Shown here: positions 1 through 64,000 of the stretch, piece after piece | How positions within the stretch are numbered: the stretch's first letter is position 1 | How the letters are laid out: every line of letters begins with the position of its first letter | Assembly (NCBI GenBank): GCA_010093605.1 | Contig: MU004197.1 | Coordinates: forward strand, 1 to 64,000 | From: Lophium mytilinum | Taxonomy: Eukaryota > Ascomycota > Dothideomycetes > Mytilinidiales > Mytilinidiaceae | Length of the DNA stretch: 64,000 nt | Direction of reading: 5' to 3' | Notes under the pieces: generated by a model | Told to the model about the DNA's origin: nothing | Database searches by the model: none | Seen by the model: the letters and a program-made list of their open reading frames with translations, nothing else | Made by a program: the position numbers and the translations under genes

Positions 1-95
1 CCTAACCCTAACCCTAACCCTAACCCTAACCCTAACCCTAACCCTAACCCTAACCCTAACCCTAACCCTAACCCTAACCCTAACCCTAACCCTAA
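1..95. repeat. Telomere, CCCTAA repeats
   Basis: About sixteen uninterrupted CCCTAA units run from the first base to position 95, then unique sequence starts. The C-rich strand reads 5'->3' from base 1, so this is the left end of a chromosome. TTAGGG is the standard telomere repeat of filamentous ascomycetes. No unit is degenerate, so this is a true terminal array and not an internal relic. Confidence 0.98.
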
Positions 96-1849
96 GAGAT
101 ACCTAGATTTAAGCTTTAGTAAACGTAGCTTGGAATTAATTCCTAAGGCCGGCTTGCAGTTAATTAACGCCTTAAGGGCTAAGTTATAGGGGCGTTGTTG
201 TCTAATCTAAGTACTCTAACTTCAGCCAAGCTATGCTATACTTCTTAAGGGAGTCTAATAATCTAAGGCCATACAAGGTTATAGAATTCCGGGGGTCTTT
301 TTAATTTATCCACTCTTTTTTCCATAGTACAGATAATTAAGTAGAATTACTATATCTAGCAGTAATTTGCGCAAGGCGGATATAAAGAGATGCTAAATAA
401 CTATTTACTAGCTATTTATTTAGTGTTGCTACATGCCTAGCATTACGCCCGGGGGTAACCTAAAGAGATAGTACCTAGAAAAGAAATACCTAGCAATTAA
501 GGTTTATAATAGTAAAGGTATTAACTTCTTCTATAGAAAGAACCTAGTAGGGGTAATAAGGCTTACTACTATTATCCAGCCTATCCTTTATAGTAAATTC
601 GGGACTTACGCTTTCTTTAAGTTGCTTAAGTATAGTAAAAAGTACTTGGAACTTGGTTTAAACCCTATAGGATAAGTGTCTATCTCTCTAGAGTATAGTA
701 TAGTGGCGTTAGAGAATAGTAGTAAAACTATTCTAAAGCTATTTTCTTTTTAATAATCTTCTAGAGCTACCTGCTGCTTTAAACTACTACTTAATTATTT
801 TAGTTAAGAACGCAAGAGCTTCTAGTTAAGTATTATAAAAGGGCGTAATATTCTTAACGGGTAACTTAAGCATAATCTTATTACTATTATAGATTTTATT
901 ATATGCTATACTACTAATACGGCTATAGTTACCTGCTTAGAGCTCTACTATTAGAGATAATGCGCCCTAGGTAAGATAGTAGGGGTATAATGTTGTATAA
1001 ATCTTTTCTTTTCCGCCGTTGTAGAAGTAAGTGGCCTAGTAGTTATTATAGCTAGTTTTGCGTAGAAGGGTAACCCCGGTATCTAGCTAATTAGTAGTTA
1101 GAATATCTTTATATCTATAGTTAACCTATATCCCCTTATCTAGCATATTAATTAGGTTTTTATTAAAAGTAGTAGTTAAAGTACATAGTAGCTAATCCCT
1201 GCTTTAAATTATACTTAAGAACTTATATACTATTTTTAGATTGTAACCTAAGACTACTAGGAATACTTCTTTAAATAAATCTTCGGGTATAGTATCTATT
1301 CCTATAAAGTTTTCTGCGTTATAAAGAACTTAGTCCTAGAATTCTTAGAGTTAATACTATAGAATTATATACTTAGTATTAACATAAGAGTCTCTAGATA
1401 ATATTATATATTTTTCTTTCTTAACGCTTGCTTTACCCTATATAATATTAAAACTATATAGTATATGCTGCCACTTATTAGGTGTTAGAGTATACTTTAC
1501 TGCAGGTAAGATAATATTATTAAGCTAAGCTGCTTATATTATATCTAGTAGATATAAAGTGTCGCCCTTCTACTTATTTAGTATTAGCATCTAGGGGAAA
1601 AATACGTAAGTTTTAAATTAATGCTTACACCCGTGCCCTATATAAAGCTGCTTTATTATATAGAGCTTATAGCCGCGTATTATAATATATTAGTTTTAAG
1701 TAATACTTTAGAGGAAGAATAGTTATAGAGATAGTAAGAAGTATAAATTATAGGCCGCTAAAGTAGAGATGCCGATAATAACGCTATTAATGTTATATAC
1801 TTACCGGATTTTAATCTCTTTATTCGCTATAAAGCTAGCTTTAGACCTT
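96..1849. other. RIP-degraded subtelomeric sequence
   Basis: AT-rich sequence dominated by TA steps (ctata, tagta, ataat) and poor in CpA/TpG, the base pattern left by repeat-induced point mutation. A decayed reading frame on the plus strand starts near 433 (MPSITPGG) and can be followed in part to about 750. I do not recognise the protein. No intact gene is present; the only open frame, at 1769-1963, is 64 codons long and Leu/Ile-rich, as expected by chance in this composition. Confidence 0.7.
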
Positions 1850-3649
1850 ATAAAACTAAGCCTTAGAGTTTCTATATTACTAGTTTCTCCACTTAATATT
1901 AATTTCTATAGGACATTATTAAAGTTGTTAGGATTATCCTCTCTCTATAATAGCTCTAGTTAGCTCCTAAGATAGAAGGCTGCATTAGCTATAATAGGCT
2001 CTTATTAGGAGGGAAGGTTCTAAGCTAGAAGAAAGCTAGTAACTTAGCTAAGGGATCTACTCTAAGGAACTATTATATAGTTACTTACTATATTATAATA
2101 TTAGCTACTATATTATCTAAATAGAAAGAGTTAAGATATATAGTAAGTATACTAGACTTCTAACGCTAATTAGATTATACTTACTACATATAGAGTATTT
2201 ACTAATAGATTATTATACCTATATATATTAGCTTTATATAAACTATAGAGCTTATAATACTTACCTATTAGGGTCTATCTTATCTATAACTTTGTCTATA
2301 ATCTTGCTGTTGCCTTTACTATTTAAGGCTGTATTATCTACCCTACTGCCTTAATTCTCTAGTATAACTTTATTAAGTAAACCCGGTAATTTATCTATAG
2401 TATCTTACTGTCCTTATATATATACACCTTCTCTACCCTCTTTAACTCTATTATCTAATACCTTATCTACATCTGCACCTACTTCTACCTTATTCTTAAG
2501 TTAGGTAAATTCCTCTTCTACAACCTTAGTTACTAGCGTTGGGCGGAGAGATAATAAGGCAGCGTACTACTCCATCTAAACCTAACTATTATTATGCGCT
2601 AGTTGCATAAACTAACTTATATTAGCTAGTATTTCCTTCTTATCTATTTATTCTATAGCGTCTATTCTAGAGAGCACTTCTATGGCCTTATTTTATTGCG
2701 CTAAGAATAATTCTACTATAATCTCTTTATTAGTTATTTACGCAAGTATATAGAGCAGTAATATAGTAATAAGGGCTAGTATTTAGCGTTATATTATTAG
2801 TTCTAGTTATATAGAAGTAGAAGCCGCTATAGTTTATTAAGCGCGTAAACTTGCGTATAGTATTATAGCCGTCTATAGGGTATTCTAGAGGGTAAGAATA
2901 GTATATACGCCTGTATATACGTGTAGTATAGCTATAGGTTTAAGAAACGCTTTATAGAGATAGTGTATAGCGGGTAGAATCTAGCCCGGAGCTCTATTAT
3001 TATTATTTGCGGCTTGCTAAGGTGTCCCTACGCTAGAAGGTAGTAATAGAGAGGGCAACACCTCTCTAGCATTTAGAGGCGGTGGTAACGCAGGTATATA
3101 AGGAGATAATGCAGAAGATGCAGGTAATAGCAACTCTAATACTGCCTCTTCTACTTCTTTATCTACTTGGGCTACTTCTTTATTTACTTTACTTTCTTTA
3201 GCTGCTTCTTCTTCTTCTTTAACTACTACTCCCTTAATAGTCTATATAATAGTATACTTACTACTATTACTCTAATCTTACTCTGCAGCTTCCGTTAATT
3301 CTATATTACTTTAAATTTTAGGTATATATTAGGCTGCTCTTAACTTACTAGAGCGTATACTACTGCTAGTAGACTGCTAGGTATAAGAAAGTTATATTAG
3401 TTAAGTAGGTTAAAAGGTTAGAGGAGCGAGAGAATAAGTACTGCTATAAGTAGCCCGCCCTAGAGTAGAATATTAGGTAGGTTTAGTAGATAGAGAAGGA
3501 GCGGTAGAATAGATACTACTATAGATAGACCGCTATAGAGAAGTATATTACATAGGTTGCATAGGTTAGATAAATAGAGAAGAAATAGTAGAACGGGTAC
3601 TACTATAAGTAGACCGCTGCGGAGAAGTATATTACGTAGATTAAGTAGA

Positions 3650-4053
3650 GGTAGAAGGTAATAATTCTTCTATTAAGACGGGTTCTACTTAAGTTTATTA
3701 GAACCTAACCGTAAATACTAGGAGATTGCAAAAGATATACTAATTATAAGTTGTGCAATAGTTTCCTCTAAAGGCTCCTAAGGTGCAATTAGTTGTTAAA
3801 AGGGCGTGGGCGCAGGGCGGGTGGGATAAGGGGCCCTAATATTTATACTAGAAAGACCTCTAGGGTTTTTAAAGATAATTAGAAATAGATCTAGAATAGA
3901 AGTAGAAGTAGGCTTATTAGCCTCTCCTACTACAGCTATTTAGTCTACAGCCCTCTTCTTTTTATCTCTCTTGCGTTGGTTTAAATCCACTATTAAACGT
4001 AATTTAGCTGCTTTTCGCTCTTCTTTATTCTAGTACTTTCGGGGGCGTCCCAT
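3650..4053 (-). pseudogene. Decayed ORF starting with an AT-hook-like basic segment
   Basis: On the minus strand an ATG at 4053 opens a frame beginning MGRPRKY and continuing with a Lys/Arg-rich stretch (NKEERKAAKLRL, then NQRKRDKKKR). It stays partly readable down to about 3650. The GRPRKY start resembles an AT-hook or the basic N-terminus of some fungal DNA-binding and transposon proteins. The same place in copy 2 (near 7496) is more degraded. The unit is repeated and RIP-mutated, so this is probably the relic of a repeat-borne gene. I do not assign a family. Confidence 0.4.
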
Positions 4054-5265
4054 GCTAACTACTAGGTGTAGTAGTAAGGGGGATAATAGTTTAGAATATA
4101 GAGCTAAGGAGCGGAAAGCGGTTAGAGAGTATAATTAGTTAAAAATAAGGATTTATTAACATTCTTATTGTAGGGCTTACCCTGCCTAACCCGTTTTAAC
4201 ACCCCTTACGGATACGGCCACTTAGTTAAGGTCGCTAGGGAAGGGCCCTAGCAGGAAGGCTTCCTGCGGTAGCCCTATTAATTACTTTATCTATAAACGT
4301 TATATAAACTGTATCCTGCCCTTTACTTTATATATTTTATTTAATGCGGCTGAAATTTCTATTACATAAGAATACTATCTAGTAGTAACCCGTGCTAAGG
4401 CGAGGCTATTATAACGCAAAACCCTTTCTATTATATCTATTACCCTCTATAGGCACCTACTACTAGGACTTCGCCTTTTCTATAATGCTTTAATTTTAAT
4501 TACGTATACTGTATATAGTATTATAGCTCCGTTATAGTATCTTAATATCTAGGAGTTATTATATGCAGCAGTAGGAAGGCTGCTTAATTATAGGGCTATA
4601 CTCTGCGCTGCTAGCCGCCCTCTTTCCTTACCCTCTACACCCACCTAGAGCTATAACTATAGCCTATAAAATATTTCTAAATTGCTAGAATGCTATTACA
4701 TTATATAATAAGTAATTTTTCTTATAAATATCTTTAACCTTGTATTATAGTGGTTCTATGCAGCGCTAGTTAAGGTCTTTATTAAGTGCAAGGCTAGCAT
4801 TACGCTAAACTCTTTAAGTAACTTCTATTATTTAGAATCTTACCTCTATATATAACTGCCACTACTACTATAGCCTGCATATTAATTCTAAGTTAATAGA
4901 TCGCTATTACATTACGTATTATATATAATTCTTTGTATATTTCTTCTATACTACATTATAGTAGTTGCATGCAGTAGTAGTTGCACTAATTCTTAAGCGC
5001 GAGGCTATTCTTACGCTAAACCCTTTAAGTAATTTCCATTCTATGCCTGCGCACTCTGCGGCCTCTCTACACCCACCTTAAGCCACCACCACGGCTTGTA
5101 AATTAAATTAAAGTTAATAGAACGCTATTGTATTACATTCTAAGTATTATTCTTTACATGCATACTCTATTTTACGTCGTGGTAGTTAAATGCGGTGGTG
5201 CGAGGTTATACTGCACGCAATTCTTAAAGGTTAATTTTCTCTATATTAAACTCGCTTCTCCCTAT

Positions 5266-5280
5266 CTAACCCTAACCCTC
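5266..5280. repeat. Interstitial telomere-like motif at the repeat seam
   Basis: CTAACCCTAACCCTC lies just before the junction between the two 3.44-kb copies. It is two and a half telomere units in the same orientation as the chromosome end. The matching place at the end of copy 2 (8709-8723) reads CTAACTCTAACCCTC, one transition away. Confidence 0.75.
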
Positions 5281-8200
5281 TAGCCCCTATAATATAAAAC
5301 TAAGCCTTAGAGTTTCTATATTACTAGTTTCTCTACTTAATATTAATTTCTATAGAATATTATTAAAGTTATTAGAATTATCCTCTCTCTATAATAGCTC
5401 TAGTTAGCTTATTAGATAGAAGGCTGCATTAGCTATAATAGGCTCTTATTAGGAGGGAAGGTTCTAAGCTAGAAGAAAGCTAGTAACTTAGCTAAGGGAT
5501 TTACTCTAAGGAACTATTATATAGTTACTTACTATATTATAATATTAGCTACTATATTATTTAAATAGAAAGAGTTAAGATATATAGTAAGTATACTAGA
5601 CTTTTAATACTAATTAGATTATACTTACTATATATAGAGTATTTACTAATAGATTATTATATCTATATATATTAGCTTTATATAAACTATAGGGCTTATA
5701 ATACTTATCTATTAGAGTCTATTTTATTTATAACTTTATCTATAATCTTACTATTACCTTTACTATTTAAGGCTATATTATCTACTCTACTACCTTAATT
5801 CTCTAGTATAACTTTATTAAGTAAACCTAGTAATTTATCTATAGTATTTTACTATCCTTATATATATATACCTTCTCTACCCTCTTTAACTCTATTATTT
5901 AATACCTTATCTATATCTATACCTACTTCTACCTTATTTTTAAGTTAGGTAAATTTCTCTTCTATAACCTTAGTTACTAGCATTAGGTAGAGAGATAATA
6001 AGGCAGCGTACTACTCTATCTAAACCTAACTATTATTATACGCTAGTTATATAAACTAACTTATATTAGCTAGTATTTTCTTCTTATCTATTTATTCCGC
6101 AGCATTTATTCTAGAAAGTACTTCTATAGCCTTATTTTATTACGCTAAGAATAATTCTACTATAATCTTTTTATTAGTTATTTATATAAGTATATAGAGT
6201 AGTAATATAGTAATAAGAGCTAGTATTTAGTATTATATTATTAGTTCTAGTTATATAGAAGTAGAAGCCGCTATAGTTTATTAAGCGCGTAAACTTATAT
6301 ATAGTATTATAGCTATTTATAGAGTATTCTAGAGAGTAAAAATAGTATATACGCCTATATATATATATAGTATAGCTATAGGTTTAAGAAACACTTTATA
6401 GAGATAGTATATAGTAGATAGAATCTAGCCTAGAGCTCTATTATTATTATTTACAGCTTACTAAGGTATTTCTACGCTAAAAGGTAGTAATAGAGAGGGT
6501 AATACCTCTCTAGTATCTAGAGGTAGTAGTAATATAGGTATATAAGAAGATAATATAGAAGATATAGATAATAGTAACTCTAATACTACCTCTTCTACTT
6601 CTTTATCTACTTAGGCTACTTCTTTATTTACTTTACTTTCTTTAGCCGCTTCTTCTTCTTCTTTAACTACTACTCCCTTAATAGTCTATATAATAGTATA
6701 CTTACTACTATTACTCTAATCTTACTTTATAGCTTCTATTAATTTTATATTACTTTAAATTTTAGGTATATATTAGGCCGCTTTTAACTTACTAAAGTAT
6801 ATACTACTACTAGTAGACTACTAGGTATAAGAAAGTTATATTAGTTAAGTAGATTAAAAGGTTAGAGAAGTAAGAGAATAAGTACTACTATAAGTAGCCC
6901 GCCCTAGAGTAGAATATTAGATAGGTTTAGTAGATAGAGAAGAAGTAGTAGAATAGATACTACTATAGGTAGACTACTATAGAGAAGTATATTACGTAGG
7001 TTATATAGATTAGATAGATAGAAAAGAAATAGTAGAATAGGTACTACTATAAGTAGACTACTATAGAGGAGTATATTATATAGATTAAATAGAGGTAGAA
7101 GGTAATAATTCTTCTATTAAGACAGGTTCTACTTAAGTTTATTAGAACCTAACTATAAATACTAGAAGATTATAAAAGATATACTAATTATAAGTTATAT
7201 AATAGTTTCCTCTAAAGGCTTTTAAGGTGTAATTAGTTATTAAAAGGGTATAGGCGTAGGGCGGGTAGAATAAGGGGCCCTAATATTTATACTAGAAAGA
7301 CCTCTAGAGTTTTTAAAGATAATTAGAAATAGATCTAGAATAAAAGTAGAAGTAGGCTTACTAGCCTCTTCTACTATAGCTATTTAGTCTATAGCCCTCT
7401 TTTTTTTATCTCTCTTATATTAGTTTAAATCCACTATTAAATATAATTTAGCTGCTTTTTACTCTTCTTTATTCTAGTACTTTTAGGGGCGTTCTATACT
7501 AACTACTAGGTATAGTAGTAAGGGGGATAATAGTTTAAAATATAGAGCTAAGGAGTAGAAAGTAGTTAGAAAGTATAATTAGTTAAAAATAAGAATTTAT
7601 TAATATTCTTATTATAGGGCTTACTCTACCTAACCTATTTTAATACCCCTTATAGATACAGCCACTTAGTTAAGATTACTAGAAAAGAGCCCTAGTAGAA
7701 AGGCTTTCTATAGTAGCCCTATTAATTACTTTATCTATAAATATTATATAAACTATATCCTGCCCTTTACTTTATATATTTTATTTAATGCGGCTAAAAT
7801 TTCTATTATATAAAAATACTATCTAGTAGTAACCTATACTAAGGTAAGGCTATTATAATATAAAACCCTTTCTATTATATCTATTACCCTCTATAGATAC
7901 CTACTACTAGGACTTCACCTTTTCTATAATACTTTAAATTTAATTATATATACTATATATAGTATTATAGCTCTATTATAGTATCTTAATATCTAGAAGT
8001 TATTATATATAGTAGTAGAAGGCTGCTTAATTATAGGGCTATACTCTATGCTACTAGCCGCTCTCTTCTTTTACTCTCTATATCTATCTAGAGCTATAAC
8101 TATAGCCTATAAAATATTTCTAAATTACTAGAATACTATTATATTATATAATAAGTAATTTTCCTTATAAATATCTTTAACCTTATATTATAGTAGTTCT

Positions 8201-8737
8201 ATATAGCGCTAGTTAAGGTCTTTATTAAGTATAAGGCTAGTATTACACTAAACTCTTTAAGTAACTTCTACTATTTAGAATCTTACCTCTATATATAACT
8301 ACTACTACTACTATAGCCTATATATTAATTCTAAGTTAATAGATTACTATTATATTATATATTATATATAATTCTTTATATATTTCTTCTATGCTATATT
8401 ATAGTAGTTATATATAGTAGTAGTTATACTAATTCTTAAGTGCAAGGCTATTCTTATACTAAACCCTTTAAGTAATTTCTATCCTATATCTATATACCCT
8501 ATAGCCTTTCTATATCTACCTTAAGCTACTACTATAGCTTATAAATTAAATTAAAGTTAATAGAACGCTATTATATTATATTCTAAGTATTATTCTTTAT
8601 ATATATACTCTATTTTATATTATAGTAGTTAAATGCAGTAGTATAAGATTATACTACACGCAATTCTTAAAGGTTAATTTTCTCTATATTAAACTTACTT
8701 CTCTCTATCTAACTCTAACCCTCTAGCCTCTATAATT

Positions 8738-11700
8738 AAGTCTTAGCTAAATAGTATATTAAATATATATAATAATTTTAATTAATATAGCTAATATAGA
8801 TAGATAATACTTCTATATCTATCTACTCTAGCTAGTACTATACTATTCTTCTATCTATACCTATATTAGCCTCTACTAGTTATAAATACCTATATAATAA
8901 GATAAATAAGTAAGAGATTAGAGCTATAGAAAAAGTTAAAAAGAATATAAAAGTTATATAAGAGATAAGAGTATAGAACTATAAAAGATAGTAAGATTAA
9001 ATAGTATAAGAGTCTATATATCTAGCTAATCTACTTTATAATTAAACTATTCTATAGCCCGCCTTACTAAAGAAACTAGACTAGAACTATACTACTCTAA
9101 GGCAGAGCCTTATTATAACCTTATACTATTTTACTAGACTAGAATATAGATAGCTTAATATTTCTATATATAGGTAGTATAGAGTTATCTAAACTATAGC
9201 TATTATTAGAACTAAAAGTATAGCTATATAGCTAAATATTCTAACTAGGTATATAGATTCTATAGGGGGGGAATTTACTACTAGTAGACTGCCCTTCTAT
9301 TTTTCTATCTAGGGACCTCTCTACTATAGAGGAGTACCCTATAATATAGTATATAACTACTTATAGCGTAGTAACTAATAGAGGGCTAGAATTATAGAAA
9401 GAAGGCCTAAATAGTAGTAAAGAGGGTGTTTTAGACTAAGAGAGAAAAGAATATAATAGCTTAAAGTTGCATAATTTAGTTAGTAAAGGTAGAGGCGTTT
9501 ATTATTAATAATATAGAAGAGGGATATATACTATAGCTAAAGGAGATAGCTAGCAGGTTATTCGCGTTTAAGTAGATTATCTAACTAGGGATAAAGTTAG
9601 TAATAAGGGAATAGCTACGCGTTATAATATTAATACCTCTATTAGGGCCTTTAACTTAGCTAGCTATCTATCTAATAATATAGAATATAAAGTCTATAAT
9701 CTCTTAACTAACTACTATTCTAATAGCGTAGAAGATGCTATCTAGAAATAATAGTAGAAGGTAGTAGCGCGCATATAGTAATTAGTAGAAGTTAATATAA
9801 GTATATAAGTATAAGCTCTAGTTTAAGGTAATATAATAGAAGAGGTAATTATATAGATAGAAGAATTTAATTATATAGAATAATAGGGCTTTATTAAGGG
9901 GGGGATAGAGAAGAGGTATATAACTAGCTAAAGATACTAAGTTAATATATATAGACTATATCCGGCTAGCTCTATTATATTCTATTATAATAAATGCGCA
10001 ACTTACTCCCTTTTTATTCCCTTCTTTCTATACTACTTAATTATAATCTGCTTTACTTCTCTTTATAGTTATTATTCTCGCACTCTATCTTAAGAAATAG
10101 AATATTTTTTTACTATACGCCCTCTATCTATTATTTAGTAAGGCTTAATATTACCTACTTAAATATAGAAAAAGATAATATAGAACTATTTCTTTCTACT
10201 CTAAATAGAAACTTACTATATAACTTAAATATACTATACTATATACTCTATCTATAGTATATATTAATATATATATAGCTAATATATATAACTATAAATA
10301 GTAAAGAAGTAAAACTATGCTACCTTAAAACTAATTAATATAGTAATATATCTAGCTTTCTTAACTCTAATACCTACTAACTAATAATAAATATATAGAA
10401 CTTAATAAGTAAAAGAAAATATACTACTAGAATATTTTAAGACGGCAATACTATATTATCTTAGCCGTCTAGCCGCACCTTATCTCTTACTAGAAAGAGA
10501 AAATATAGTATAGAGAATAAGAATAGGTATATACCTATCTTCTAATCTAGTAATACTAACTTTTATATATAAATAGACTTTAAATATAAGATTAGCTTAT
10601 ATATATATTATAGCTACTCTACTAAATAGTATATACTAATAAATACCTATTAGGGTGCCGCCGTAGTCTAAAATAAGATAGCGGCTAGAATAGAAGCCTA
10701 TAGAGCTATTAACTAAATAACTAGGTCTAATATCTTTATATTAAGTAGTCTACTATTCTTCTCTTCTACTAGCCGCTTTTTAGGTATAGGTAGAGGTATA
10801 CCCGTTTATAACTATATTAGCTCCCTTAGTATAAAATAATATAGTAAAATAATTTAGATATAGAATAGTATAGATAGGTATACTAAAGTACTAACTATAA
10901 AGGTAAAATATATAGTAGTAGAAGAATAAATAAGATACTAGATACTTAGAAGTATAGTATTAGGTACTAATATAATTAGAGAATATAGTAATAACCTTAT
11001 AGCCTAGACTAAAAGTATTAAGCTAGATATATTTTAGTAAGTACTAATATAAATATAGATAAATATCTATAAAGACTAACTATTCTATACTTAAGCTAAT
11101 ATCCCTACTACTCTAGACCCTTTTTACGCGCGGAAGGTATATTACTTTCTTTCTACTTCTATAACTTTATATAATAGCTAATTATAATATATAACCTAGA
11201 TTTATAATACTTTTAGTTATTTCTATAACGCTATAATAAAGGTTACTTATAATATTATATAAGAATACTATAGTTTTAGTTCTATAACTCTAGATATTAC
11301 TAGTACCGCGTTAATACTAATAAAGAATTAGAACTATCTCTTTAGGGTAGATAAAGACTAAGTTAAGATTAGTTACTAATCTAGTATTAGATAGTATTCT
11401 AATAGATTATAGAGGCTACTAGTAATCTTTATAGCTAAGGCTATCTAGATAGTAGTTATAGACCTACTCTTTATAGAATAGTCTATAAACGCCTTAGAAA
11501 TATAAAGATACTTAAAAGAGTTTTTTAACCCCCTTTTAGGTAACACTATTATATATATATATACTTGCCTCTACTATACTATTAGTAAATATATCTTAGG
11601 CTAGAAGCGCATAAACCTAATTTATAGAGTTACTACTACTAGTATTAACTATCTTAAATTACTATATAGTCTACTATCTAACACGCAATATATATATTAT

Positions 11701-13261
11701 ATACTATTCTCTAGCCTAGATATCTAGCGCATGTGTTACTAGCTCTAATAGTCTACTAGAATATTAAAATTATTAAGATTAGTAATAGTTATATAATTCT
11801 TAAAAATATATATAGGTATTACTATCTATATAATGCGTAAAGTCTATAATATATATAAAGTTACTATAGACTATAAAGCTCTAGTAGAGGTAGTAAAAAG
11901 AAATAACTAGATATACTAGTATAACTTTAAATTTCCTACTATATATAATAATTATATATTTAGTATATAAGGCCCTATCTATATTATTATCTATCTATCT
12001 ATAACCTAGGCGGATTAGGCAGTTTTAAAAGGTTAGATAGAGGAGGTAGATAGCTATATTTATAAGAACTATAAAGTAGTTATTAACTATAATAATTACC
12101 TATAATACTAGATTATCTATAATTAAGAATTATCCGCGTAGCCTGCGCGTAAATTTTATATAAGAAGTAGATAAACTTTTATAAAGTAGTATAAAGCCTA
12201 TAGAGTAGTAAAATATATAGTTTTCTAGAAGGTTATATAAGTAACTAGTATTCTCTATATATTTTTTAATTTAGAAATTTCTAATACTATATATACTATA
12301 GAAAATAGAAAGTATATATAGTAAAATAGATATACTATATAGCTTTACTATAAGTAGCCTTATATATAGCCTTATATAAGGCTTATATATATAGCCTTAT
12401 TTATAGCCTTATTTATAGCTTTATATATAGCTAAGTATAGGCTATTAGAAATAGTAAAAATATATAATAAAATAAAAAGGCTATATAGCCTTACTATAAA
12501 GCGCTAGAGTAGTATTTTAAGCTCTCTAGGCTAATTAAAAGACTAGATAAAATAGAGGATATATATATACTAAGAAGGGAGTATACTTATACTAATTAGA
12601 GGGGGTACTAGTACTAGTCTCTATAAAAAACCCTTAACTTTAATAAAGCTTTAGCCTTATTTAAAGTTTTAACCTTTAAAGAAGCCTTAACCTTATTTAA
12701 AGTTTTAACCTTTAAAGAAGTCTTAGCCTTATTTAAAGTTTTAACCTTTAAAGAAGCTATATATAGTAGTTTAAATATATTAAGTAAAAATAGTTAGCTT
12801 ATATTTTTATATAAATAGTTTAATATTACTTAAATAGGCTAGTATAATAGTAGTAGTAAATAGCTTTAGTAAATATAATATTTTAAGCTAGTCTCTATTA
12901 AGTAAATAGGCTAATACTAGTATAGCTAGTAGATAACTCTAAAAGTATTCTATTATAATAGTAATAATATTATTTTTACTTTAATAATAAGTACTTTAAA
13001 AATAATAAGCTAAATTAGTAGTAACTTTTAGGCTATATAATAAAAGTACTACTAATACTAACTACTTCTAGTAAGTAGCTTTATACTAGTACTATATAAG
13101 AGACTTTAAATATATAGAAACTATTTATAGTATATTATTATTAAGGCTAAACTCTTATTTTTAAAGAAGCTATATAATATTACTACTATAAAGAGCTATT
13201 AAATAATAAGCTTATTAAAACTCTTAATAATTTAAAATATAGTAATAATATATATTATAAG
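8738..13261. other. RIP-degraded AT-rich block without intact genes
   Basis: Same TA-rich composition as the tandem repeat but not a further full copy of it. Islands of normal composition survive (near 9270-9330, 9540-9640, 10640-10800, 11110-11150). Scattered stretches of protein-like frame can be seen, for example on the plus strand at about 9530-9720 and 11850-12150, but I cannot assign them. A small inverted repeat with arms AGACGGC and GCCGTCT lies near 10440-10471. The right end passes gradually into the DUF3638 pseudogene. Confidence 0.65.
12651..12758. repeat. Minisatellite, three 36-bp units
   Basis: Three adjacent 36-bp units begin TTAGCCTTATTTAAAGTTTT and end AACCTTTAAAGAAG plus two bases. 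They start at 12651, 12687 and 12723 and differ at only a few positions, all C/T or G/A. A looser array of AGCCTTATATAT-like motifs lies just upstream at about 12350-12435. Confidence 0.85.
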
Positions 13262-15373
13262 TACTAGAAGTAGATAGTAATAGCTAAAGATATACTAGCA
13301 TCTTTCTATAATATTTATAGTATAAATCTTTAAAATACTATAGTTTATACTACTAAGATATTCTCTTACTTATAATTTATAAAAGTTATAATAGACTATT
13401 ATTTAGCTAATATAGTCTTTTCTGCCTAGATGCGGGAGTCCCCCTATAAGCTTTTAGCATGTAGTTAGAATATCGCTAAAACTAGGATAAACTCTACGAT
13501 AGGGTTTAGTGGAACTAACGACTCTAAATATACTCTACCGTCGACAATTAAGTAGGTAGAGCTGGACGCCCAGTTGCATACTAACGCAACTGTGCTGAAC
13601 GATCTGCTAAGTGCTAAGAACTCTTATCAAGACATCCCTCATGACCAGGATCAGAATATCACCGCCGATGTTCTGCTAACAATGGTGATCGGTCTGACCC
13701 CACCCGTACGAGTCATCCTCGACGTGGGAGCGCAAGTGCTAGACCTTCAGAATCATGAAATTGCACAGTTGTGGCTGGACAAGACTACGAATGACGATGC
13801 CAAGGCCGTCATTTTCGTAACGAAGCAAGATTTAATAGCAGTTCTGGATCGTGCTGGCACCTTGGAGGCGTTCGCGGTCTCCCCGTGGCAGCGCCAGATG
13901 GATCAGTGCTTCGTCTATCTCGACTAAGCTCATATACGGGGTACGGATTTGAGGCTTCCAATCGACTACCGAGCGGCGGTGACTCTTAGCCCTCGTTTGA
14001 CTAAAGATCGTTTTGTGCAAGCGTGTATGCGGATGAGAGATCTTAGTAAAGGCCAGTCAGTGGTTGCTTGTGCTCCTAAAGACATCCAGAAGCAAATCAG
14101 AATCTCCTGCAACAAGGCCGTGGACGAAAAGATCACCATGCTCGATGCTATTGAGTGGTGTATCCGAAATACTTGGACTCAGATTCAAACAGAAGTGCCA
14201 GTCTGGGCCCAGCAGGATGAGCGTTACGAGCATCAACAACAGCAACTCAATACGGCGCTTGCAAGTAATCCCGATGCCTTGAGCGTTTCGGTGGTAGAGA
14301 GCCTGAAAGAAATAGAGTCTCAAACCTTAGACATGCGATATGGAATCACTTCTCCGAGTTTGCACCAGGCGTGGAGATTCGATCTCCCGAAAGACAACGT
14401 ACAGGAGCCCGTTCAAGCTTCAGGCAATCCTTTAGCCTCAACATCGAAGAGAGTCAAGATGTCCGTAAATACGGAAGCAATTATTTCAAGGTGCCAAGAT
14501 TTCAACATCAGCCCTTACGAAGGCCCTGCCCTACACGAGGAGCAAGAACGCGAGTTGTGTCCGGAAAACGAACGAGAGCAACAGGTGGAGCGGCCACGTC
14601 CGATGCAGGCCCTCTCGCATGTCACCCACGCCGCGATCAAGACATTCGCTCGGACCGGTCAGTGGGGCAACCTCAAGAACGAAGCCGTACTTCCTGCCTT
14701 CTGCTCGCTGAAAACCACAAGCGCTGGTAAACTTCTCCGACCGAACGAGTGGCCTGAGGATCTCTTGGTATCCAAGTCCTTCGCACAATCCGTGAAAGCA
14801 CCAAAGGGAGAGACGACAGACGCATACCTAAAACCAGTAAATTGGATACTTAGCCGACAAACGGACGACGGCACACCACTCGGACGATGGGAACTTGTGA
14901 TAATCAGCCCTGCGGAAGCCAACGAGCTGCTCCCGACAATCATGATGCACAAAATGGTCGCACTTCACCTCTACTCGCCACGCACTCGGCAGTCAATGCG
15001 GTCACTCGATGACCTATAGTTTTGTGTCATCCCGCGACTTGAAACCAGAGGTGTACCCAGCTTGCTGATTACGCAGCTGAACCTGTTCGCCGGGCAGCTC
15101 TACCAGAACCACGATGAAGCGAACAAGACACTGTGCGAGTTCTTGGGTCTTTGGCATGTGCATCTGCTCGCACAGAGTGACGGTTTTATGAAGAAGGATG
15201 ACAGGCATTATGCTGGTCTTCACGACAGAAGCTGTCCCTTCACTGTCTCGCCTATGAACTTCGTGAAAGAGTGGCTAGGTATTCGGAGGAGAGGCCAGAG
15301 CTTCGAGAGGACGCACATGGGTGCACTGGTTGTAGTGGGAAGGGCGCTGACCGGGAAGGACTTTGAGTCTTAG
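13262..15373 (+). pseudogene. Pseudogene: C-terminal part of a giant DUF3638/DUF3645-type protein
   Basis: One plus-strand frame carries family hallmarks: GFSGTND (about 13493-13513), VRVILDVGAQ (near 13710), QCFVYLD then AHIRGTDLRLP (13903-13954), and LTKDRFVQACMRMR (about 13996-14037). The family consists of fungal proteins of roughly 3,000 residues often annotated as ubiquitinyl hydrolase. Here only the C-terminal end survives. In-frame stops interrupt it at 13466, 13553, 13925 (where the family has Glu in the DEAH-like VYLDEAH motif) and 15017. After the last one the frame continues to 15373 with family-like sequence (LLITQLNLFAGQLY). Upstream of about 13430 the same frame can be followed into RIP-mutated DNA to about 13262 (AKDIL near 13280, VIIDYYLANIVF at about 13385-13420). 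The N-terminal two thirds or more is missing or unreadable. Confidence 0.85.
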
Positions 15374-15517
15374 AGAAAGGCAAAGTAATGAGGGGTTCGG
15401 AAGCTTTAGGATGAACCTATGGTCTTAGATGTAGATCAATAGAATCAAGTCCAACTTTGGCAGAGAGTTGCATAACAGCGTTGCGTGATGTTCTCTAACA
15501 GTACCGGACCATAACTT

Positions 15518-15817
15518 TAGGCACACAGATATGTCACTGCTCCGCTTCAATGTTGCTCACTCGACACCACTGTAGGGGGGAGCCTGCCAGCTGAGTAGCC
15601 AATCAGTCAAAAGGAAGTCTAGTGTATAAGGCTTGAAACTCGGTATCGCCTTTGGATCTCCATAAGTCTAGGCACACGATTCCTTAGCTTCTTAGCGCCA
15701 ATATTGCCCACTCAACACCACTGTAGGGAGTACCCTAGTAACTAATCAGCCATCTAGTCATTAGGCAGTCTGATATATAGTGCTAAAAATTAGGAGTCGC
15801 CTTCGAATCTCCGAAAT
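15518..15817. repeat. Diverged tandem repeat, two units of about 150 bp
   Basis: Unit 1 (15518-15667) and unit 2 (15669-15817) both begin TAGGCACAC and share CACTC(G/A)ACACCACTGTAGG and ATCTCC(A/G)(T/A)AA, in the same order and orientation with a step of 151 bp. The middles have diverged. The repeat lies in the gap between the DUF3638 relic and the first WAxWA gene. The remaining intergenic bases 15374-15929 hold nothing else I can recognise. Confidence 0.7.
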
Positions 15818-15929
15818 CCCATGGAGGTACCCCAAGTAGTGTCGAACCAATGTGCCCAAACTCACCTAACGAACCCCTTTCAAATCCCATAACCCCCGAA
15901 AAACACCTCTAAACCAGCCCCCTTCCCCA

Positions 15930-16863
15930 TCACCCCCGCCCTACAAGCACCTCCCGCAAAACCTCCCCCCACGCCCCCTCCCCCTCCCTCACCAGCCCCG
16001 CCTCCGCCGCCTTAACCGCCCACATCGCCCACTCAATCCGCCCATCCACCACCCGCACATCCCGCCCCTTAACCCTAACATCCACCTCCCTCGTACTCTG
16101 CAACGATATCACAAGATCTCTTGCAATCTCCGCCAGCGACCGCCCCCATGGCCTCCACTCCCGCACCGCCACTGCCTCCAGCGCAACCAACCGGTCCAGA
16201 CACGAAAACACGTTCTCGTGATAAGGCGTACGTGGCGCCTCCCCGAAGACGCGGGTCGCTACCTCCGTCGTGTAGTGCCGATGGCACGATTCGTTGGAAG
16301 GCCGGGAGACGGTGGTAGGTCGGTTGTTTACGGGGGCGGTCACCTGTAGCGCGCCGTTGGGGTGGGTTCGGCGAATGATTAGGGTGCGAGCCTTGTTTGT
16401 GGGAGAAGCGGGGAGGTCTGGCATCGAGCATTGGATGCTCTGCATGAAGCTCGCGGGTTCCGCGTCGTTGATGTGGAGCGTGGCGATGTCGGGCATCGGG
16501 GCCGAGACGTCGCTCATGAAGCTGATGGGGTCGGGGTCGTCGGAGGCGGGGATGAAGCGGCGCGGCGTTTTGGCTGTTTGGGGCGGGTTTTGCGTAGAGG
16601 TGCTGTGAGTGGAGGGGGCTGCGTTGGCGTCAGGCTTGGTTGCTGTTTCGGCCTGGGGGGTAGGCTGTAAGAGATGGTCAGCAAGTGACGAGTATGTGGG
16701 ATTTGGGTAGACCTACGGCTGCGTTTGCATCGTTGTCGTTAGGCACGTCTGTATCCCTAGGCAGATTCTGGAAAGGATTGGTGGGAGTAGGATGGGCTTG
16801 ATCTCCTCTGGCGGGCTGACGGGTTCCCTTCTTTGTCTGCTTCGTCTTCTTCGCACGTGCCAT
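15930..16863 (-). CDS. WAxWA-family protein, copy 1 (unknown function)
   Basis: Two exons: 16717-16863 (49 codons, ATG at 16863) and 15930-16664, separated by a 52-bp phase-0 intron (donor GTAGGT, acceptor TTACAG); predicted 293 aa. Exon 1 is Lys/Arg-rich (MARAKKTKQTKKG), possibly a nuclear or nucleic-acid-binding tail. Exon 2 is disordered, then has APMPDIATL, a His/Cys spot (ESCHRHYTT), and a C-terminal helical part with VDGRIEWAMWAVKAAEAGL. This end matches loci at 21.8, 24.4 and 25.2 kb, which defines a local family. I recognise no known domain. The C-terminal exon is very GC-rich, so antisense frames are open there, but the splice structure and paralogy support this strand. Confidence 0.75.
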
Positions 16864-17677
16864 TTTGGGGTGTGACTTGAGCGTAAACCAAGACAACAAG
16901 TGCTACAAAAAAATAATTGACTATTTGCGTAGTGTGGCTGTATTGGGGTAGAGATGTTCAAAACTGCGGACCAGCGACAGGGCGACGGGTGTTTTATAGA
17001 TCAAACAATCACTACGGGAAGTGAATGACAAATGCCTTTCTTCACGCTGAGATAACATACCACTCAGTGAACGTATTTTGTTACGTGTATTATACGTGCT
17101 TCTCGCTTGTCTTGTATATCGTACGAAGAGTTCAAAAGACTGATCTGGTGGGACTACGGCATGTTAAGTATTGCACGACGGCTACTCAAGTATCCCTCGG
17201 GAACTTTGGGAATCTGGTCTCATTTGTTTGTTTATATTGGCCATTGGGCAGAAATTGGTAAAAATGGCATCTGGTATAGTCAGCCAAGCTCTCTGTAGTC
17301 GGGGGTAGATAGAGTTTGCAGTCTAGTCAGCTAATAGAAGTCAAAAGATAAGATGTTCAAGGCTCACTTTCTAAGTATCATCAATCGCAACACAAAAACA
17401 TCTCGGTTGACTTTTACTGAGAGTCTTTATAAAGGTCCCACATCATCCTGGGATTCGATATTGACATCCAAGAAAATAAAGCACGTCCCAAATTAGCGGA
17501 CTCTGAAGGACACAAAGCGTGAGAAAAGATGCAAGATCGCATGGGTTATGTTTTCGAACAAGATATTGCGATTGGATATGTTGATATTTCCATTAGCGAC
17601 AGAAACCACCATGGACTGTGTCGGCGCCAAAGTTGTTATGACTCTTATGAGCCGTAGTAGAATGGGCCCATGTTTAT
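16864..17677. other. Intergenic, no gene seen
   Basis: Upstream of WAxWA copy 1 and downstream of the MFS gene, which end and start facing away on the minus strand. Short open frames here (60-78 codons) lack paralogues, splice logic or codon bias. No repeat or RNA gene recognised. Confidence 0.5.
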
Positions 17678-19446
17678 CTAAACGCGCTCGATATGCTCGG
17701 CGTTCCTACCTGCAGGCCCAGAAACACTCTTCCTCTTGACCCGACTCTTCTCTCTCGTCTGATCAATACTCTGCGCAAACTTCGACTTAGCCCTAATCCC
17801 CGGACCCTTTCGATAGAAGACGTAGATCGGGATTGTAACCACCACAGAGATACACGCAAGAATAGTACTCGCATATTCAAGCGGTCTACCCGGTATGTAC
17901 GTGTACATGGGCGTGCTGTACAGCGCAGCAATACCAGCCAGAAAATCTCTCGCCAGATCATTACCTCCCGTAGCACTGGCAGCATACGGTCCGTAAGCGG
18001 CAGTCATGTAGTCGATACTACTCTGGTAGATCGCGTAGTTTGCGATACCGACCATGCATGAGAAGATCATGGTGGCAATCCAGGGGATGCCGTAGGAAGG
18101 CCCGAGCGAGGTCCATGCGAAGCCGAAAAGGCCGATTGCTTCAAAAGGGGCGAGGAATAGGAGCCACCACAGGCGCACTTCGGGTTTGAGGCGGTCGGGG
18201 TCGCGGCGGCGGATCTTGCGGAAGTGGTGGATGGAGGGCAGGTAAGATAAGTAGGCTAGAATATAACCAACAAGAAGACTATAGGAGTAGTCTTAATTAG
18301 CGAATGCAGGTTGAGGGTAGAATATTATGGGTGGAGTGGCTTACGGGATGAAGGCCAGGCTTACGCCGACTGTGCCAAAGCCCCATTGCTTGTATACTGG
18401 CGTGAAAGACTGGAGGAACGTGAAAATAAGCGCGTCGCTGAAGCCACTGAGTAATGATAGCCAGAGCACAATCGGCTCGGTGAAGAACATATCTATATAC
18501 ATCAATACATTGCTCAGAAAGTTGACCTTGCGAGAGAGGCTTACAGAAAGGGCGATAGAAGATAGTCCAGAACTCCTTCGGCGATAGCTTCCTTCCGCGG
18601 ATTTCATTAGGCCCATAGATGTTAGGATCTTCTCCGGTCTTGCGCCTCCGCTTGGCTTCGCGATCAAGCAGGATCGTCGCGCGGGTTTCGGGATTCAGTG
18701 CGAGATGAACAAGTTGCACTCCTCCCCCGACTAGAAGCTGTGTCCAAAAGATCCATGGGAGGGATTTGTATTCTTGAACGAAGCCGCCAATGATAGCACC
18801 GACGACGGAGCCACCAACCGAAGAGAGTACGAGGAAGGCGACGGCGTATTCTTGATCATCGGGCTCCCACATGTCCGCAAGGACTCCAAGGGTCACGGAT
18901 CCACCGGCTGTAGAGAGGCCGCCGAGGAAGCGACAAATGACATACGTGCCGTAGTGCTTCGATAGTGCGCAGGCTAATCATACGTGACATCAGTAACCGA
19001 GACAGAGAAAAGCGCTTGAATGGGGGGGAGTTCTTACGGATCTGCCAGATGTTGACGAGAAACAAGCTGAGCTGCTGGATTGGCCAGCGCCCATATTCTT
19101 CGCTCCACGGAGCCCAAAGCTCACATCCGAACGCATAGGCTACCAGGAAGGTCATTTGCGGGATTCGTGCGACCTGCTTGGTGACGCCAAAGTTCTCAGA
19201 AATTCCATCGACAGCATTGGCATACATGCTGGCATTGAGGTTCATGGAGATCTGGATTAGGAAGACGACGCAAAGAATCTGCCACTTTCGCCACGTTGGG
19301 AAGCTGTATCCAAGCTTGTCCCAGGCATCTGAGTCCTGGAGCTCGACCCGGTCATCCTTGACGATGCGGTCTGCTTCTTTCTCCTGAGCAGCCTCGCCTT
19401 CAACGTACTTGTGCTCGCTATCAGTTTCGGGGACGTTGGTAGCCAT
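17678..19446 (-). CDS. MFS transporter, DHA1-like multidrug/polyamine subgroup
   Basis: Four exons: 19038-19446, 18545-18973, 18345-18492 and 17678-18278, with introns of 64, 52 and 66 bp (donors GTAAGA, GTAAGC, GTAAGC). All phases agree and give 528 aa, normal for a 12-TM transporter. The N-terminus is acidic and cytosolic. The loop after TM2 carries the motif-A-like WAPWSEEYGRWP, followed after splicing by NIWQIPCALSKHYGT and GGLSTAGGSVTLGVLADMWEP, typical of fungal DHA1 drug/H+ antiporters. The middle loop is basic (EAKRRRKTGEDPN). Later helices include SLLSGFSDALIFTFLQSF and ASTILACISVVVTIPIYVF. It should export small organic compounds at the plasma membrane or vacuole; the substrate cannot be told. 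It is divergently transcribed from RAD14 with about 800 bp between them. Confidence 0.93.
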
Positions 19447-20254
19447 CTTGGATTGGAATCAACGAGACTTCGAGAAGATTATGGAGAGAAATAGATGTAG
19501 ATCAGAGATATATTGCCTAGACTGACGGATGTACAGTGCGTACACCCTATGCACAGACGATAAACGACGAGAAAGCGAAGAAGGATTTGGGAACGGGCTA
19601 CAAATAAGCATTGCGTGGTACCGCATCCCACCATCATGAATATGGAGACGACGTCAATGGCGTGGCGGTGGTTTGTCCCGCCGCCTTACAGACCTCGTGC
19701 TTTGTCTCGGCCGCGATCAGACAGCGCCGATCGCTCGCGGTTAGCCATTCGGCGGGCAGCTTCTAAGACTTGCCAACAAAGCCAAGACGACGCGGGGCTG
19801 ATTTGGGGCTGACTTCGAATGCGGAGAGAGGCGTATTCCCCTCACGAGGTGCTGATGCTAAGCGAATCCTCTTGGCCGTGCGTCATGGTTATCGTTACGT
19901 CTTGTACGAGCACATAACGCCATCTTGATGGGCCTTTAGGCAGATATGGGGGGATTTGACGACGATTCTGCGTTGAATCTGCTTTTGGGTGAATGTTGTA
20001 AGGGTGAGGGAGGTCTGGGTAAGGTTCCGTCCGACGTCGTGGCAGACCCACTTGGCGCTGCGATCCCCCAGCAATTTTCAGTGGGGCCTGATCTTTTGCA
20101 CGTGAGACCGCGATGACGACGTCCCCTCCATCCAAACTTCAACACCAAACCATCAACGCGTAACGCCTCCATCTAACCTCGACATACCTCGTCGTCTAAT
20201 AGTCTCGACTTAATCCTTCGCTCCTTACCTCCCTGCTCAACGCGCGCATCTGCC
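19447..20254. promoter_or_regulatory. Divergent promoter region between the MFS gene and RAD14
   Basis: 808 bp without a supportable gene between two divergent start codons, so both promoters must lie here. Several ACGTC/GACGT cores are present (for example around 19650, 19900, 20030 and 20120), but I do not claim specific sites. Confidence 0.5.
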
Positions 20255-21452
20255 ATGGCCGACCGGCCTTCAACGCCACCTCGAGGTGGCGCTCGCCCGC
20301 AGCCACCCATGACACCTGAACAAGTGCGGCGGATGGTACGCAATCTACTCTATAGCCCTATATGCTCTTATGCGGAGACATGTATCTAACAGCTCCCAGG
20401 AAGAAGCGCGTCTGAAAGCCAAAGCCCTCCGCGCCGCCGCCGATGCCGCGAAACCTCCGCCAGCTCCCAGCAGAACCACCCCCGCAAGCCTCAAGCGCGC
20501 CCACTCCTCCATATCCTCCTCTACCGCTCCTCCGACCCTTCGCGATGCCTCCAAGATTACACAACCTACCGATCCCACTCTCCAGCCGGCGAAGAAATTT
20601 GCCCGCGATAACTACGTCGAATATGACTTTAGCAAGATGACGGACACCAAAGGCGGGTTTCTCTCAAAGGAGGATGATCCACATAATCGTGCGATGAGAT
20701 CAGGGAGGCGAGAAGAGGAGAAAGAGGAGAAACCGGCGCATATGACCCTCGCGGAGTGGGAGCGACACCAAACAATCAAGAAGCTGCGGGCGGCGCGACA
20801 AGGGCCGTTTGAGCCCGGCATCAGCGAGCTGGATCGCAACAACGGCGCCAAAAACGGGAAGGGCCAATGCAGAGAATGCGGGAGTCTGGAGATAGATTGG
20901 AAGTGGGAGGAAATTTTCGGCGTCAGCGTTTGCGCGCGGTGCAAAGAGACGATACCGGAGAAGTACAGCCTGCTCACGAAGACGGAGGCGAGGGAGGATT
21001 ATCTGTTGACGGATCCCGAGCTCAAAGACGAAGATCTCCTCCCGCATCTTTCCCGGCCGAATCCGCATAAATCGTCATTTCACGACATGCAGCTCTTCCT
21101 GCGGTTTCAGGTCGAGGACTATGCTTTTAGTCCAAGGAAGTGGGGCTCGCCTGAGAATCTCGATGCGGAGTTTGAGAAACGCCAGACCGTATCTAAGTCC
21201 CGCAAGGAGAAGAAGTTCAACTCAAAGCTGGCCGATCTGAAGAAGCGCACAAGGGTGGAGGCTTACAAGCGGAGTAGACTTGCGGCAGTGGCAGGCGAGG
21301 GTGGGCGCGAAGCACAGTTCGGTGACAAAGTAACGAGGTATGGCGAGCGGCATGAGCACGAATGGGGTAGAGCGGTGCTTGATCCGGAGAGTGGAATGAG
21401 TAAGAAAACGTGTGTGGAATGCGGGATGGAGATTGAAGAGTTGGAATTTTGA
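20255..21452 (+). CDS. RAD14: DNA repair protein Rad14/XPA
   Basis: Two exons, 20255-20335 and 20400-21452, with a 64-bp phase-0 intron (GTACGC, CTAAC branch, CCAG); predicted 377 aa. Exon 1 supplies MADRPSTPPRGG and TPEQVRRM, which continues in exon 2 as EEARLKAKALR. A zinc finger follows with the XPA spacing C-X2-C-X17-C-X2-C (CRECG ... VCARC). After it come the conserved TKTEAREDYLLTDPEL and the DNA-binding core with HDMQLFLRFQVEDYAF and a basic helix (KKRTRVEAYKR). XPA/Rad14 verifies damage and scaffolds nucleotide excision repair in the nucleus. Length and architecture are normal for a fungal orthologue. The C-terminal end carries a second Cys pair (KKTCVECG). This is the clearest core gene in the accessory region. 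Confidence 0.95.
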
Positions 21453-21798
21453 TTAATATAAGAAGTCCCATTCCCGGTACTTGATTCGCACTCTGCAGCT
21501 TGCTACCTTGTTTCCTGAAACCAGTGTACACGTGTAACCACCTCTAACAGCGTCGTCAGAGCAGCAATCGCAATTTCAATCCCGTGCAATTCAGCTTCAA
21601 GATAATCCGACCCTCGGTAGCTATCCGGTTCTCAACGTTGAATCAGCCCTGTTCGAACAAGAAGAAGTACACGTCAATGTCGTAAGTTCCCATTCCGTGA
21701 GAAAATCAATCCCCCACCCGTTCATCCTTTACCAATACCACATCCAAGCTACCACACTCCCCAGCTGTCAAAACCCCCCGCACACATACTCCCAAAGC
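21453..21798. other. Intergenic between convergent genes
   Basis: 346 bp between the stop of RAD14 and the stop of WAxWA copy 2, so a shared 3' region. Nothing else recognised. Confidence 0.5.
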
Positions 21799-22614
21799 TC
21801 AAAAAACCCCACCTTCCCTCCTTCTCCCCTCCACCTGCCTCACCACCCCCCCACACTCCACGGACCACGCATGAAATAGCCCCTCATGCACCGCCCTCAC
21901 CGCCCACTTCGCCCACGCAATCCGCCCATCTACCTCCGCGGGCTCCATCCCCTGCCGCTCGATCTCGATCGTCCGGTCGTTTTCTAGCGCGATGACCATG
22001 TCGATCGCGATGTCTACTAAGAAGCGTTTGACGGGTTCCTGAGCCTCACGGGCGAGGACGCGGTCGAGGTTTGAGAAGATCTCTTTGGCGAGGGCGGGGT
22101 TGGAGGGGGCGTGGCGGAAGATGGCGGCGGTGGTGGAGGGGGGGCAGTGGTGCGGGCAAGGGGGCGGAGGTATGATGGTGGAGACAGGGGGTCTTGGAGG
22201 CGGGTTCATACCAGCGAGGCCTCTGGGTGTGGACTCGGCTCCAGGAACACGCTCTTCGTGGCCAGGTGACTGGGTTGACTGCAAGTCGAGTTTCGAGATA
22301 TCGGGCATTGGGACCGATATGTCTTCCATGTAGGGGTGTGGTGGGGCGCGCTGTGCGGGTGGAACGATATTGTTTTCATTGTCCGAAGCTTCATCCTAGG
22401 GTATATGTGAGCAGGTTGGCCTTGATGCGATTTTGATTGTCAGAATGCTTACAAGGGCAGACCGAGACTGCTGGCGTGTTGTAGGGACGCGGTAGCCCGG
22501 GAATGGAGCAGCGTTGCTACTGCTCGGTACACGTGGAGGTGCTTTCCGTGCCTGTTTCGGCTTGTTCTTGGCTGTCTTTCTGGCTGCGCTGCGCTGAGGG
22601 GTCTTTGCAGGCAT
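21799..22614 (-). CDS. WAxWA-family protein, copy 2 (unknown function)
   Basis: Two exons: 22453-22614 (54 codons, ATG at 22614) and 21799-22395, with a 57-bp phase-0 intron (GTAAGC, CTCAC, CCCTAG); predicted 252 aa. Exon structure matches copy 1: a basic first exon (MPAKTPQRSAARKTAKNK), an intron, a disordered part, then EDISVPMPDISKL, parallel to copy 1's SDVSAPMPDIATL. The Cys/His spot is PPPCPHHCPPSTT. The C-terminal helix is VDGRIAWAKWAVRAVHEGLFH. Function unknown. It is convergent with RAD14. Confidence 0.78.
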
Positions 22615-23461
22615 GTTGTGATGATACAAAGAGGGGCTGGGGTGTAGGAAGGGGTTCTTAGGTGAAGAAGTTGTGTGTGGTAGGAATATGACCGGATTTT
22701 TTGTACGTTGTTTGTTGGAGAGTATGAGGGAGAAACAGGCACTGCAGGTGAATAGCTTGCTGTCTCGAAAGCCGAGTCGTCGAGTTCTGGATTTCCTAGT
22801 TCCCTTCACCTTTTCATAGATAGGGAAACAACAGCAACTTCTACGAATGCCGGAGCAACCTAATAGAAAGGGGTAGCTACGCGTAAAATAGCTTAGCGTA
22901 GATTAGAAGAACCCCATAGATTAACTGCCCGAAAATAGGTATCAATGCCTCCAAACTCTGCATATGCTCGATCCTATACCTAGCTCTCGTTTAAGCATCT
23001 ACCTAGAAATCTAAGAGTCACCATCCTTGTGTACGTGAGAAAAAGAAGAGTAACGGAACGCTCGGTAGATACTCAAGACGGAAGCTGATGCCGCATATAC
23101 GTACTTATACGTAGAAAGTAATATAGATCTACACGAATTGGAGCAGTAGATGCGGAGGTGTACGTTGAGCCTATATCTCTATATGAGGATGTACCGGTCA
23201 AAACTTCCTCCAAGTCGTAGCCCGCAGTGACCACTTGATTTTTTACAAGCCTGATGTCTAGAACACTTCACGGCAAGCAGTTGATTGAGCGGGCAAGTTA
23301 TACATCAAGCGGTCTACGCCCGTAATGATCAATTGCTTCGAACTATACCCTAAGAAGAGCAAATCAAATCCGTAGCTTGATTGCTCGCTCGTCGGAGTAT
23401 CCAGATCGCGCTGTTTGTGAAACGAGTTGGACGCGCGTGTCAGAAGCTCACTTCTTCGAGT
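22615..23461. other. Intergenic, partly AT-rich
   Basis: Upstream of WAxWA copy 2 and left of the MITE. The base composition drifts toward AT with TA-rich stretches (about 22860-23160), suggesting mild RIP or old repeat DNA. Two short frames cross it, neither supported. Confidence 0.45.
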
Positions 23462-23469
23462 ATCTATAA

Positions 23470-24120
23470 GGGGAGGGATAAGCGCACGCCCCCTAATTCC
23501 TCCACGCACGCCCCTTGATTCCTCCACGCACACCCCCCTATCGTCTAATCTTCTAATTGGCTCGGAGGGCTCGGATCACTGCTCCGGCGTACTAAGGCCG
23601 TACGTGAGGCCGTACTTATGGCAAGGCTGTGCAGCATACCCGTTTTACCATGCATACTTCTAGTTTCCTGTGTATAGAGGCTATGCCTATGCGCCTAGGA
23701 GCATGCTAAAACAGTTAAAACCTCACCTTATTACGGCACCTCCGCATTAAACCTAGCACCCGTACATCGCCGCCGCGCCTACCTGGCTATCCTAATTAAT
23801 AACCCCCTCTATTTCTATTTAATACGATGCTATCTGACGTATAAGCTCCTTAACGGTAAGCCGCGCCGGCACTACCTGAGGCTGAGGCTGAGGCTCAGCG
23901 TATTATGGAGGTGTAGGATGAGGATGTGGTATTGTTGGTGGCCACAGCGTGCTTAGAGAAAGCAGTTGGAATTAGTAAGCGAGTTGAGCGTGAGAATAGA
24001 GCTCCGGGCGAAGTTCCGGCCCGTTCTGGCCAATTAGAAGATCAGACGATAGGGGGGTGTACGTGGAGGAATCAGGGGGCGTGCGTGGAGGAATTAGGGG
24101 GCGTGCGCTTATCCCTCCCC
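23470..24120. mobile_element. 651-bp MITE with 92-bp inverted repeats and 8-bp target duplication
   Basis: The ends are inverted copies: left arm 23470-23561, right arm 24029-24120, differing at about three positions over 92 bp. The outermost bases are GGGGAGGGATAAGCGCAC. The element is flanked by perfect 8-bp direct repeats ATCTATAA (23462-23469 and 24121-24128), which fits hAT-type insertion. Inside each arm a motif like CACGC(A)CCCC(T)NATTCCTC is repeated. The 467-bp interior contains no intact gene; it has a GCTGAG triplication near 23885-23895 and a short open frame. The arms are unusually long for a hAT MITE, so the superfamily call rests mainly on the 8-bp duplication. Confidence 0.88.
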
Positions 24121-24128
24121 ATCTATAA

Positions 24129-24433
24129 TGGAGACAGTTGCCGTCCTATTCCACTTAAATTCGCAAGAAATGGCACCACTAAGAAGACCTTAAAAGCGTG
24201 GAGGGATGGTCGGTTGTAGAGCGGGAGAATATAAGTAAATCCTATTTACTATGGATATCATTTTACACTCTCATCTATTGCTTCATAGGTCACGACTCAG
24301 GATTTTGCATGTCTACACGTCTCAATACCACGCAATATGTTTTTGAGCGAGATGGTTCAAAATTGAATGAGGCTATTGACGTCCTGCAACAGACCTTCTC
24401 TAATGTGACACTCCTGTGGTGCCATCTACTTGT
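24129..24433. other. Intergenic between the MITE and WAxWA copy 4
   Basis: About 305 bp with nothing recognisable beyond the 8-bp target duplication at its left edge. Confidence 0.4.
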
Positions 24434-24873
24434 TTATGTTCTAACGACAACCCTCTCCATAAATAGTTCCAACTGTTCTGCGATGGATCCACACGCTTCA
24501 GTTGGTTCATGAAATAACCTCAGCTGAGCCGCTGACGCAAACCATTTAGCACAGTCAACGCGCCACTGAACAACTATCGCATCTTCTCCCCTGCTATGGA
24601 TAGCCATGGGTTTGTCCCATTCGAGATGATCGCTCAACGCTTCCGCGATAAGACGCACAGATCGGGGGTCGCGCTGTGTTTCGCCGCTGTTTCCACCTCT
24701 TTCTCCCATAAGCGCCTAAGTCGCTCCATCACATCCATCCAATTCTCCTTGGCTTCGTCTAGTCGTGGACGGTCAGGCATCATCTGGATAAGAAATCTTG
24801 TCTTCTCAGTGGTGCAGTGGTTGGAGCATGGGTTCAGGCTCATTGAGCTGCGGATAGGTTGCGTGGAAGACAT
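24434..24873 (-). pseudogene. WAxWA-family copy 4, frameshifted
   Basis: The first part starts at ATG 24873 (MSSTQPIRSS) with the Cys/His spot NPCSNHCTTEKTR. The second part, in another frame, carries GLIAEAL-like RLIAEALSDHLEWDKP, then VQWRVDCAKWFASAAQLRLFHEP, and ends at 24434. Alignment with copy 3 places a one-base deletion in the stretch coding EVETAxK...RDPRS (about 24670-24700). It is 330 bp from copy 3 on the same strand, so these two are a tandem pair. The second WAxWA tryptophan position is kept, but the first Trp-Ala has become Cys-Ala. It is broken unless the deletion is a sequence error. Confidence 0.75.
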
Positions 24874-25202
24874 CTTGAAGACAGCGTTTCCTGCGTTAGA
24901 TCGATTAGGACAGCGGGATGGCTCAAAGCGAGAGTTTGAGGAAGACTGAGCTTAAACAAGTACTCTGGAAACACTCAAGATAGTACGCTTTTATATTCAG
25001 CTAGGATGAAGATTGCACAGTGACCGATTTTTCACCTGATTGCTGTTTGTAGCTAACAGATTGATGCTTTATCGTGGTATTGTGATCAAATTGTTCTATT
25101 TTCTTATAGCAACTAACCTTATGACATAAGGTTTTACAGCACAGGTTTGCCCATACGTAAGATTAAACGTCTCTTGCATTCCTTCCGTGCCCATCTACCC
25201 TC
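24874..25202. other. Spacer between tandem WAxWA copies
   Basis: 329 bp, AT-rich, the 5' flank of copy 4 and 3' flank of copy 3. The 5' flanks of the two copies look related (both have CATCTTGAAGACAG.. / CATATTGGGTACGG.. followed by TTTCCTGCGTTAGATCGA or TTTCTGCGTTAGATCGA), supporting recent tandem duplication. Confidence 0.5.
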
Positions 25203-25643
25203 TCAAGAATGACCTTCGACTCGCTCCATCGCCACTCTAACCTGACGATGCATGGATCCACACGTATGGTTTGGCTCATGGAACAACTTGATCTTGGCTG
25301 CCGACGCCACCCACTTAGCCCAGTCGACTCGTCGCTGAACCACCATCACGTCTTCTCCCCTGCTTTGCACAGCCATCATCGCGTCCCAATCTAGGTAGTC
25401 GCCCAACGCTTCCGCAATGAGGCCTGGCGAGCGGGGATCTCGTTTGTACTTCTCGGCCGTCTCCACCTCAGTCTTGTACAGTCGCTCGACTCGGTCTACC
25501 ACGTCCTTCAGAACCTCCATGGTCTTGCCGTGGCGAAGATATTCGGGGATCAGCTCGTGGAGGGACTTTGCCTCGTCGTCGGTACAGTGGTTGGGGCATC
25601 GGGTGGGGGTGTTGATGGGAGTGATAGATTGGTTGGAAGGCAT
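25203..25643 (-). CDS. WAxWA-family protein, copy 3 (unknown function)
   Basis: A single open frame of 146 aa from ATG 25643. It lacks the basic first exon of copies 1 and 2. Order: MPSNQSITPINTPT, Cys/His spot RCPNHCTDDEAKSL, a charged helical region (VDRVERLYKTEVETAEKY), RDPRSPGLIAEALGDYL, then VQRRVDWAKWVASAAKIKLFHEP, followed by TCGSMHRQV. The C-terminal block aligns with copies 1, 2 and 4, and the whole length aligns with copy 4. I recognise no domain in it. It is the only intact member of the short subgroup here. Confidence 0.7.
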   Translation of the reverse strand: MPSNQSITPINTPTRCPNHCTDDEAKSLHELIPEYLRHGKTMEVLKDVVDRVERLYKTEVETAEKYKRDPRSPGLIAEALGDYLDWDAMMAVQSRGEDVMVVQRRVDWAKWVASAAKIKLFHEPNHTCGSMHRQVRVAMERVEGHS

Positions 25644-26538
25644 ATTGGGTACGGTTTTCTGCGTTAGATCGAATTAGAGACTGAAACTTCAAAGGCGTTG
25701 ATTTGAGGGAAAAGGAGATCAGGCAATTATCGCGAGCTGACTGGGATAGTACCTTATGTGTTTCGCGAGAGGGATGATTGTGCAGTGGCTGAAAATGAAA
25801 GCAGCTTGTTTGTAAGTTGAAAGATTGACGCTCCAGCGTAACTATAGTGAACAATCGTTGTGTCGGCGTCTGAAAACCACTACTGTAACCTTGAGAGAAA
25901 CGAAAGTTGAGGCCGAGTTTACCAAACAGCGGTGAAGAAGGTAGGTCGTTCTATACGTGGCAGAAATCTCTTTAATTCAGTCGGGGACTCACAATGGCGT
26001 TGGGATGTTTTCAAGAGGTCAGAGCACCTCAGACGGTTGAAAGTGGTTCCCAGAATGGTGGGCACTATACTCTGAGGCACTGTCACAAACCTGGGCACAT
26101 TATCTTTCTATCTCTTCAAGACTTATAGTGATATGGTAAGCACCACAGGAAGCTACCAAGCAGGTAGGCCGAGTGAATGCTCGAGAGACCTCTTTGATCC
26201 TACTTTCCGGCGTTTGAGTCGTCTCGGAACATTGAATTCACCGGAGGACTCTCATACGGTGTTAAGCGAGTTAGCCCCCGGACATCTACCGAGACGCTTA
26301 AACTCGCTTACGCTTCTGCCTGCTGCATGTGAAAGTATGACTAACCATGTTTGGAATTCTCCACGTGCGACTATTTATTGACAACCTTTCCCGCTCGACC
26401 TCGCGACTCGCACCCACACCTCTCCACGCCCTATCGACTTGGATTCAGCCAACGAGTAAGTATAAAGTTCCATCTTCGTCATTTGACCATATCCCAGTCA
26501 GCGTACCCTTCCAAAGCTATAACATTCACTCGTCAGCG
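25644..26538. other. Intergenic, divergent promoter region
   Basis: 895 bp between WAxWA copy 3 (minus) and the repeat protein (plus). The frame downstream is open from about 26347, but the bases upstream of 26539 read like 5' UTR with no motif, so I start the next gene at the ATG at 26539. Confidence 0.5.
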
Positions 26539-27639
26539 ATGGCGCGTGTCAAAAAACACCGCATGAGCGCCAAGAAGCGCGACGCGAAGAGGCGTCATTA
26601 CGCGACGAACAAGGCCCGAAAGAAGGCTCACCCGCCTCCTACTGACCCGACAGCCGGCCCTAACCCCAATGGCTTCACACAACCAACGACTAGGTACGAC
26701 AGATGCCGCCCAACACTCTTCGTAAACCCGATACTACCTAACCCCCACAGTACCCTCGCCAATGCCTTCCTACCGGGATTGCAGATGCCTGCCAACGACT
26801 ACCTGTCTGGACTACAGGTGCCCACCAACGACCCTTTTTCTGGAATACAGATGCCCACCAACGACTTCTCGTCTAGACTACAGATGCCCACCAACGACTT
26901 CTTGTCTGGACTACAGATGCCCACCAACGACTTCTTGTCTGGACTCCATATGCCCGCCAATGACTTTCTGTCTGGAATGCAACCGGCCGACAATGCCTTC
27001 CTGGATGGACTGCAGGCGCCCGCTTCCGCAGTCACCGTCCAATCTGCCCTAGACGCTCTGTACGACGCTCAGAACGCGATCATGGCCGCTCAATTTGCCC
27101 TGATTCATCCCCAGAGTGGAGTCCCAAACCCACCATATCCGATGGCGCCTCCACCCACGATCCCCTCCGAGCCCGAATTCCCCGCCGAGCCTGAAGTCTC
27201 TCGCGCCGATTCCGGGATGCACGCGGCATTCACCCCCCTTGCTGCTCCGTCTGTCGTCTCCGAATGGCTCTCCGATCTCCCCGGGGATACGTCTGTTACT
27301 GTCCAGGAGAACCAAGCTCAGTGCGGCAAGTGTCAGCTCGAGGGACGCAAATGGGAGACGCATGCGGAGCAAGCTTGCCCGTACCAGACCAAGGAGACGG
27401 TCAAGAAGAAGCGTAAGGTGAAGAATGAGCAACAGAGGAAGAAACAGTTGGAACGGTGGGAGAAGCACAAGGAGAAGAGAAGGGAGGAGCAGAAGATGAA
27501 AAGGGCTGGGAAGTTGATATTGGAGGACATGGAGGACCTGGGAATTCATTTTCCGCCTGACTTCCAGCTTTTCGATGAGGAGGAAATGAAGAAGATCTTG
27601 GAGGAGGAGTTTGGGCCCTCTGGAGTGCCGATGGACTGA
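26539..27639 (+). CDS. Lys-rich protein with 11-residue tandem repeats and a CCHC-like site
   Basis: The start at 26539 (MARVKKHRMSAKKRDAKRRH) gives a basic tail like exon 1 of WAxWA copies 1 and 2. A 57-bp intron with GTACGA donor, CTAAC branch and CCACAG acceptor is likely at 26694-26750. Because 57 is a multiple of three, the unspliced frame is also open: 347 aa spliced, 366 aa unspliced. Seven 11-residue repeats of type GLQMPTNDFLS follow (26776-27006), then a Pro-rich region, a possible zinc site C-X2-C-X9-H-X4-C (CGKCQ ... THAEQAC) and a long Lys/Arg/Glu helix that probably forms a coiled coil (KNEQQRKKQLERWEKHKEKR). Function unknown. The N-terminal resemblance may be convergent. Confidence 0.7.
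   Translation: MARVKKHRMSAKKRDAKRRHYATNKARKKAHPPPTDPTAGPNPNGFTQPTTRYDRCRPTLFVNPILPNPHSTLANAFLPGLQMPANDYLSGLQVPTNDPFSGIQMPTNDFSSRLQMPTNDFLSGLQMPTNDFLSGLHMPANDFLSGMQPADNAFLDGLQAPASAVTVQSALDALYDAQNAIMAAQFALIHPQSGVPNPPYPMAPPPTIPSEPEFPAEPEVSRADSGMHAAFTPLAAPSVVSEWLSDLPGDTSVTVQENQAQCGKCQLEGRKWETHAEQACPYQTKETVKKKRKVKNEQQRKKQLERWEKHKEKRREEQKMKRAGKLILEDMEDLGIHFPPDFQLFDEEEMKKILEEEFGPSGVPMD
26776..27006 (+). repeat. In-frame minisatellite, seven 33-bp units
   Basis: Seven 33-bp units encode GLQMPANDYLS-type repeats, with a partial eighth (GLQAPAS) from 27007. The middle units are nearly identical, which points to recent unit expansion by slippage or unequal exchange; the last ones have diverged. Confidence 0.92.
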
Positions 27640-28231
27640 TTTGTTGGTCATGAGGGTAAAACGCAGGCTTCGCAGATTGAAGGGCTTCTTGTCGTGATAC
27701 TGAGAAAAGCTTCCCAGCATGGATGGTGTTTCTTGGGGGCGGCTATAGGACCAGTGGGCAGATAGAAGCTTGAAATCCTAAGCTTTTGATACCTACCTGA
27801 CACCGTTAGACGTGCTTCGATGAGTTCAGGTGTCATGTTCATAGGTCTCCACGTCCACATGTGACCGAAATGCTATGACCAGTATTGTTTTTGAGTTTGG
27901 TTGTCATAGATTACCCACGGTATCATCACCCGGTTCTCAGGAAGCATTGGAAGTCGCGAAGAAAGCAGGGGTTTCAAAAATAGGTTTTCATTTAGCCTAC
28001 TAAAGTCCAATTTATCGGTTGAGGAATGAATAGAGTCATAGCTTGTACTATTACCAAATGACAGCCGTAGTATAATCGACAGCCCGTTACCACTATCCGT
28101 CTCGCTCATCACCATGACCAAGGACTTGATATAAAACATGATACTCCAGATCAAGTTCAAACTAGCCACACCGCTCGCAAAGAGAACTAATCGGAATGTA
28201 TGAGGTGGCAGGATACTGAAAGCTTGCAATC
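27640..28231. other. Intergenic between convergent genes
   Basis: 592 bp between the stop of the repeat protein and the stop of the F-box-like gene. A 124-codon minus-strand frame at 27873-28247 has no domain or splice support and is left out. Confidence 0.45.
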
Positions 28232-29844
28232 CTAGTTGCTGGCCCAATGATAATGCTTATCTTGCCGCACTCGAACGTTCTGTTCATCCACCCCAGCCAT
28301 GCCCGCAAAGAGCCATCGGGTCAGGGGCGGGTTCGGAGATTCAACGCGAACAGCGTCAGGGCCCGTGACAGTGCGGAGCAGCTTCAAATCGCAATACGTG
28401 TTGAAGTGATGAGGCTTCACTCTTGACCGACCCAAGCCATTTCCATATGGGAGGCGGACCTCCAGATAGTCGATATGCGGGCACGACGCCAGCAGCTCAA
28501 CTAAATCTGCAGCCGCATCCAGCGGACGGATGAGACGGTCGCGACGGCCGCTACTCCAGACCGGAGACCACCACTCGATCGCGAGGTTCTTGATGTTTTG
28601 TCGGCCAATCTCTCCGATATCTAGCAGCCATTCGCAGGTCGTCTCGATGGTCAGCGAGGTCAGGTCGAATTTCTTGGTCTGGAAAACAAGCTGGCCGACT
28701 TCGACGCGCATTTTCTTGTTCAGACCCAGCAAAGGCCGCGCGCTCCCCAGGTAGAGTTTCTGGAAGTCTCCGGCAACCCAGGTACGTGACTTCATGAGAA
28801 AGCCCGGTATCATAAAGCCACCGTTTTTCCTCGACATGACTGCGCCCCCTCGAGTGCGTTCGCGCGAGAGATTCCACCACGGGTCACGTATAGCTTCGTA
28901 GGTGTCGTCGCTCTTACTGTCCTGTGCCATCAGGATCTTGTACACCATGATGCGGAGCTCCGGTGGCATCTTCATGAAGGGGAACTCGCCCCGCTTGTAC
29001 TCGCTTGCGCGAGCATGAAAGCTCACCATCTTCTCATTCTTGCTGCGGAATAGAGGCTATATGTGAGTTAGAGTCGTTAATATATTTAGGAGACAAGGGC
29101 TGCACTTACGTCGCTCTTGATGTATTGCTTCTCTTGAGTGCCGCTCGTGACAAAGATGTCAATCTCCTTATCGTGAACGAAGCCGATCGTGACTCCAATA
29201 TCGTGACCGTCGCAAAGGACCTGGACTCGCTTTCCGGGGCCTATGATGCATTGAATACCCTCCTCGCCGCGGGGTCGCTGAGTAAATGGTTAGTTTGTGT
29301 CCTGGCGGTAGAGCATAGTCTTTGGATTCTTTCTTACCTTGCCAAGCACGGTGGAGCTGTCAAGTCTCGGTAGAGAGTGCGCTTGCGACAGAGCAGAAAT
29401 GGGGTTCAATGGGGCTCTAATGATCTGGAAAGCATTGGACATGTTGGTAATTATTGCTGGCTGAAGCAGCTAAGTGTGTATCAGCTTTTTGCCTGGGGTA
29501 GACAAGCTTTCCGAAAATCTCTTACCATGTAGTTCATACCCGCCTCGATCACGTTTGACGTCGCGGCTCCGACAACTTGCAGCTCATGCCGCGCGCTCGA
29601 CCGCTCGCCCTCATGCTGAACCTGGAATGGTTAGCTCTTGATGAGATTGAGTATCTTAATATTAGGGAAAAGGCTTCCTACCATGTGATCATCCGCGTTC
29701 GCCATCATGACGTCGTCAGACGACATCGCGACAGTATAGCGGTCGCTAGGCGAGCTAGGCTGCTGGTCCTCTTGAGTAGTCTGTGAATAGTTAGTCTTCA
29801 GCGAGAGAACTAAAGCGCATGATGGATAGAGAGCTTCCTACCAT
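28232..29844 (-). CDS. F-box/2EXR-like protein, six exons, 5' end uncertain
   Basis: The last exon (28232-29056) carries FPFMKMPPELRIMVYKILM, the opening helix typical of fungal F-box-like/2EXR proteins, then LLGLNKKMRVEVGQLVFQ and a long C-terminal part. Reading splice sites upstream gives exons 29110-29277, 29338-29469, 29526-29621 and 29682-29780, all phase 0, with introns of 53-61 bp. A further exon ends at 29842; its final codon is an in-frame ATG (29842-29844), which may be the start. That gives about 440 aa. Alternatives are an ATG inside the 29682-29780 exon, or a more upstream start I could not trace. The region before the F-box (for example RVQVLCDGHDIGVTIGF) matches no domain I know. 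F-box-like proteins usually recruit substrates to SCF ubiquitin ligases; this is not certain for the 2EXR type. Confidence 0.7.
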
Positions 29845-30628
29845 GTCCCTGGACTTGCGCAAATCTATGGTTACGAAGATCTGAGGAGTGTGGGGCCTAC
29901 TCGAGAGTTGTTATGAGAATTGTTATGAGAGTTGTTATGATTGTGGCTAGGCGCATAATTAGTCTGGCGCATTGCAAAAGTGGAGAGTATATATCCTGGA
30001 GGTGTGCTTACCCAGTAGTTTTCGTTGTCAGCAAGAAACAATGGCTGTGGAAGATGGTGGGTGGGCGTTGAATGGAGGAGGACGGAGGAAGCTTTGGCTG
30101 GATCTTAACATTGACATAGTTTTTTGTGGGCAGGTGAGTAATCGTGTAAGGCGGTCTGTGTTTGCATGTCGGAAACCGATCTCTCGGCGTTGAAGTCTCG
30201 GCGTCGCGTAAGTTGTTACGGGGGTATCCTGATATGTGAAGAGATGTGAATTGGGAGCGATGTTGTCCATGACTTGTGATACCTTCACTTAGTTCAGCGA
30301 GCTGCGGGTATTTCCTTTGTTGAAAGAAAACGAAAGCTTTAAGCCTTCAGACGATCTTTGAAATCTTTACTACAACCATGAAAGAGGTTGCGATATCGCA
30401 GGAAAGCTAATGCTCTAAGGTTTAGATGCTACCAGAGATGTTTCAATGAGCACATTTGCAAATTGTCATGTTTTCATACAGGGTAGGTAAGTTTGGTATA
30501 TCGGTAAATTAAACATAATGAGAGACTAGAACCTTCTGTCGAGTAGTTGGTTGACCATGTTCAAAATGCTTCCCATATTCTCATACCGACCACGGCCAGA
30601 GGTGCGGCCCTTCTAAGGGTCGAGGGAA
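29845..30628. other. Intergenic; possible upstream exon of the F-box-like gene
   Basis: A good donor (GTAAGC, minus strand, near 30010) and a short His/Asn-rich reading stretch (about 29900-29960) suggest more 5' exon or UTR here, but I could not build a continuous frame. A minus-strand frame at 30028-30288 is unsupported. Confidence 0.35.
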
Positions 30629-32143
30629 TCAAACAGAGAAAGAATGATACTGCGGCTGCTGCCCTCCATGCATAAGCCAATGCTCCAAAGTCGTATGTTT
30701 TGGACGATCAAATATCCAATACCGCCCAATATTCTGCGTGTCGTACATGGTTGGTTCTAATGCATGGAAGACATCTAGAACATAGGTAGCGCGAAAGACA
30801 GAGCCTTTATTATGAGCAAGGTGTCCGCGGATGCTTAGATCTTGGATGTTGCTCACCGCAATCATGCCTCGTAGGTGCCTGAATATGTCGAGCGGAATTT
30901 GAGGGTGCGGTATCTGAAAGATCATGGCACCCATGCTGATCTGCTTAAGGGTGTTGATGTGCCTACCTACAAAGCAGACAAAAGAGAAGTTATCCAAACA
31001 CATCCAAGCAATGGAGAGCTCTTCAAGATTGGGCTAATGAATGTTCTGCAAAATATCCCGAAACCGCATGGGAGCAACACATCCACCTGCGTAGAAGAAG
31101 GTACGTGTGAATTGAAGGTCCAGGTGCTTGAGGTTTCGCGCGTTAACCAGGAATCTGTGAAGGCCATCTCTAGAAAACTGTCGCGATCGTTGGAGGATTC
31201 TATCATCAATGTCGATGATACTTAGACGAAGTTTGAGCGTCTGGAGTGCGTTGGTAGCTTCCAGCATCTTCTTATCAACCCTTTCGAAGAATCGAAAACT
31301 TAGGTTGTCGGCGTCTAGAACCTTTAGTTTAGTTCCGGCGAAGTGGCATCCTCGCAATAGAGCGAAGAGCTGACGAGACCCAAGGACACTTTGCGGCGCA
31401 ATCATGCTATGGTTCAGTCCATTTGTGGGCCCAGATTGAGATCTTGATATCAGTCGAATGGTGTCGAGCGCGTGCAGCTTGGCGAGGGTTTCCGATATTA
31501 GAGCGGAGTCCCCATGGTTTCGCCACATATCTCGTTGCCACTTGACCAGGGCTGTGAATTCTTCGAGCATGGAGTTATCCTCGGAGCTCTCCTCCGCGTT
31601 AGAGGTGGTATGAGGCCCGATAGGAAAGCCGAACTCCTTCTGAAGGTAGAGAAGGCTATCTTCCACCGGTTGGTCAAACGCGTCCAGGCCCTCGTTATCG
31701 ACATACTTCCAAACATCTACTGTGTGAACTCGGGCTCCAGGGTGGATTTCAACCGAGTCGAGCCAGTCTATCTCTTTCCAGCAAGATATGCATTCACTGA
31801 CCTTTTGACGAACTTGTATGCTCTCTCGGTATGCGACCCAGTCATGTAATTTGTCGTTGATGCAGCGACCATCGTAGACAAAGGATTTGACATTCCTGGT
31901 AAGGGGAGTGGCAATGCATGACAGTGCTTTGAAGCTTCCTGGGAGATTGGATAGAGCGACTTCTAGCTTTAGGTACCTTGCTGCGATAAGGCCGAATCTC
32001 CAGGCTACGAGTCGAAGATGCTTCAAATCTGGCGCATCCAGATGCTCGCACATGAATTCGAGAAGCTTTATCGGCATATCTGCGAGGGTATTGGGTGATT
32101 GATTCCTTGGAAGGGGCTCATTGAGATCTGGGGGTTCCTGCAT
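30629..32143 (-). pseudogene. F-box protein gene with one in-frame stop
   Basis: Starts at ATG 32143 (MQEPPDLNEPLP). An F-box follows at residues 21-65 (LADMPIKLLEFMCEHLD, then DLKHLRLVAWRFGLIAARYL). The next 300 residues look like the leucine-rich, repeat-like tails of fungal F-box proteins (LHRFLVNARNLKHLDLQF). The frame meets TAG at 31034-31036 (after DILQNIH) and then continues in the same frame with convincing coding sequence (PNLEELSIAWMCLDNF ... DIFRHLRGMIAVSNIQDLSI) to a stop at 30629. Intact length would be about 504 aa. No splice pair removes the stop while keeping frame. TAG in place of TGG would be a single G-to-A change. It may be a recent pseudogene, or a shortened protein of 369 aa. 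Confidence 0.75.
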
Positions 32144-33512
32144 ATTGATAGGTGTGTCCGCTCAGTCGTAATGATATAGCAGGATTCCAGGGAAGCCGAC
32201 GTTCGAGAAAGGTACTTGATGGGTATGTATTGCAACGATCGAGTCTGTGAAGAATGCTATTCCTCAGACGTGGAAGCATTCGTGTCGTTAGCGCTGATGT
32301 GGTTCATTCACGTATGGATAGAAAATCACGTGTGCTCCAGCACTCAAAGATAAAAATAGCTACTAGTCTAGCCAGCCGGATGCCAGTCCTGCTTATGTGC
32401 TATATTGGAAGCTGTACGGCACTATCAGGGGTGGCCTCGCTAGCATGTAATAACCTGCTGGTCGATCCGAGGTTGCCCGATCCGATCTCGAATTACAGCA
32501 GTAGAATAGCACCAAAACCTCAGGGAATTGAGAGCGCGAGACCGCTACCAAGACGACCTCTGCCTAAATCGAAGAAGGTGGATACGCCTGTTCATGGTAC
32601 AAGGGTGGGAAGAAAACCGGAAAGCTGCTGGCCGAGGAAAATGCGGTAGTTGCTGCGACTTCCCTTGGGAATAAACATCTTTCCCCTCCCTTACTCTTTC
32701 CTCTCGCAACGCCATGTAGACCGCAGTTACATTACACCAAAGAGAATATGATAAAGGACGTAGCAATACTGCGACAGGCCGCTAAGAGTAACGGAAACGG
32801 TTCCCAACAAACCTTCCCGTAGCCGTGAAGGCGCAGCGTCGTGATGGACGCCTGAGAACAACCTGTTTTCCAGAAATAGGGTTCATATGAACACGGCATC
32901 GGAATAGCAAGGCACGGACTGTATCTAAAGGTACGACCCTACCCATTGAGGGTCAAGAGATGCTTACCACGGTATTACTACGAAGTCAGAGGTCGAGTTA
33001 GAGTTTCTGGGTCGAAGCTCTCAGCAAGGGTCTTCGGCAAGAATGCCCCGATTCGGTCCTGCCTCGAGATTGCATCCATGATGGACACTCAACCTTGACA
33101 TGCTGCTTTAATACTAAGAGGAAGCCCTTGAATTGTTTAATACTCTATTCATTCATGCTTAATGATTTGAAAGTCCATCTCTCTATAATCTCGAGTCTAT
33201 GATCTATTGTATACTTTTCACAATTCTCTTCAGATGCTATGGCCAGAGCATGTTCAGTCTTCCACCGATCTACACTAATTCCCTTATCTCCAACTCTCTA
33301 CAATTGTCAATTACAAATTACAATCATCCCTAGTTACAGAAGCACAAACGCAGTACTCAATACGGTTAGCACACACACTAACCTCTAGCGTAACGCCGCA
33401 ATCGCCGAAACCTTCATATCTTCACCACCCCTCCGTCTTTCCATCCCGCTCCCCAACTGTCCTCCCACCACTATCAATCCTCCCAAACCAACCCCCCTCA
33501 CCAACCCCCAAA
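32144..33512. other. Intergenic, no gene seen
   Basis: 1.37 kb between divergent neighbours. A 131-codon plus-strand frame at 32254-32649 shows no domain and no paralogue. AT content rises near 33100-33350. No repeat or RNA gene recognised. Confidence 0.5.
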
Positions 33513-34106
33513 ATGGAGATGCTCAAACTCCGCCGCCTCCTCACCACCCCCGACGCCATCCCGCCCGCCCCCACCGACCTCCCCTCTCTCGACGCCCAAG
33601 AGCGCGAGCTCATCTGGCCCTTCTTCACCGCCGACCACGCCTGGTTCATCTGCACCGGCCTGCGCGACATCCTGCACAAAATGAACCAACACGCCGTCAT
33701 CGACATCTCCCTCGTCGCGTCCGACCGCGTGCTCGCACACACCGCGACCAACGGCACGGTGCCCGATAACGATCGGTGGGTGGAGCGGAAGCGGCGCACG
33801 GTGGTGCGGTGGGGGCATAGCAGCTGGTATATGCGGCAGAAGTACAAGGGGGATGAGAAGGCGTTTCGGGAGCGGAGTGGGTTGGGGGAGGAGGAGGGGA
33901 GGGGGTATGCGATTCATGGGGGCGCGTTTCCGGTGAGGGTGAAGGGGGTGGAGGGGGTTGTGGCGGTGGTGGTGGTTAGTGGGTTGAGGCAGGAGATGGA
34001 TCATCAGATTGTGGTGGAGGTGTTGAGAGCGGCGTTGAAGGATGAGAGGGAGGTGGCGGAGATGAGGAAGAAGGGGGTGGAGACGGGGGCGTTGAGGAGT
34101 GGCTAG
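33513..34106 (+). CDS. UPF0303/HbpS-like family protein, copy A
   Basis: 197 aa from ATG 33513. Order: ELIWPFFTADHAWFICTGLRDIL, AVIDISLVASDRVLAHTATN, then the family signature GTVPDNDRWVERKRRTVVRWGHS (broken here as GTVPDNDRW and RKRRTVVRWGHSS), YAIHGGAFPVRVKGVEGVVAV, and DHQIVVEVL. This matches the UPF0303 family (yeast Ybr137w type, HbpS/GlcG-like fold). In yeast the protein is linked to the GET tail-anchored protein pathway; the fungal role is not settled. The second copy follows 280 bp downstream on the same strand. Confidence 0.88.
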   Translation: MEMLKLRRLLTTPDAIPPAPTDLPSLDAQERELIWPFFTADHAWFICTGLRDILHKMNQHAVIDISLVASDRVLAHTATNGTVPDNDRWVERKRRTVVRWGHSSWYMRQKYKGDEKAFRERSGLGEEEGRGYAIHGGAFPVRVKGVEGVVAVVVVSGLRQEMDHQIVVEVLRAALKDEREVAEMRKKGVETGALRSG

Positions 34107-34386
34107 AGCGTTTGGTGGTTTTAAATTGGGTGGGCTGGGGTTGAGGACGGGTGTGGGATAGAGGGTTGTTGGATGGATTTTGAAGAGCTATGAAATGGGC
34201 TTGCATGAAGTCGGGAAGGGGATCTTGATCGGGTGAAGCCTGGTAGCACAGCATGGCTAACGACTGTTCACGCACAAAACGGAAAAATTGGGCCTCTCAA
34301 ACATCATCGCTAATCAATCGTCCTTTCTAGAGCGTACATGGTACCTCCGTCCACATCAAGAGCGCGACCAAAGGCTAAACCGGATC

Positions 34387-34947
34387 ATGGCATCCTCCGG
34401 GTATATGGACCAACTCAAGAACGGACTAGTCAGCACTGGGGAATTTCGCCCTCTCCCCGAAAAAGGGGAAGATATGTATCAACAAGAGGAGGGGCTGCAA
34501 TTCTCTTCCTTTACATCCGATGACGCTTGGGCCATCTGCAGCGAGTTGCGAGATTTGATAAAGAAACTTCGAACTAAGGGCCCTGCCATCATCGACATCA
34601 CCCTCGAAAATTCCCATCTCCTTGCTCGCGCCATCACCAGCGGAACAGTTCCAGACGCCGACGTTTGGGTTACTCGAAAACGGAACACGGTCCTCCGATT
34701 GGGTCACAGCACGCTGTCCAGTTTTCGTGCGGATGACAGCGCGACGTATGAAATAGGACAGCGCCGCCAGGAATATGCCACTGCCTCAGGCGGGTTTCCG
34801 ATCCGTGTTAGGGGGGTAGAGGGCATCATCGGCGTCATAGTTGTTCATGGGCCCGCTAGATTCCCAAACCATCAGATTATTGTTGAGGTCGTGGAAGCAT
34901 ATCTTTGGGATCGAGCTACAGAAAGGGCAGACGCAGGAAAGAAATAG
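34387..34947 (+). CDS. UPF0303/HbpS-like family protein, copy B
   Basis: 186 aa from ATG 34387 (MASSGYMDQLKNG). The frame is open from 34288, but only with a TTG, so I take this ATG. It aligns with copy A throughout: LQFSSFTSDDAWAICSELRD, AIIDITLENSHLLARAITS, GTVPDADVWVTRKRNTVLR and LGHS, then GGFPIRVRGVEGIIGVIVV and NHQIIVEVVE. Copy B is less GC-rich than copy A and has lost the WYM tract after GHS (TLSSF instead of SWYM). The pair looks like an old tandem duplication. Confidence 0.86.
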   Translation: MASSGYMDQLKNGLVSTGEFRPLPEKGEDMYQQEEGLQFSSFTSDDAWAICSELRDLIKKLRTKGPAIIDITLENSHLLARAITSGTVPDADVWVTRKRNTVLRLGHSTLSSFRADDSATYEIGQRRQEYATASGGFPIRVRGVEGIIGVIVVHGPARFPNHQIIVEVVEAYLWDRATERADAGKK

Positions 34948-35764
34948 TCCAGAGGCTTGATCACATCTGATGTAAAGCACTGCGTCGAGGAGATGAAGGA
35001 TCGCGGACACCTCGAGGAAGCACTTACCAAGGTAGCTGGAAGTATTGAGCAAGGCTGGCTAATGATGGTTCTTTTGGCACATGTATCCACCATGATGTCC
35101 TGCGCAGGTTATGATTCATGTAATATCAATAACATTTCGGCTCTCTCATATGTTCTATAGAATAGACGTTATCTCTCTAACTTGGGCATCTGCCGATGAT
35201 CTTATTAGCGCTTGACTAGGTTAGTGGGATATCGAATACTGCATATCGACAGCTTTGTGGTGGCTAGATGTTTATTGGAGGCGCAAAAGTTCTGGGGGGG
35301 CGAATAGAATGGAGTGGGAGACGAGGGTATTGGAGAATTGAAAACCAGTACGCCCAAGGTATCAAATCAAAAAGAGACCAATCTTCCTCACTTTTAGTCT
35401 TCCTTTGCTAGTAAAGTTACAGAAGATGTGGTGCTTTCCGAGTCATATCTCGTTCAGGCATCAGCATTATGCTAGCGGCGATCATGAATACGATCTGCAG
35501 CCAAGAACCTCACCCCCGTGAAACCGCCGGGGCGCATTGCACGACAAATCGCAATGTCGCCCCCCATCGCCTCTTCTCTCTCTGCTTACTGCTGTGAGAG
35601 TGCGATCGAGTCGCATTCATTTACTCTAACATTGCCTACCCATCTATCGCATTGCGCCTTATAGAGCGCTCTCTACCACCGCCTCACCTCCGCACCTCCG
35701 CCACCCACCCCCGACCTCGAACCCTCCTCCTCCTTCTCCCTCCTCCGCACCCCATGTCCCGACC
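34948..35764. other. Intergenic / promoter of the ankyrin-CorA gene
   Basis: 817 bp. The last 200 bp before 35765 is pyrimidine- and CT-rich (cctcacctccgcacctccg...), common in promoters of filamentous fungi. No other feature recognised. Confidence 0.5.
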
Positions 35765-38700
35765 ATGGCGCGCTCTCTCTCCCGCTCCAGCGACGGCGCC
35801 AGCGACCATGGCGAGCGCCTCGAGCCGCGCCTGCTCCGCGCGACCGAAAACGACGACCTACAATCCCTCGCCGCCGTAATCCACACCGCCAAAGAAACCC
35901 ACAAACTCCACGACAACTTCCTGCGCATCGCCGTAATGCGCGCCGCCGAAAAGAACAAAATCGCCGCCCTCCAATTCCTGCTGAAAGCCGGCGCATCCCC
36001 CAACGGCGCGCCAGGGAAGCCCACCGCCCCGATCCTCAAAGCAGTCGAGAAGAACCACGTCACGATCGTCGGGCTGCTGCTCGAAGCGAATGCGGACCCT
36101 AATGCGGCGGACAAGCAGGGGCGCACGGCGCTGATGATGGCGGCGTGGAAGAACCATTACCACGTACTCAACCTGCTGATCTCGAAGGGGGCGGATGTGA
36201 ATGCGCGGGATAATGAGAGGCGGAATGTGTTGCATAACCTCGCGGCGGACAAGCATTGTAATTGGGGGAAGGATGTGATTGATCTGCTGCTGAGGAGCGA
36301 TGTGTGCATTGATGGCGTGGATGGGTCGGATAATCTGAAGCGCACGCCGCTGCATTGGGCGTGTGTGACTGGGAAGAAGGATCTGGCGGAGTGGCTGCTG
36401 ACGCGCTCGCGGGCGCGGGCGAATGTGCATGCGGTGGAGGTGAGGGAGAAGACGCCGTTGCATTTGGCGGTGAGCCATGATAGGGAGGATATTGTGGATA
36501 TGTTGGTTAGGCGGTTTGGGGCGAGTGTTAATGCGAAGAGTGATGGGGCCTGGACGCCATTACACAACGGGTGCGAGAAGGGGTCGGAGAAGAATGTGAG
36601 GTTGCTCTTGGAAGAGAAGGCAGAGTTGAATGCGAGGTTGCTGAATGGTATGACGCCGTTGCATGTTGCGGCGCAGGCGGGACATTTGGATATTGTGAAG
36701 ATTTTGCTGGAGAGGCCGGGCATTAAGAGGGCGGCGCGAGATAATTTCGGGATAACGCCATTCCTAAGAGCGGCGCAGAATCGGAGAAAGGATATTGTGA
36801 GGTTGCTTGCGCCGTTCAATCACGTCGAGGGAATGAGCCAGGACGCCCTGGGAGCCTGTCAAGGTTTCAATGCGACTATCGTCGAGTTTGGCAATTTTCA
36901 TAATGAGAACAAGGTCAGGAAATGCACAGTATATGGTATGGAGTACCTTTTGAACGTGTCATTCCTTGCTCTTGACTAAATACTAATGCATTTCAGAACT
37001 TCTCTACGGCAAAGATCCAATCAACCATCGGATAGCAGCCGTTAATATTTTGCCTAAGGATAGCAAGGCTACCAACTTCCGATGGATACATTTACCAGCA
37101 AACAATATGGCATGGGTGGAGGCACTTCTCACAAAAGCATTTATCGAAGAGGGAGCTAGCGATGTAGAAGGGTTCAAGGCGTTAGAGAGATCATTCAGCC
37201 ATCAGCATCGGGGACAGCAGATCCATTCGCATTTCATGAGACCGCTTTGCCAGAGCACACCGAGGGCGCCAAAATACGCTGACGAATCTGACTTCTCTGA
37301 TACGCCTTCCGCGGAGGCAGGACCACCAAAGATCGTGATCAACGACCTTGCGCCTTCTAAAACAGATACACGACCTCAGACGCCCGTGAAGGGAGCTGCT
37401 TCAGAAGGAGAAAAAACTGATCGATCTCGAGGCCAAAGCAGCAAAGATACTCCGAAAGGTGGGAAAGAGAAGGGAGAAAAGAGTAAGAAAGCAGCTGCTA
37501 AAGCAGGAAAGAAGGGCGAAAAAGAAACCCCGAGCAAGGAACCTCAGCGACCAAGCCACAATCGCAAACCAAGCCTCGAGTCTCGATTTCTCCGTTCCCC
37601 AGGTTCTCCTGGGCGCAAGGATGCTACTGCAACTGCCCGAGGCAACATCTTCACATTCATGCCATATCTTCATTTCGAAACCGACGGCCGTCGTCAGGAG
37701 ATGCAGCAAGCAATCAATCGCGTCGAGACGCTGAAAAGCAGCGGCTACCGCCCCGTCGCACTCAAGAAAGCCGCCACCTACGACGAGATGCTCATTCGTG
37801 CCCATCTCTCCAGCTCCACAGTCAGCCTGCATGTCCGTCGTACTCTAGATCAGTTCTTCTATCACAACATCGACACTCAAAGCCGCGATCAAGACCAAGT
37901 TGTTTATCGCTACCAGACCCGCACTCGCCAAGCGGCAAACCACAACTCTCACTCTCACCATAAAGACCTCGACGACGACGGTATTGTGGACCCCAAGATC
38001 TTCATGGTCGACCAGCTCTGGATGTGGGTGCTGGGCAAAGACCTCATCGTAACCTCCTTCCCGCAACGATGGCAGCAGCCCAAGAACGACCCCCTCAATG
38101 TCCTCGACGGCGTCATCGAAGACATCAACTCGAAGACCCGCGAGCCTGTCCGCAGCGTATACGACCTCGCTCTCCTCATCACAGGCCGCTGCTCCGGCGT
38201 CTTCGACCGCCACCGCATGGGCGACGAAGAGTACCAATTCCTCGACATGTTCGAGTCCTCCATCGGCAGCGCCACCGACCGCGAGACCGTCCTCTTCAAA
38301 GAATTCAACACCGCCTCCGCCCAAGCCTCCGCCTGGCTGCAGCACCACCGCCGCCCCAACCGCTTCTCCCGCCACCTCGAAGCCACCCACCGCAACCACG
38401 AGCACACGGTGAAAAAAGGCGCCGCCGCCAAGAACCTCGACTGCGCAGACGAATACGACTCCGACTCATCAGCCCGCGAAGAGCGCTTCCGCTACGAAGA
38501 CCCCATGCACGGCCCGCTCTTCGTCGACAAACTCCTCGACATCGGCGCCGAGACCGACCTCCTCGCCGAAACCAAAGACATCCGCGACGAGCTCAACATG
38601 ATCAGCAAAGTACTCGAAGACCAACGCAACGTGCTGCCGGACCTCGAAACCTCGATCCTCGAGATCTTCAAAGAAGAGCACAAATCGCAGCTCGAGATCA

Positions 38701-39425
38701 AGAAACGCTGCCGCGAGCAGCTCAAGACAATCGAGATGCACGTCAAAGACCTCGAGCGGATGGACAAGCAAGCCGAGCGCATCTACAACTCCATCACAGA
38801 CCTCCTCGACTTGAAACAGAAACACGCGAACGCGTTCGAGGCGCGCTTTGCGAGGGACCAGGCGGCGGGGACGGCGCGGCAGAGCCAGACGATTATGGTG
38901 TTTACGATTGTCACGATTATTTTTCTGCCGCTGAGTTTTATAGCGGCGTTTTTTACGATTAATATTGAGGAGTTTCCGCGCTTGCCGGATGGGACCGAGG
39001 CGTTGCCGTTGGGGTATGTGAGTAAGTATATGTTTGGGATTGGGTTTGCGATCTCGATTCCGATGATTGTGATTGCGCTGAGTTTGGATGATATTGGGGA
39101 TTATTTTAGGGAGGCGAAGAGGCGGTGGCGGCATCGGAAGGCCCGCAGGCGCGCGAAGAAGCTTAACCGGGGGCGGGTGGGTGCGATGACGGAGAAGACT
39201 GACGCTCTTGAGCTGTTGCGGGTGGAGCAGATGTTGTCGGCGAGGAGGAGTGTGGAGGATGAGTGGATTGGGGAGGGGTTGTTGCCCGTGGCGAGTCGGG
39301 GGACGGTGCAGAGTGTGAGAGTGAATGGTAATGGGAGGGTGGGGAATGGCGGGATTGAGGGGATCAAAAAGGTCAATACCGGGTTTCGGATTCGGACGAG
39401 TCGCGATGTTGAGAGGGGGTTGTAG
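35765..39425 (+). CDS. Ankyrin-repeat protein with CorA-like membrane domain
   Basis: Two exons, 35765-36935 and 36997-39425, with a 61-bp phase-1 intron (GTATGG, CTAAT, TTTCAG); 1,199 aa. Residues about 50-355 form roughly nine ankyrin repeats (TPLHWACVTGKKDLAEWLL, TPLHVAAQAGHLDIVKILL). A Lys/Gly/Glu-rich linker follows (around residue 545). The C-terminal third resembles the CorA-like Mg2+ transporter fold of fungi: a long cytosolic helical part ending in QAERIYNSITDLLDLKQKHA, then two membrane helices (about residues 1021-1042 and 1068-1087) with FFTINIEEFP between them. Classical CorA has GMN at this loop; here the aligned residues are TIN, so Mg2+ transport is unproven. Ankyrin-CorA fusions are known in filamentous fungi. 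The C-terminal tail is basic and cytosolic. Confidence 0.9.
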
Positions 39426-39929
39426 ATGGGGTCAAGAAAGAGAATAGAGGTGGGAGGGGGGATGATTTGATCTTTGAGATACCACTTTAGCAAGCGGGAT
39501 TGGATTGACTTTGGCGTCTAGAGGGCATTGTAGGTCTAATAGAGGGGCGCAGTAAGTGGTTCCTAACGGCATTTAAAGGTCTTCGATCTCATTGTTCGAT
39601 AAGACCTATGGGAGTTATTCTATCTTGCAGCCCTCTCGTTATCATCTCCGCATTCCATCTTAGTCGCCGTCACCTCTTTCTTCATCACTACATTGGCAAC
39701 TCTCTGCATGTGTGGTATGGGGATCCCCATCATCTAGGCATGTTCTATCTTCTTCTACCCACGTGCTTTCCATCTTCACGAAATCGGCATATAAAAGCGT
39801 GTTCACTGTTCTCTCACACCCCATCCCCCCGTATTTTGCGCCGACATGCGCTGTCTACCACTGATGAAGAAACATCTGGAGGGTGCTTTCTCCATCTAAA
39901 ATGGTTCCACATTTGTGCACGCCACGTCT
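39426..39929. other. Intergenic
   Basis: About 500 bp between the ankyrin-CorA stop and the tandem array. A 108-codon frame at 39608-39934 is unsupported. Confidence 0.45.
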
Positions 39930-40560
39930 ACTAAAAATGAACTCACGCGGTTAGATCCGTTAGTATTTGCGAAATTTCTTACCAAGAGGCCCCCCTAACA
40001 CGTCTACGCGGCGTCTACTCCATAATTACGTTTTGTCTAATTAAAACATATCTACACGATTATATTTCGTAAGTACTTGTAATAATTTTCACTAAAAGGC
40101 CCCCCTGATACGTCTCCGCGGTGTGTAATCCACGAGTATGCTACGTCTAATGGAAATACATCTATACGGTTAGATTTGTAAGTTCTTGTAATACTTCCCA
40201 CCATCGGGGCCTTCCAATACGTCTACGCGGCGTCCAATTCATAAGCACAATATGTCTAACAAAAACACATCTACGCGGTTAGATTGGTGACTAATTGCAA
40301 GACTTCTTACCAAAGAGGAAGCGTGCAGGGCCCTCAGGTCGTGAACACCGCGCGTGGAGCTAAAATGATTTCGCGCGGTTAGATCCGGAAGTACTTGTAA
40401 TATTTCTCACCCAAAGGCTCCCCCAACATGTCTAGGCGGCGTCCAACCCACGAGCACACAGTGTCTAGTAGAAATATATCTTCCCGGTCAGATTGGTGAC
40501 TACTTGCAAGAGTTCTCCCCGAAGACCAAGCTTGCAGGGCCCCCAAGTCGTAGAGGCCAT
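39930..40560. repeat. Tandem array of about six 109-bp units
   Basis: A diverged unit containing GCGGTTAGAT, then AAGTACTTGTAATA, (A/C)AAAGGCCCCCC, ACGTCTACGCGGCGTC and TGTCTAA repeats with the TTAGAT core at 39951, 40060, 40170, 40279, 40379 and 40488, that is, steps of 109, 110, 109, 100 and 109 bp. Units differ by point changes and small indels, so the array is old. Its right end overlaps the 3' end of the minus-strand frame at 40379-40918. Confidence 0.85.
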
Positions 40561-40918
40561 TTGCACACCGCCATTCACCCATCTCACAGGTGACTGCCGA
40601 TTCTATTCCTTCTACTAGCAACCAGCCTCCAACCTTTGGACCGCTGCGTCGTGGTAGTCTGGAGATAGGACGAGACCCCTGGGCTGGCTCATCGATCTTC
40701 TTCTTGGGAGCTGTATCGAGCTCACTCTCGTAGCTCTCAAGCCTGCGATTCCTATCTTCCATCATCTGGGAGTGCATAGCCTCGACCTCATTCTAGTCTG
40801 CGAAAGTCCCGGTGAAGACAGTCTCGGCGAAAGTTATCGCGGCGCCAATCGCCAATGCCACTAAGACAACGAAAATAGTCGTATGGTTGAAACCCTTTGG
40901 GTGGTTGTTGTCCTCCAT
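40379..40918 (-). pseudogene. Small single-pass membrane protein gene with in-frame stop
   Basis: ATG at 40918 opens MEDNNHPKGFNHTTIF, followed by one membrane helix (FVVLVALAIGAAITF). The frame meets TAG at 40778-40780 after TFAD and then continues as NEVEAMHSQMMEDRNRRL with a charged and then Arg/Pro-rich tail to 40379. TAG for CAG would be one C-to-T change. The last part of the frame lies inside the 109-bp array, so the original C-terminus may have been elsewhere. Family unknown. Support is the membrane helix and the long open frame on both sides of the stop. Confidence 0.4.
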
Positions 40919-41006
40919 GTTAGTATCGAGGCGGCGGAAGTATGTGGCAAAAGAGAACGTGCCGGCTTCGAAACATAGGTTTGAGGTAGCGTGACGATGC
41001 AGACGC

Positions 41007-41715
41007 TAGCACGATGGAGGCGGCTTCGACAGCGAAGACGATCAAGACGAGCTCAATGCCTCCAGCCCGCGTCTTCATCCCCAACGCCGCACTCCCGTAA
41101 TCACAGGCCGCGACCGCATCAACTGTCTCTCCACGGAGCTCCTCCACCAAATCTGCACCTACCTCCCCCCAACCCCGCTCAAGAGCTTCCGGCGCCAAAA
41201 CAAGCGCTTCGCCGAAATCGGCGTTGAGTGCCTCTTCACCTCCGCCGAGCCTCCACAAACTCGAAGCCGTGGCGAAAACCCCGCACCTTGCCAGGACGGT
41301 TAAGTCAATCGCCATTGAGATCCCGATTCAACACGCGTCCGACTACCTGCAAGCAAAGCTGCCGGAGGCATGTCGCAATGCCGTAGAAGTCCACGCCCCG
41401 TTCACGCCGGCTGCGAGGCTGGGAGCTGCGGCGCGGGGGATGGGGAGGTGGCAGCCGGAGCGGGAGACGGAGGTGCTGACGTATATTTTCTGGGAGGACA
41501 CGGACTTTTTTCGGAGGCTGAGGTCGGCGGGTTGTAGGGAGGATTGGTTGGAGAGGAAGATAGTGCAGTGTTGGGAGAAGATGGAGTGGGAGGGGCGAAA
41601 TGAGGGGTGGCGGGAGCGGATTTGCGGACAGATTGATGAGATGGGGTTTGAGAACTTGGGGAGGGTGGTCAAGTATCGTAGGGGGCATCGTAATGTGCCG
41701 GACTGGTGCTACTAG
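41007..41715 (+). pseudogene. F-box gene copy 1 of the 41-45 kb cluster, frameshifted
   Basis: One frame carries a clear F-box (INCLSTELLHQICTYLPP, LKSFRRQNKRFAEIGVECLF, about 41121-41245). The next frame then supplies SLHKLEAVAKTPHLARTVKS and the tail to 41715 (EVLTYIFWEDTDFFRRL ... MGFENLGRVVKY). Comparison with the neighbours at 42.5 and 44.4 kb shows the two parts belong together, so an indel separates them near 41245-41260. I found no clean start: the ATG at 41009 is in a frame that closes at 41100. It is most likely a decayed gene, although an unrecognised intron is possible. Confidence 0.65.
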
Positions 41716-42498
41716 GAGGTATTCGAGAATGTGTAGATGGAGGGAAAGCTAGTTGTAGGCTAGATAGCGATTTTTAGGTGTATAGAGACTAGAGAGCACG
41801 ACAGATGCACAAAGGCGCCCACTCTACTTCAAAAGAAGATGTTGGACTTCCTGACAGAGACCTAGTTCCAAGACGGATGCACTCTGCTATCTCTCGTCTA
41901 TAAGCGTTGGCACTAGATAGTTTTGTATATCAATCTATATTGTCTAGATACTCCCATTTCTTCATGATTTCATACCCATTAATCTCTATCGTGATCAAGT
42001 CCCGGGCGCGAGGAACTTCCTATGTTTGCGACCTTTCAACGAGCATGTGAAATGCTGCGTTTGCTGAGAGACCTCTCACTTGTCTTACTTCTTAAATTCG
42101 GAGTTCAAATTCAGCTGTCCGCTTAGACACTCATATTCATCATCTGGGATCTATTTTCTCTGCATATAGCTAGCGTTGAACTTTTTCACCACCAGTGAAG
42201 GAACTGGACTGGAGCCATCTGGGTTAGACTGGATAGCAGCATCCTCAAAAGGCCGGGAGCTCCTTCTTTTTCTCGAGCTACCTCATGTATTTGACGAAGC
42301 TAACTAGATTTCTTGAGAAAACTCCTATCCTAATAACGGTTACGATAGAGACGTCAGTTGTCACGTGATTAGAGCCCTAGCTATCTCTGGAAGCTTGGAA
42401 AGACCACACGCCCAAAATCTCGCTGACCTCCGGCTCCACTTCAACCCATCACCTTAGCCCTACCATCTTCACATCTCATCTACCTCCTGCGTCACTCC
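41716..42498. other. Intergenic
   Basis: 783 bp between two same-strand F-box loci. No gene, repeat or RNA recognised. Confidence 0.45.
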
Positions 42499-43584
42499 AT
42501 GATGAGACGCAGGCACATCATCAGGTCACCCGGCCATGCGGCCATCACCGACGCAGCTATCATCGCAGCCGGGTCTTTGGAGGTTGTGGAGGGAAAAGAG
42601 CATGCGAATCGAACGCCCTTCACGCCGGTGACCACGATGTCAAGCAGCAACGACTCTTTTGAACCAACAGCTCTGAGAACCAAGCCATCAGACGCCTTGC
42701 TCACCACCACAAACCCGACGACGAAGCTACATGGGAGGGTTCAGGACACGGCCACCGGAGAGCAAGAAGATGAGGATGTAGAGAGACCTGATAGCAATGC
42801 GGAGAATCTAGAGCACGAGATGAGGTCCCATCTCGATCAAGTAACGACCCAGCTTGAGGAGACACACGTGATGCCTGTGCAAGGGACCCTCTACAACCTC
42901 ACCGCGGAAGATCCGCTCCTGGCACCTACCGAGGCATCAGTATACTCTGAGACCAACGGCGTCAACTATATCGACCGCCTGCCGACCGAGCTCTTGCACT
43001 CCATCTGCGAGTATCTTCCTCCTGGCACCATCGGACACCTTCGGGGCATGAACAAACGCTTCGCAGCCATCGGCGCCGAATACCACTTCCCAAAGATCGT
43101 GGTGCGATTTTCGCAGGGGAGCTTGGAGCGACTGAAGATGATAGCGGCAAGCGAGAACTTGGCGAGGGGAGTGCGGTACATCTACATCTAGGTACCGTTC
43201 GACAAGAGAGAAGACTCCTGGAAGCAATCTGTAAGAGATCATTGTTTCGGCGACGGGGGATTCTTCAGCCCCGCTTATGCTGAGGAGTTCATTAATACCT
43301 TCAATTCTCAGTGGAAAAAACCGCATACCCGGGACCTCGATGTCATTGTGCGCATCTACATGGATGATCCTGGCTATTCTCACAAGACGAAGCTCAAGTC
43401 TGACATGCAGTTCAGGACTAACAGCGAGAGCTTATTCAAGGGTATGGTGGAGGACTATCGGGAGATAGTGGAGTGGGAAGAACTGAATTCTGAGACCTGG
43501 TGCTTTGTCGTGCAGAATGAGATTGAGAATTTGCTGTTTCCAAACTTGAAGGAAGTGAGCATCGATTGGGCTGGAGACCATTGA
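42499..43584 (+). pseudogene. F-box gene copy 2, one in-frame stop
   Basis: ATG at 42499. A disordered N-terminal part of about 150 residues precedes an F-box (NYIDRLPTELLHSICEYLPP, HLRGMNKRFAAIGAEYHF). The frame reaches TAG at 43189-43191 after RYIYI and continues in the same frame with related sequence (VPFDKREDSW, then DVIVRIYMDDPGYSH, LLFPNLKEVSIDWAGDH) to 43584. At that place copy 3 has Gln (VSIQQPLQ), so the stop is explained by one C-to-T change, CAG to TAG. Intact length would be 361 aa, close to copy 3 (359 aa). A shortened 230-aa protein retaining the F-box could still be made. Confidence 0.78.
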
Positions 43585-44376
43585 GCTGTTGGACTTGGTG
43601 TCAGTTCATGCGGGATAGAACTAGGGCCCTGTCTTTTCGAGGCCAGAAGAGGTAAGTGTCGTGTGGACTTCGTCAGTGTACGCCTCCTAGTTCTGCTTAT
43701 GTGCTTGATCTCTCGGCATGAAGTCATAAGCTTCAAGGTCTCAAGGTTCGGTAAGGAGCTTCTCTACCAAAAGAAACGGGGTTCAAAATAGGCACACTCT
43801 ACTTTTCTTCCTTTAGATATGCGGGTAATGAAAAGACTTATTCCCCACTCCTGAGTTTTGATATACATACGTTCGCAAACATGTCGTTTCTCCTGACTCG
43901 GACCAAAACATCGCTTTTGATCGAGAAGATCTATAGCATTTATAGCGAAGTGAATGCTATGCCACAATATTCTTAGGTCCAAGGTTTTTTTGATGTGCTA
44001 AAGCATCAATGTATACTACTGGTGTTCCGCGCTTCTGGGAAAAAGTCTGAGACCGAAAACGAGGCAAGGAAGTGATATGAAGCGGAATTCTGCTGATCTC
44101 TACAGGAATTTACGTAGTTACAAGGGAGGAGGCTTAGAGGTATCAGTGCTTGGGACATGAAGTAGATCGGGTCATGCCTATCTATCCTGTGTTGAGACGA
44201 CGACGATCTAATGTGAAAGTATAAGCGCACGGCCCCCGTCACTAACGGAACCTAACGGCCGATTCATTCAAACAAACCTATAGTCCACCCATCAGGCCCG
44301 CCCCTCCCCCCCCAAACATCGCCCCATCACGCCATCACCCTCATAGGTTCGCATCCCTCTCACTGCCTTGTCCGAA
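43585..44376. other. Intergenic between F-box copies 2 and 3
   Basis: 792 bp; no supportable gene. Short minus-strand frames (72-93 codons) lack any motif. Confidence 0.45.
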
Positions 44377-45456
44377 ATGGCGAACGCCCGCGATGATAAC
44401 GTTGTCGCTGGGAACGCCGTCGTTAAAGCCCCTGCGGCAATCCCCATCGGTGACACTTTCAATTCCAGCACTGGTTCAGGGCGAACGTCACCAGCGGCAT
44501 ATATACCGCCGAGCAACTTCGAATCCTCTTCGGAGCAGACTACAACCGGCGACCCATCCAACACTGAAGCACACACCATATTCCAACCTCCTACGATGGA
44601 GAAAGCGGCAACCACGACCGCTAGCTGGTCACACAGCCAATCCACAATCGCGATGCCTCGCAACTCCGCGTCTTCAGAACTTGAGCCCGCTCCCGTCATC
44701 CAGCCCACCACACCAGGGAACCCTCAAATCGACCATCACACTGCCTCGAACCAATCTCCAGCAGAGACAAGAGAAGAGGAGCAGTCTGGAACCATAGCAA
44801 AGAAGAAGACATCGGAAGCTCTTAATCACATCAGATGCCTTCCTGCTGAGCTCCTTCTTGATGTCTGCAGTCGCCTGGACTTTCACGATCTAAAGGCATT
44901 CCGGGGCGTCAACAAGTGTTTCGCCGATATCGGCACCGAGCATCTCTTCTCCCGTGTCACCGTCAACTTCTCGGAGGACAGCTACGACAGGTTCAAGAAC
45001 GTCTGCGCGAACGAGCGCATCGCCGGCACCGTGCGATCTGTGTCAATCCAGCAACCTCTACAATGCATGAGCGATGCATACAAGAGGCTCCACTGGGAAT
45101 ACATGGACGTTATTACTAACCATTTTGGTGCGTGGGCTTACGAAACCCAAATTGCATCTGAATCGGAACGAAAGGTCATGGAATATCTCTTTTTGGAGAA
45201 TCCAGAGCTCTTCAGGTCTGTTTTGGATGAGTATGAGAACGCGCGAACTTTAGGATTTAGTAATGCTTTCAAGGCGAAGAACTTGGAAACTGAGCAGAAG
45301 ATGAGGTGGGAAGAAGGACGGTGGGCATGCTGGGTTGAGCTGGTGGCAATGAAGGCGAAGTGCTTGCCGAATTTGAGAGAGGTGACGGTCTTTGATTGGG
45401 CTCATCCAGCCATGGTTGAAGGTGTGGAGTGGTCACGAGATGGGGCGAGTAGTTGA
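44377..45456 (+). CDS. F-box protein, copy 3 (intact)
   Basis: 359 aa from ATG 44377 (MANARDDNVVAG). About 150 disordered Ser/Thr/Pro-rich residues, then an F-box (LNHIRCLPAELLLDVCSRLD, LKAFRGVNKCFADIGTEHLF), and a C-terminal part with RVTVNFSEDSYDRFKNVC, VMEYLFLENPELFRSVL and CLPNLREVTVFDWAHP. It is the intact reference for the two decayed copies upstream on the same strand. F-box proteins usually bind Skp1 and bring substrates to SCF ubiquitin ligases; the target here cannot be told. No leucine-rich, WD or Kelch repeat is visible. Confidence 0.85.
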   Translation: MANARDDNVVAGNAVVKAPAAIPIGDTFNSSTGSGRTSPAAYIPPSNFESSSEQTTTGDPSNTEAHTIFQPPTMEKAATTTASWSHSQSTIAMPRNSASSELEPAPVIQPTTPGNPQIDHHTASNQSPAETREEEQSGTIAKKKTSEALNHIRCLPAELLLDVCSRLDFHDLKAFRGVNKCFADIGTEHLFSRVTVNFSEDSYDRFKNVCANERIAGTVRSVSIQQPLQCMSDAYKRLHWEYMDVITNHFGAWAYETQIASESERKVMEYLFLENPELFRSVLDEYENARTLGFSNAFKAKNLETEQKMRWEEGRWACWVELVAMKAKCLPNLREVTVFDWAHPAMVEGVEWSRDGASS

Positions 45457-45994
45457 GAGAGACGATGCCGACAGGCTCTGGGTCTTCTATTTGTCACTCT
45501 AAACTCTGGTAAGAACAATCGAATTGAGTATCGGTTCCAACTGAGTTGGATACAGGTCATGTAAATACCTTCATGACCTTCCAACTTGAGCACGACCTGA
45601 TTGCGCTTACTTATACAGACTACTGGAATTTGCATGCTTTCAAATACTTAATGACGATGCGATGGCTCCACCAATACACGAACGACCGTAATCACTACAA
45701 CTCCTTTGCTGACTCTCATTCTCCCCAAGATCCCTTCCCTGCTGACTCCTACACGTCAATAGTTGTGAGGTAATTTTAGAATATTGATTGGTGTGCTCAA
45801 AATGCTGGAACAGCATTGATGTTGCCTACGACAAGATCCTCAAATACTCTCCCACCCCATCTCGCTACAAGACTATCCCACAAACCCGGGGGACGCGAAG
45901 TTGACTTTTCTAACATCCCGAGAGTATGCCCATCCACTGGGATTGAATAAGGTTGTTCCTCCCTCCCCAAGCTCGTCAAAGGCCATACTAACTT
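45457..45994. other. Intergenic
   Basis: 538 bp between the stops of convergent loci. Nothing recognised. Confidence 0.4.
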
Positions 45995-46626
45995 TCAGCC
46001 CCTCGCATACTCCACCATTGTGCCAACAACACAAACAGACGAAAGTATCAAGCAACCAGCAGCTATACACCGTGCCTCCCAAGCGTTCCCATATGGAGTC
46101 TGCAAAGCCGCTATTGCAGCCCCAGCAAACATAAGTACTGCAACAGCGGGAAGCATCCAGGTGTTGCAGTACGCCGAATGCATGATTAAGATAGAGAAGA
46201 CATCCATGATCAAGCAGAAGAAGAGGCCGCCAACCCAGATCATTTCCTCCCGACTGCACGTACGCCGATAATGTCGCAAGCTCCTACGAACCTCTTGAGG
46301 TCGCAATTTGTATCTCGCTAAGGCCCACAGCTCCCCCAGCTCGGCGCATAGAGCGTCGTGTGGCAGATTGGGCAAGAGTTGCTCTTTTTGAGCCCGTTCC
46401 GTAGGCACGAGCGGCCAATGAAGTGATAGCAGTTTGGATGTGTATGGATGAGGGCGCCCATGTGTTTGGCGCTGAAGGGTTTTAGGCAGAGAGGGCAGTG
46501 CTTTCGGCGGCCGTGGAGGATGTTTTGGATTGAGAGTGGGGTTGTAGGGAGGTGATAGACGTAGCTGTCCCAGACTTGTTCGACGGTTTGAGCAGGGCGG
46601 TAGCGAGACAGCGTTGGTGAGATCAA
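45995..46626 (-). pseudogene. RING-membrane family copy 1, frame-disrupted
   Basis: The first frame (to 46318) carries CPLCLKPFSAKHMG, then CYHFIGRSCLRNGL and CPICHTTLYAP: a RING-like finger matching the three paralogues downstream. The membrane part lies in another frame (to 45995): WVGGLFFCLIMDVFSILIM, MLPAVAVLMFAGAAIAAL and CIAAGCLILSSVCVV, three likely helices. The frames meet just after TLYAP (near 46340), where the 47.6-kb paralogue reads through as TLYGPSADFW, so a one-base indel is likely. The first frame has no ATG upstream of the RING. An ATG at about 46738 followed by a GTAGCC donor could be a first exon, but the phases do not fit. Probably a decayed and shortened copy. Confidence 0.65.
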
Positions 46627-46936
46627 GGGTTGTAGGTACGGAAGGCTGAATGGAGTATTAATGAAGGGTTGAGACTTAGTAGAGTGAAAGGTGGAGGCGG
46701 AGAAATATCGGGTGGCTACCTTGGGTTGACATGTGAAAGTGAGCTAAGTCGGTTTTTTGGGGTATAAATACCATAATATTTTGGTGGTATCCAAAAGAAA
46801 TTGGGATCTGATGCACCGTGCCGGGCGATGACTTGACACTTGTGTTACAGCCGCACGCCACACCAAACGGCACACCGCATCGCATAAGGATCCATTGACG
46901 CCGTGCCGGGCGATGACATAGCCCACCCAACCATAG
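46627..46936. other. Intergenic with a repeated 16-bp motif
   Basis: CCGTGCCGGGCGATGAC occurs twice in the same orientation (about 46816-46832 and 46901-46917), 85 bp apart, just left of the tRNA-like sequence. No gene seen. Confidence 0.55.
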
Positions 46937-47062
46937 CCAGCAATGGCTCGGTGGGTTAGAGCTCCTCGCTATTCCAAACCGCACATTAAGGTTGCCGATT
47001 TCTACTTTTTTTGTCTTTCTTTTTGCTCCCTGGAGGTCTCGGTTCGAATCGCGCAGTGGCCA
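46937..47062 (+). ncRNA. tRNA-like relic with separated A and B boxes
   Basis: 46944-46962 reads TGGCTCGGTGGGTTAGAGC, a near-perfect Pol III A box with a 4-bp D stem (GCTC/GAGC). 47041-47051 reads GGTTCGAATCG, a near-perfect B box. They are about 90 bp apart, too far for an intronless tRNA, and the space holds T-rich tracts (TTTTTTT) that should stop Pol III. I could not fold matching acceptor or T stems. It is therefore a degenerate tRNA with an insertion or a tRNA-derived SINE fragment, not a working tRNA. Confidence 0.45.
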
Positions 47063-47555
47063 TCTATATTTCTTTTTTGAATTCGCTTAGCAATGTGTAC
47101 ACACAACATTTGATCAAGACTCTTCGCTTTTCCATCGGCAGCTCTTGTCACTTTTGCAGTGTATTCGGTCCTATTATTCAGTTCCCGCTCTAAGCAGTCT
47201 GACCAATCTTGCTTCCTCTGAAAGTCGTATGGGGTGGGGTGAGCGGTTTGGGATGTGTATGAGACAGAAATCGGCGGCTTGAATTCGGTCACAGTTGCTC
47301 CATTTCTCAGATAGATGGAATGAATCCGGCGAAAGAGGGTTCTACGTCACAGTCACCCATGAAGATTGTCGAATAGGTAGATGGGCTATTGACAACGGCA
47401 TGAACAATATAATGCAGCTTTTGAATTCGACCTCCCAACGTCCGCACCCTAAGCTAAACAGTGACACCGAAGTCCAAACATCCGAACTAAGGCATGGAAC
47501 TACAGTGTAGACTAGTGGTAGCATACATAAGACTTTACTCGAATGGCTTTCCGAC
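47063..47555. other. Intergenic
   Basis: Nothing recognised besides short unsupported frames. Confidence 0.4.
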
Positions 47556-48620
47556 TTAACCCGCCATCCACCTCAATATCCTTCTTCTCGTGACTTGCCC
47601 GTCCGGGTTCCATCGTACCCAAGCTACAAAAAGGGCTGAGCTGCCGACTACCATCCCCCAGACAGGCTTCATGATCACCGCCTGAACTAACATAGCCTTC
47701 TTGATCTCGATGATGAGCGACAAAAAGAAGAAGAACCGTTGCCATCGACTTCCGTTCTCCTGCCCTAGAAAGAGAAATATGCAGCCAATCGTGACGAGGA
47801 AGTCCATAACGAGGACAGCGTCCCAATTGAAGCCAATCTCAAGGAACGAGTACGATAAAGTCATGTAGGCGCCGTAGGATACGCAGAAGTACATGCCGGG
47901 GTTGCTCCATTCTTCCCACTCGTCCACGCGTCGTTGTTGCTCAGCCTGCCAATACTGAGGATTATGAGAGTGAGTGATAAGCTGCTGCAGGCGGGATTGA
48001 GCATGGCGACGACGCAGGGCCTGATCCTGTTGAGGCGACGAGTTCCAGGTCTGCGCATCCTGGGAATCCGCTTCATCCTGCCCCTGTCCGAGTCCCAGTT
48101 GCAGATGCTGCAGCTCCTCGGGCCCGTCCTGGTCCTCCAACGTCAATTCCTCGTCCCAGCCACTCTGCACCAACCCATCGAAATCATACTCCCACCCAAG
48201 CAACTCTAGCGCTTCTATGAGTAAACCTTCCCGCTCCACGGCTCCCATCTGCGGGCGATCCGCCTCCCAGTCCCGCCTCGCCGCCGCTAGATCCTCGCGC
48301 ACCTCGGCCAATATCTTGTGAGTAACCTCTCGAACCATCTCTTCATACTGATCCTGCTCAAGACGTGGCGGCCAGAAATCCGCGCTTGGGCCGTAGAGAG
48401 TGTTACGGCAAATCGGACAAGTCTTTTTGTTTACGAGCCACGCGATGAGACAGTTCTGTCCGAAGATATGGCGGCACTGGGGATGGCCGGATGTGAGGAA
48501 CGCGCGGTGGTCGGTCGTGTTGAATGGGTGGATGCAGATTGCGCAGCTGTCGGGGACTTCGGTGAAGTCGCGTGCGAGAAACTCGGCGAGAGTATTGGGA
48601 GGGCGGTAGATGTGAGGCAT
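47556..48620 (-). CDS. RING-membrane protein, copy 2
   Basis: 354 aa from ATG 48620 (MPHIYRPPNTLAEFLARDF). The RING-like finger starts at Cys26 (CAICIHPF) and continues with CRHIFGQNCLIAWL and CPICRNTLYGP. A long acidic, Gln-rich middle follows (EELTLEDQDGPEELQHLQL). The C-terminal 130 residues hold three to four membrane helices (MYFCVSYGAYMTLSYSFLEIG, AVLVMDFLVTIGCIFLFLG, VWGMVVGSSALFVAWV). It is probably a membrane-anchored ubiquitin ligase facing the cytosol, inferred from architecture. In the CRHIFGQNC segment a Gly stands where a canonical RING has a Cys or His ligand. The open frame reaches to 48806, but the motif-bearing N-terminus shared with the paralogues starts at this ATG. Confidence 0.83.
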   Translation of the reverse strand: MPHIYRPPNTLAEFLARDFTEVPDSCAICIHPFNTTDHRAFLTSGHPQCRHIFGQNCLIAWLVNKKTCPICRNTLYGPSADFWPPRLEQDQYEEMVREVTHKILAEVREDLAAARRDWEADRPQMGAVEREGLLIEALELLGWEYDFDGLVQSGWDEELTLEDQDGPEELQHLQLGLGQGQDEADSQDAQTWNSSPQQDQALRRRHAQSRLQQLITHSHNPQYWQAEQQRRVDEWEEWSNPGMYFCVSYGAYMTLSYSFLEIGFNWDAVLVMDFLVTIGCIFLFLGQENGSRWQRFFFFLSLIIEIKKAMLVQAVIMKPVWGMVVGSSALFVAWVRWNPDGQVTRRRILRWMAG

Positions 48621-49612
48621 GATCGCTAGACGTTTTGTGGGTGTTTTATGGGTGTTTTGTGGGCGCGTGGTTGAATTGATGGTGTGGAGAATGGCGGAAC
48701 TTGGACTGGTGTTTGCTGAGAGTGAGAACTTGATCGGATGGTGTTCCTGATTCGTAGAAGCACCGCGGGTGAATGCAGGCTCACGTGATGAATTGATCTC
48801 TCTCAAAAGTCATGAAAAGCGAACATTTGACTGATAATCCAGTGCTTCAGATCTACGGGATTGAATCCAAGAAGAACAGTGTTTCTTGAGGGCGAAGCTG
48901 AGCTCGAGCTGCGTTGTGGATGAGATGAGGAGTTTGAGGAGCCTCAAAAAGAATCGTGGACGGAACATTATTTCTTAGAGCCGGTTCTATTGACTTATAA
49001 CTACGGCTGCCGCTTAATGTGGGAATCCCAAATGCTATAAATTTGAGGTCATTGATCATCCAAAGCTGTCTTCTCATCCTGTCAGGTAGAGAGATTATAC
49101 TCAGAGGAAAAACAGGTTTGTACAAGTATGACACTAGGAACAACGTTCGAAAGATTTATGGGCGAGGCTCCGTCGTATAATCATGAATCTCAAGTGACAA
49201 TCAAGAATGCTGGTCTCAGACAATCACTACATAGAGGAGAGAAAGTCACAGTACACAAGCGGTCGTCGAAATGAAGGGCAGTGATCACTGTGACATTGTA
49301 CGTCTAGTCGAATTGGCTTCTGACTAACTACCATGGAGACTAGCTACGAGTTGTGGTCCAAACCGTGTAGGAGACATTCAAGGACGTCCCACAGTCGACC
49401 AGTATTGTGCTATGAGGTCACTGCGAGCCGCCACAAACCATACTAACGAAGTAGGCGCAGACCTTTGGTTTGGAGGAGTCGGCAGACTCTCAGAGACCTC
49501 ATGAGAGAATGCTAAATTTCCACAATCTAAAGACCCAAACAGCTCGTATGCCCTAGGAGCTCAAGAAAAAAGGTCCCGACATCCCCGCAGAGGGCTGGCG
49601 ACCATCAATAAG
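48621..49612. other. Intergenic
   Basis: 992 bp between RING copies 2 and 3. A 96-codon frame at 48853-49143 is unsupported. No repeat or RNA gene seen. Confidence 0.45.
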
Positions 49613-51685
49613 CTATTCAGGCTGAAAGTCAGCATGCCACCCTAGAAGAAGAAGAACGCTTCCCAAAGCCCCTTGCATCATGATGAAAATGAGCATGACA
49701 AGGATTGCTCCGAAGAAGACGTTGAGCGCAAATCCGAGCACTGGAAGCTCTGGTGCCACAACTGCAGCGTCGTCACTTGGCGCCACTGGTGCAGCATGGG
49801 CCAGAGGAAATTCGTGATTCTCAGCAGCAGCAGCACCATTCGCAGCGTTATACGCAGCGCGGATTAATTCTAGAGTGAGTCTAGAGAGACTTGTCTGGCT
49901 CCCGCGCACGAGACACCTCATACGAGAGAGTTGAAGGCGCGAAGGATGAAGGATGTATTCCGTGACGCGCGGATCGAGGGCGTTGAGGGCGTTGACCGCC
50001 GTCTCATCCGGCGCGAGATTCATCAGGGCAGGAAACCAGACGTCCATCATTGCAGGAGAGTTCAAGGCGGCTAAGAAACGCGCGTCGAGTTGGGGTTCAG
50101 GATGGCCCGGAGTTGCAGGCAGGACTTGGAAGTAATGCTCCAATGAAGGTACGGGGGCTACGGGAGCGACGAGAACCTCTGGAGCCACAGCGGCGCGAGG
50201 AACCTCCTGATCAACGGGGGCAATAGGAGCCCGGAGAGCAGCGGCGTTGTGGACGGCAAGAAGTTCAGCATGGTGATGCTCAGAGAGTGTCACGTCACCA
50301 AGGATCCTGGCGCGAAGAGCGTGAAGACGGGTTGGATCAATCATCATGCTAACGAAGTGCAAGCCTAGACCGCTCAGAGCCTGAACATCAGTGCGGTCGG
50401 CAAATCGATGAAGGAGGAAAGGAAAGAGAACCCGCGCAACGGGTTCGGAAGTAGGGGCATTATAGTCTATCGCATCGCCAGGGATGGCGTTTAAGAGGTG
50501 CTCTTGTATTGAAGCAGCGGGCACAGGCTGTGTAAGAGGCACGTTCATTGCCGCGGTAGGCTCGGCGGGGACCACGACGGGTGCAGGAGCCTCGAAAGTT
50601 AGGAGGGCAATGAGAGCGAGGCGCAACTCCTCAATGCTGGCAGCGGACCGGCCAGTCGTTTCCATTATGGTGGGACTGTAGAGACGGGCGAGGAAGCCAG
50701 CGCGATAGGCGTTCAAGAAGGTGGAACTGAAGAGGTACAAGTGAAACCAATCAGGGGCTTCGCAATTGTAAAGTTCTGCGACGAGAAGATCTACCCTAAC
50801 ACTGAGAATTTCAGGAACGAGTGCGGTGTTGATCTCGAAGTCCATGAGGGCCATTGGTGGCATTGGAGTCCAGGTAGCAGGGTCTTGAAGTTCTGTGCGG
50901 AGTGCGTTGCAAAATATCTCGATATTGGCTGCCGTATGGCCGGTGGCTTGAGCAACAGCAGGATCCCGAAGGCGAGTCAGAAGGGCGGCACGTTGAGCGT
51001 TGAGTACAATAGGACTGAAGAGAACGACAAGGGCTGATCTAAGGTCGTGGTCCACTTTTAGTCCATCAACTTGTCTACCAATAACGTGATCAAAGATCGG
51101 TGGGCGAAGATAACCTGCGATTTGGGCGTCCAGGGAGAACTCGTTGGTAACAGGGCCGATGATGGGCACAGTCCACTGATCCGCGGAGGCGACAGAGCCT
51201 GCCGCCAGGTTGCGATTTATGAGAGCATTGATTTCTGCGGTGGCATTGGGCTCGGCTCGATGATTGTCGAGTCGTATGAACTCGTCTGCTGCAGCAGGTC
51301 CGGCGGGGATCTCGACGGGTGCAGGAACTGCGGGCACTACAGCAGGGCTATGAAGGGCGTCGGCCTGAGATTGAAGGGCGTCGACCTGGGATTGAAGTCT
51401 ACGGAGTCGGAGAGCTGGGGAGATGGGTTCCGGGGAGACGGGTTTCGGCTGATAGAATTTGTTCGCGCAGACTGGACATTCCTTCTTCCTCGCAAAGTCG
51501 CTGGTAAGCCAAACCATCAGGCATTTGCGCCCGAATACGTGGTGACAGTGTGGATTGCTAGTTGCTAGGACCGCGGTATGGCACTCCGTGTCGAATTCCT
51601 CGAAGCAGATTTGGCATTCGACCGGTAATTCTAAGAGGTCGTTTCGCAAGAACTCTTCCAACGTGGCCGACATGCGATCTTCCAT
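49613..51685 (-). CDS. RING-membrane protein, copy 3 (long)
   Basis: 690 aa from ATG 51685. The N-terminal 75 residues match the other copies: SATLEEFLRNDLLELP, CQICFEEF (Cys24, Cys27), TAVLATSNPHCHHVFGRKC, then CPVCANKFYQP (Cys70, Cys73). A long Ala/Pro/Val-rich region of about 560 residues follows, with at least four related segments (LRSALVVLFSPIVLNAQRAALL, SSTFLNAYRAGFLARL, LSGLGLHFVSMMIDPTRLHALRA, HPSRLQLSRMRCLV), suggesting internal repeats of about 110 residues. One strong membrane helix lies at the very end (LNVFFGAILVMLIFIMMQG). As in copy 2, Gly replaces a zinc ligand (CHHVFGRKC). Probably a tail-anchored RING protein; the repeat region may be the substrate- or partner-binding part. 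Confidence 0.83.
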   Translation of the reverse strand: MEDRMSATLEEFLRNDLLELPVECQICFEEFDTECHTAVLATSNPHCHHVFGRKCLMVWLTSDFARKKECPVCANKFYQPKPVSPEPISPALRLRRLQSQVDALQSQADALHSPAVVPAVPAPVEIPAGPAAADEFIRLDNHRAEPNATAEINALINRNLAAGSVASADQWTVPIIGPVTNEFSLDAQIAGYLRPPIFDHVIGRQVDGLKVDHDLRSALVVLFSPIVLNAQRAALLTRLRDPAVAQATGHTAANIEIFCNALRTELQDPATWTPMPPMALMDFEINTALVPEILSVRVDLLVAELYNCEAPDWFHLYLFSSTFLNAYRAGFLARLYSPTIMETTGRSAASIEELRLALIALLTFEAPAPVVVPAEPTAAMNVPLTQPVPAASIQEHLLNAIPGDAIDYNAPTSEPVARVLFPFLLHRFADRTDVQALSGLGLHFVSMMIDPTRLHALRARILGDVTLSEHHHAELLAVHNAAALRAPIAPVDQEVPRAAVAPEVLVAPVAPVPSLEHYFQVLPATPGHPEPQLDARFLAALNSPAMMDVWFPALMNLAPDETAVNALNALDPRVTEYILHPSRLQLSRMRCLVRGSQTSLSRLTLELIRAAYNAANGAAAAENHEFPLAHAAPVAPSDDAAVVAPELPVLGFALNVFFGAILVMLIFIMMQGALGSVLLLLGWHADFQPE

Positions 51686-52559
51686 GGCGATAGAAATTCG
51701 TTGCGGTGTGCTTGCTTGTTTGATGCGAGTAGGTTGGTGGTAAGCTCTAGTGTTGGTCGAGGGGTGGTCGTGGAGGATGTTGGCGAGTTGCGTTAACAGT
51801 GTGCGCTCGCGGAACTTTATAGACGCTCACGTGACGTCGTTGTAGTGACTGCGAAACAAAGGCCTCAGACACATGTTCTGATGCTGATTTCGTTGCGGGA
51901 CACTGGCGATACGTGAATTCTCGCCTCTTATCTGGTAGCCTAGGTGAATCTAGCTATTGTTCAAAAAGTAGTAGTTTGTTCGTTTTGGAGCCGCAGGAGC
52001 GCGTGAAAGCCGTGACAAAGAGACTGGGTCATCGTCGATAGGGCTCAAGATTCATTCGCTGATCTGATCACTATACCCTGCCAATGTTCATTCATGTAGT
52101 TCCAAGAATCGGGAGAAGACACTATCACTACGAGTATTTGCTCAAAGAACTGCAACTAGTTCCGAACATGACAATAATTCCTTACGTTTGTTAAAGGCAC
52201 CGAAGGGGTCAGAATACTTCCAGAATCTGGGGTCAATTATAGGTATCGTGACGTCGAGTATTTCACATATTTGCAAGAAATCTACTTCGCGCTTACTGGA
52301 CGGTATTTATTTCTGAGTTGGTTCACAGAAAGAGCTAGTCTCAGCAATGCTAGAGGACAAATGAGTAATGGCACACGATTCCGTAAAATATGTCCAACCA
52401 AGGCTACCAATCCAAAGCGCGAGACCTTCACCATTTGCGGTCTTCGTGGGGCGTCTGTCGTTGGATTCCTGCCCTGGTGGAGCTCGTACCTAGATTGAAA
52501 CATCATATCCCTCGCGTTCTGTTTCCACAGCCCATGCCGATCCCATCGTGTCGAATAAT
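51686..52559. other. Intergenic
   Basis: 874 bp between RING copies 3 and 4; no supportable gene. Confidence 0.45.
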
Positions 52560-53513
52560 TTAGCCTAGGAGAGCATCGAGGAAAGCATATATGTTCCGGA
52601 TTTGCCAACCCAGAACAAAGTCAATATCACGTTCCAGAGGGACGTTGAAGTATCGCCCGAGCTGCCCATGGCGAGCAAGGAGGCTAATATCGTGAAGAGT
52701 GCACCAGCCTCCTAGTGGGTCTCCAGGAAGTCGAACAGCATGGACCGGGCCCCAGCGACTCAAAGCCTGGACAAGGAGTCCTTGCCCAATAGGATCCCAA
52801 AGAGGAAGTGTCCAACCGTCCGCCGAATGGAGTTTCACCCAACAATAAGGCCTCGAAAGGGGGTGCTGGCCCAAAAAGACAATGTGGACCAAGCACACTA
52901 CGATAAGAAGAATCAGTATCATTCGGAAAACACCGGGATAACGGCGCAGTATAGCGATGAGATATATGACCATGGAAATCTCGACCGTGATGAGAATTCG
53001 ATAGATGGTGTGGACGAACGGAGGATAGACCAGGACTATGAGGGCTATGGGCATTAGGTAGGGTAATATCCAAAAGTCCCGAAGATGCGTATTAGCGATG
53101 ACTCTAGCGATGACTGTCCTACCCTCGCGGAGGAAGTCGCGCCAAAAGTTAGCAAGGGCTCGATACCATCTTAAGACGATGGCGGCTGCGGCTGTAAAGC
53201 AAGCGATGATAGAGAGGGGCGCCAAGGGCGGCAAAGGCGCGACGAGAGCGATAGGCGGTGCTGGTCTGGCAAGAATGACGGGTTTGTAGAGTACATTCGT
53301 GCAGAGCGGACACGTATGCGTGTTTAAGAGGTCGCTTCGGAGCCAATTTAGCAAGCATGGGCGGCAGAAGATATGACGGCAACGCGGGTTGCTGGTGGCC
53401 TGAACCGCGCGGCGCGCTTCATCGAAAGATTCCCAGCAAATCGGGCATTTGTCGGGCAGCTCTATGAGAAATCCTTCTACGAGCTCGTCGAGGGTTGCCG
53501 GCATGCGATCCAT
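52560..53513 (-). CDS. RING-membrane protein, copy 4 (canonical RING)
   Basis: 317 aa from ATG 53513 (MDRMPATLDELVEGF). The RING has all ligands of a C3HC4 finger: CPICWESF, NPRCRHIFCRPCLLNWL, CPLCTNVLYKP. It is followed by four or more membrane helices (LSIIACFTAAAAIVLRWY, FWILPYLMPIALIVLVY, ILITVEISMVIYLIAIL, MILILLIVVCLVHIVFLG) and a soluble C-terminal tail of about 90 residues. The N-terminus parallels copy 3 (MDRMPATLDEL against DRMSATLEEF). The frame is open upstream to 53765, but similarity starts at this ATG. It is the best candidate for an active membrane RING E3 ligase in the cluster. Confidence 0.85.
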   Translation of the reverse strand: MDRMPATLDELVEGFLIELPDKCPICWESFDEARRAVQATSNPRCRHIFCRPCLLNWLRSDLLNTHTCPLCTNVLYKPVILARPAPPIALVAPLPPLAPLSIIACFTAAAAIVLRWYRALANFWRDFLREGRTVIARVIANTHLRDFWILPYLMPIALIVLVYPPFVHTIYRILITVEISMVIYLIAILRRYPGVFRMILILLIVVCLVHIVFLGQHPLSRPYCWVKLHSADGWTLPLWDPIGQGLLVQALSRWGPVHAVRLPGDPLGGWCTLHDISLLARHGQLGRYFNVPLERDIDFVLGWQIRNIYAFLDALLG

Positions 53514-54364
53514 GGCTGTGGCGGCTGATGGTGCTATGTCGAATCGGATTGTCGAATGGGGTGTTGTGTTGGTGGTGTTAGGTGGGAGAGTTTCAGAGAT
53601 GGTGTGACGGAAAATCCTATGTCGACAAGAATTATAGACACAGAAATTGCGCAGAGACAGTGAAAGGACCATCTGCGCTAATAAAGCATGTTGCGTAAAA
53701 AGAGTGGTGAATGAGGTGCATCTTCGCAGGTAGGCTTTGTCATATGATCTGGCGCGGAGAAACAAAACTCCGTGTAGACAGTTCGATTTTCCAAAGAGTA
53801 TTCGCGACTTCGTTGATGAGCGATTGATGAGATGTGGTATGTTGGAAGAGGTCGTAATGCCCGCCGATGATGGAAAACGATGGCAAGCACCAAGACTGAA
53901 TCAGCGATGCTCCTGACTCTTTCAGTAGAAGCTTCATGTAGGAAATGTCCTGCCCGGGATGTTGGTCATGTGCGAATCACGTGGTATTGTCTTCAAATAC
54001 TCTATCCGGTAGGTAGCTTCGAAATAGGGCGGCAGGAAGGTGCACATGAACTTCGACAGCTGGTTTGTTTTTGAAAGGACGCCCTGTTGGCAGGTCTTGG
54101 CTTCAGATGAAGTTGGAATTTGATAACAGGCGCCCGTAAGCAAGTAAAATGGACAGCGTAGAAACAAACCACATAGGCCACACGGCATGACCGGAGAACG
54201 AACAGTGGAGGAAGTGATAGATGGAAAGTTCGTAGATCGTAATAGCTAAAAGTAAAGAAAAGGACTTAGGACAGACGCACACACCCGTCTAAGGCGGCAC
54301 AGCAACCTTGAAGTGTCCGAACATATGAAGCACTCCAAAGGAAATGTACGCAGCCTTATAAATC
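53514..54364. other. Intergenic
   Basis: 851 bp between RING copy 4 and the CorA-like gene; short frames only. Confidence 0.45.
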
Positions 54365-56001
54365 TTACGATGTATTTGTTTTCTTTCTCCTCAACCAATG
54401 AATCGGAAACTTTCCCCCTTCATCAAGCACCAGATCCAAAACACCGGCTACGAGAAAAGTAACCACAATCATCGGCACTGCGACGACCCAGTACACCCAA
54501 AACGCGCTCTGCCCCGGCGCAAAATTGTCAGTCATGCTAAACAAACTCGTACTGTACGCCAGTGGGATGAATATCAACCCCACCAGCGTGAGTCTTTTGG
54601 CGCGTTTCGCCTCGTCTAGCGCCTGGTGATTTCCGGCGATCGATGCCAAGCCCGTCATCGCCGCCATCAATGTATCAGCGCGCGACTTGAGGGAATCGAG
54701 CCGAAGGCGTATATATTGATAATCTTTCGCCGCATCCATCCAGCTACCCGCGGCTGAGGATGGGAGCGAAAGAGGGAGACCCAAAGTCAGAAGTATGTCT
54801 TCAATGTTATCGCAATAGTCGCCGCAGCGTCGAGAGATGGTTTGGAGGGTGCGCCATTGCTCTTGCTCGTTTGTCCAGCTACTGGAGAGCTGGAGTTCGA
54901 GGGAGGGGAGCATCGCTTTGATGTAGGCTACCAATTGGAGGTAGTGGGCTGCTATGATCTTTTTGGGGAAGAGAGCGGCGGTAACGGGGAGTTTCCAGTC
55001 CGCGGAGGGGACAAGGTGCGCATGGTGGCTATAGTAGAAGACTAGATCGTGAAGCATAGATTTCCGGGTATGTTTTGGGGTAGTCAGATGAGCGTCGCGG
55101 GTAAGATGAATGGGGAGAAAGTCGACGTAGCCGCCTTGGAAGGGAGTATTGGGCACGTTGGTGGCTGTGCTTAAATTATTCCAGACGTCCTGGAGTTGGG
55201 GATCGCATAGCATGACGACTGGGTTATGATCAGCATTCTGGGAGACGAACAATCAATCATACGAAGAAGAGATAGCCTCACCGTCCCAACCTCCACTTTG
55301 TGTTTCCCTCGACCAGTACGAGCATTTCCTCCGCAGCATCCCGGTCGTCGAATTCTCCTCGTGCCTGGATGGCGTCATTCCAACATGTCTACCAGTTCTT
55401 TTACAAAAAAAGGCGGTGTTTGGCATGATCTGGGGAAATTGTCTCAGCTCGCAATAGTCGATCATGAAGCTCTTCTCTGGTTCTAGTAGTGCCGGCTGCG
55501 GTATCGCATCGCTAACGGGCGTGAATGCATTGCTCCATATGCAGGTACGCTCCTGGCGCATGAAGAAAGATGGATTCATGAAGAATTGCGACCCTAGAAC
55601 GGATATGTAGTCTTGAGCAAGTCCTTCCATGAGGTAGATGCGCCGTCGTGGATGCGGCCCTTGTGGAGATGCCAAATCATTCGAGAAGTAGGATTGAAGG
55701 TCGGAACACGATTTGAATTCCTTGGAAGTAAAATTGAGGGAAGAATAATCTTGCTCGAGCACAACGACGGTCGCGTTCCCGGGTCTGAGGGGATGGTCTT
55801 GGTTCTTTGGGTCTGCGGTCATTAAGCCAGGATCGTAGGAGCAACGCCCTGCTATGAAATCCAGGTACGGGCCTAATGCGTGTGAGCTTGTGTATTGCTG
55901 AGATCCTTTTAAGAGACGAAATTCAAACCTTTAGCACACAGCCACGCCCCATCTGTCCCTAGGTCGTCAAGACTGAAGCTGTTGGATGCGAATTTCTGCA
56001 T
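54365..56001 (-). CDS. CorA-like transporter-family protein
   Basis: Three exons: 55929-56001 (ATG 56001, MQKFASNSFSLDDLG), 55282-55872 and 54365-55218, with introns of 56 bp (GTTTGA...CATTAG) and 63 bp (GTGAGG...ACCCAG); 505 aa. The second acceptor was chosen because it alone restores the family sequence across the junction (GGWD then VVMLCDP). The N-terminal two thirds is the soluble domain (PYLDFIAGRCSYDP, QDYISVLGSQFFMNPSFFM). The end has the long helix (RLDSLKSRADTLMAAMTGL) and two membrane helices (LTLVGLIFIPLAYSTSLFSM and VYWVVAVPMIVVTFLVAGV). The loop reads FSMTD where CorA has GMN, as is usual in this fungal branch. Metal transport is therefore inferred only from the fold. Confidence 0.85.
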
Positions 56002-57368
56002 CTCGGAAGTCGTAATGCGTCAAACTATTGCTGGAAGAGTTTGTAGAACAGTTGTGGGATAGCAACTAGAACAAATGAGAACAAATAGAGCTATACAAAA
56101 CAACAAAAAATGGAAATAAATCGTGGATTTGGCTCGTTCGTGTCTCATCGAGAGTAGCTGTCATAAGTGCCCTGTTGCAAGACTCGGGCTGGAGAAATCT
56201 TTTACGTGGAGAAATAGGGAAAACTCTGATTGCTGAGCCGCACGGCGTAGCTAAGTATGCATCAATCACGGAGGAGGGCTAAGCGCGTATGTATGTACAT
56301 GTCAAAGCTGAGCGGTCAAGGCGCGAGGCTGAGTGGGGGCGGGAATCAGTTTGAACGCGGTTTCTTGCGGCAGGATTGCGTATGACGGCGCCTACATTGG
56401 CTTTCGTGTAAAAGTCTTTTTGGCGAGACCTCTGGGCCCATGGGGAGGTAGATCCATGATCATGAGGATATGGCGGGGATGATTTTCGAGACGGTGGAGA
56501 CGGGTCCCAAGTCAGACGAAACGCATGCCAAGGCCCTACTCTGATTGCATACTAGCGCAGCCTTACAGCTCTACGTGTCCACTTACTCCAAGGCTCTTCC
56601 ATCTCATCCGTCCCATCTCCACACAATGCCAGTATCCCGTTCTCAGTACAAACCATCAAATTTCTATCAAGACTATGCCACTGAATATAGTTCGCAGTTT
56701 GTTTGCCCCGATCGAAGAGCCACCCACGTTGGATACGGTCGGCTTTGTCGAAAGGTCTGGACCGAGCGCTTTCATACAGCTTCATACAATGTAGTACAAC
56801 TATTTCCTCGAGCTGCTTGCCGCAACTTACTATGTTTAGTCGCTTGAATCACAAATATAAGGTAAAGCAGAGAACCTACTTGAGCAGGTTCCAAAGTTCT
56901 CGAATTTCGACTGCATTCATGCTTTCAGGCTGCGTTGGAAACATCAAACTCTCCTTCTCCAAGGCTGGAAATACTTCGCGTCTCGCGCACGTATGAATGG
57001 ACACCCCTAGAATATACGGATTGGGCAGACCTGCTCTTTGTCTCCTTATGAATGTGATTGACGCCTAGCATGAGGTTTCATCCGATATGTTCGATGGAAT
57101 GAGCAATCTACTTACTCTAAGAGCTGGAAGCAGATTTTCATCAAACTACAGCAAAGCTAGCAGTCGAGAACATAATAGTCAAATGGCATACTGCAGCAGC
57201 CTTCTCCTCAGCAACTTACTAGTTCTCATTGTGCCATTTGAGACATCATGCTAGAAGGTCCCATGACAGAGTTCCCTCAGGTATATGAGCTATGTTAGGG
57301 CCGCAGAATTCCACTCCATCTCTAGAGCCCGGTTTCTTTCAGTGTACAAAGGCAGATTGCCCGCCGAA
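56002..57368. other. Intergenic, divergent promoter region
   Basis: 1.37 kb between the start codons of the CorA-like gene (minus) and the FMO-like gene (plus). Frames at 56525-56996 overlap in all three phases with no motif. No repeat recognised. Confidence 0.5.
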
Positions 57369-58865
57369 ATGCCTAAACGAGTCAACCCCACAGAAATTGC
57401 GGTCATTGGGTCCGGTGCCGCAGGTCTTGCAGCTGCAACGTAAGTCCACGTCGATGACAAAGCTCACAATATACACTACGACTTACCGAACTGAAGGTAC
57501 CTACTAGCAGAAGGTATGAAGGTTACGATGTATGAGCGTAACTCTCTGCCCGGGGGGATCTGGACCTCTCGCCACCCCGACAGCATATATGAGAGCGCTA
57601 TCTACGACAACCTCTCTGCAAATGTTCCTCGACAACTGATAGAGTTCTCGCACTGGCCATGGCCGCCCAGTGAACCAGCCTTTCCGACCTCTGACCGTCT
57701 TTCTAAGTACATGATGGACTATTTCCTAGTTCTACAGGCAAGGTTCAGCGACACCTTCGAGACGAGATTCAATGCTACTGTGACATATGTTTGCCGCACT
57801 GGGAATGTGGGAAGGAAGTGGTCTGTGAAATACGATGACGGAACATCGCCCCAAATGACCGCCGATACCGACAAGTTCCACGGTATTGTGGTAGCCACCG
57901 GTGCATTCGACGAAAAGCACGAGCCGAACATCCCAGGCTTGGCGAACTTCAAGGCCCGTCATCCGCAAGTGGTTTCGCACTCAAAAGATTTCAAGAACCC
58001 CTTGGAGTTTAGGAATAAGGTAGGGAAAGCTCTCTTATCTATACCCGAATAAGACTTGCTGACACTTGGAAGCACGTTCTCATTGTCGGCAACGCAGCAT
58101 CTGGTTTTGACATATCACGACAGATCCTCCCGCTGGCAAAAAGTGTTAGCGTGTCCACACGAACAAGTAGAGTCGACCTATTTGACAGCAACATAACGCG
58201 ACGACCTGAAATTCTTCAGTTCAAAGGTGGCAAGAAGCGAGCTATCTACTTCCATGGCAATTCCATCGAACGGGATATCGACCGAGTCATATTCTGCACT
58301 GGATTCAAATATACGCTTCCATTTCTGTACTCTCGATCAAGGTACAAGATGGATGGCCAATGGCACACGCAAGACAGTCGAATGTATGAAGATGGCTTCT
58401 CGATTCCCGGCCTCTACAAACATCTCTTCCATAGGTATCAAGGACCCAAGCCTCGCTTTAGTGGGTCTGACAAAAATGGGAGCGGCCTTTCGAACGGCAG
58501 AGGCCCAAAGCGCTGTAATCGCTCGAGTTTTTGCTGGCAGACTGAAATTACCCCCCAACCAGGACATGGAAAGATGGGAAAATCACATGAGGGAGGATTG
58601 GGAGTGCAGGGTGACGCGAAGGCTGGTCTCTCCAGAAACATTCCATGCTCTACCCGACCCACACGACAAAGAATACATCCTGGAGCTACAGAACTTGGCA
58701 AAGACAGCAACTGGTGCTGATCTACTGCCTCCTCCAACCTGGACAGACTCCATGCAGTACGCCCGCGAGAATCGAATGAGGCTTCGAAGAGAGCACGAGA
58801 TGAGCATGGGGGGATTTCAGAAGCTAGAGGAATGTGAGGAAGCAACAATGGAGCTTGGGCAATAG
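57369..58865 (+). pseudogene. FMO-like flavin monooxygenase, frameshift near the 3' end
   Basis: Exons 57369-57439, 57497-58019 and 58073 onward, with introns of 57 bp (GTAAGT) and 53 bp (GTAGGG). The N-terminus has the FAD-binding IAVIGSGAAGLAAATYL. Then come VTMYERNSLPGGIW, DNLSANVPRQLIEFSHW, the FMO-type segment VVSHSKDFKNPLEF and the NADPH-binding VLIVGNAASGFDIS. After FCTGFKYTLPFL and GFSIPGLYKHLFH the sequence continues in the next frame as IKDPSLALVGLTKMGAAF to 58865. No splice pair explains the change, because the coding match is continuous across it. A one-base indel at about 58429-58436 is therefore likely. It would be about 450 aa, normal for fungal FMO-like enzymes. It may be a real loss or a sequencing error. 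Confidence 0.8.
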
Positions 58866-59261
58866 TTTGTTAGATGGGAGTGATCACATTGCTGAGGAAG
58901 GGGCTTTTCTCAGTGCAGACTAGTAATGATAGTTTTCATATAGGTACCTACCGAATGGGATGAATGTCACGACTGCAATTTCAAATTCTCGATATACTGC
59001 TCATTTGCTTCGCTCCGTTTAACATGTGGCCAGGAATCGTCAGCTTTCCGACCTTAGAACTCAATTCCCTTGAAGAGTTTTTTGTCTGACATCGCGCCTT
59101 CCAGAATATTCCCAAGTTTAGCTTTCTCCAGCACAAAGCCATTGTGTAGCAACTCCAAGAATCACTCTCTCCAAGACACGCGCCACGCTTGCTTTCAACC
59201 AAAAAAAAACGCTTTCTCATCCAAACTGTGACGTCGCGCAAAACCCCGTTCTTTCATAGCA
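58866..59261. other. Intergenic
   Basis: 396 bp between two plus-strand genes. A run of nine A's lies near 59201-59209. Nothing else seen. Confidence 0.45.
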
Positions 59262-59561
59262 ATGCCAAACGACCTACATAACCCCGTGTGTCCCAGCTGG
59301 ACCGACATTCCTGAGTTAGTACAAGGCAGACCCACCATTTGCATGGCCTCCCAAAAACCCACCTGCGAACTGACTCTCTGCTTGAAACCTACTCAACGTA
59401 TCGTCGGCGACTGCAGCCTTTGTGCCGGTGGTTTCTGTGCTAAACATCGGCTGCCGGAGCAGCATTCGTGCGCTTGGCTTGAGGTCCATAAGAAGGCGGA
59501 GTTTGTGAGAAACGCGGAGAAACTGCTTTCGGGGAGGACGGTGGTTAATCGGGGATTATGA
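59262..59561 (+). CDS. Small AN1-type zinc-finger protein
   Basis: 99 aa from ATG 59262. The N-terminal half is undefined (PTICMASQKPTCELTLCLKP). Residues about 41-72 form an AN1 zinc finger: CLKPTQRIVGDCSLC, GGFCAKHRLPEQHSC, with the expected Cys/His order and the FC..HR.PE.H.C end. Charged residues and a short helix follow (HKKAEFVRNAEKLL). AN1 proteins bind ubiquitin or the proteasome/Cdc48 and act in protein stress responses; this short form resembles the single-domain fungal type. No neighbouring partner is evident. Confidence 0.88.
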   Translation: MPNDLHNPVCPSWTDIPELVQGRPTICMASQKPTCELTLCLKPTQRIVGDCSLCAGGFCAKHRLPEQHSCAWLEVHKKAEFVRNAEKLLSGRTVVNRGL

Positions 59562-60854
59562 CGATGCTGAAGGTATGTTTTCTAAGGTCGCTTTCTTTCT
59601 GCGACGTAAGTGACGGCACCGAAACGCAGAAGTGGAAACGACGGAGGAGGGCAGTAAGAAGACGAAGTGGGGGATGACTGAGGAGAACAGCTACTTGGAT
59701 AGACTCGACCGTGTGAGGAGGCGATGAAGGCGAAATCTATCCGATCAAGCCGCAGTCTGGCTTTGCCCGTCTTCCGGGAAGATGTTGCGATTTTGACCGC
59801 GCTTCTGGTCGATTCGGGAATTCCTTTCGCCTTCTCGCCATGTCTTTGCCTAAATGCGCTCTGCAGTATAAATGCACCATCAACATAATCAATCAACGCG
59901 ACCATTCGCGCGCTATTGCACGAGCGCTTGCGGCATGCCCTTACATTTGTCACACTGTAGGAAGGAGGAAGCTCGCAGACCTCCGTGTCCGGAGAGGCAA
60001 GATCTGTAGCCATAGAACAAGTTCGATTTCGCTCAATCACCTGAAATATAGTTTTGCTTCAGTTTTTCATTGACGGCCCATAAGCAGGTCTCAAAACGTG
60101 ATTTACGCAATTAGGAAATCTCACCCGTGCCGCGTGGCAGTATTTAGACCTCCTCACCAGGTACCACCTAAGCATCCCATATCTCCCCAAATTATCTCTA
60201 CCAACCAATGAAAGCGATCTGAACCCGAGAGGTAACCAATAAGAGTGATCTGAAACCGAGAAATTCCAATGCGCTCCTACACGCTAACTATTCAGCTATT
60301 CAGCCCTACATTCCCTCACCTGGTACCACCTAAGCATCCCATATCTCCCCTATACTATTTCTACCACCCTATAAAAGCGATCTGAACCCGAGCATTAACC
60401 AATAAGAGCGATCTGTACCCGAGAAATTCTAGAGGGGAGGAGTTCACGTCACGTGATCGAGTGGCATGTGGCATCCCGACGCTGTGCATCACCTATCCAT
60501 GACGACGATCACCAAAACACCAGCTCTACCCACCAACCACTCTCTGAAACGCGTAAGCTGCTGGGGCTCCCGTGCTATGTTTCGTTCTAAGCCACGTCAT
60601 AAAACCTCAAAAAGACCCTCAAATTCGGGGCTGAGGGGGTGGGACCGATGCTTAGCTGGAGGATGCAGAGTTGCGTGGATAGAGGGCGGTGCAGCAGGGC
60701 GGCGCGTCAGAATGGAAGAATACACTTAAGCGAATAATGAGAGCCTGCTAAGAACGTCTTACTATATATCTCTCTCGTAGTCTTCGTTTCTGCTTCTTCA
60801 ACCTGACCGTGAGCTCTTCAAACAAAACCACAGACCACAGACAGAACAGCAATT
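59562..60854. other. Intergenic with a duplicated segment
   Basis: 1.29 kb. Apart from the repeat at about 60155-60430 there is a CACGTCACGTGATC sequence containing a CACGTG E-box near 60446-60459, and a pyrimidine-rich promoter stretch at 60770-60850 before the next gene. Short frames are unsupported. Confidence 0.5.
60155..60430. repeat. Nested direct repeats
   Basis: A segment starting at GGTACCACCTAAGCATCCCA occurs at about 60160 and again at 60322, a step of 162 bp, and each copy runs to CGAGAAATTC. Inside each copy a motif of about 30 bp (AACCAATAAGAGCGATCTG with ACCCGAG) occurs twice, so four sub-units are present in all. Confidence 0.85.
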
Positions 60855-61657
60855 ATGGCATCTAGAATCATCCCCCTCGTGCTGCTTCTCAGTAAGATCT
60901 CCTTCTTCTCCTCACATCCAGATACTAAACAACCTCAGCATCCACCACCAACGCCTACGGCGACTACGGCGCCGGTGGCGGCTACTCCAACAACGGCGGC
61001 GGCTACAACCCCAGCAGCTACAACTCCTCGTTCTTAACTTCTGGCACGAAAATCCTAACTGCCCACGCCGTCCTCGCCGCCGTCGCTTTCGTGATCCTCT
61101 TCCCAACCGGCGGAATCCTCATCCGGGTCGCCTCCTTCCCCGGTCTATGGCTCATCCACGGCCTCTTCCAGATTTTCGCCTACGTCGTCTATATCGCTGC
61201 CTTCGGCCTTGGGATCTACCTGGCTCAAAATCTGCACATGATGGACCAAACGCATGCGATCATCGGGATGGTGCTGTTTGTGGTGCTGCTCTTCCAGCCG
61301 GTTTTAGGCATGTTGCATCATATCGGCTTTAAAAAGAATACGCGCAGGGGCGTGTGGAGTTATGTGCATATCTGGCTGGGGAGAGGCCTCATCACGCTGG
61401 GAATCGTGAACGGAGGGCTTGGGTTGAAGTTGGCGAAAGACATGGGGATTGGGAAGCCGACGAACGGGCAGGTTATTGCCTATGTTGTTATGGCGGCGCT
61501 CATGTGGGGTGTATATATGCTTGCGGCGGTTTTTGGAGAGGTGAAGAGAGGGAGGGATGGTGGGGACAGTGCGGAGAAGGAAACTGCGAGTTTGAACGAT
61601 GATGCGGCGCCGTCGAGGGGGTCGAGAAGGACTCACGGGAGTAGTATTTATGGTTGA
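60855..61657 (+). CDS. Cytochrome b561-domain membrane protein
   Basis: Two exons, 60855-60891 and 60939-61657, with a 47-bp phase-1 intron (GTAAGA, ACTAAAC, CTCAG); 251 aa. A signal peptide spans the junction (MASRIIPLVLLL then TSTTNAYG), followed by a short Gly/Tyr/Asn-rich segment. Five helices follow: LTAHAVLAAVAFVILFPTGG, LIHGLFQIFAYVVYIAAFGLG, HAIIGMVLFVVLLFQPVLGM with HHIG, YVHIWLGRGLITLGIVNGGL and VIAYVVMAALMWGVYMLAA. Histidines at the ends of the helices (AHAV, IHG, THAI, HIW) are those that bind two haems in the b561 family. There is no DOMON domain. The likely role is transmembrane electron transfer. The last 90 bp of the gene is duplicated just downstream. Confidence 0.9.
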
Positions 61658-61815
61658 GAAGATGCGTAGCGTTCGGAGAGGGATTAAATAGTAGGGACAG
61701 TGAGGAGAAGGAAACTGCGAGTTTTAAGCGATAATGTGGCGCCGTCGAGGGGATTGAGGAGGACTTATAGGAGTAGTATCTATAGGTAAGAGGATGTGTA
61801 GCGTTTGGAGCGGAA
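61565..61815. repeat. Tandem duplication of the 3' end of the b561 gene
   Basis: 61565-61690 (the final coding codons plus 3' flank) is repeated at 61696-61815 with a step of 131 bp. Shared blocks include GGAGAAGGAAACTGCGAGTTT, GGCGCCGTCGAGGGG and GGAGTAGTAT. Many differences are transitions (CACGGG against TATAGG), and the second copy is not part of the gene. Confidence 0.85.
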
Positions 61816-62567
61816 GGCTCAGCAGGTATCTTTATTCATAGGCTGGGGTATCTAATACATTCTTGGCTCGGGCCGGCGCTTTAGGATAGAAAGTAATTCC
61901 TTTATAGAGCTCATGGCGACTAAGCATTTAGGTATTCTATCAATACTGTGGAAAGACTTAGTTGGTGATGTTTACGCATCTTCGCTGGGAAGCATCTATT
62001 TCTTCTCACATGTGGAAATCTTCAATCTCAGTTTTACTTTCGTTCGATTGCAGTTACCTAGATGGTCACGTGGCTATTGAGAGGCACGATGGACGCTTGG
62101 TATAACTCCCTTCATGTTGCGCTCTGACCTTCTTACTCCCAGACTAGGTAAAATTGATTAGAGCCGGTCCTTGCCAAGCCCGGCTATCTTGGTGGGAACT
62201 CTACCCAGTCCTCATCTCCCCTTATGAACACTAACTTACAGCATGATCGATCTCGTCGTGCAAAGGCCAATATAATTAAGTACTCTTCCTGTTCTAAGTT
62301 TAGAGACTGCGGTAGGCATGCCCCTCCATCCTGATGAAACATGCTACCGCATATGGCATCACAGTCAAATCACGCGTGGCATTTCCAGTCGCCCTTTCAG
62401 CGTTCACCAATATCCCCTTCAAATACTGTCTGTCACGCATCATGGTCTCAGAATCTATAGCCAGCATGGTCAAGATCTAATAATAAGCCCTAGACAATTG
62501 TGCCGAGTCGCAGACAGATCCAGTATGCCACTACACTGGGAACTGCTGACGGTATTGCAAACACATT
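61816..62567. other. Intergenic
   Basis: About 750 bp with no gene, repeat or RNA that I can support. Confidence 0.45.
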
Positions 62568-62804
62568 TCAATCATCTCCACCGCCATCGTTGAAATCCGT
62601 ATCAGAGGTATCCTCCCACCCGTCGCCTGCCTCCCACTCCTCGTCGGCATCCCAATTCTCCTCGACGTCCAACTCCTCGTCAGTCTCCCAATCCTCCTCG
62701 ATCTCGTTCTCTAAGGCTTGGTGAACTGTCTTCCAGAAACCTCCAAGCTGCCAAGCCCGTGGCACTCTCGCCTCCTCGGAGTCTGTTTCGTCCAACTTGG
62801 CCAC
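62568..62804 (-). pseudogene. Acidic Trp/Glu-rich coding fragment, no start codon
   Basis: An open frame with no ATG: the earliest codon in use is GTG at 62804, with an in-frame stop a little upstream. It contains RAWQLGGFWKTVHQALE and then repeated acidic units (EEDWETDEELD, EENWDADEEWEAGDGW). It resembles the C-terminal part of the gene at 63165 (GAWQTDDFWVDPA, DEGWETVDSSDWETIS). It may be a decayed tandem copy or a last exon whose upstream exons I missed. Confidence 0.4.
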
Positions 62805-63164
62805 GTTCGCTTCGCCTCTATATCATTTAACCATCATATTATCATTTGTATCCCGCCGGCACTGGATTGCAGAGTAGACTAGGAAATGGCAGGCCTGATT
62901 CAGGCTGGGTTAGTGACGTGTGGCACATGACGAGTACATGAACCCTGCCGTTTTGCGAACCATTATTTCGGTTCATGTGGGATTCACAGAGTCTCTGACT
63001 GTATTAAAGCAAGTTGGGGCAACAGTGGAAATATCATTAAAGTGAAATGAACTATGGCTCGTTTCGGATCAATGCTATCTTCGGACATTTACCCGCCTTC
63101 CTATCTAACCTCTGAGTGTTGAAAAGCTCACCGAGAGCTTTCAAGAAGCTCAATGTCGACCACG
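62805..63164. other. Intergenic
   Basis: 360 bp; nothing recognised. Confidence 0.4.
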
Positions 63165-64000
63165 CTAATCCCTCACATACACTAGAACAGTCTTGTTGTT
63201 GTTTGCGCCCGACTTACCACCGTCCTCGATTGTAACTAAGACCACGTTCTGATGATCGAAGTGGGCCCCGTCGTCCGTACTCGAGATGGTTTCCCAGTCA
63301 CTTGAGTCAACCGTCTCCCACCCCTCGTCACTTTCTTCTGCGCAAGCTGGATCGACCCAGAAGTCATCCGTCTGCCATGCTCCTTCTTTCTGCTTTTTAG
63401 CCTCTGGCGCTGTGACGGTCTTCTCGGATGATGTTGGTGACTCCTGCTCTACAGCCCGGTCTCGTCCGTGATCTTTGTGCAAATTTTGCTTTGGAGGAGG
63501 CACAACCGGCTTGCGAATTGGGCGCGTTGATTCCAGCCAAGGTCCAATCCTGCTCACCGCCTGCTCGTGAAGCTGTTGTCTTAGCATCGCGTCTGTCTCC
63601 GGGGTTACCGATCGCGAACGATTAGAGAATGCTGAATTACAAGCTGTGCCGGTATTGGTAATAGATGGCGCGACGGGATACTTTCGCGCATTGAAGTTGT
63701 ACCACTGCGCGGGACGGTCGAGGTTATCGGGGATTATTGCCTCTTTGCTAAAGAAGTATGATTGAAGGCGGGTCTGGGTGACCGGTTTTAACTTCCCTTG
63801 AAATTGGAAAGTTACATTCCTGGAAATCCTGTCCAGCTCTGCCCACCGCAAGGATGTCTTTTTGGCGAGAATCATGGAGCGAGTTGAATCCACGATCGAG
63901 AAATCGGCCGCGTCCACGGTGCGATCTGATGGTTCCGCTGGCGTTCCAACGACCTCCAATTCCAGATCTTTCGCCAACTTGGGTAGCAGACCCAAGCTGA
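63165..64000 (-). CDS. Partial uncharacterised protein, 5' end beyond the window
   Basis: The frame is open from the right edge of the window to a stop at 63165, about 278 codons. No ATG sits near the edge, so the start lies outside. Visible parts: ADFSIVDSTRSMILAKKTSL, ITFQ-like NVTFQFQGKLKPV, a Ser/Pro/Lys-rich disordered middle, then GAWQTDDFWVDPACAEESDE and DSSDWETISSTDDG, ending with a hydrophobic strand-like end (NNKTVLVYVRD). I do not recognise a domain. A shorter relative may lie at 62568-62804. Confidence 0.6.
   Translation of the reverse strand, partial: SLGLLPKLAKDLELEVVGTPAEPSDRTVDAADFSIVDSTRSMILAKKTSLRWAELDRISRNVTFQFQGKLKPVTQTRLQSYFFSKEAIIPDNLDRPAQWYNFNARKYPVAPSITNTGTACNSAFSNRSRSVTPETDAMLRQQLHEQAVSRIGPWLESTRPIRKPVVPPPKQNLHKDHGRDRAVEQESPTSSEKTVTAPEAKKQKEGAWQTDDFWVDPACAEESDEGWETVDSSDWETISSTDDGAHFDHQNVVLVTIEDGGKSGANNNKTVLVYVRD

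What the first reader, a model, noticed from the sequence alone, without database searches (positions are those of the whole stretch)
15930..25643. Undescribed local gene family (WAxWA) with four copies in 10 kb
Four minus-strand loci (15930-16863, 21799-22614, 24434-24873, 25203-25643) share a C-terminal helix of the form V(D/Q)xR(I/V)xWAxW(A/V)xxAxxxxL(V/F) and, further upstream, a Cys/His spot (CHRH, CPHHC, CPNHC, CSNHC). Two long copies have a lysine-rich first exon, a phase-0 intron of 52-57 bp and a (V/A)PMPDI(A/S)(T/K)L motif; two short copies lack these. I recognise no known domain. Copies 3 and 4 are a recent tandem pair, one of them broken. This is a lineage-specific, fast-changing family on both sides of RAD14.
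Basis: partly seen in the sequence, partly recalled or inferred. Interest (0 to 1): 0.72.

Follow-up and report, generated by a model that had tools for sequence, protein, structure and literature searches.

The report
Chromosome-end fungal gene family, unknown domain
Near a telomere in what looks like a fungal genome lie four relatives of a small gene family that encodes a helical protein domain matching nothing in the databases searched; seven further clear relatives were found, all near the same end of one contig, so it is a real, old and fast-changing family whose function is still unexplained.

Summary
Of ten pairwise comparisons among the four loci (copy 3 as two pieces), eight beat all 2,000 shuffles; profiles built from the other members recover 11 of 11 family rows at E<=1.1e-10. 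The window starts at a telomere. The shared part is a domain of about 125 residues with five predicted helices (copy 4: mean pLDDT 80; copy 2) and usually a C-x2-H-C spot at its start. No significant match in Pfam, NCBIfam, PDB sequences, PDB folds or viral folds. Three distal genes give three-exon models with two phase-0 introns. Corrections: copies 3 and 4 are sisters but old (dS about 1.9), not recent; the family is not local to RAD14. Best reading: non-secreted, perhaps nuclear, helical interaction proteins; unproven. No other fungal genome was available, so 'lineage-specific' is untested.

The parts
16717..16863 (-). copy 1 (c1) exon 1, 49 aa, K/R-rich (net +7 in first 30 residues)
   Evidence: predicted, no RNA
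16665..16716 (-). copy 1 intron, 52 bp, phase 0, GTAGGT...TTACAG
   Evidence: predicted, other GT-AG choices also open
15930..16664 (-). copy 1 exon 2: PMPDI linker, CHRH spot, helical domain to the stop
22453..22614 (-). copy 2 (c2) exon 1, 54 aa, K/R-rich (13 K/R, 0 D/E)
   Evidence: predicted, no RNA
22396..22452 (-). copy 2 intron, 57 bp, phase 0, GTAAGC...CCCTAG
   Evidence: predicted, other GT-AG choices also open
21799..22395 (-). copy 2 exon 2: PMPDI linker, CPHHC spot, helical domain
24434..24873 (-). copy 3 (c3), split over two frames: N-terminal piece 24873-24634 with CSNHC, C-terminal piece 24709-24434
25203..25643 (-). copy 4 (c4), 146 aa, intact short form; CPNHC at residues 16-20, predicted helices 22-31, 39-65, 73-93, 99-117, 131-143
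20370..21452 (+). neighbour, not a family member: RAD14/XPA gene, main exon
   Evidence: XPA_C E 1e-25; XPA_N below its cut-off (21.3 of 27.1 bits)
23465..24125 (.). neighbour, not a family member: element with inverted-repeat ends, 111-nt arms 90% complementary, between copies 2 and 3

Best explanation
A paralogous family of intracellular proteins that look non-enzymatic. Shown: eleven homologous loci in the first 350 kb of one contig; a shared, mostly helical domain of about 125 residues (usually a C-x2-H-C spot, then five predicted helices, with W-A-x-W in the fourth and a C-G-S turn before the last); fewer non-synonymous than synonymous changes per site; no strongly hydrophobic stretch in the five proteins measured; a K/R-rich N-terminal exon predicted on long forms. 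Inferred: the basic exon is a nuclear-localisation or nucleic-acid-contact tail, the linker (strongly acidic in g339 and g346) is flexible, and the helical bundle binds a protein partner, so that long forms bring a partner to chromatin or RNA, while short forms such as c4, which keep only the module, could compete with or modulate the long ones. The family grew by old duplications followed by fast divergence and some decay.
For: Homology. Distribution. dN (or pN) below dS (pS) in 36 of 36 pairs of nine rows, g337 and g348 not included; e.g. c3b/c4 0.34 vs 1.94, c1/c2 0.62 vs 1.48. Two phase-0 introns of 56-73 bp in models of g339, g346 and g344, which suggests real spliced genes. Models of a short (c4) and a long (c2, exon 2 part) copy have the same order of helices, with one helix broken in two in c2. 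Highest 19-residue hydropathy about 1.03 in the five proteins measured; net charge of the first 50 residues +4, +12, +2, +5 in c1, c2, g339, g346; linker charge -19 and -20 in g339 and g346.
Against: No localisation, expression or interaction data. dS is saturated: undefined in 21 of 36 pairs, so the strength of constraint is not measured. c1 and c2 linkers are not strongly acidic (0 and -5), and exon-1 charge of g339 and g346 is modest (+2 in the first 30 residues). No known fold matched, so the binding-module idea rests on helical architecture alone; a catalytic role is not excluded. Both structure models rest on five rows from the window, two of them pieces of one gene. Exon models are predictions: g344's was picked with a seed peptide from g339-like sequence, and no model was obtained for g338 or g289.
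Confidence: 0.4

Rival explanations
1. Fast-evolving secreted effectors of a plant- or animal-associated fungus, a common reading for small fast-changing genes near fungal telomeres.
For: Copies 1-4 lie 16-26 kb from a telomere beside about 13 kb of AT-rich DNA; broken copies; strong divergence.
Against: No hydrophobic N-terminus: the highest 10-residue hydropathy starting in the first 25 residues is below 0 in five of five proteins measured (no dedicated predictor was run); long forms begin with K/R-rich sequence. The lifestyle of the fungus is unknown.
Confidence: 0.1
2. Remnants of a mobile element or virus-derived gene (a domesticated coat, gag or transposase part) that spread along this contig end.
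For: Relatives of one inverted-repeat element lie in both clusters (C17:23465-24125; 340995-341076; 343667-344218); two family copies are split over frames; g339 has a sub-threshold Pfam Mutator match (E 0.026) and c4 a sub-threshold Transposase_21 match (E 0.094).
Against: Those matches are below cut-off and no two members share one; intron structure is shared by paralogues; no significant viral fold match (best E 0.28); no IMG/VR place matching g339; the element has relatives on many contigs while the family was found on one.
Confidence: 0.12
3. A self/non-self recognition or linked drive family, kept together because linkage to partners matters.
For: Eleven of eleven members lie in the first 350 kb of one contig that makes up 3.7% of the assembly; short domain-only forms beside long forms; divergence and decay.
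Against: No Pfam match of any kind at cut-off; no membrane-type stretch; clustering is also what plain duplication gives; no population data.
Confidence: 0.06
4. Chance: spurious reading frames in G+C-rich DNA that share a short W/A-rich motif.
For: The motif alone is weak: W-A-x-W-x3-A-[A/V] as DNA occurs 34 times in the genome (12 for the reversed control), and only 8 of the 34 are family members.
Against: Homology over the whole domain far above shuffles, leave-one-out detection of 11 of 11, dN below dS in 36 of 36 pairs, matching intron structures, confident c4 model.
Confidence: 0.01

Closest known systems
Phage DUF6378 proteins (viral fold matches)
   Same: Mostly helical small domain; nine of the 50 viral fold matches listed (272 found with E<=10) carry this name.
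   Different: Not significant: E 0.28 or worse, TM-score by query length at most 0.31; no Pfam match at cut-off in the members scanned. A weak lead only; no membership claimed.
Subtelomeric gene families of fungi in general, e.g. the Candida albicans family of PMC9713401 (search listing and start of abstract seen)
   Same: Paralogues near a chromosome end with duplication, divergence and decay.
   Different: Seven of eleven members lie 289-350 kb from this end and none was found at another contig; the domain matches nothing named in the libraries searched.
wtf-type drivers of fission yeast (recalled, no call)
   Same: A fast-changing family concentrated on one chromosome (recalled).
   Different: Those are membrane proteins (recalled); no membrane-type stretch here. 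No membership claimed.

Membership tests
The family itself (WAxWA domain) | Homology over the domain to the other members | tested here: met
   Leave-one-out profile E 1.1e-10 or better for 11 of 11 rows; copy 3 as its C-terminal piece only
The family itself (WAxWA domain) | C-x2-H-C spot at the start of the domain | tested here: inconclusive
   Present in c2, c3 (N-terminal piece), c4, g338, g339, g344, g346 and, in another frame, g289 (CRRHC); altered in c1 (CHRH); not clear in g337; absent in g348
The family itself (WAxWA domain) | Basic first exon joined by phase-0 intron(s) | tested here: inconclusive
   Predicted for c1, c2, g339, g346, g344; not seen upstream of c3 and c4; g338 has an open basic frame upstream but no model (the attempt mis-located its start and was no test); g289 no model; g337 and g348 not tried
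Any Pfam-A or NCBIfam family | Profile match at the curated cut-off | tested here: not met
   No match at cut-off in the window pieces or the distal ORFs; NCBIfam, a prokaryote library, no match at E below 0.067 in 11 members. Spliced full-length proteins and exon 1 alone were not scanned
Any solved fold | Foldseek E<=0.001 against PDB | tested here: not met
   75 matches with E<=10 (50 listed), none <=0.001, best 1.8, c4 model only; sequence searches best E 0.13 and 0.11
Secreted effector | N-terminal signal peptide | tested here: not met
   Hydropathy only, five proteins
Lineage-specific family | Absence from other fungi | not testable with these tools
   No fungal genome other than the window's own is held

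The most novel reading that the evidence does not exclude
A protein domain with a fold not yet in the PDB defines a fungal family confined to one chromosome end, with long nucleus-directed forms and short domain-only forms that modulate each other, acting as a linked recognition or drive system.
Probability: 0.05. Interest if true: 0.75.

Novelty: new member of a known kind. Interest (0 to 1): 0.36.

Why it matters
Fungal genomes hold many unannotated families. Here homology, likely gene structure and a confident model of the domain can be set out from one genome alone, and the members found are confined to one contig end. If the reading is right it adds a small helical domain to the catalogue and offers long and domain-only paralogues in which competitive regulation could be tested. 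As it stands it is a solid family description without a known function.

Tried and rejected
Pfam, NCBIfam, PDB sequences by single protein and by profile, PDB folds and viral folds: nothing significant. IMG/VR with g339: nothing. Papers: no text holding any of six peptide strings of the family; two topical searches gave general papers; an attempt to name the species from assembly size gave no match. All papers were seen only as search listings and starts of abstracts; none was opened.

Members elsewhere: the pattern for W-A-x-W-x3-A-[A/V] gave 34 matches against 12 for the reversed control; 8 are family members. The 26 others still exceed the control, which I did not explain; 20 of them were fetched and scored, best E 0.012 to 0.08 for a 28-residue open frame (L056), none convincing; 6 were not looked at. 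The pattern for W-x2-W-I-x2-A-x3-G gave 9 matches against 3 for the control; three lie on C17 at g292, g337 and g348; 5 of the other 6 were fetched and scored, none convincing. g292 (C17:292819-293658 +) is borderline (E 0.17; 0.25 and 0.015), finds only itself in the genome and is not counted. Outside C17 the protein queries gave only C12:591458 (E 0.02 with c1) and C1:3208744 (E 0.3 with c2), both left out. Single-sequence searches would miss very distant members.

A zinc site joining C-x2-H-C with the late Cys was considered: c1 has lost the second Cys of the first spot and the late Cys, but g338 keeps C-x2-H-C without the late Cys, and g348 has late Cys without C-x2-H-C, so it is not supported. 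An intron that bypasses the frame change of copy 3 is open in principle, but would drop residues that match copy 4; not adopted. The bacterial-type promoter/terminator scan does not apply to a fungus. In the tree test the window label was somewhat clustered (32 of 500 shuffles as low), which is mildly for a shared local history.
Full report
WHAT WAS CLAIMED AND WHETHER IT IS THERE. The four minus-strand loci exist at the stated coordinates. With copy 3 taken as two pieces there are ten pairwise comparisons: eight beat all 2,000 shuffles, one (c1 with the copy 3 N-terminal piece) is at chance, and one compares the two pieces of copy 3 and is uninformative. A leave-one-out test, in which each domain row is scored by a profile made from the others, detects 11 of 11 rows at E 1.1e-10 or better.

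THE FAMILY IS LARGER AND LIES NEAR ONE CONTIG END. The window is C17:1-64000 of a 43.18-Mb, 24-contig assembly. Its introns, gene content and telomere repeats look fungal (inference); the species was not identified. Searching the whole genome with c4 found five more loci, all on C17 (1.6 Mb) and on the minus strand: 289283-289588, 338462-338836, 339769-340137, 344732-345106 and 346396-346755. A profile of nine copies then found two divergent members outside its training set, at 348930-349589 (E 4.7e-11) and 337260-337997 (E 1.3e-8), both plus strand. Genome searches with eight family or candidate proteins gave no match with E below 0.01 outside C17. Two pattern searches, with 25 of 32 non-member places fetched and scored, gave no further convincing member, g292 staying borderline. 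The window begins with telomere repeats, followed by about 13 kb of AT-rich DNA (23-36% GC), so copies 1-4 lie 16-26 kb from a chromosome end.

GENE STRUCTURE. g339 and g346 and g344 (chosen with a seed peptide) give three-exon models with two phase-0 introns of 56-73 bp: a basic first exon beginning MPPYNLR, MPAPYNLR or MPPELRS, a short second exon with a G-F/Y-R core, and a third exon with linker and domain. Their exon-3 proteins are only 34-38% identical, so the shared structure supports real spliced genes. For c1 and c2 the models have one intron each; the c2 first exon has a PGYR stretch that resembles the distal second exon, so it may be a fusion of the two (inference). No basic exon was seen upstream of copies 3 and 4. 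Copy 3 is split over two frames; g289 likewise has its CRRHC part and the rest in different frames, by decay, assembly error or an unrecognised intron.

THE DOMAIN. AlphaFold2, with only five window rows, gives c4 a mean pLDDT of 80, with ten-residue means of 89-95 over residues 41-110: helices 22-31, 39-65, 73-93, 99-117 and 131-143, with a small bridge around the C-G-S turn. The exon-2 part of c2 gives the same order of elements, one helix being broken in two, with lower confidence (mean 71; 75-96 over residues 61-150) and a low-confidence front. No significant match was found among PDB folds (best E 1.8), viral folds (best E 0.28), PDB sequences (best 0.13 and 0.11), Pfam or NCBIfam. Fold comparison of small helical bundles is weakly informative, and no library of predicted cellular proteins was on hand.

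EVOLUTION. In 36 of 36 pairs of nine rows dN (pN) is below dS (pS), but dS is undefined in 21 of them. The copy 3 C-terminal piece and c4 are sisters (100/100) yet have dS about 1.94, so their duplication is old; only the frame change of copy 3 need be young. The tree is otherwise poorly resolved (1 of 8 inner branches starred; g337 and g348 on long branches). It places c3/c4 with g338/g339 at 80/94, and the window copies form one group in 0% of 200 bootstrap trees, though the label is somewhat clustered (32 of 500 shuffles as low). This argues against a purely local expansion around RAD14. The neighbours are RAD14/XPA for the proximal group and a replication factor C subunit for the 337-350 kb group; this may be coincidence. 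Relatives of one inverted-repeat element lie in both groups and could have served as recombination sites (inference).

HOW IT MAY WORK. None of the five proteins measured has a hydrophobic N-terminus or a membrane-type stretch, which disfavours secreted effectors. The long forms begin with basic residues and, in g339 and g346, continue through a strongly acidic linker (-19 and -20) to the helical domain; c1 and c2 have weaker linkers (0 and -5). The most economical reading is a nuclear, non-enzymatic interaction protein, with short forms as domain-only variants. Homology, architecture and some constraint are shown; localisation, partners and function are inferred. Confidence 0.4.

NOVELTY AND INTEREST. 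The domain is unnamed in the libraries searched and no paper in the held library contains six of its peptide strings, but 'undescribed' and 'lineage-specific' remain untested against fungal proteomes. Old, fast-changing paralogous families near fungal chromosome ends are a known kind, so I call it a new member of a known kind.

Noticed in passing
window 23465-24125: Element with inverted-repeat ends (arms of 111 nt, 90% complementary, each with 22-bp sub-repeats) with full and partial relatives on many contigs (40 of 55 candidates scored); pieces also lie near distal family members at C17:340995-341076 and 343667-344218.
   Followed up: partly
window 1-14000: The window begins with CCCTAA telomere repeats and continues with about 13 kb of AT-rich DNA (23-36% GC) before DNA of normal G+C content.
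   Followed up: no
window 26782-26976: A 33-bp tandem repeat of about six copies inside the ORF 26347-27639 (+) encodes an 11-residue repeat of the type MPTNDFLSGLQ; the ORF has a K/R-rich stretch after about residue 60 and no Pfam match at E<=0.01.
   Followed up: partly
L013 6820-7659 (C17:292819-293658): ORF whose C-terminus resembles the family (W-F-E-W-I, later C-R-C), but only at E 0.015-0.25; possibly a very distant member.
   Followed up: partly
L014 1-894 (C17:335000-335893): The 337-350 kb family group lies next to a replication factor C subunit gene, as the window group brackets RAD14.
   Followed up: no
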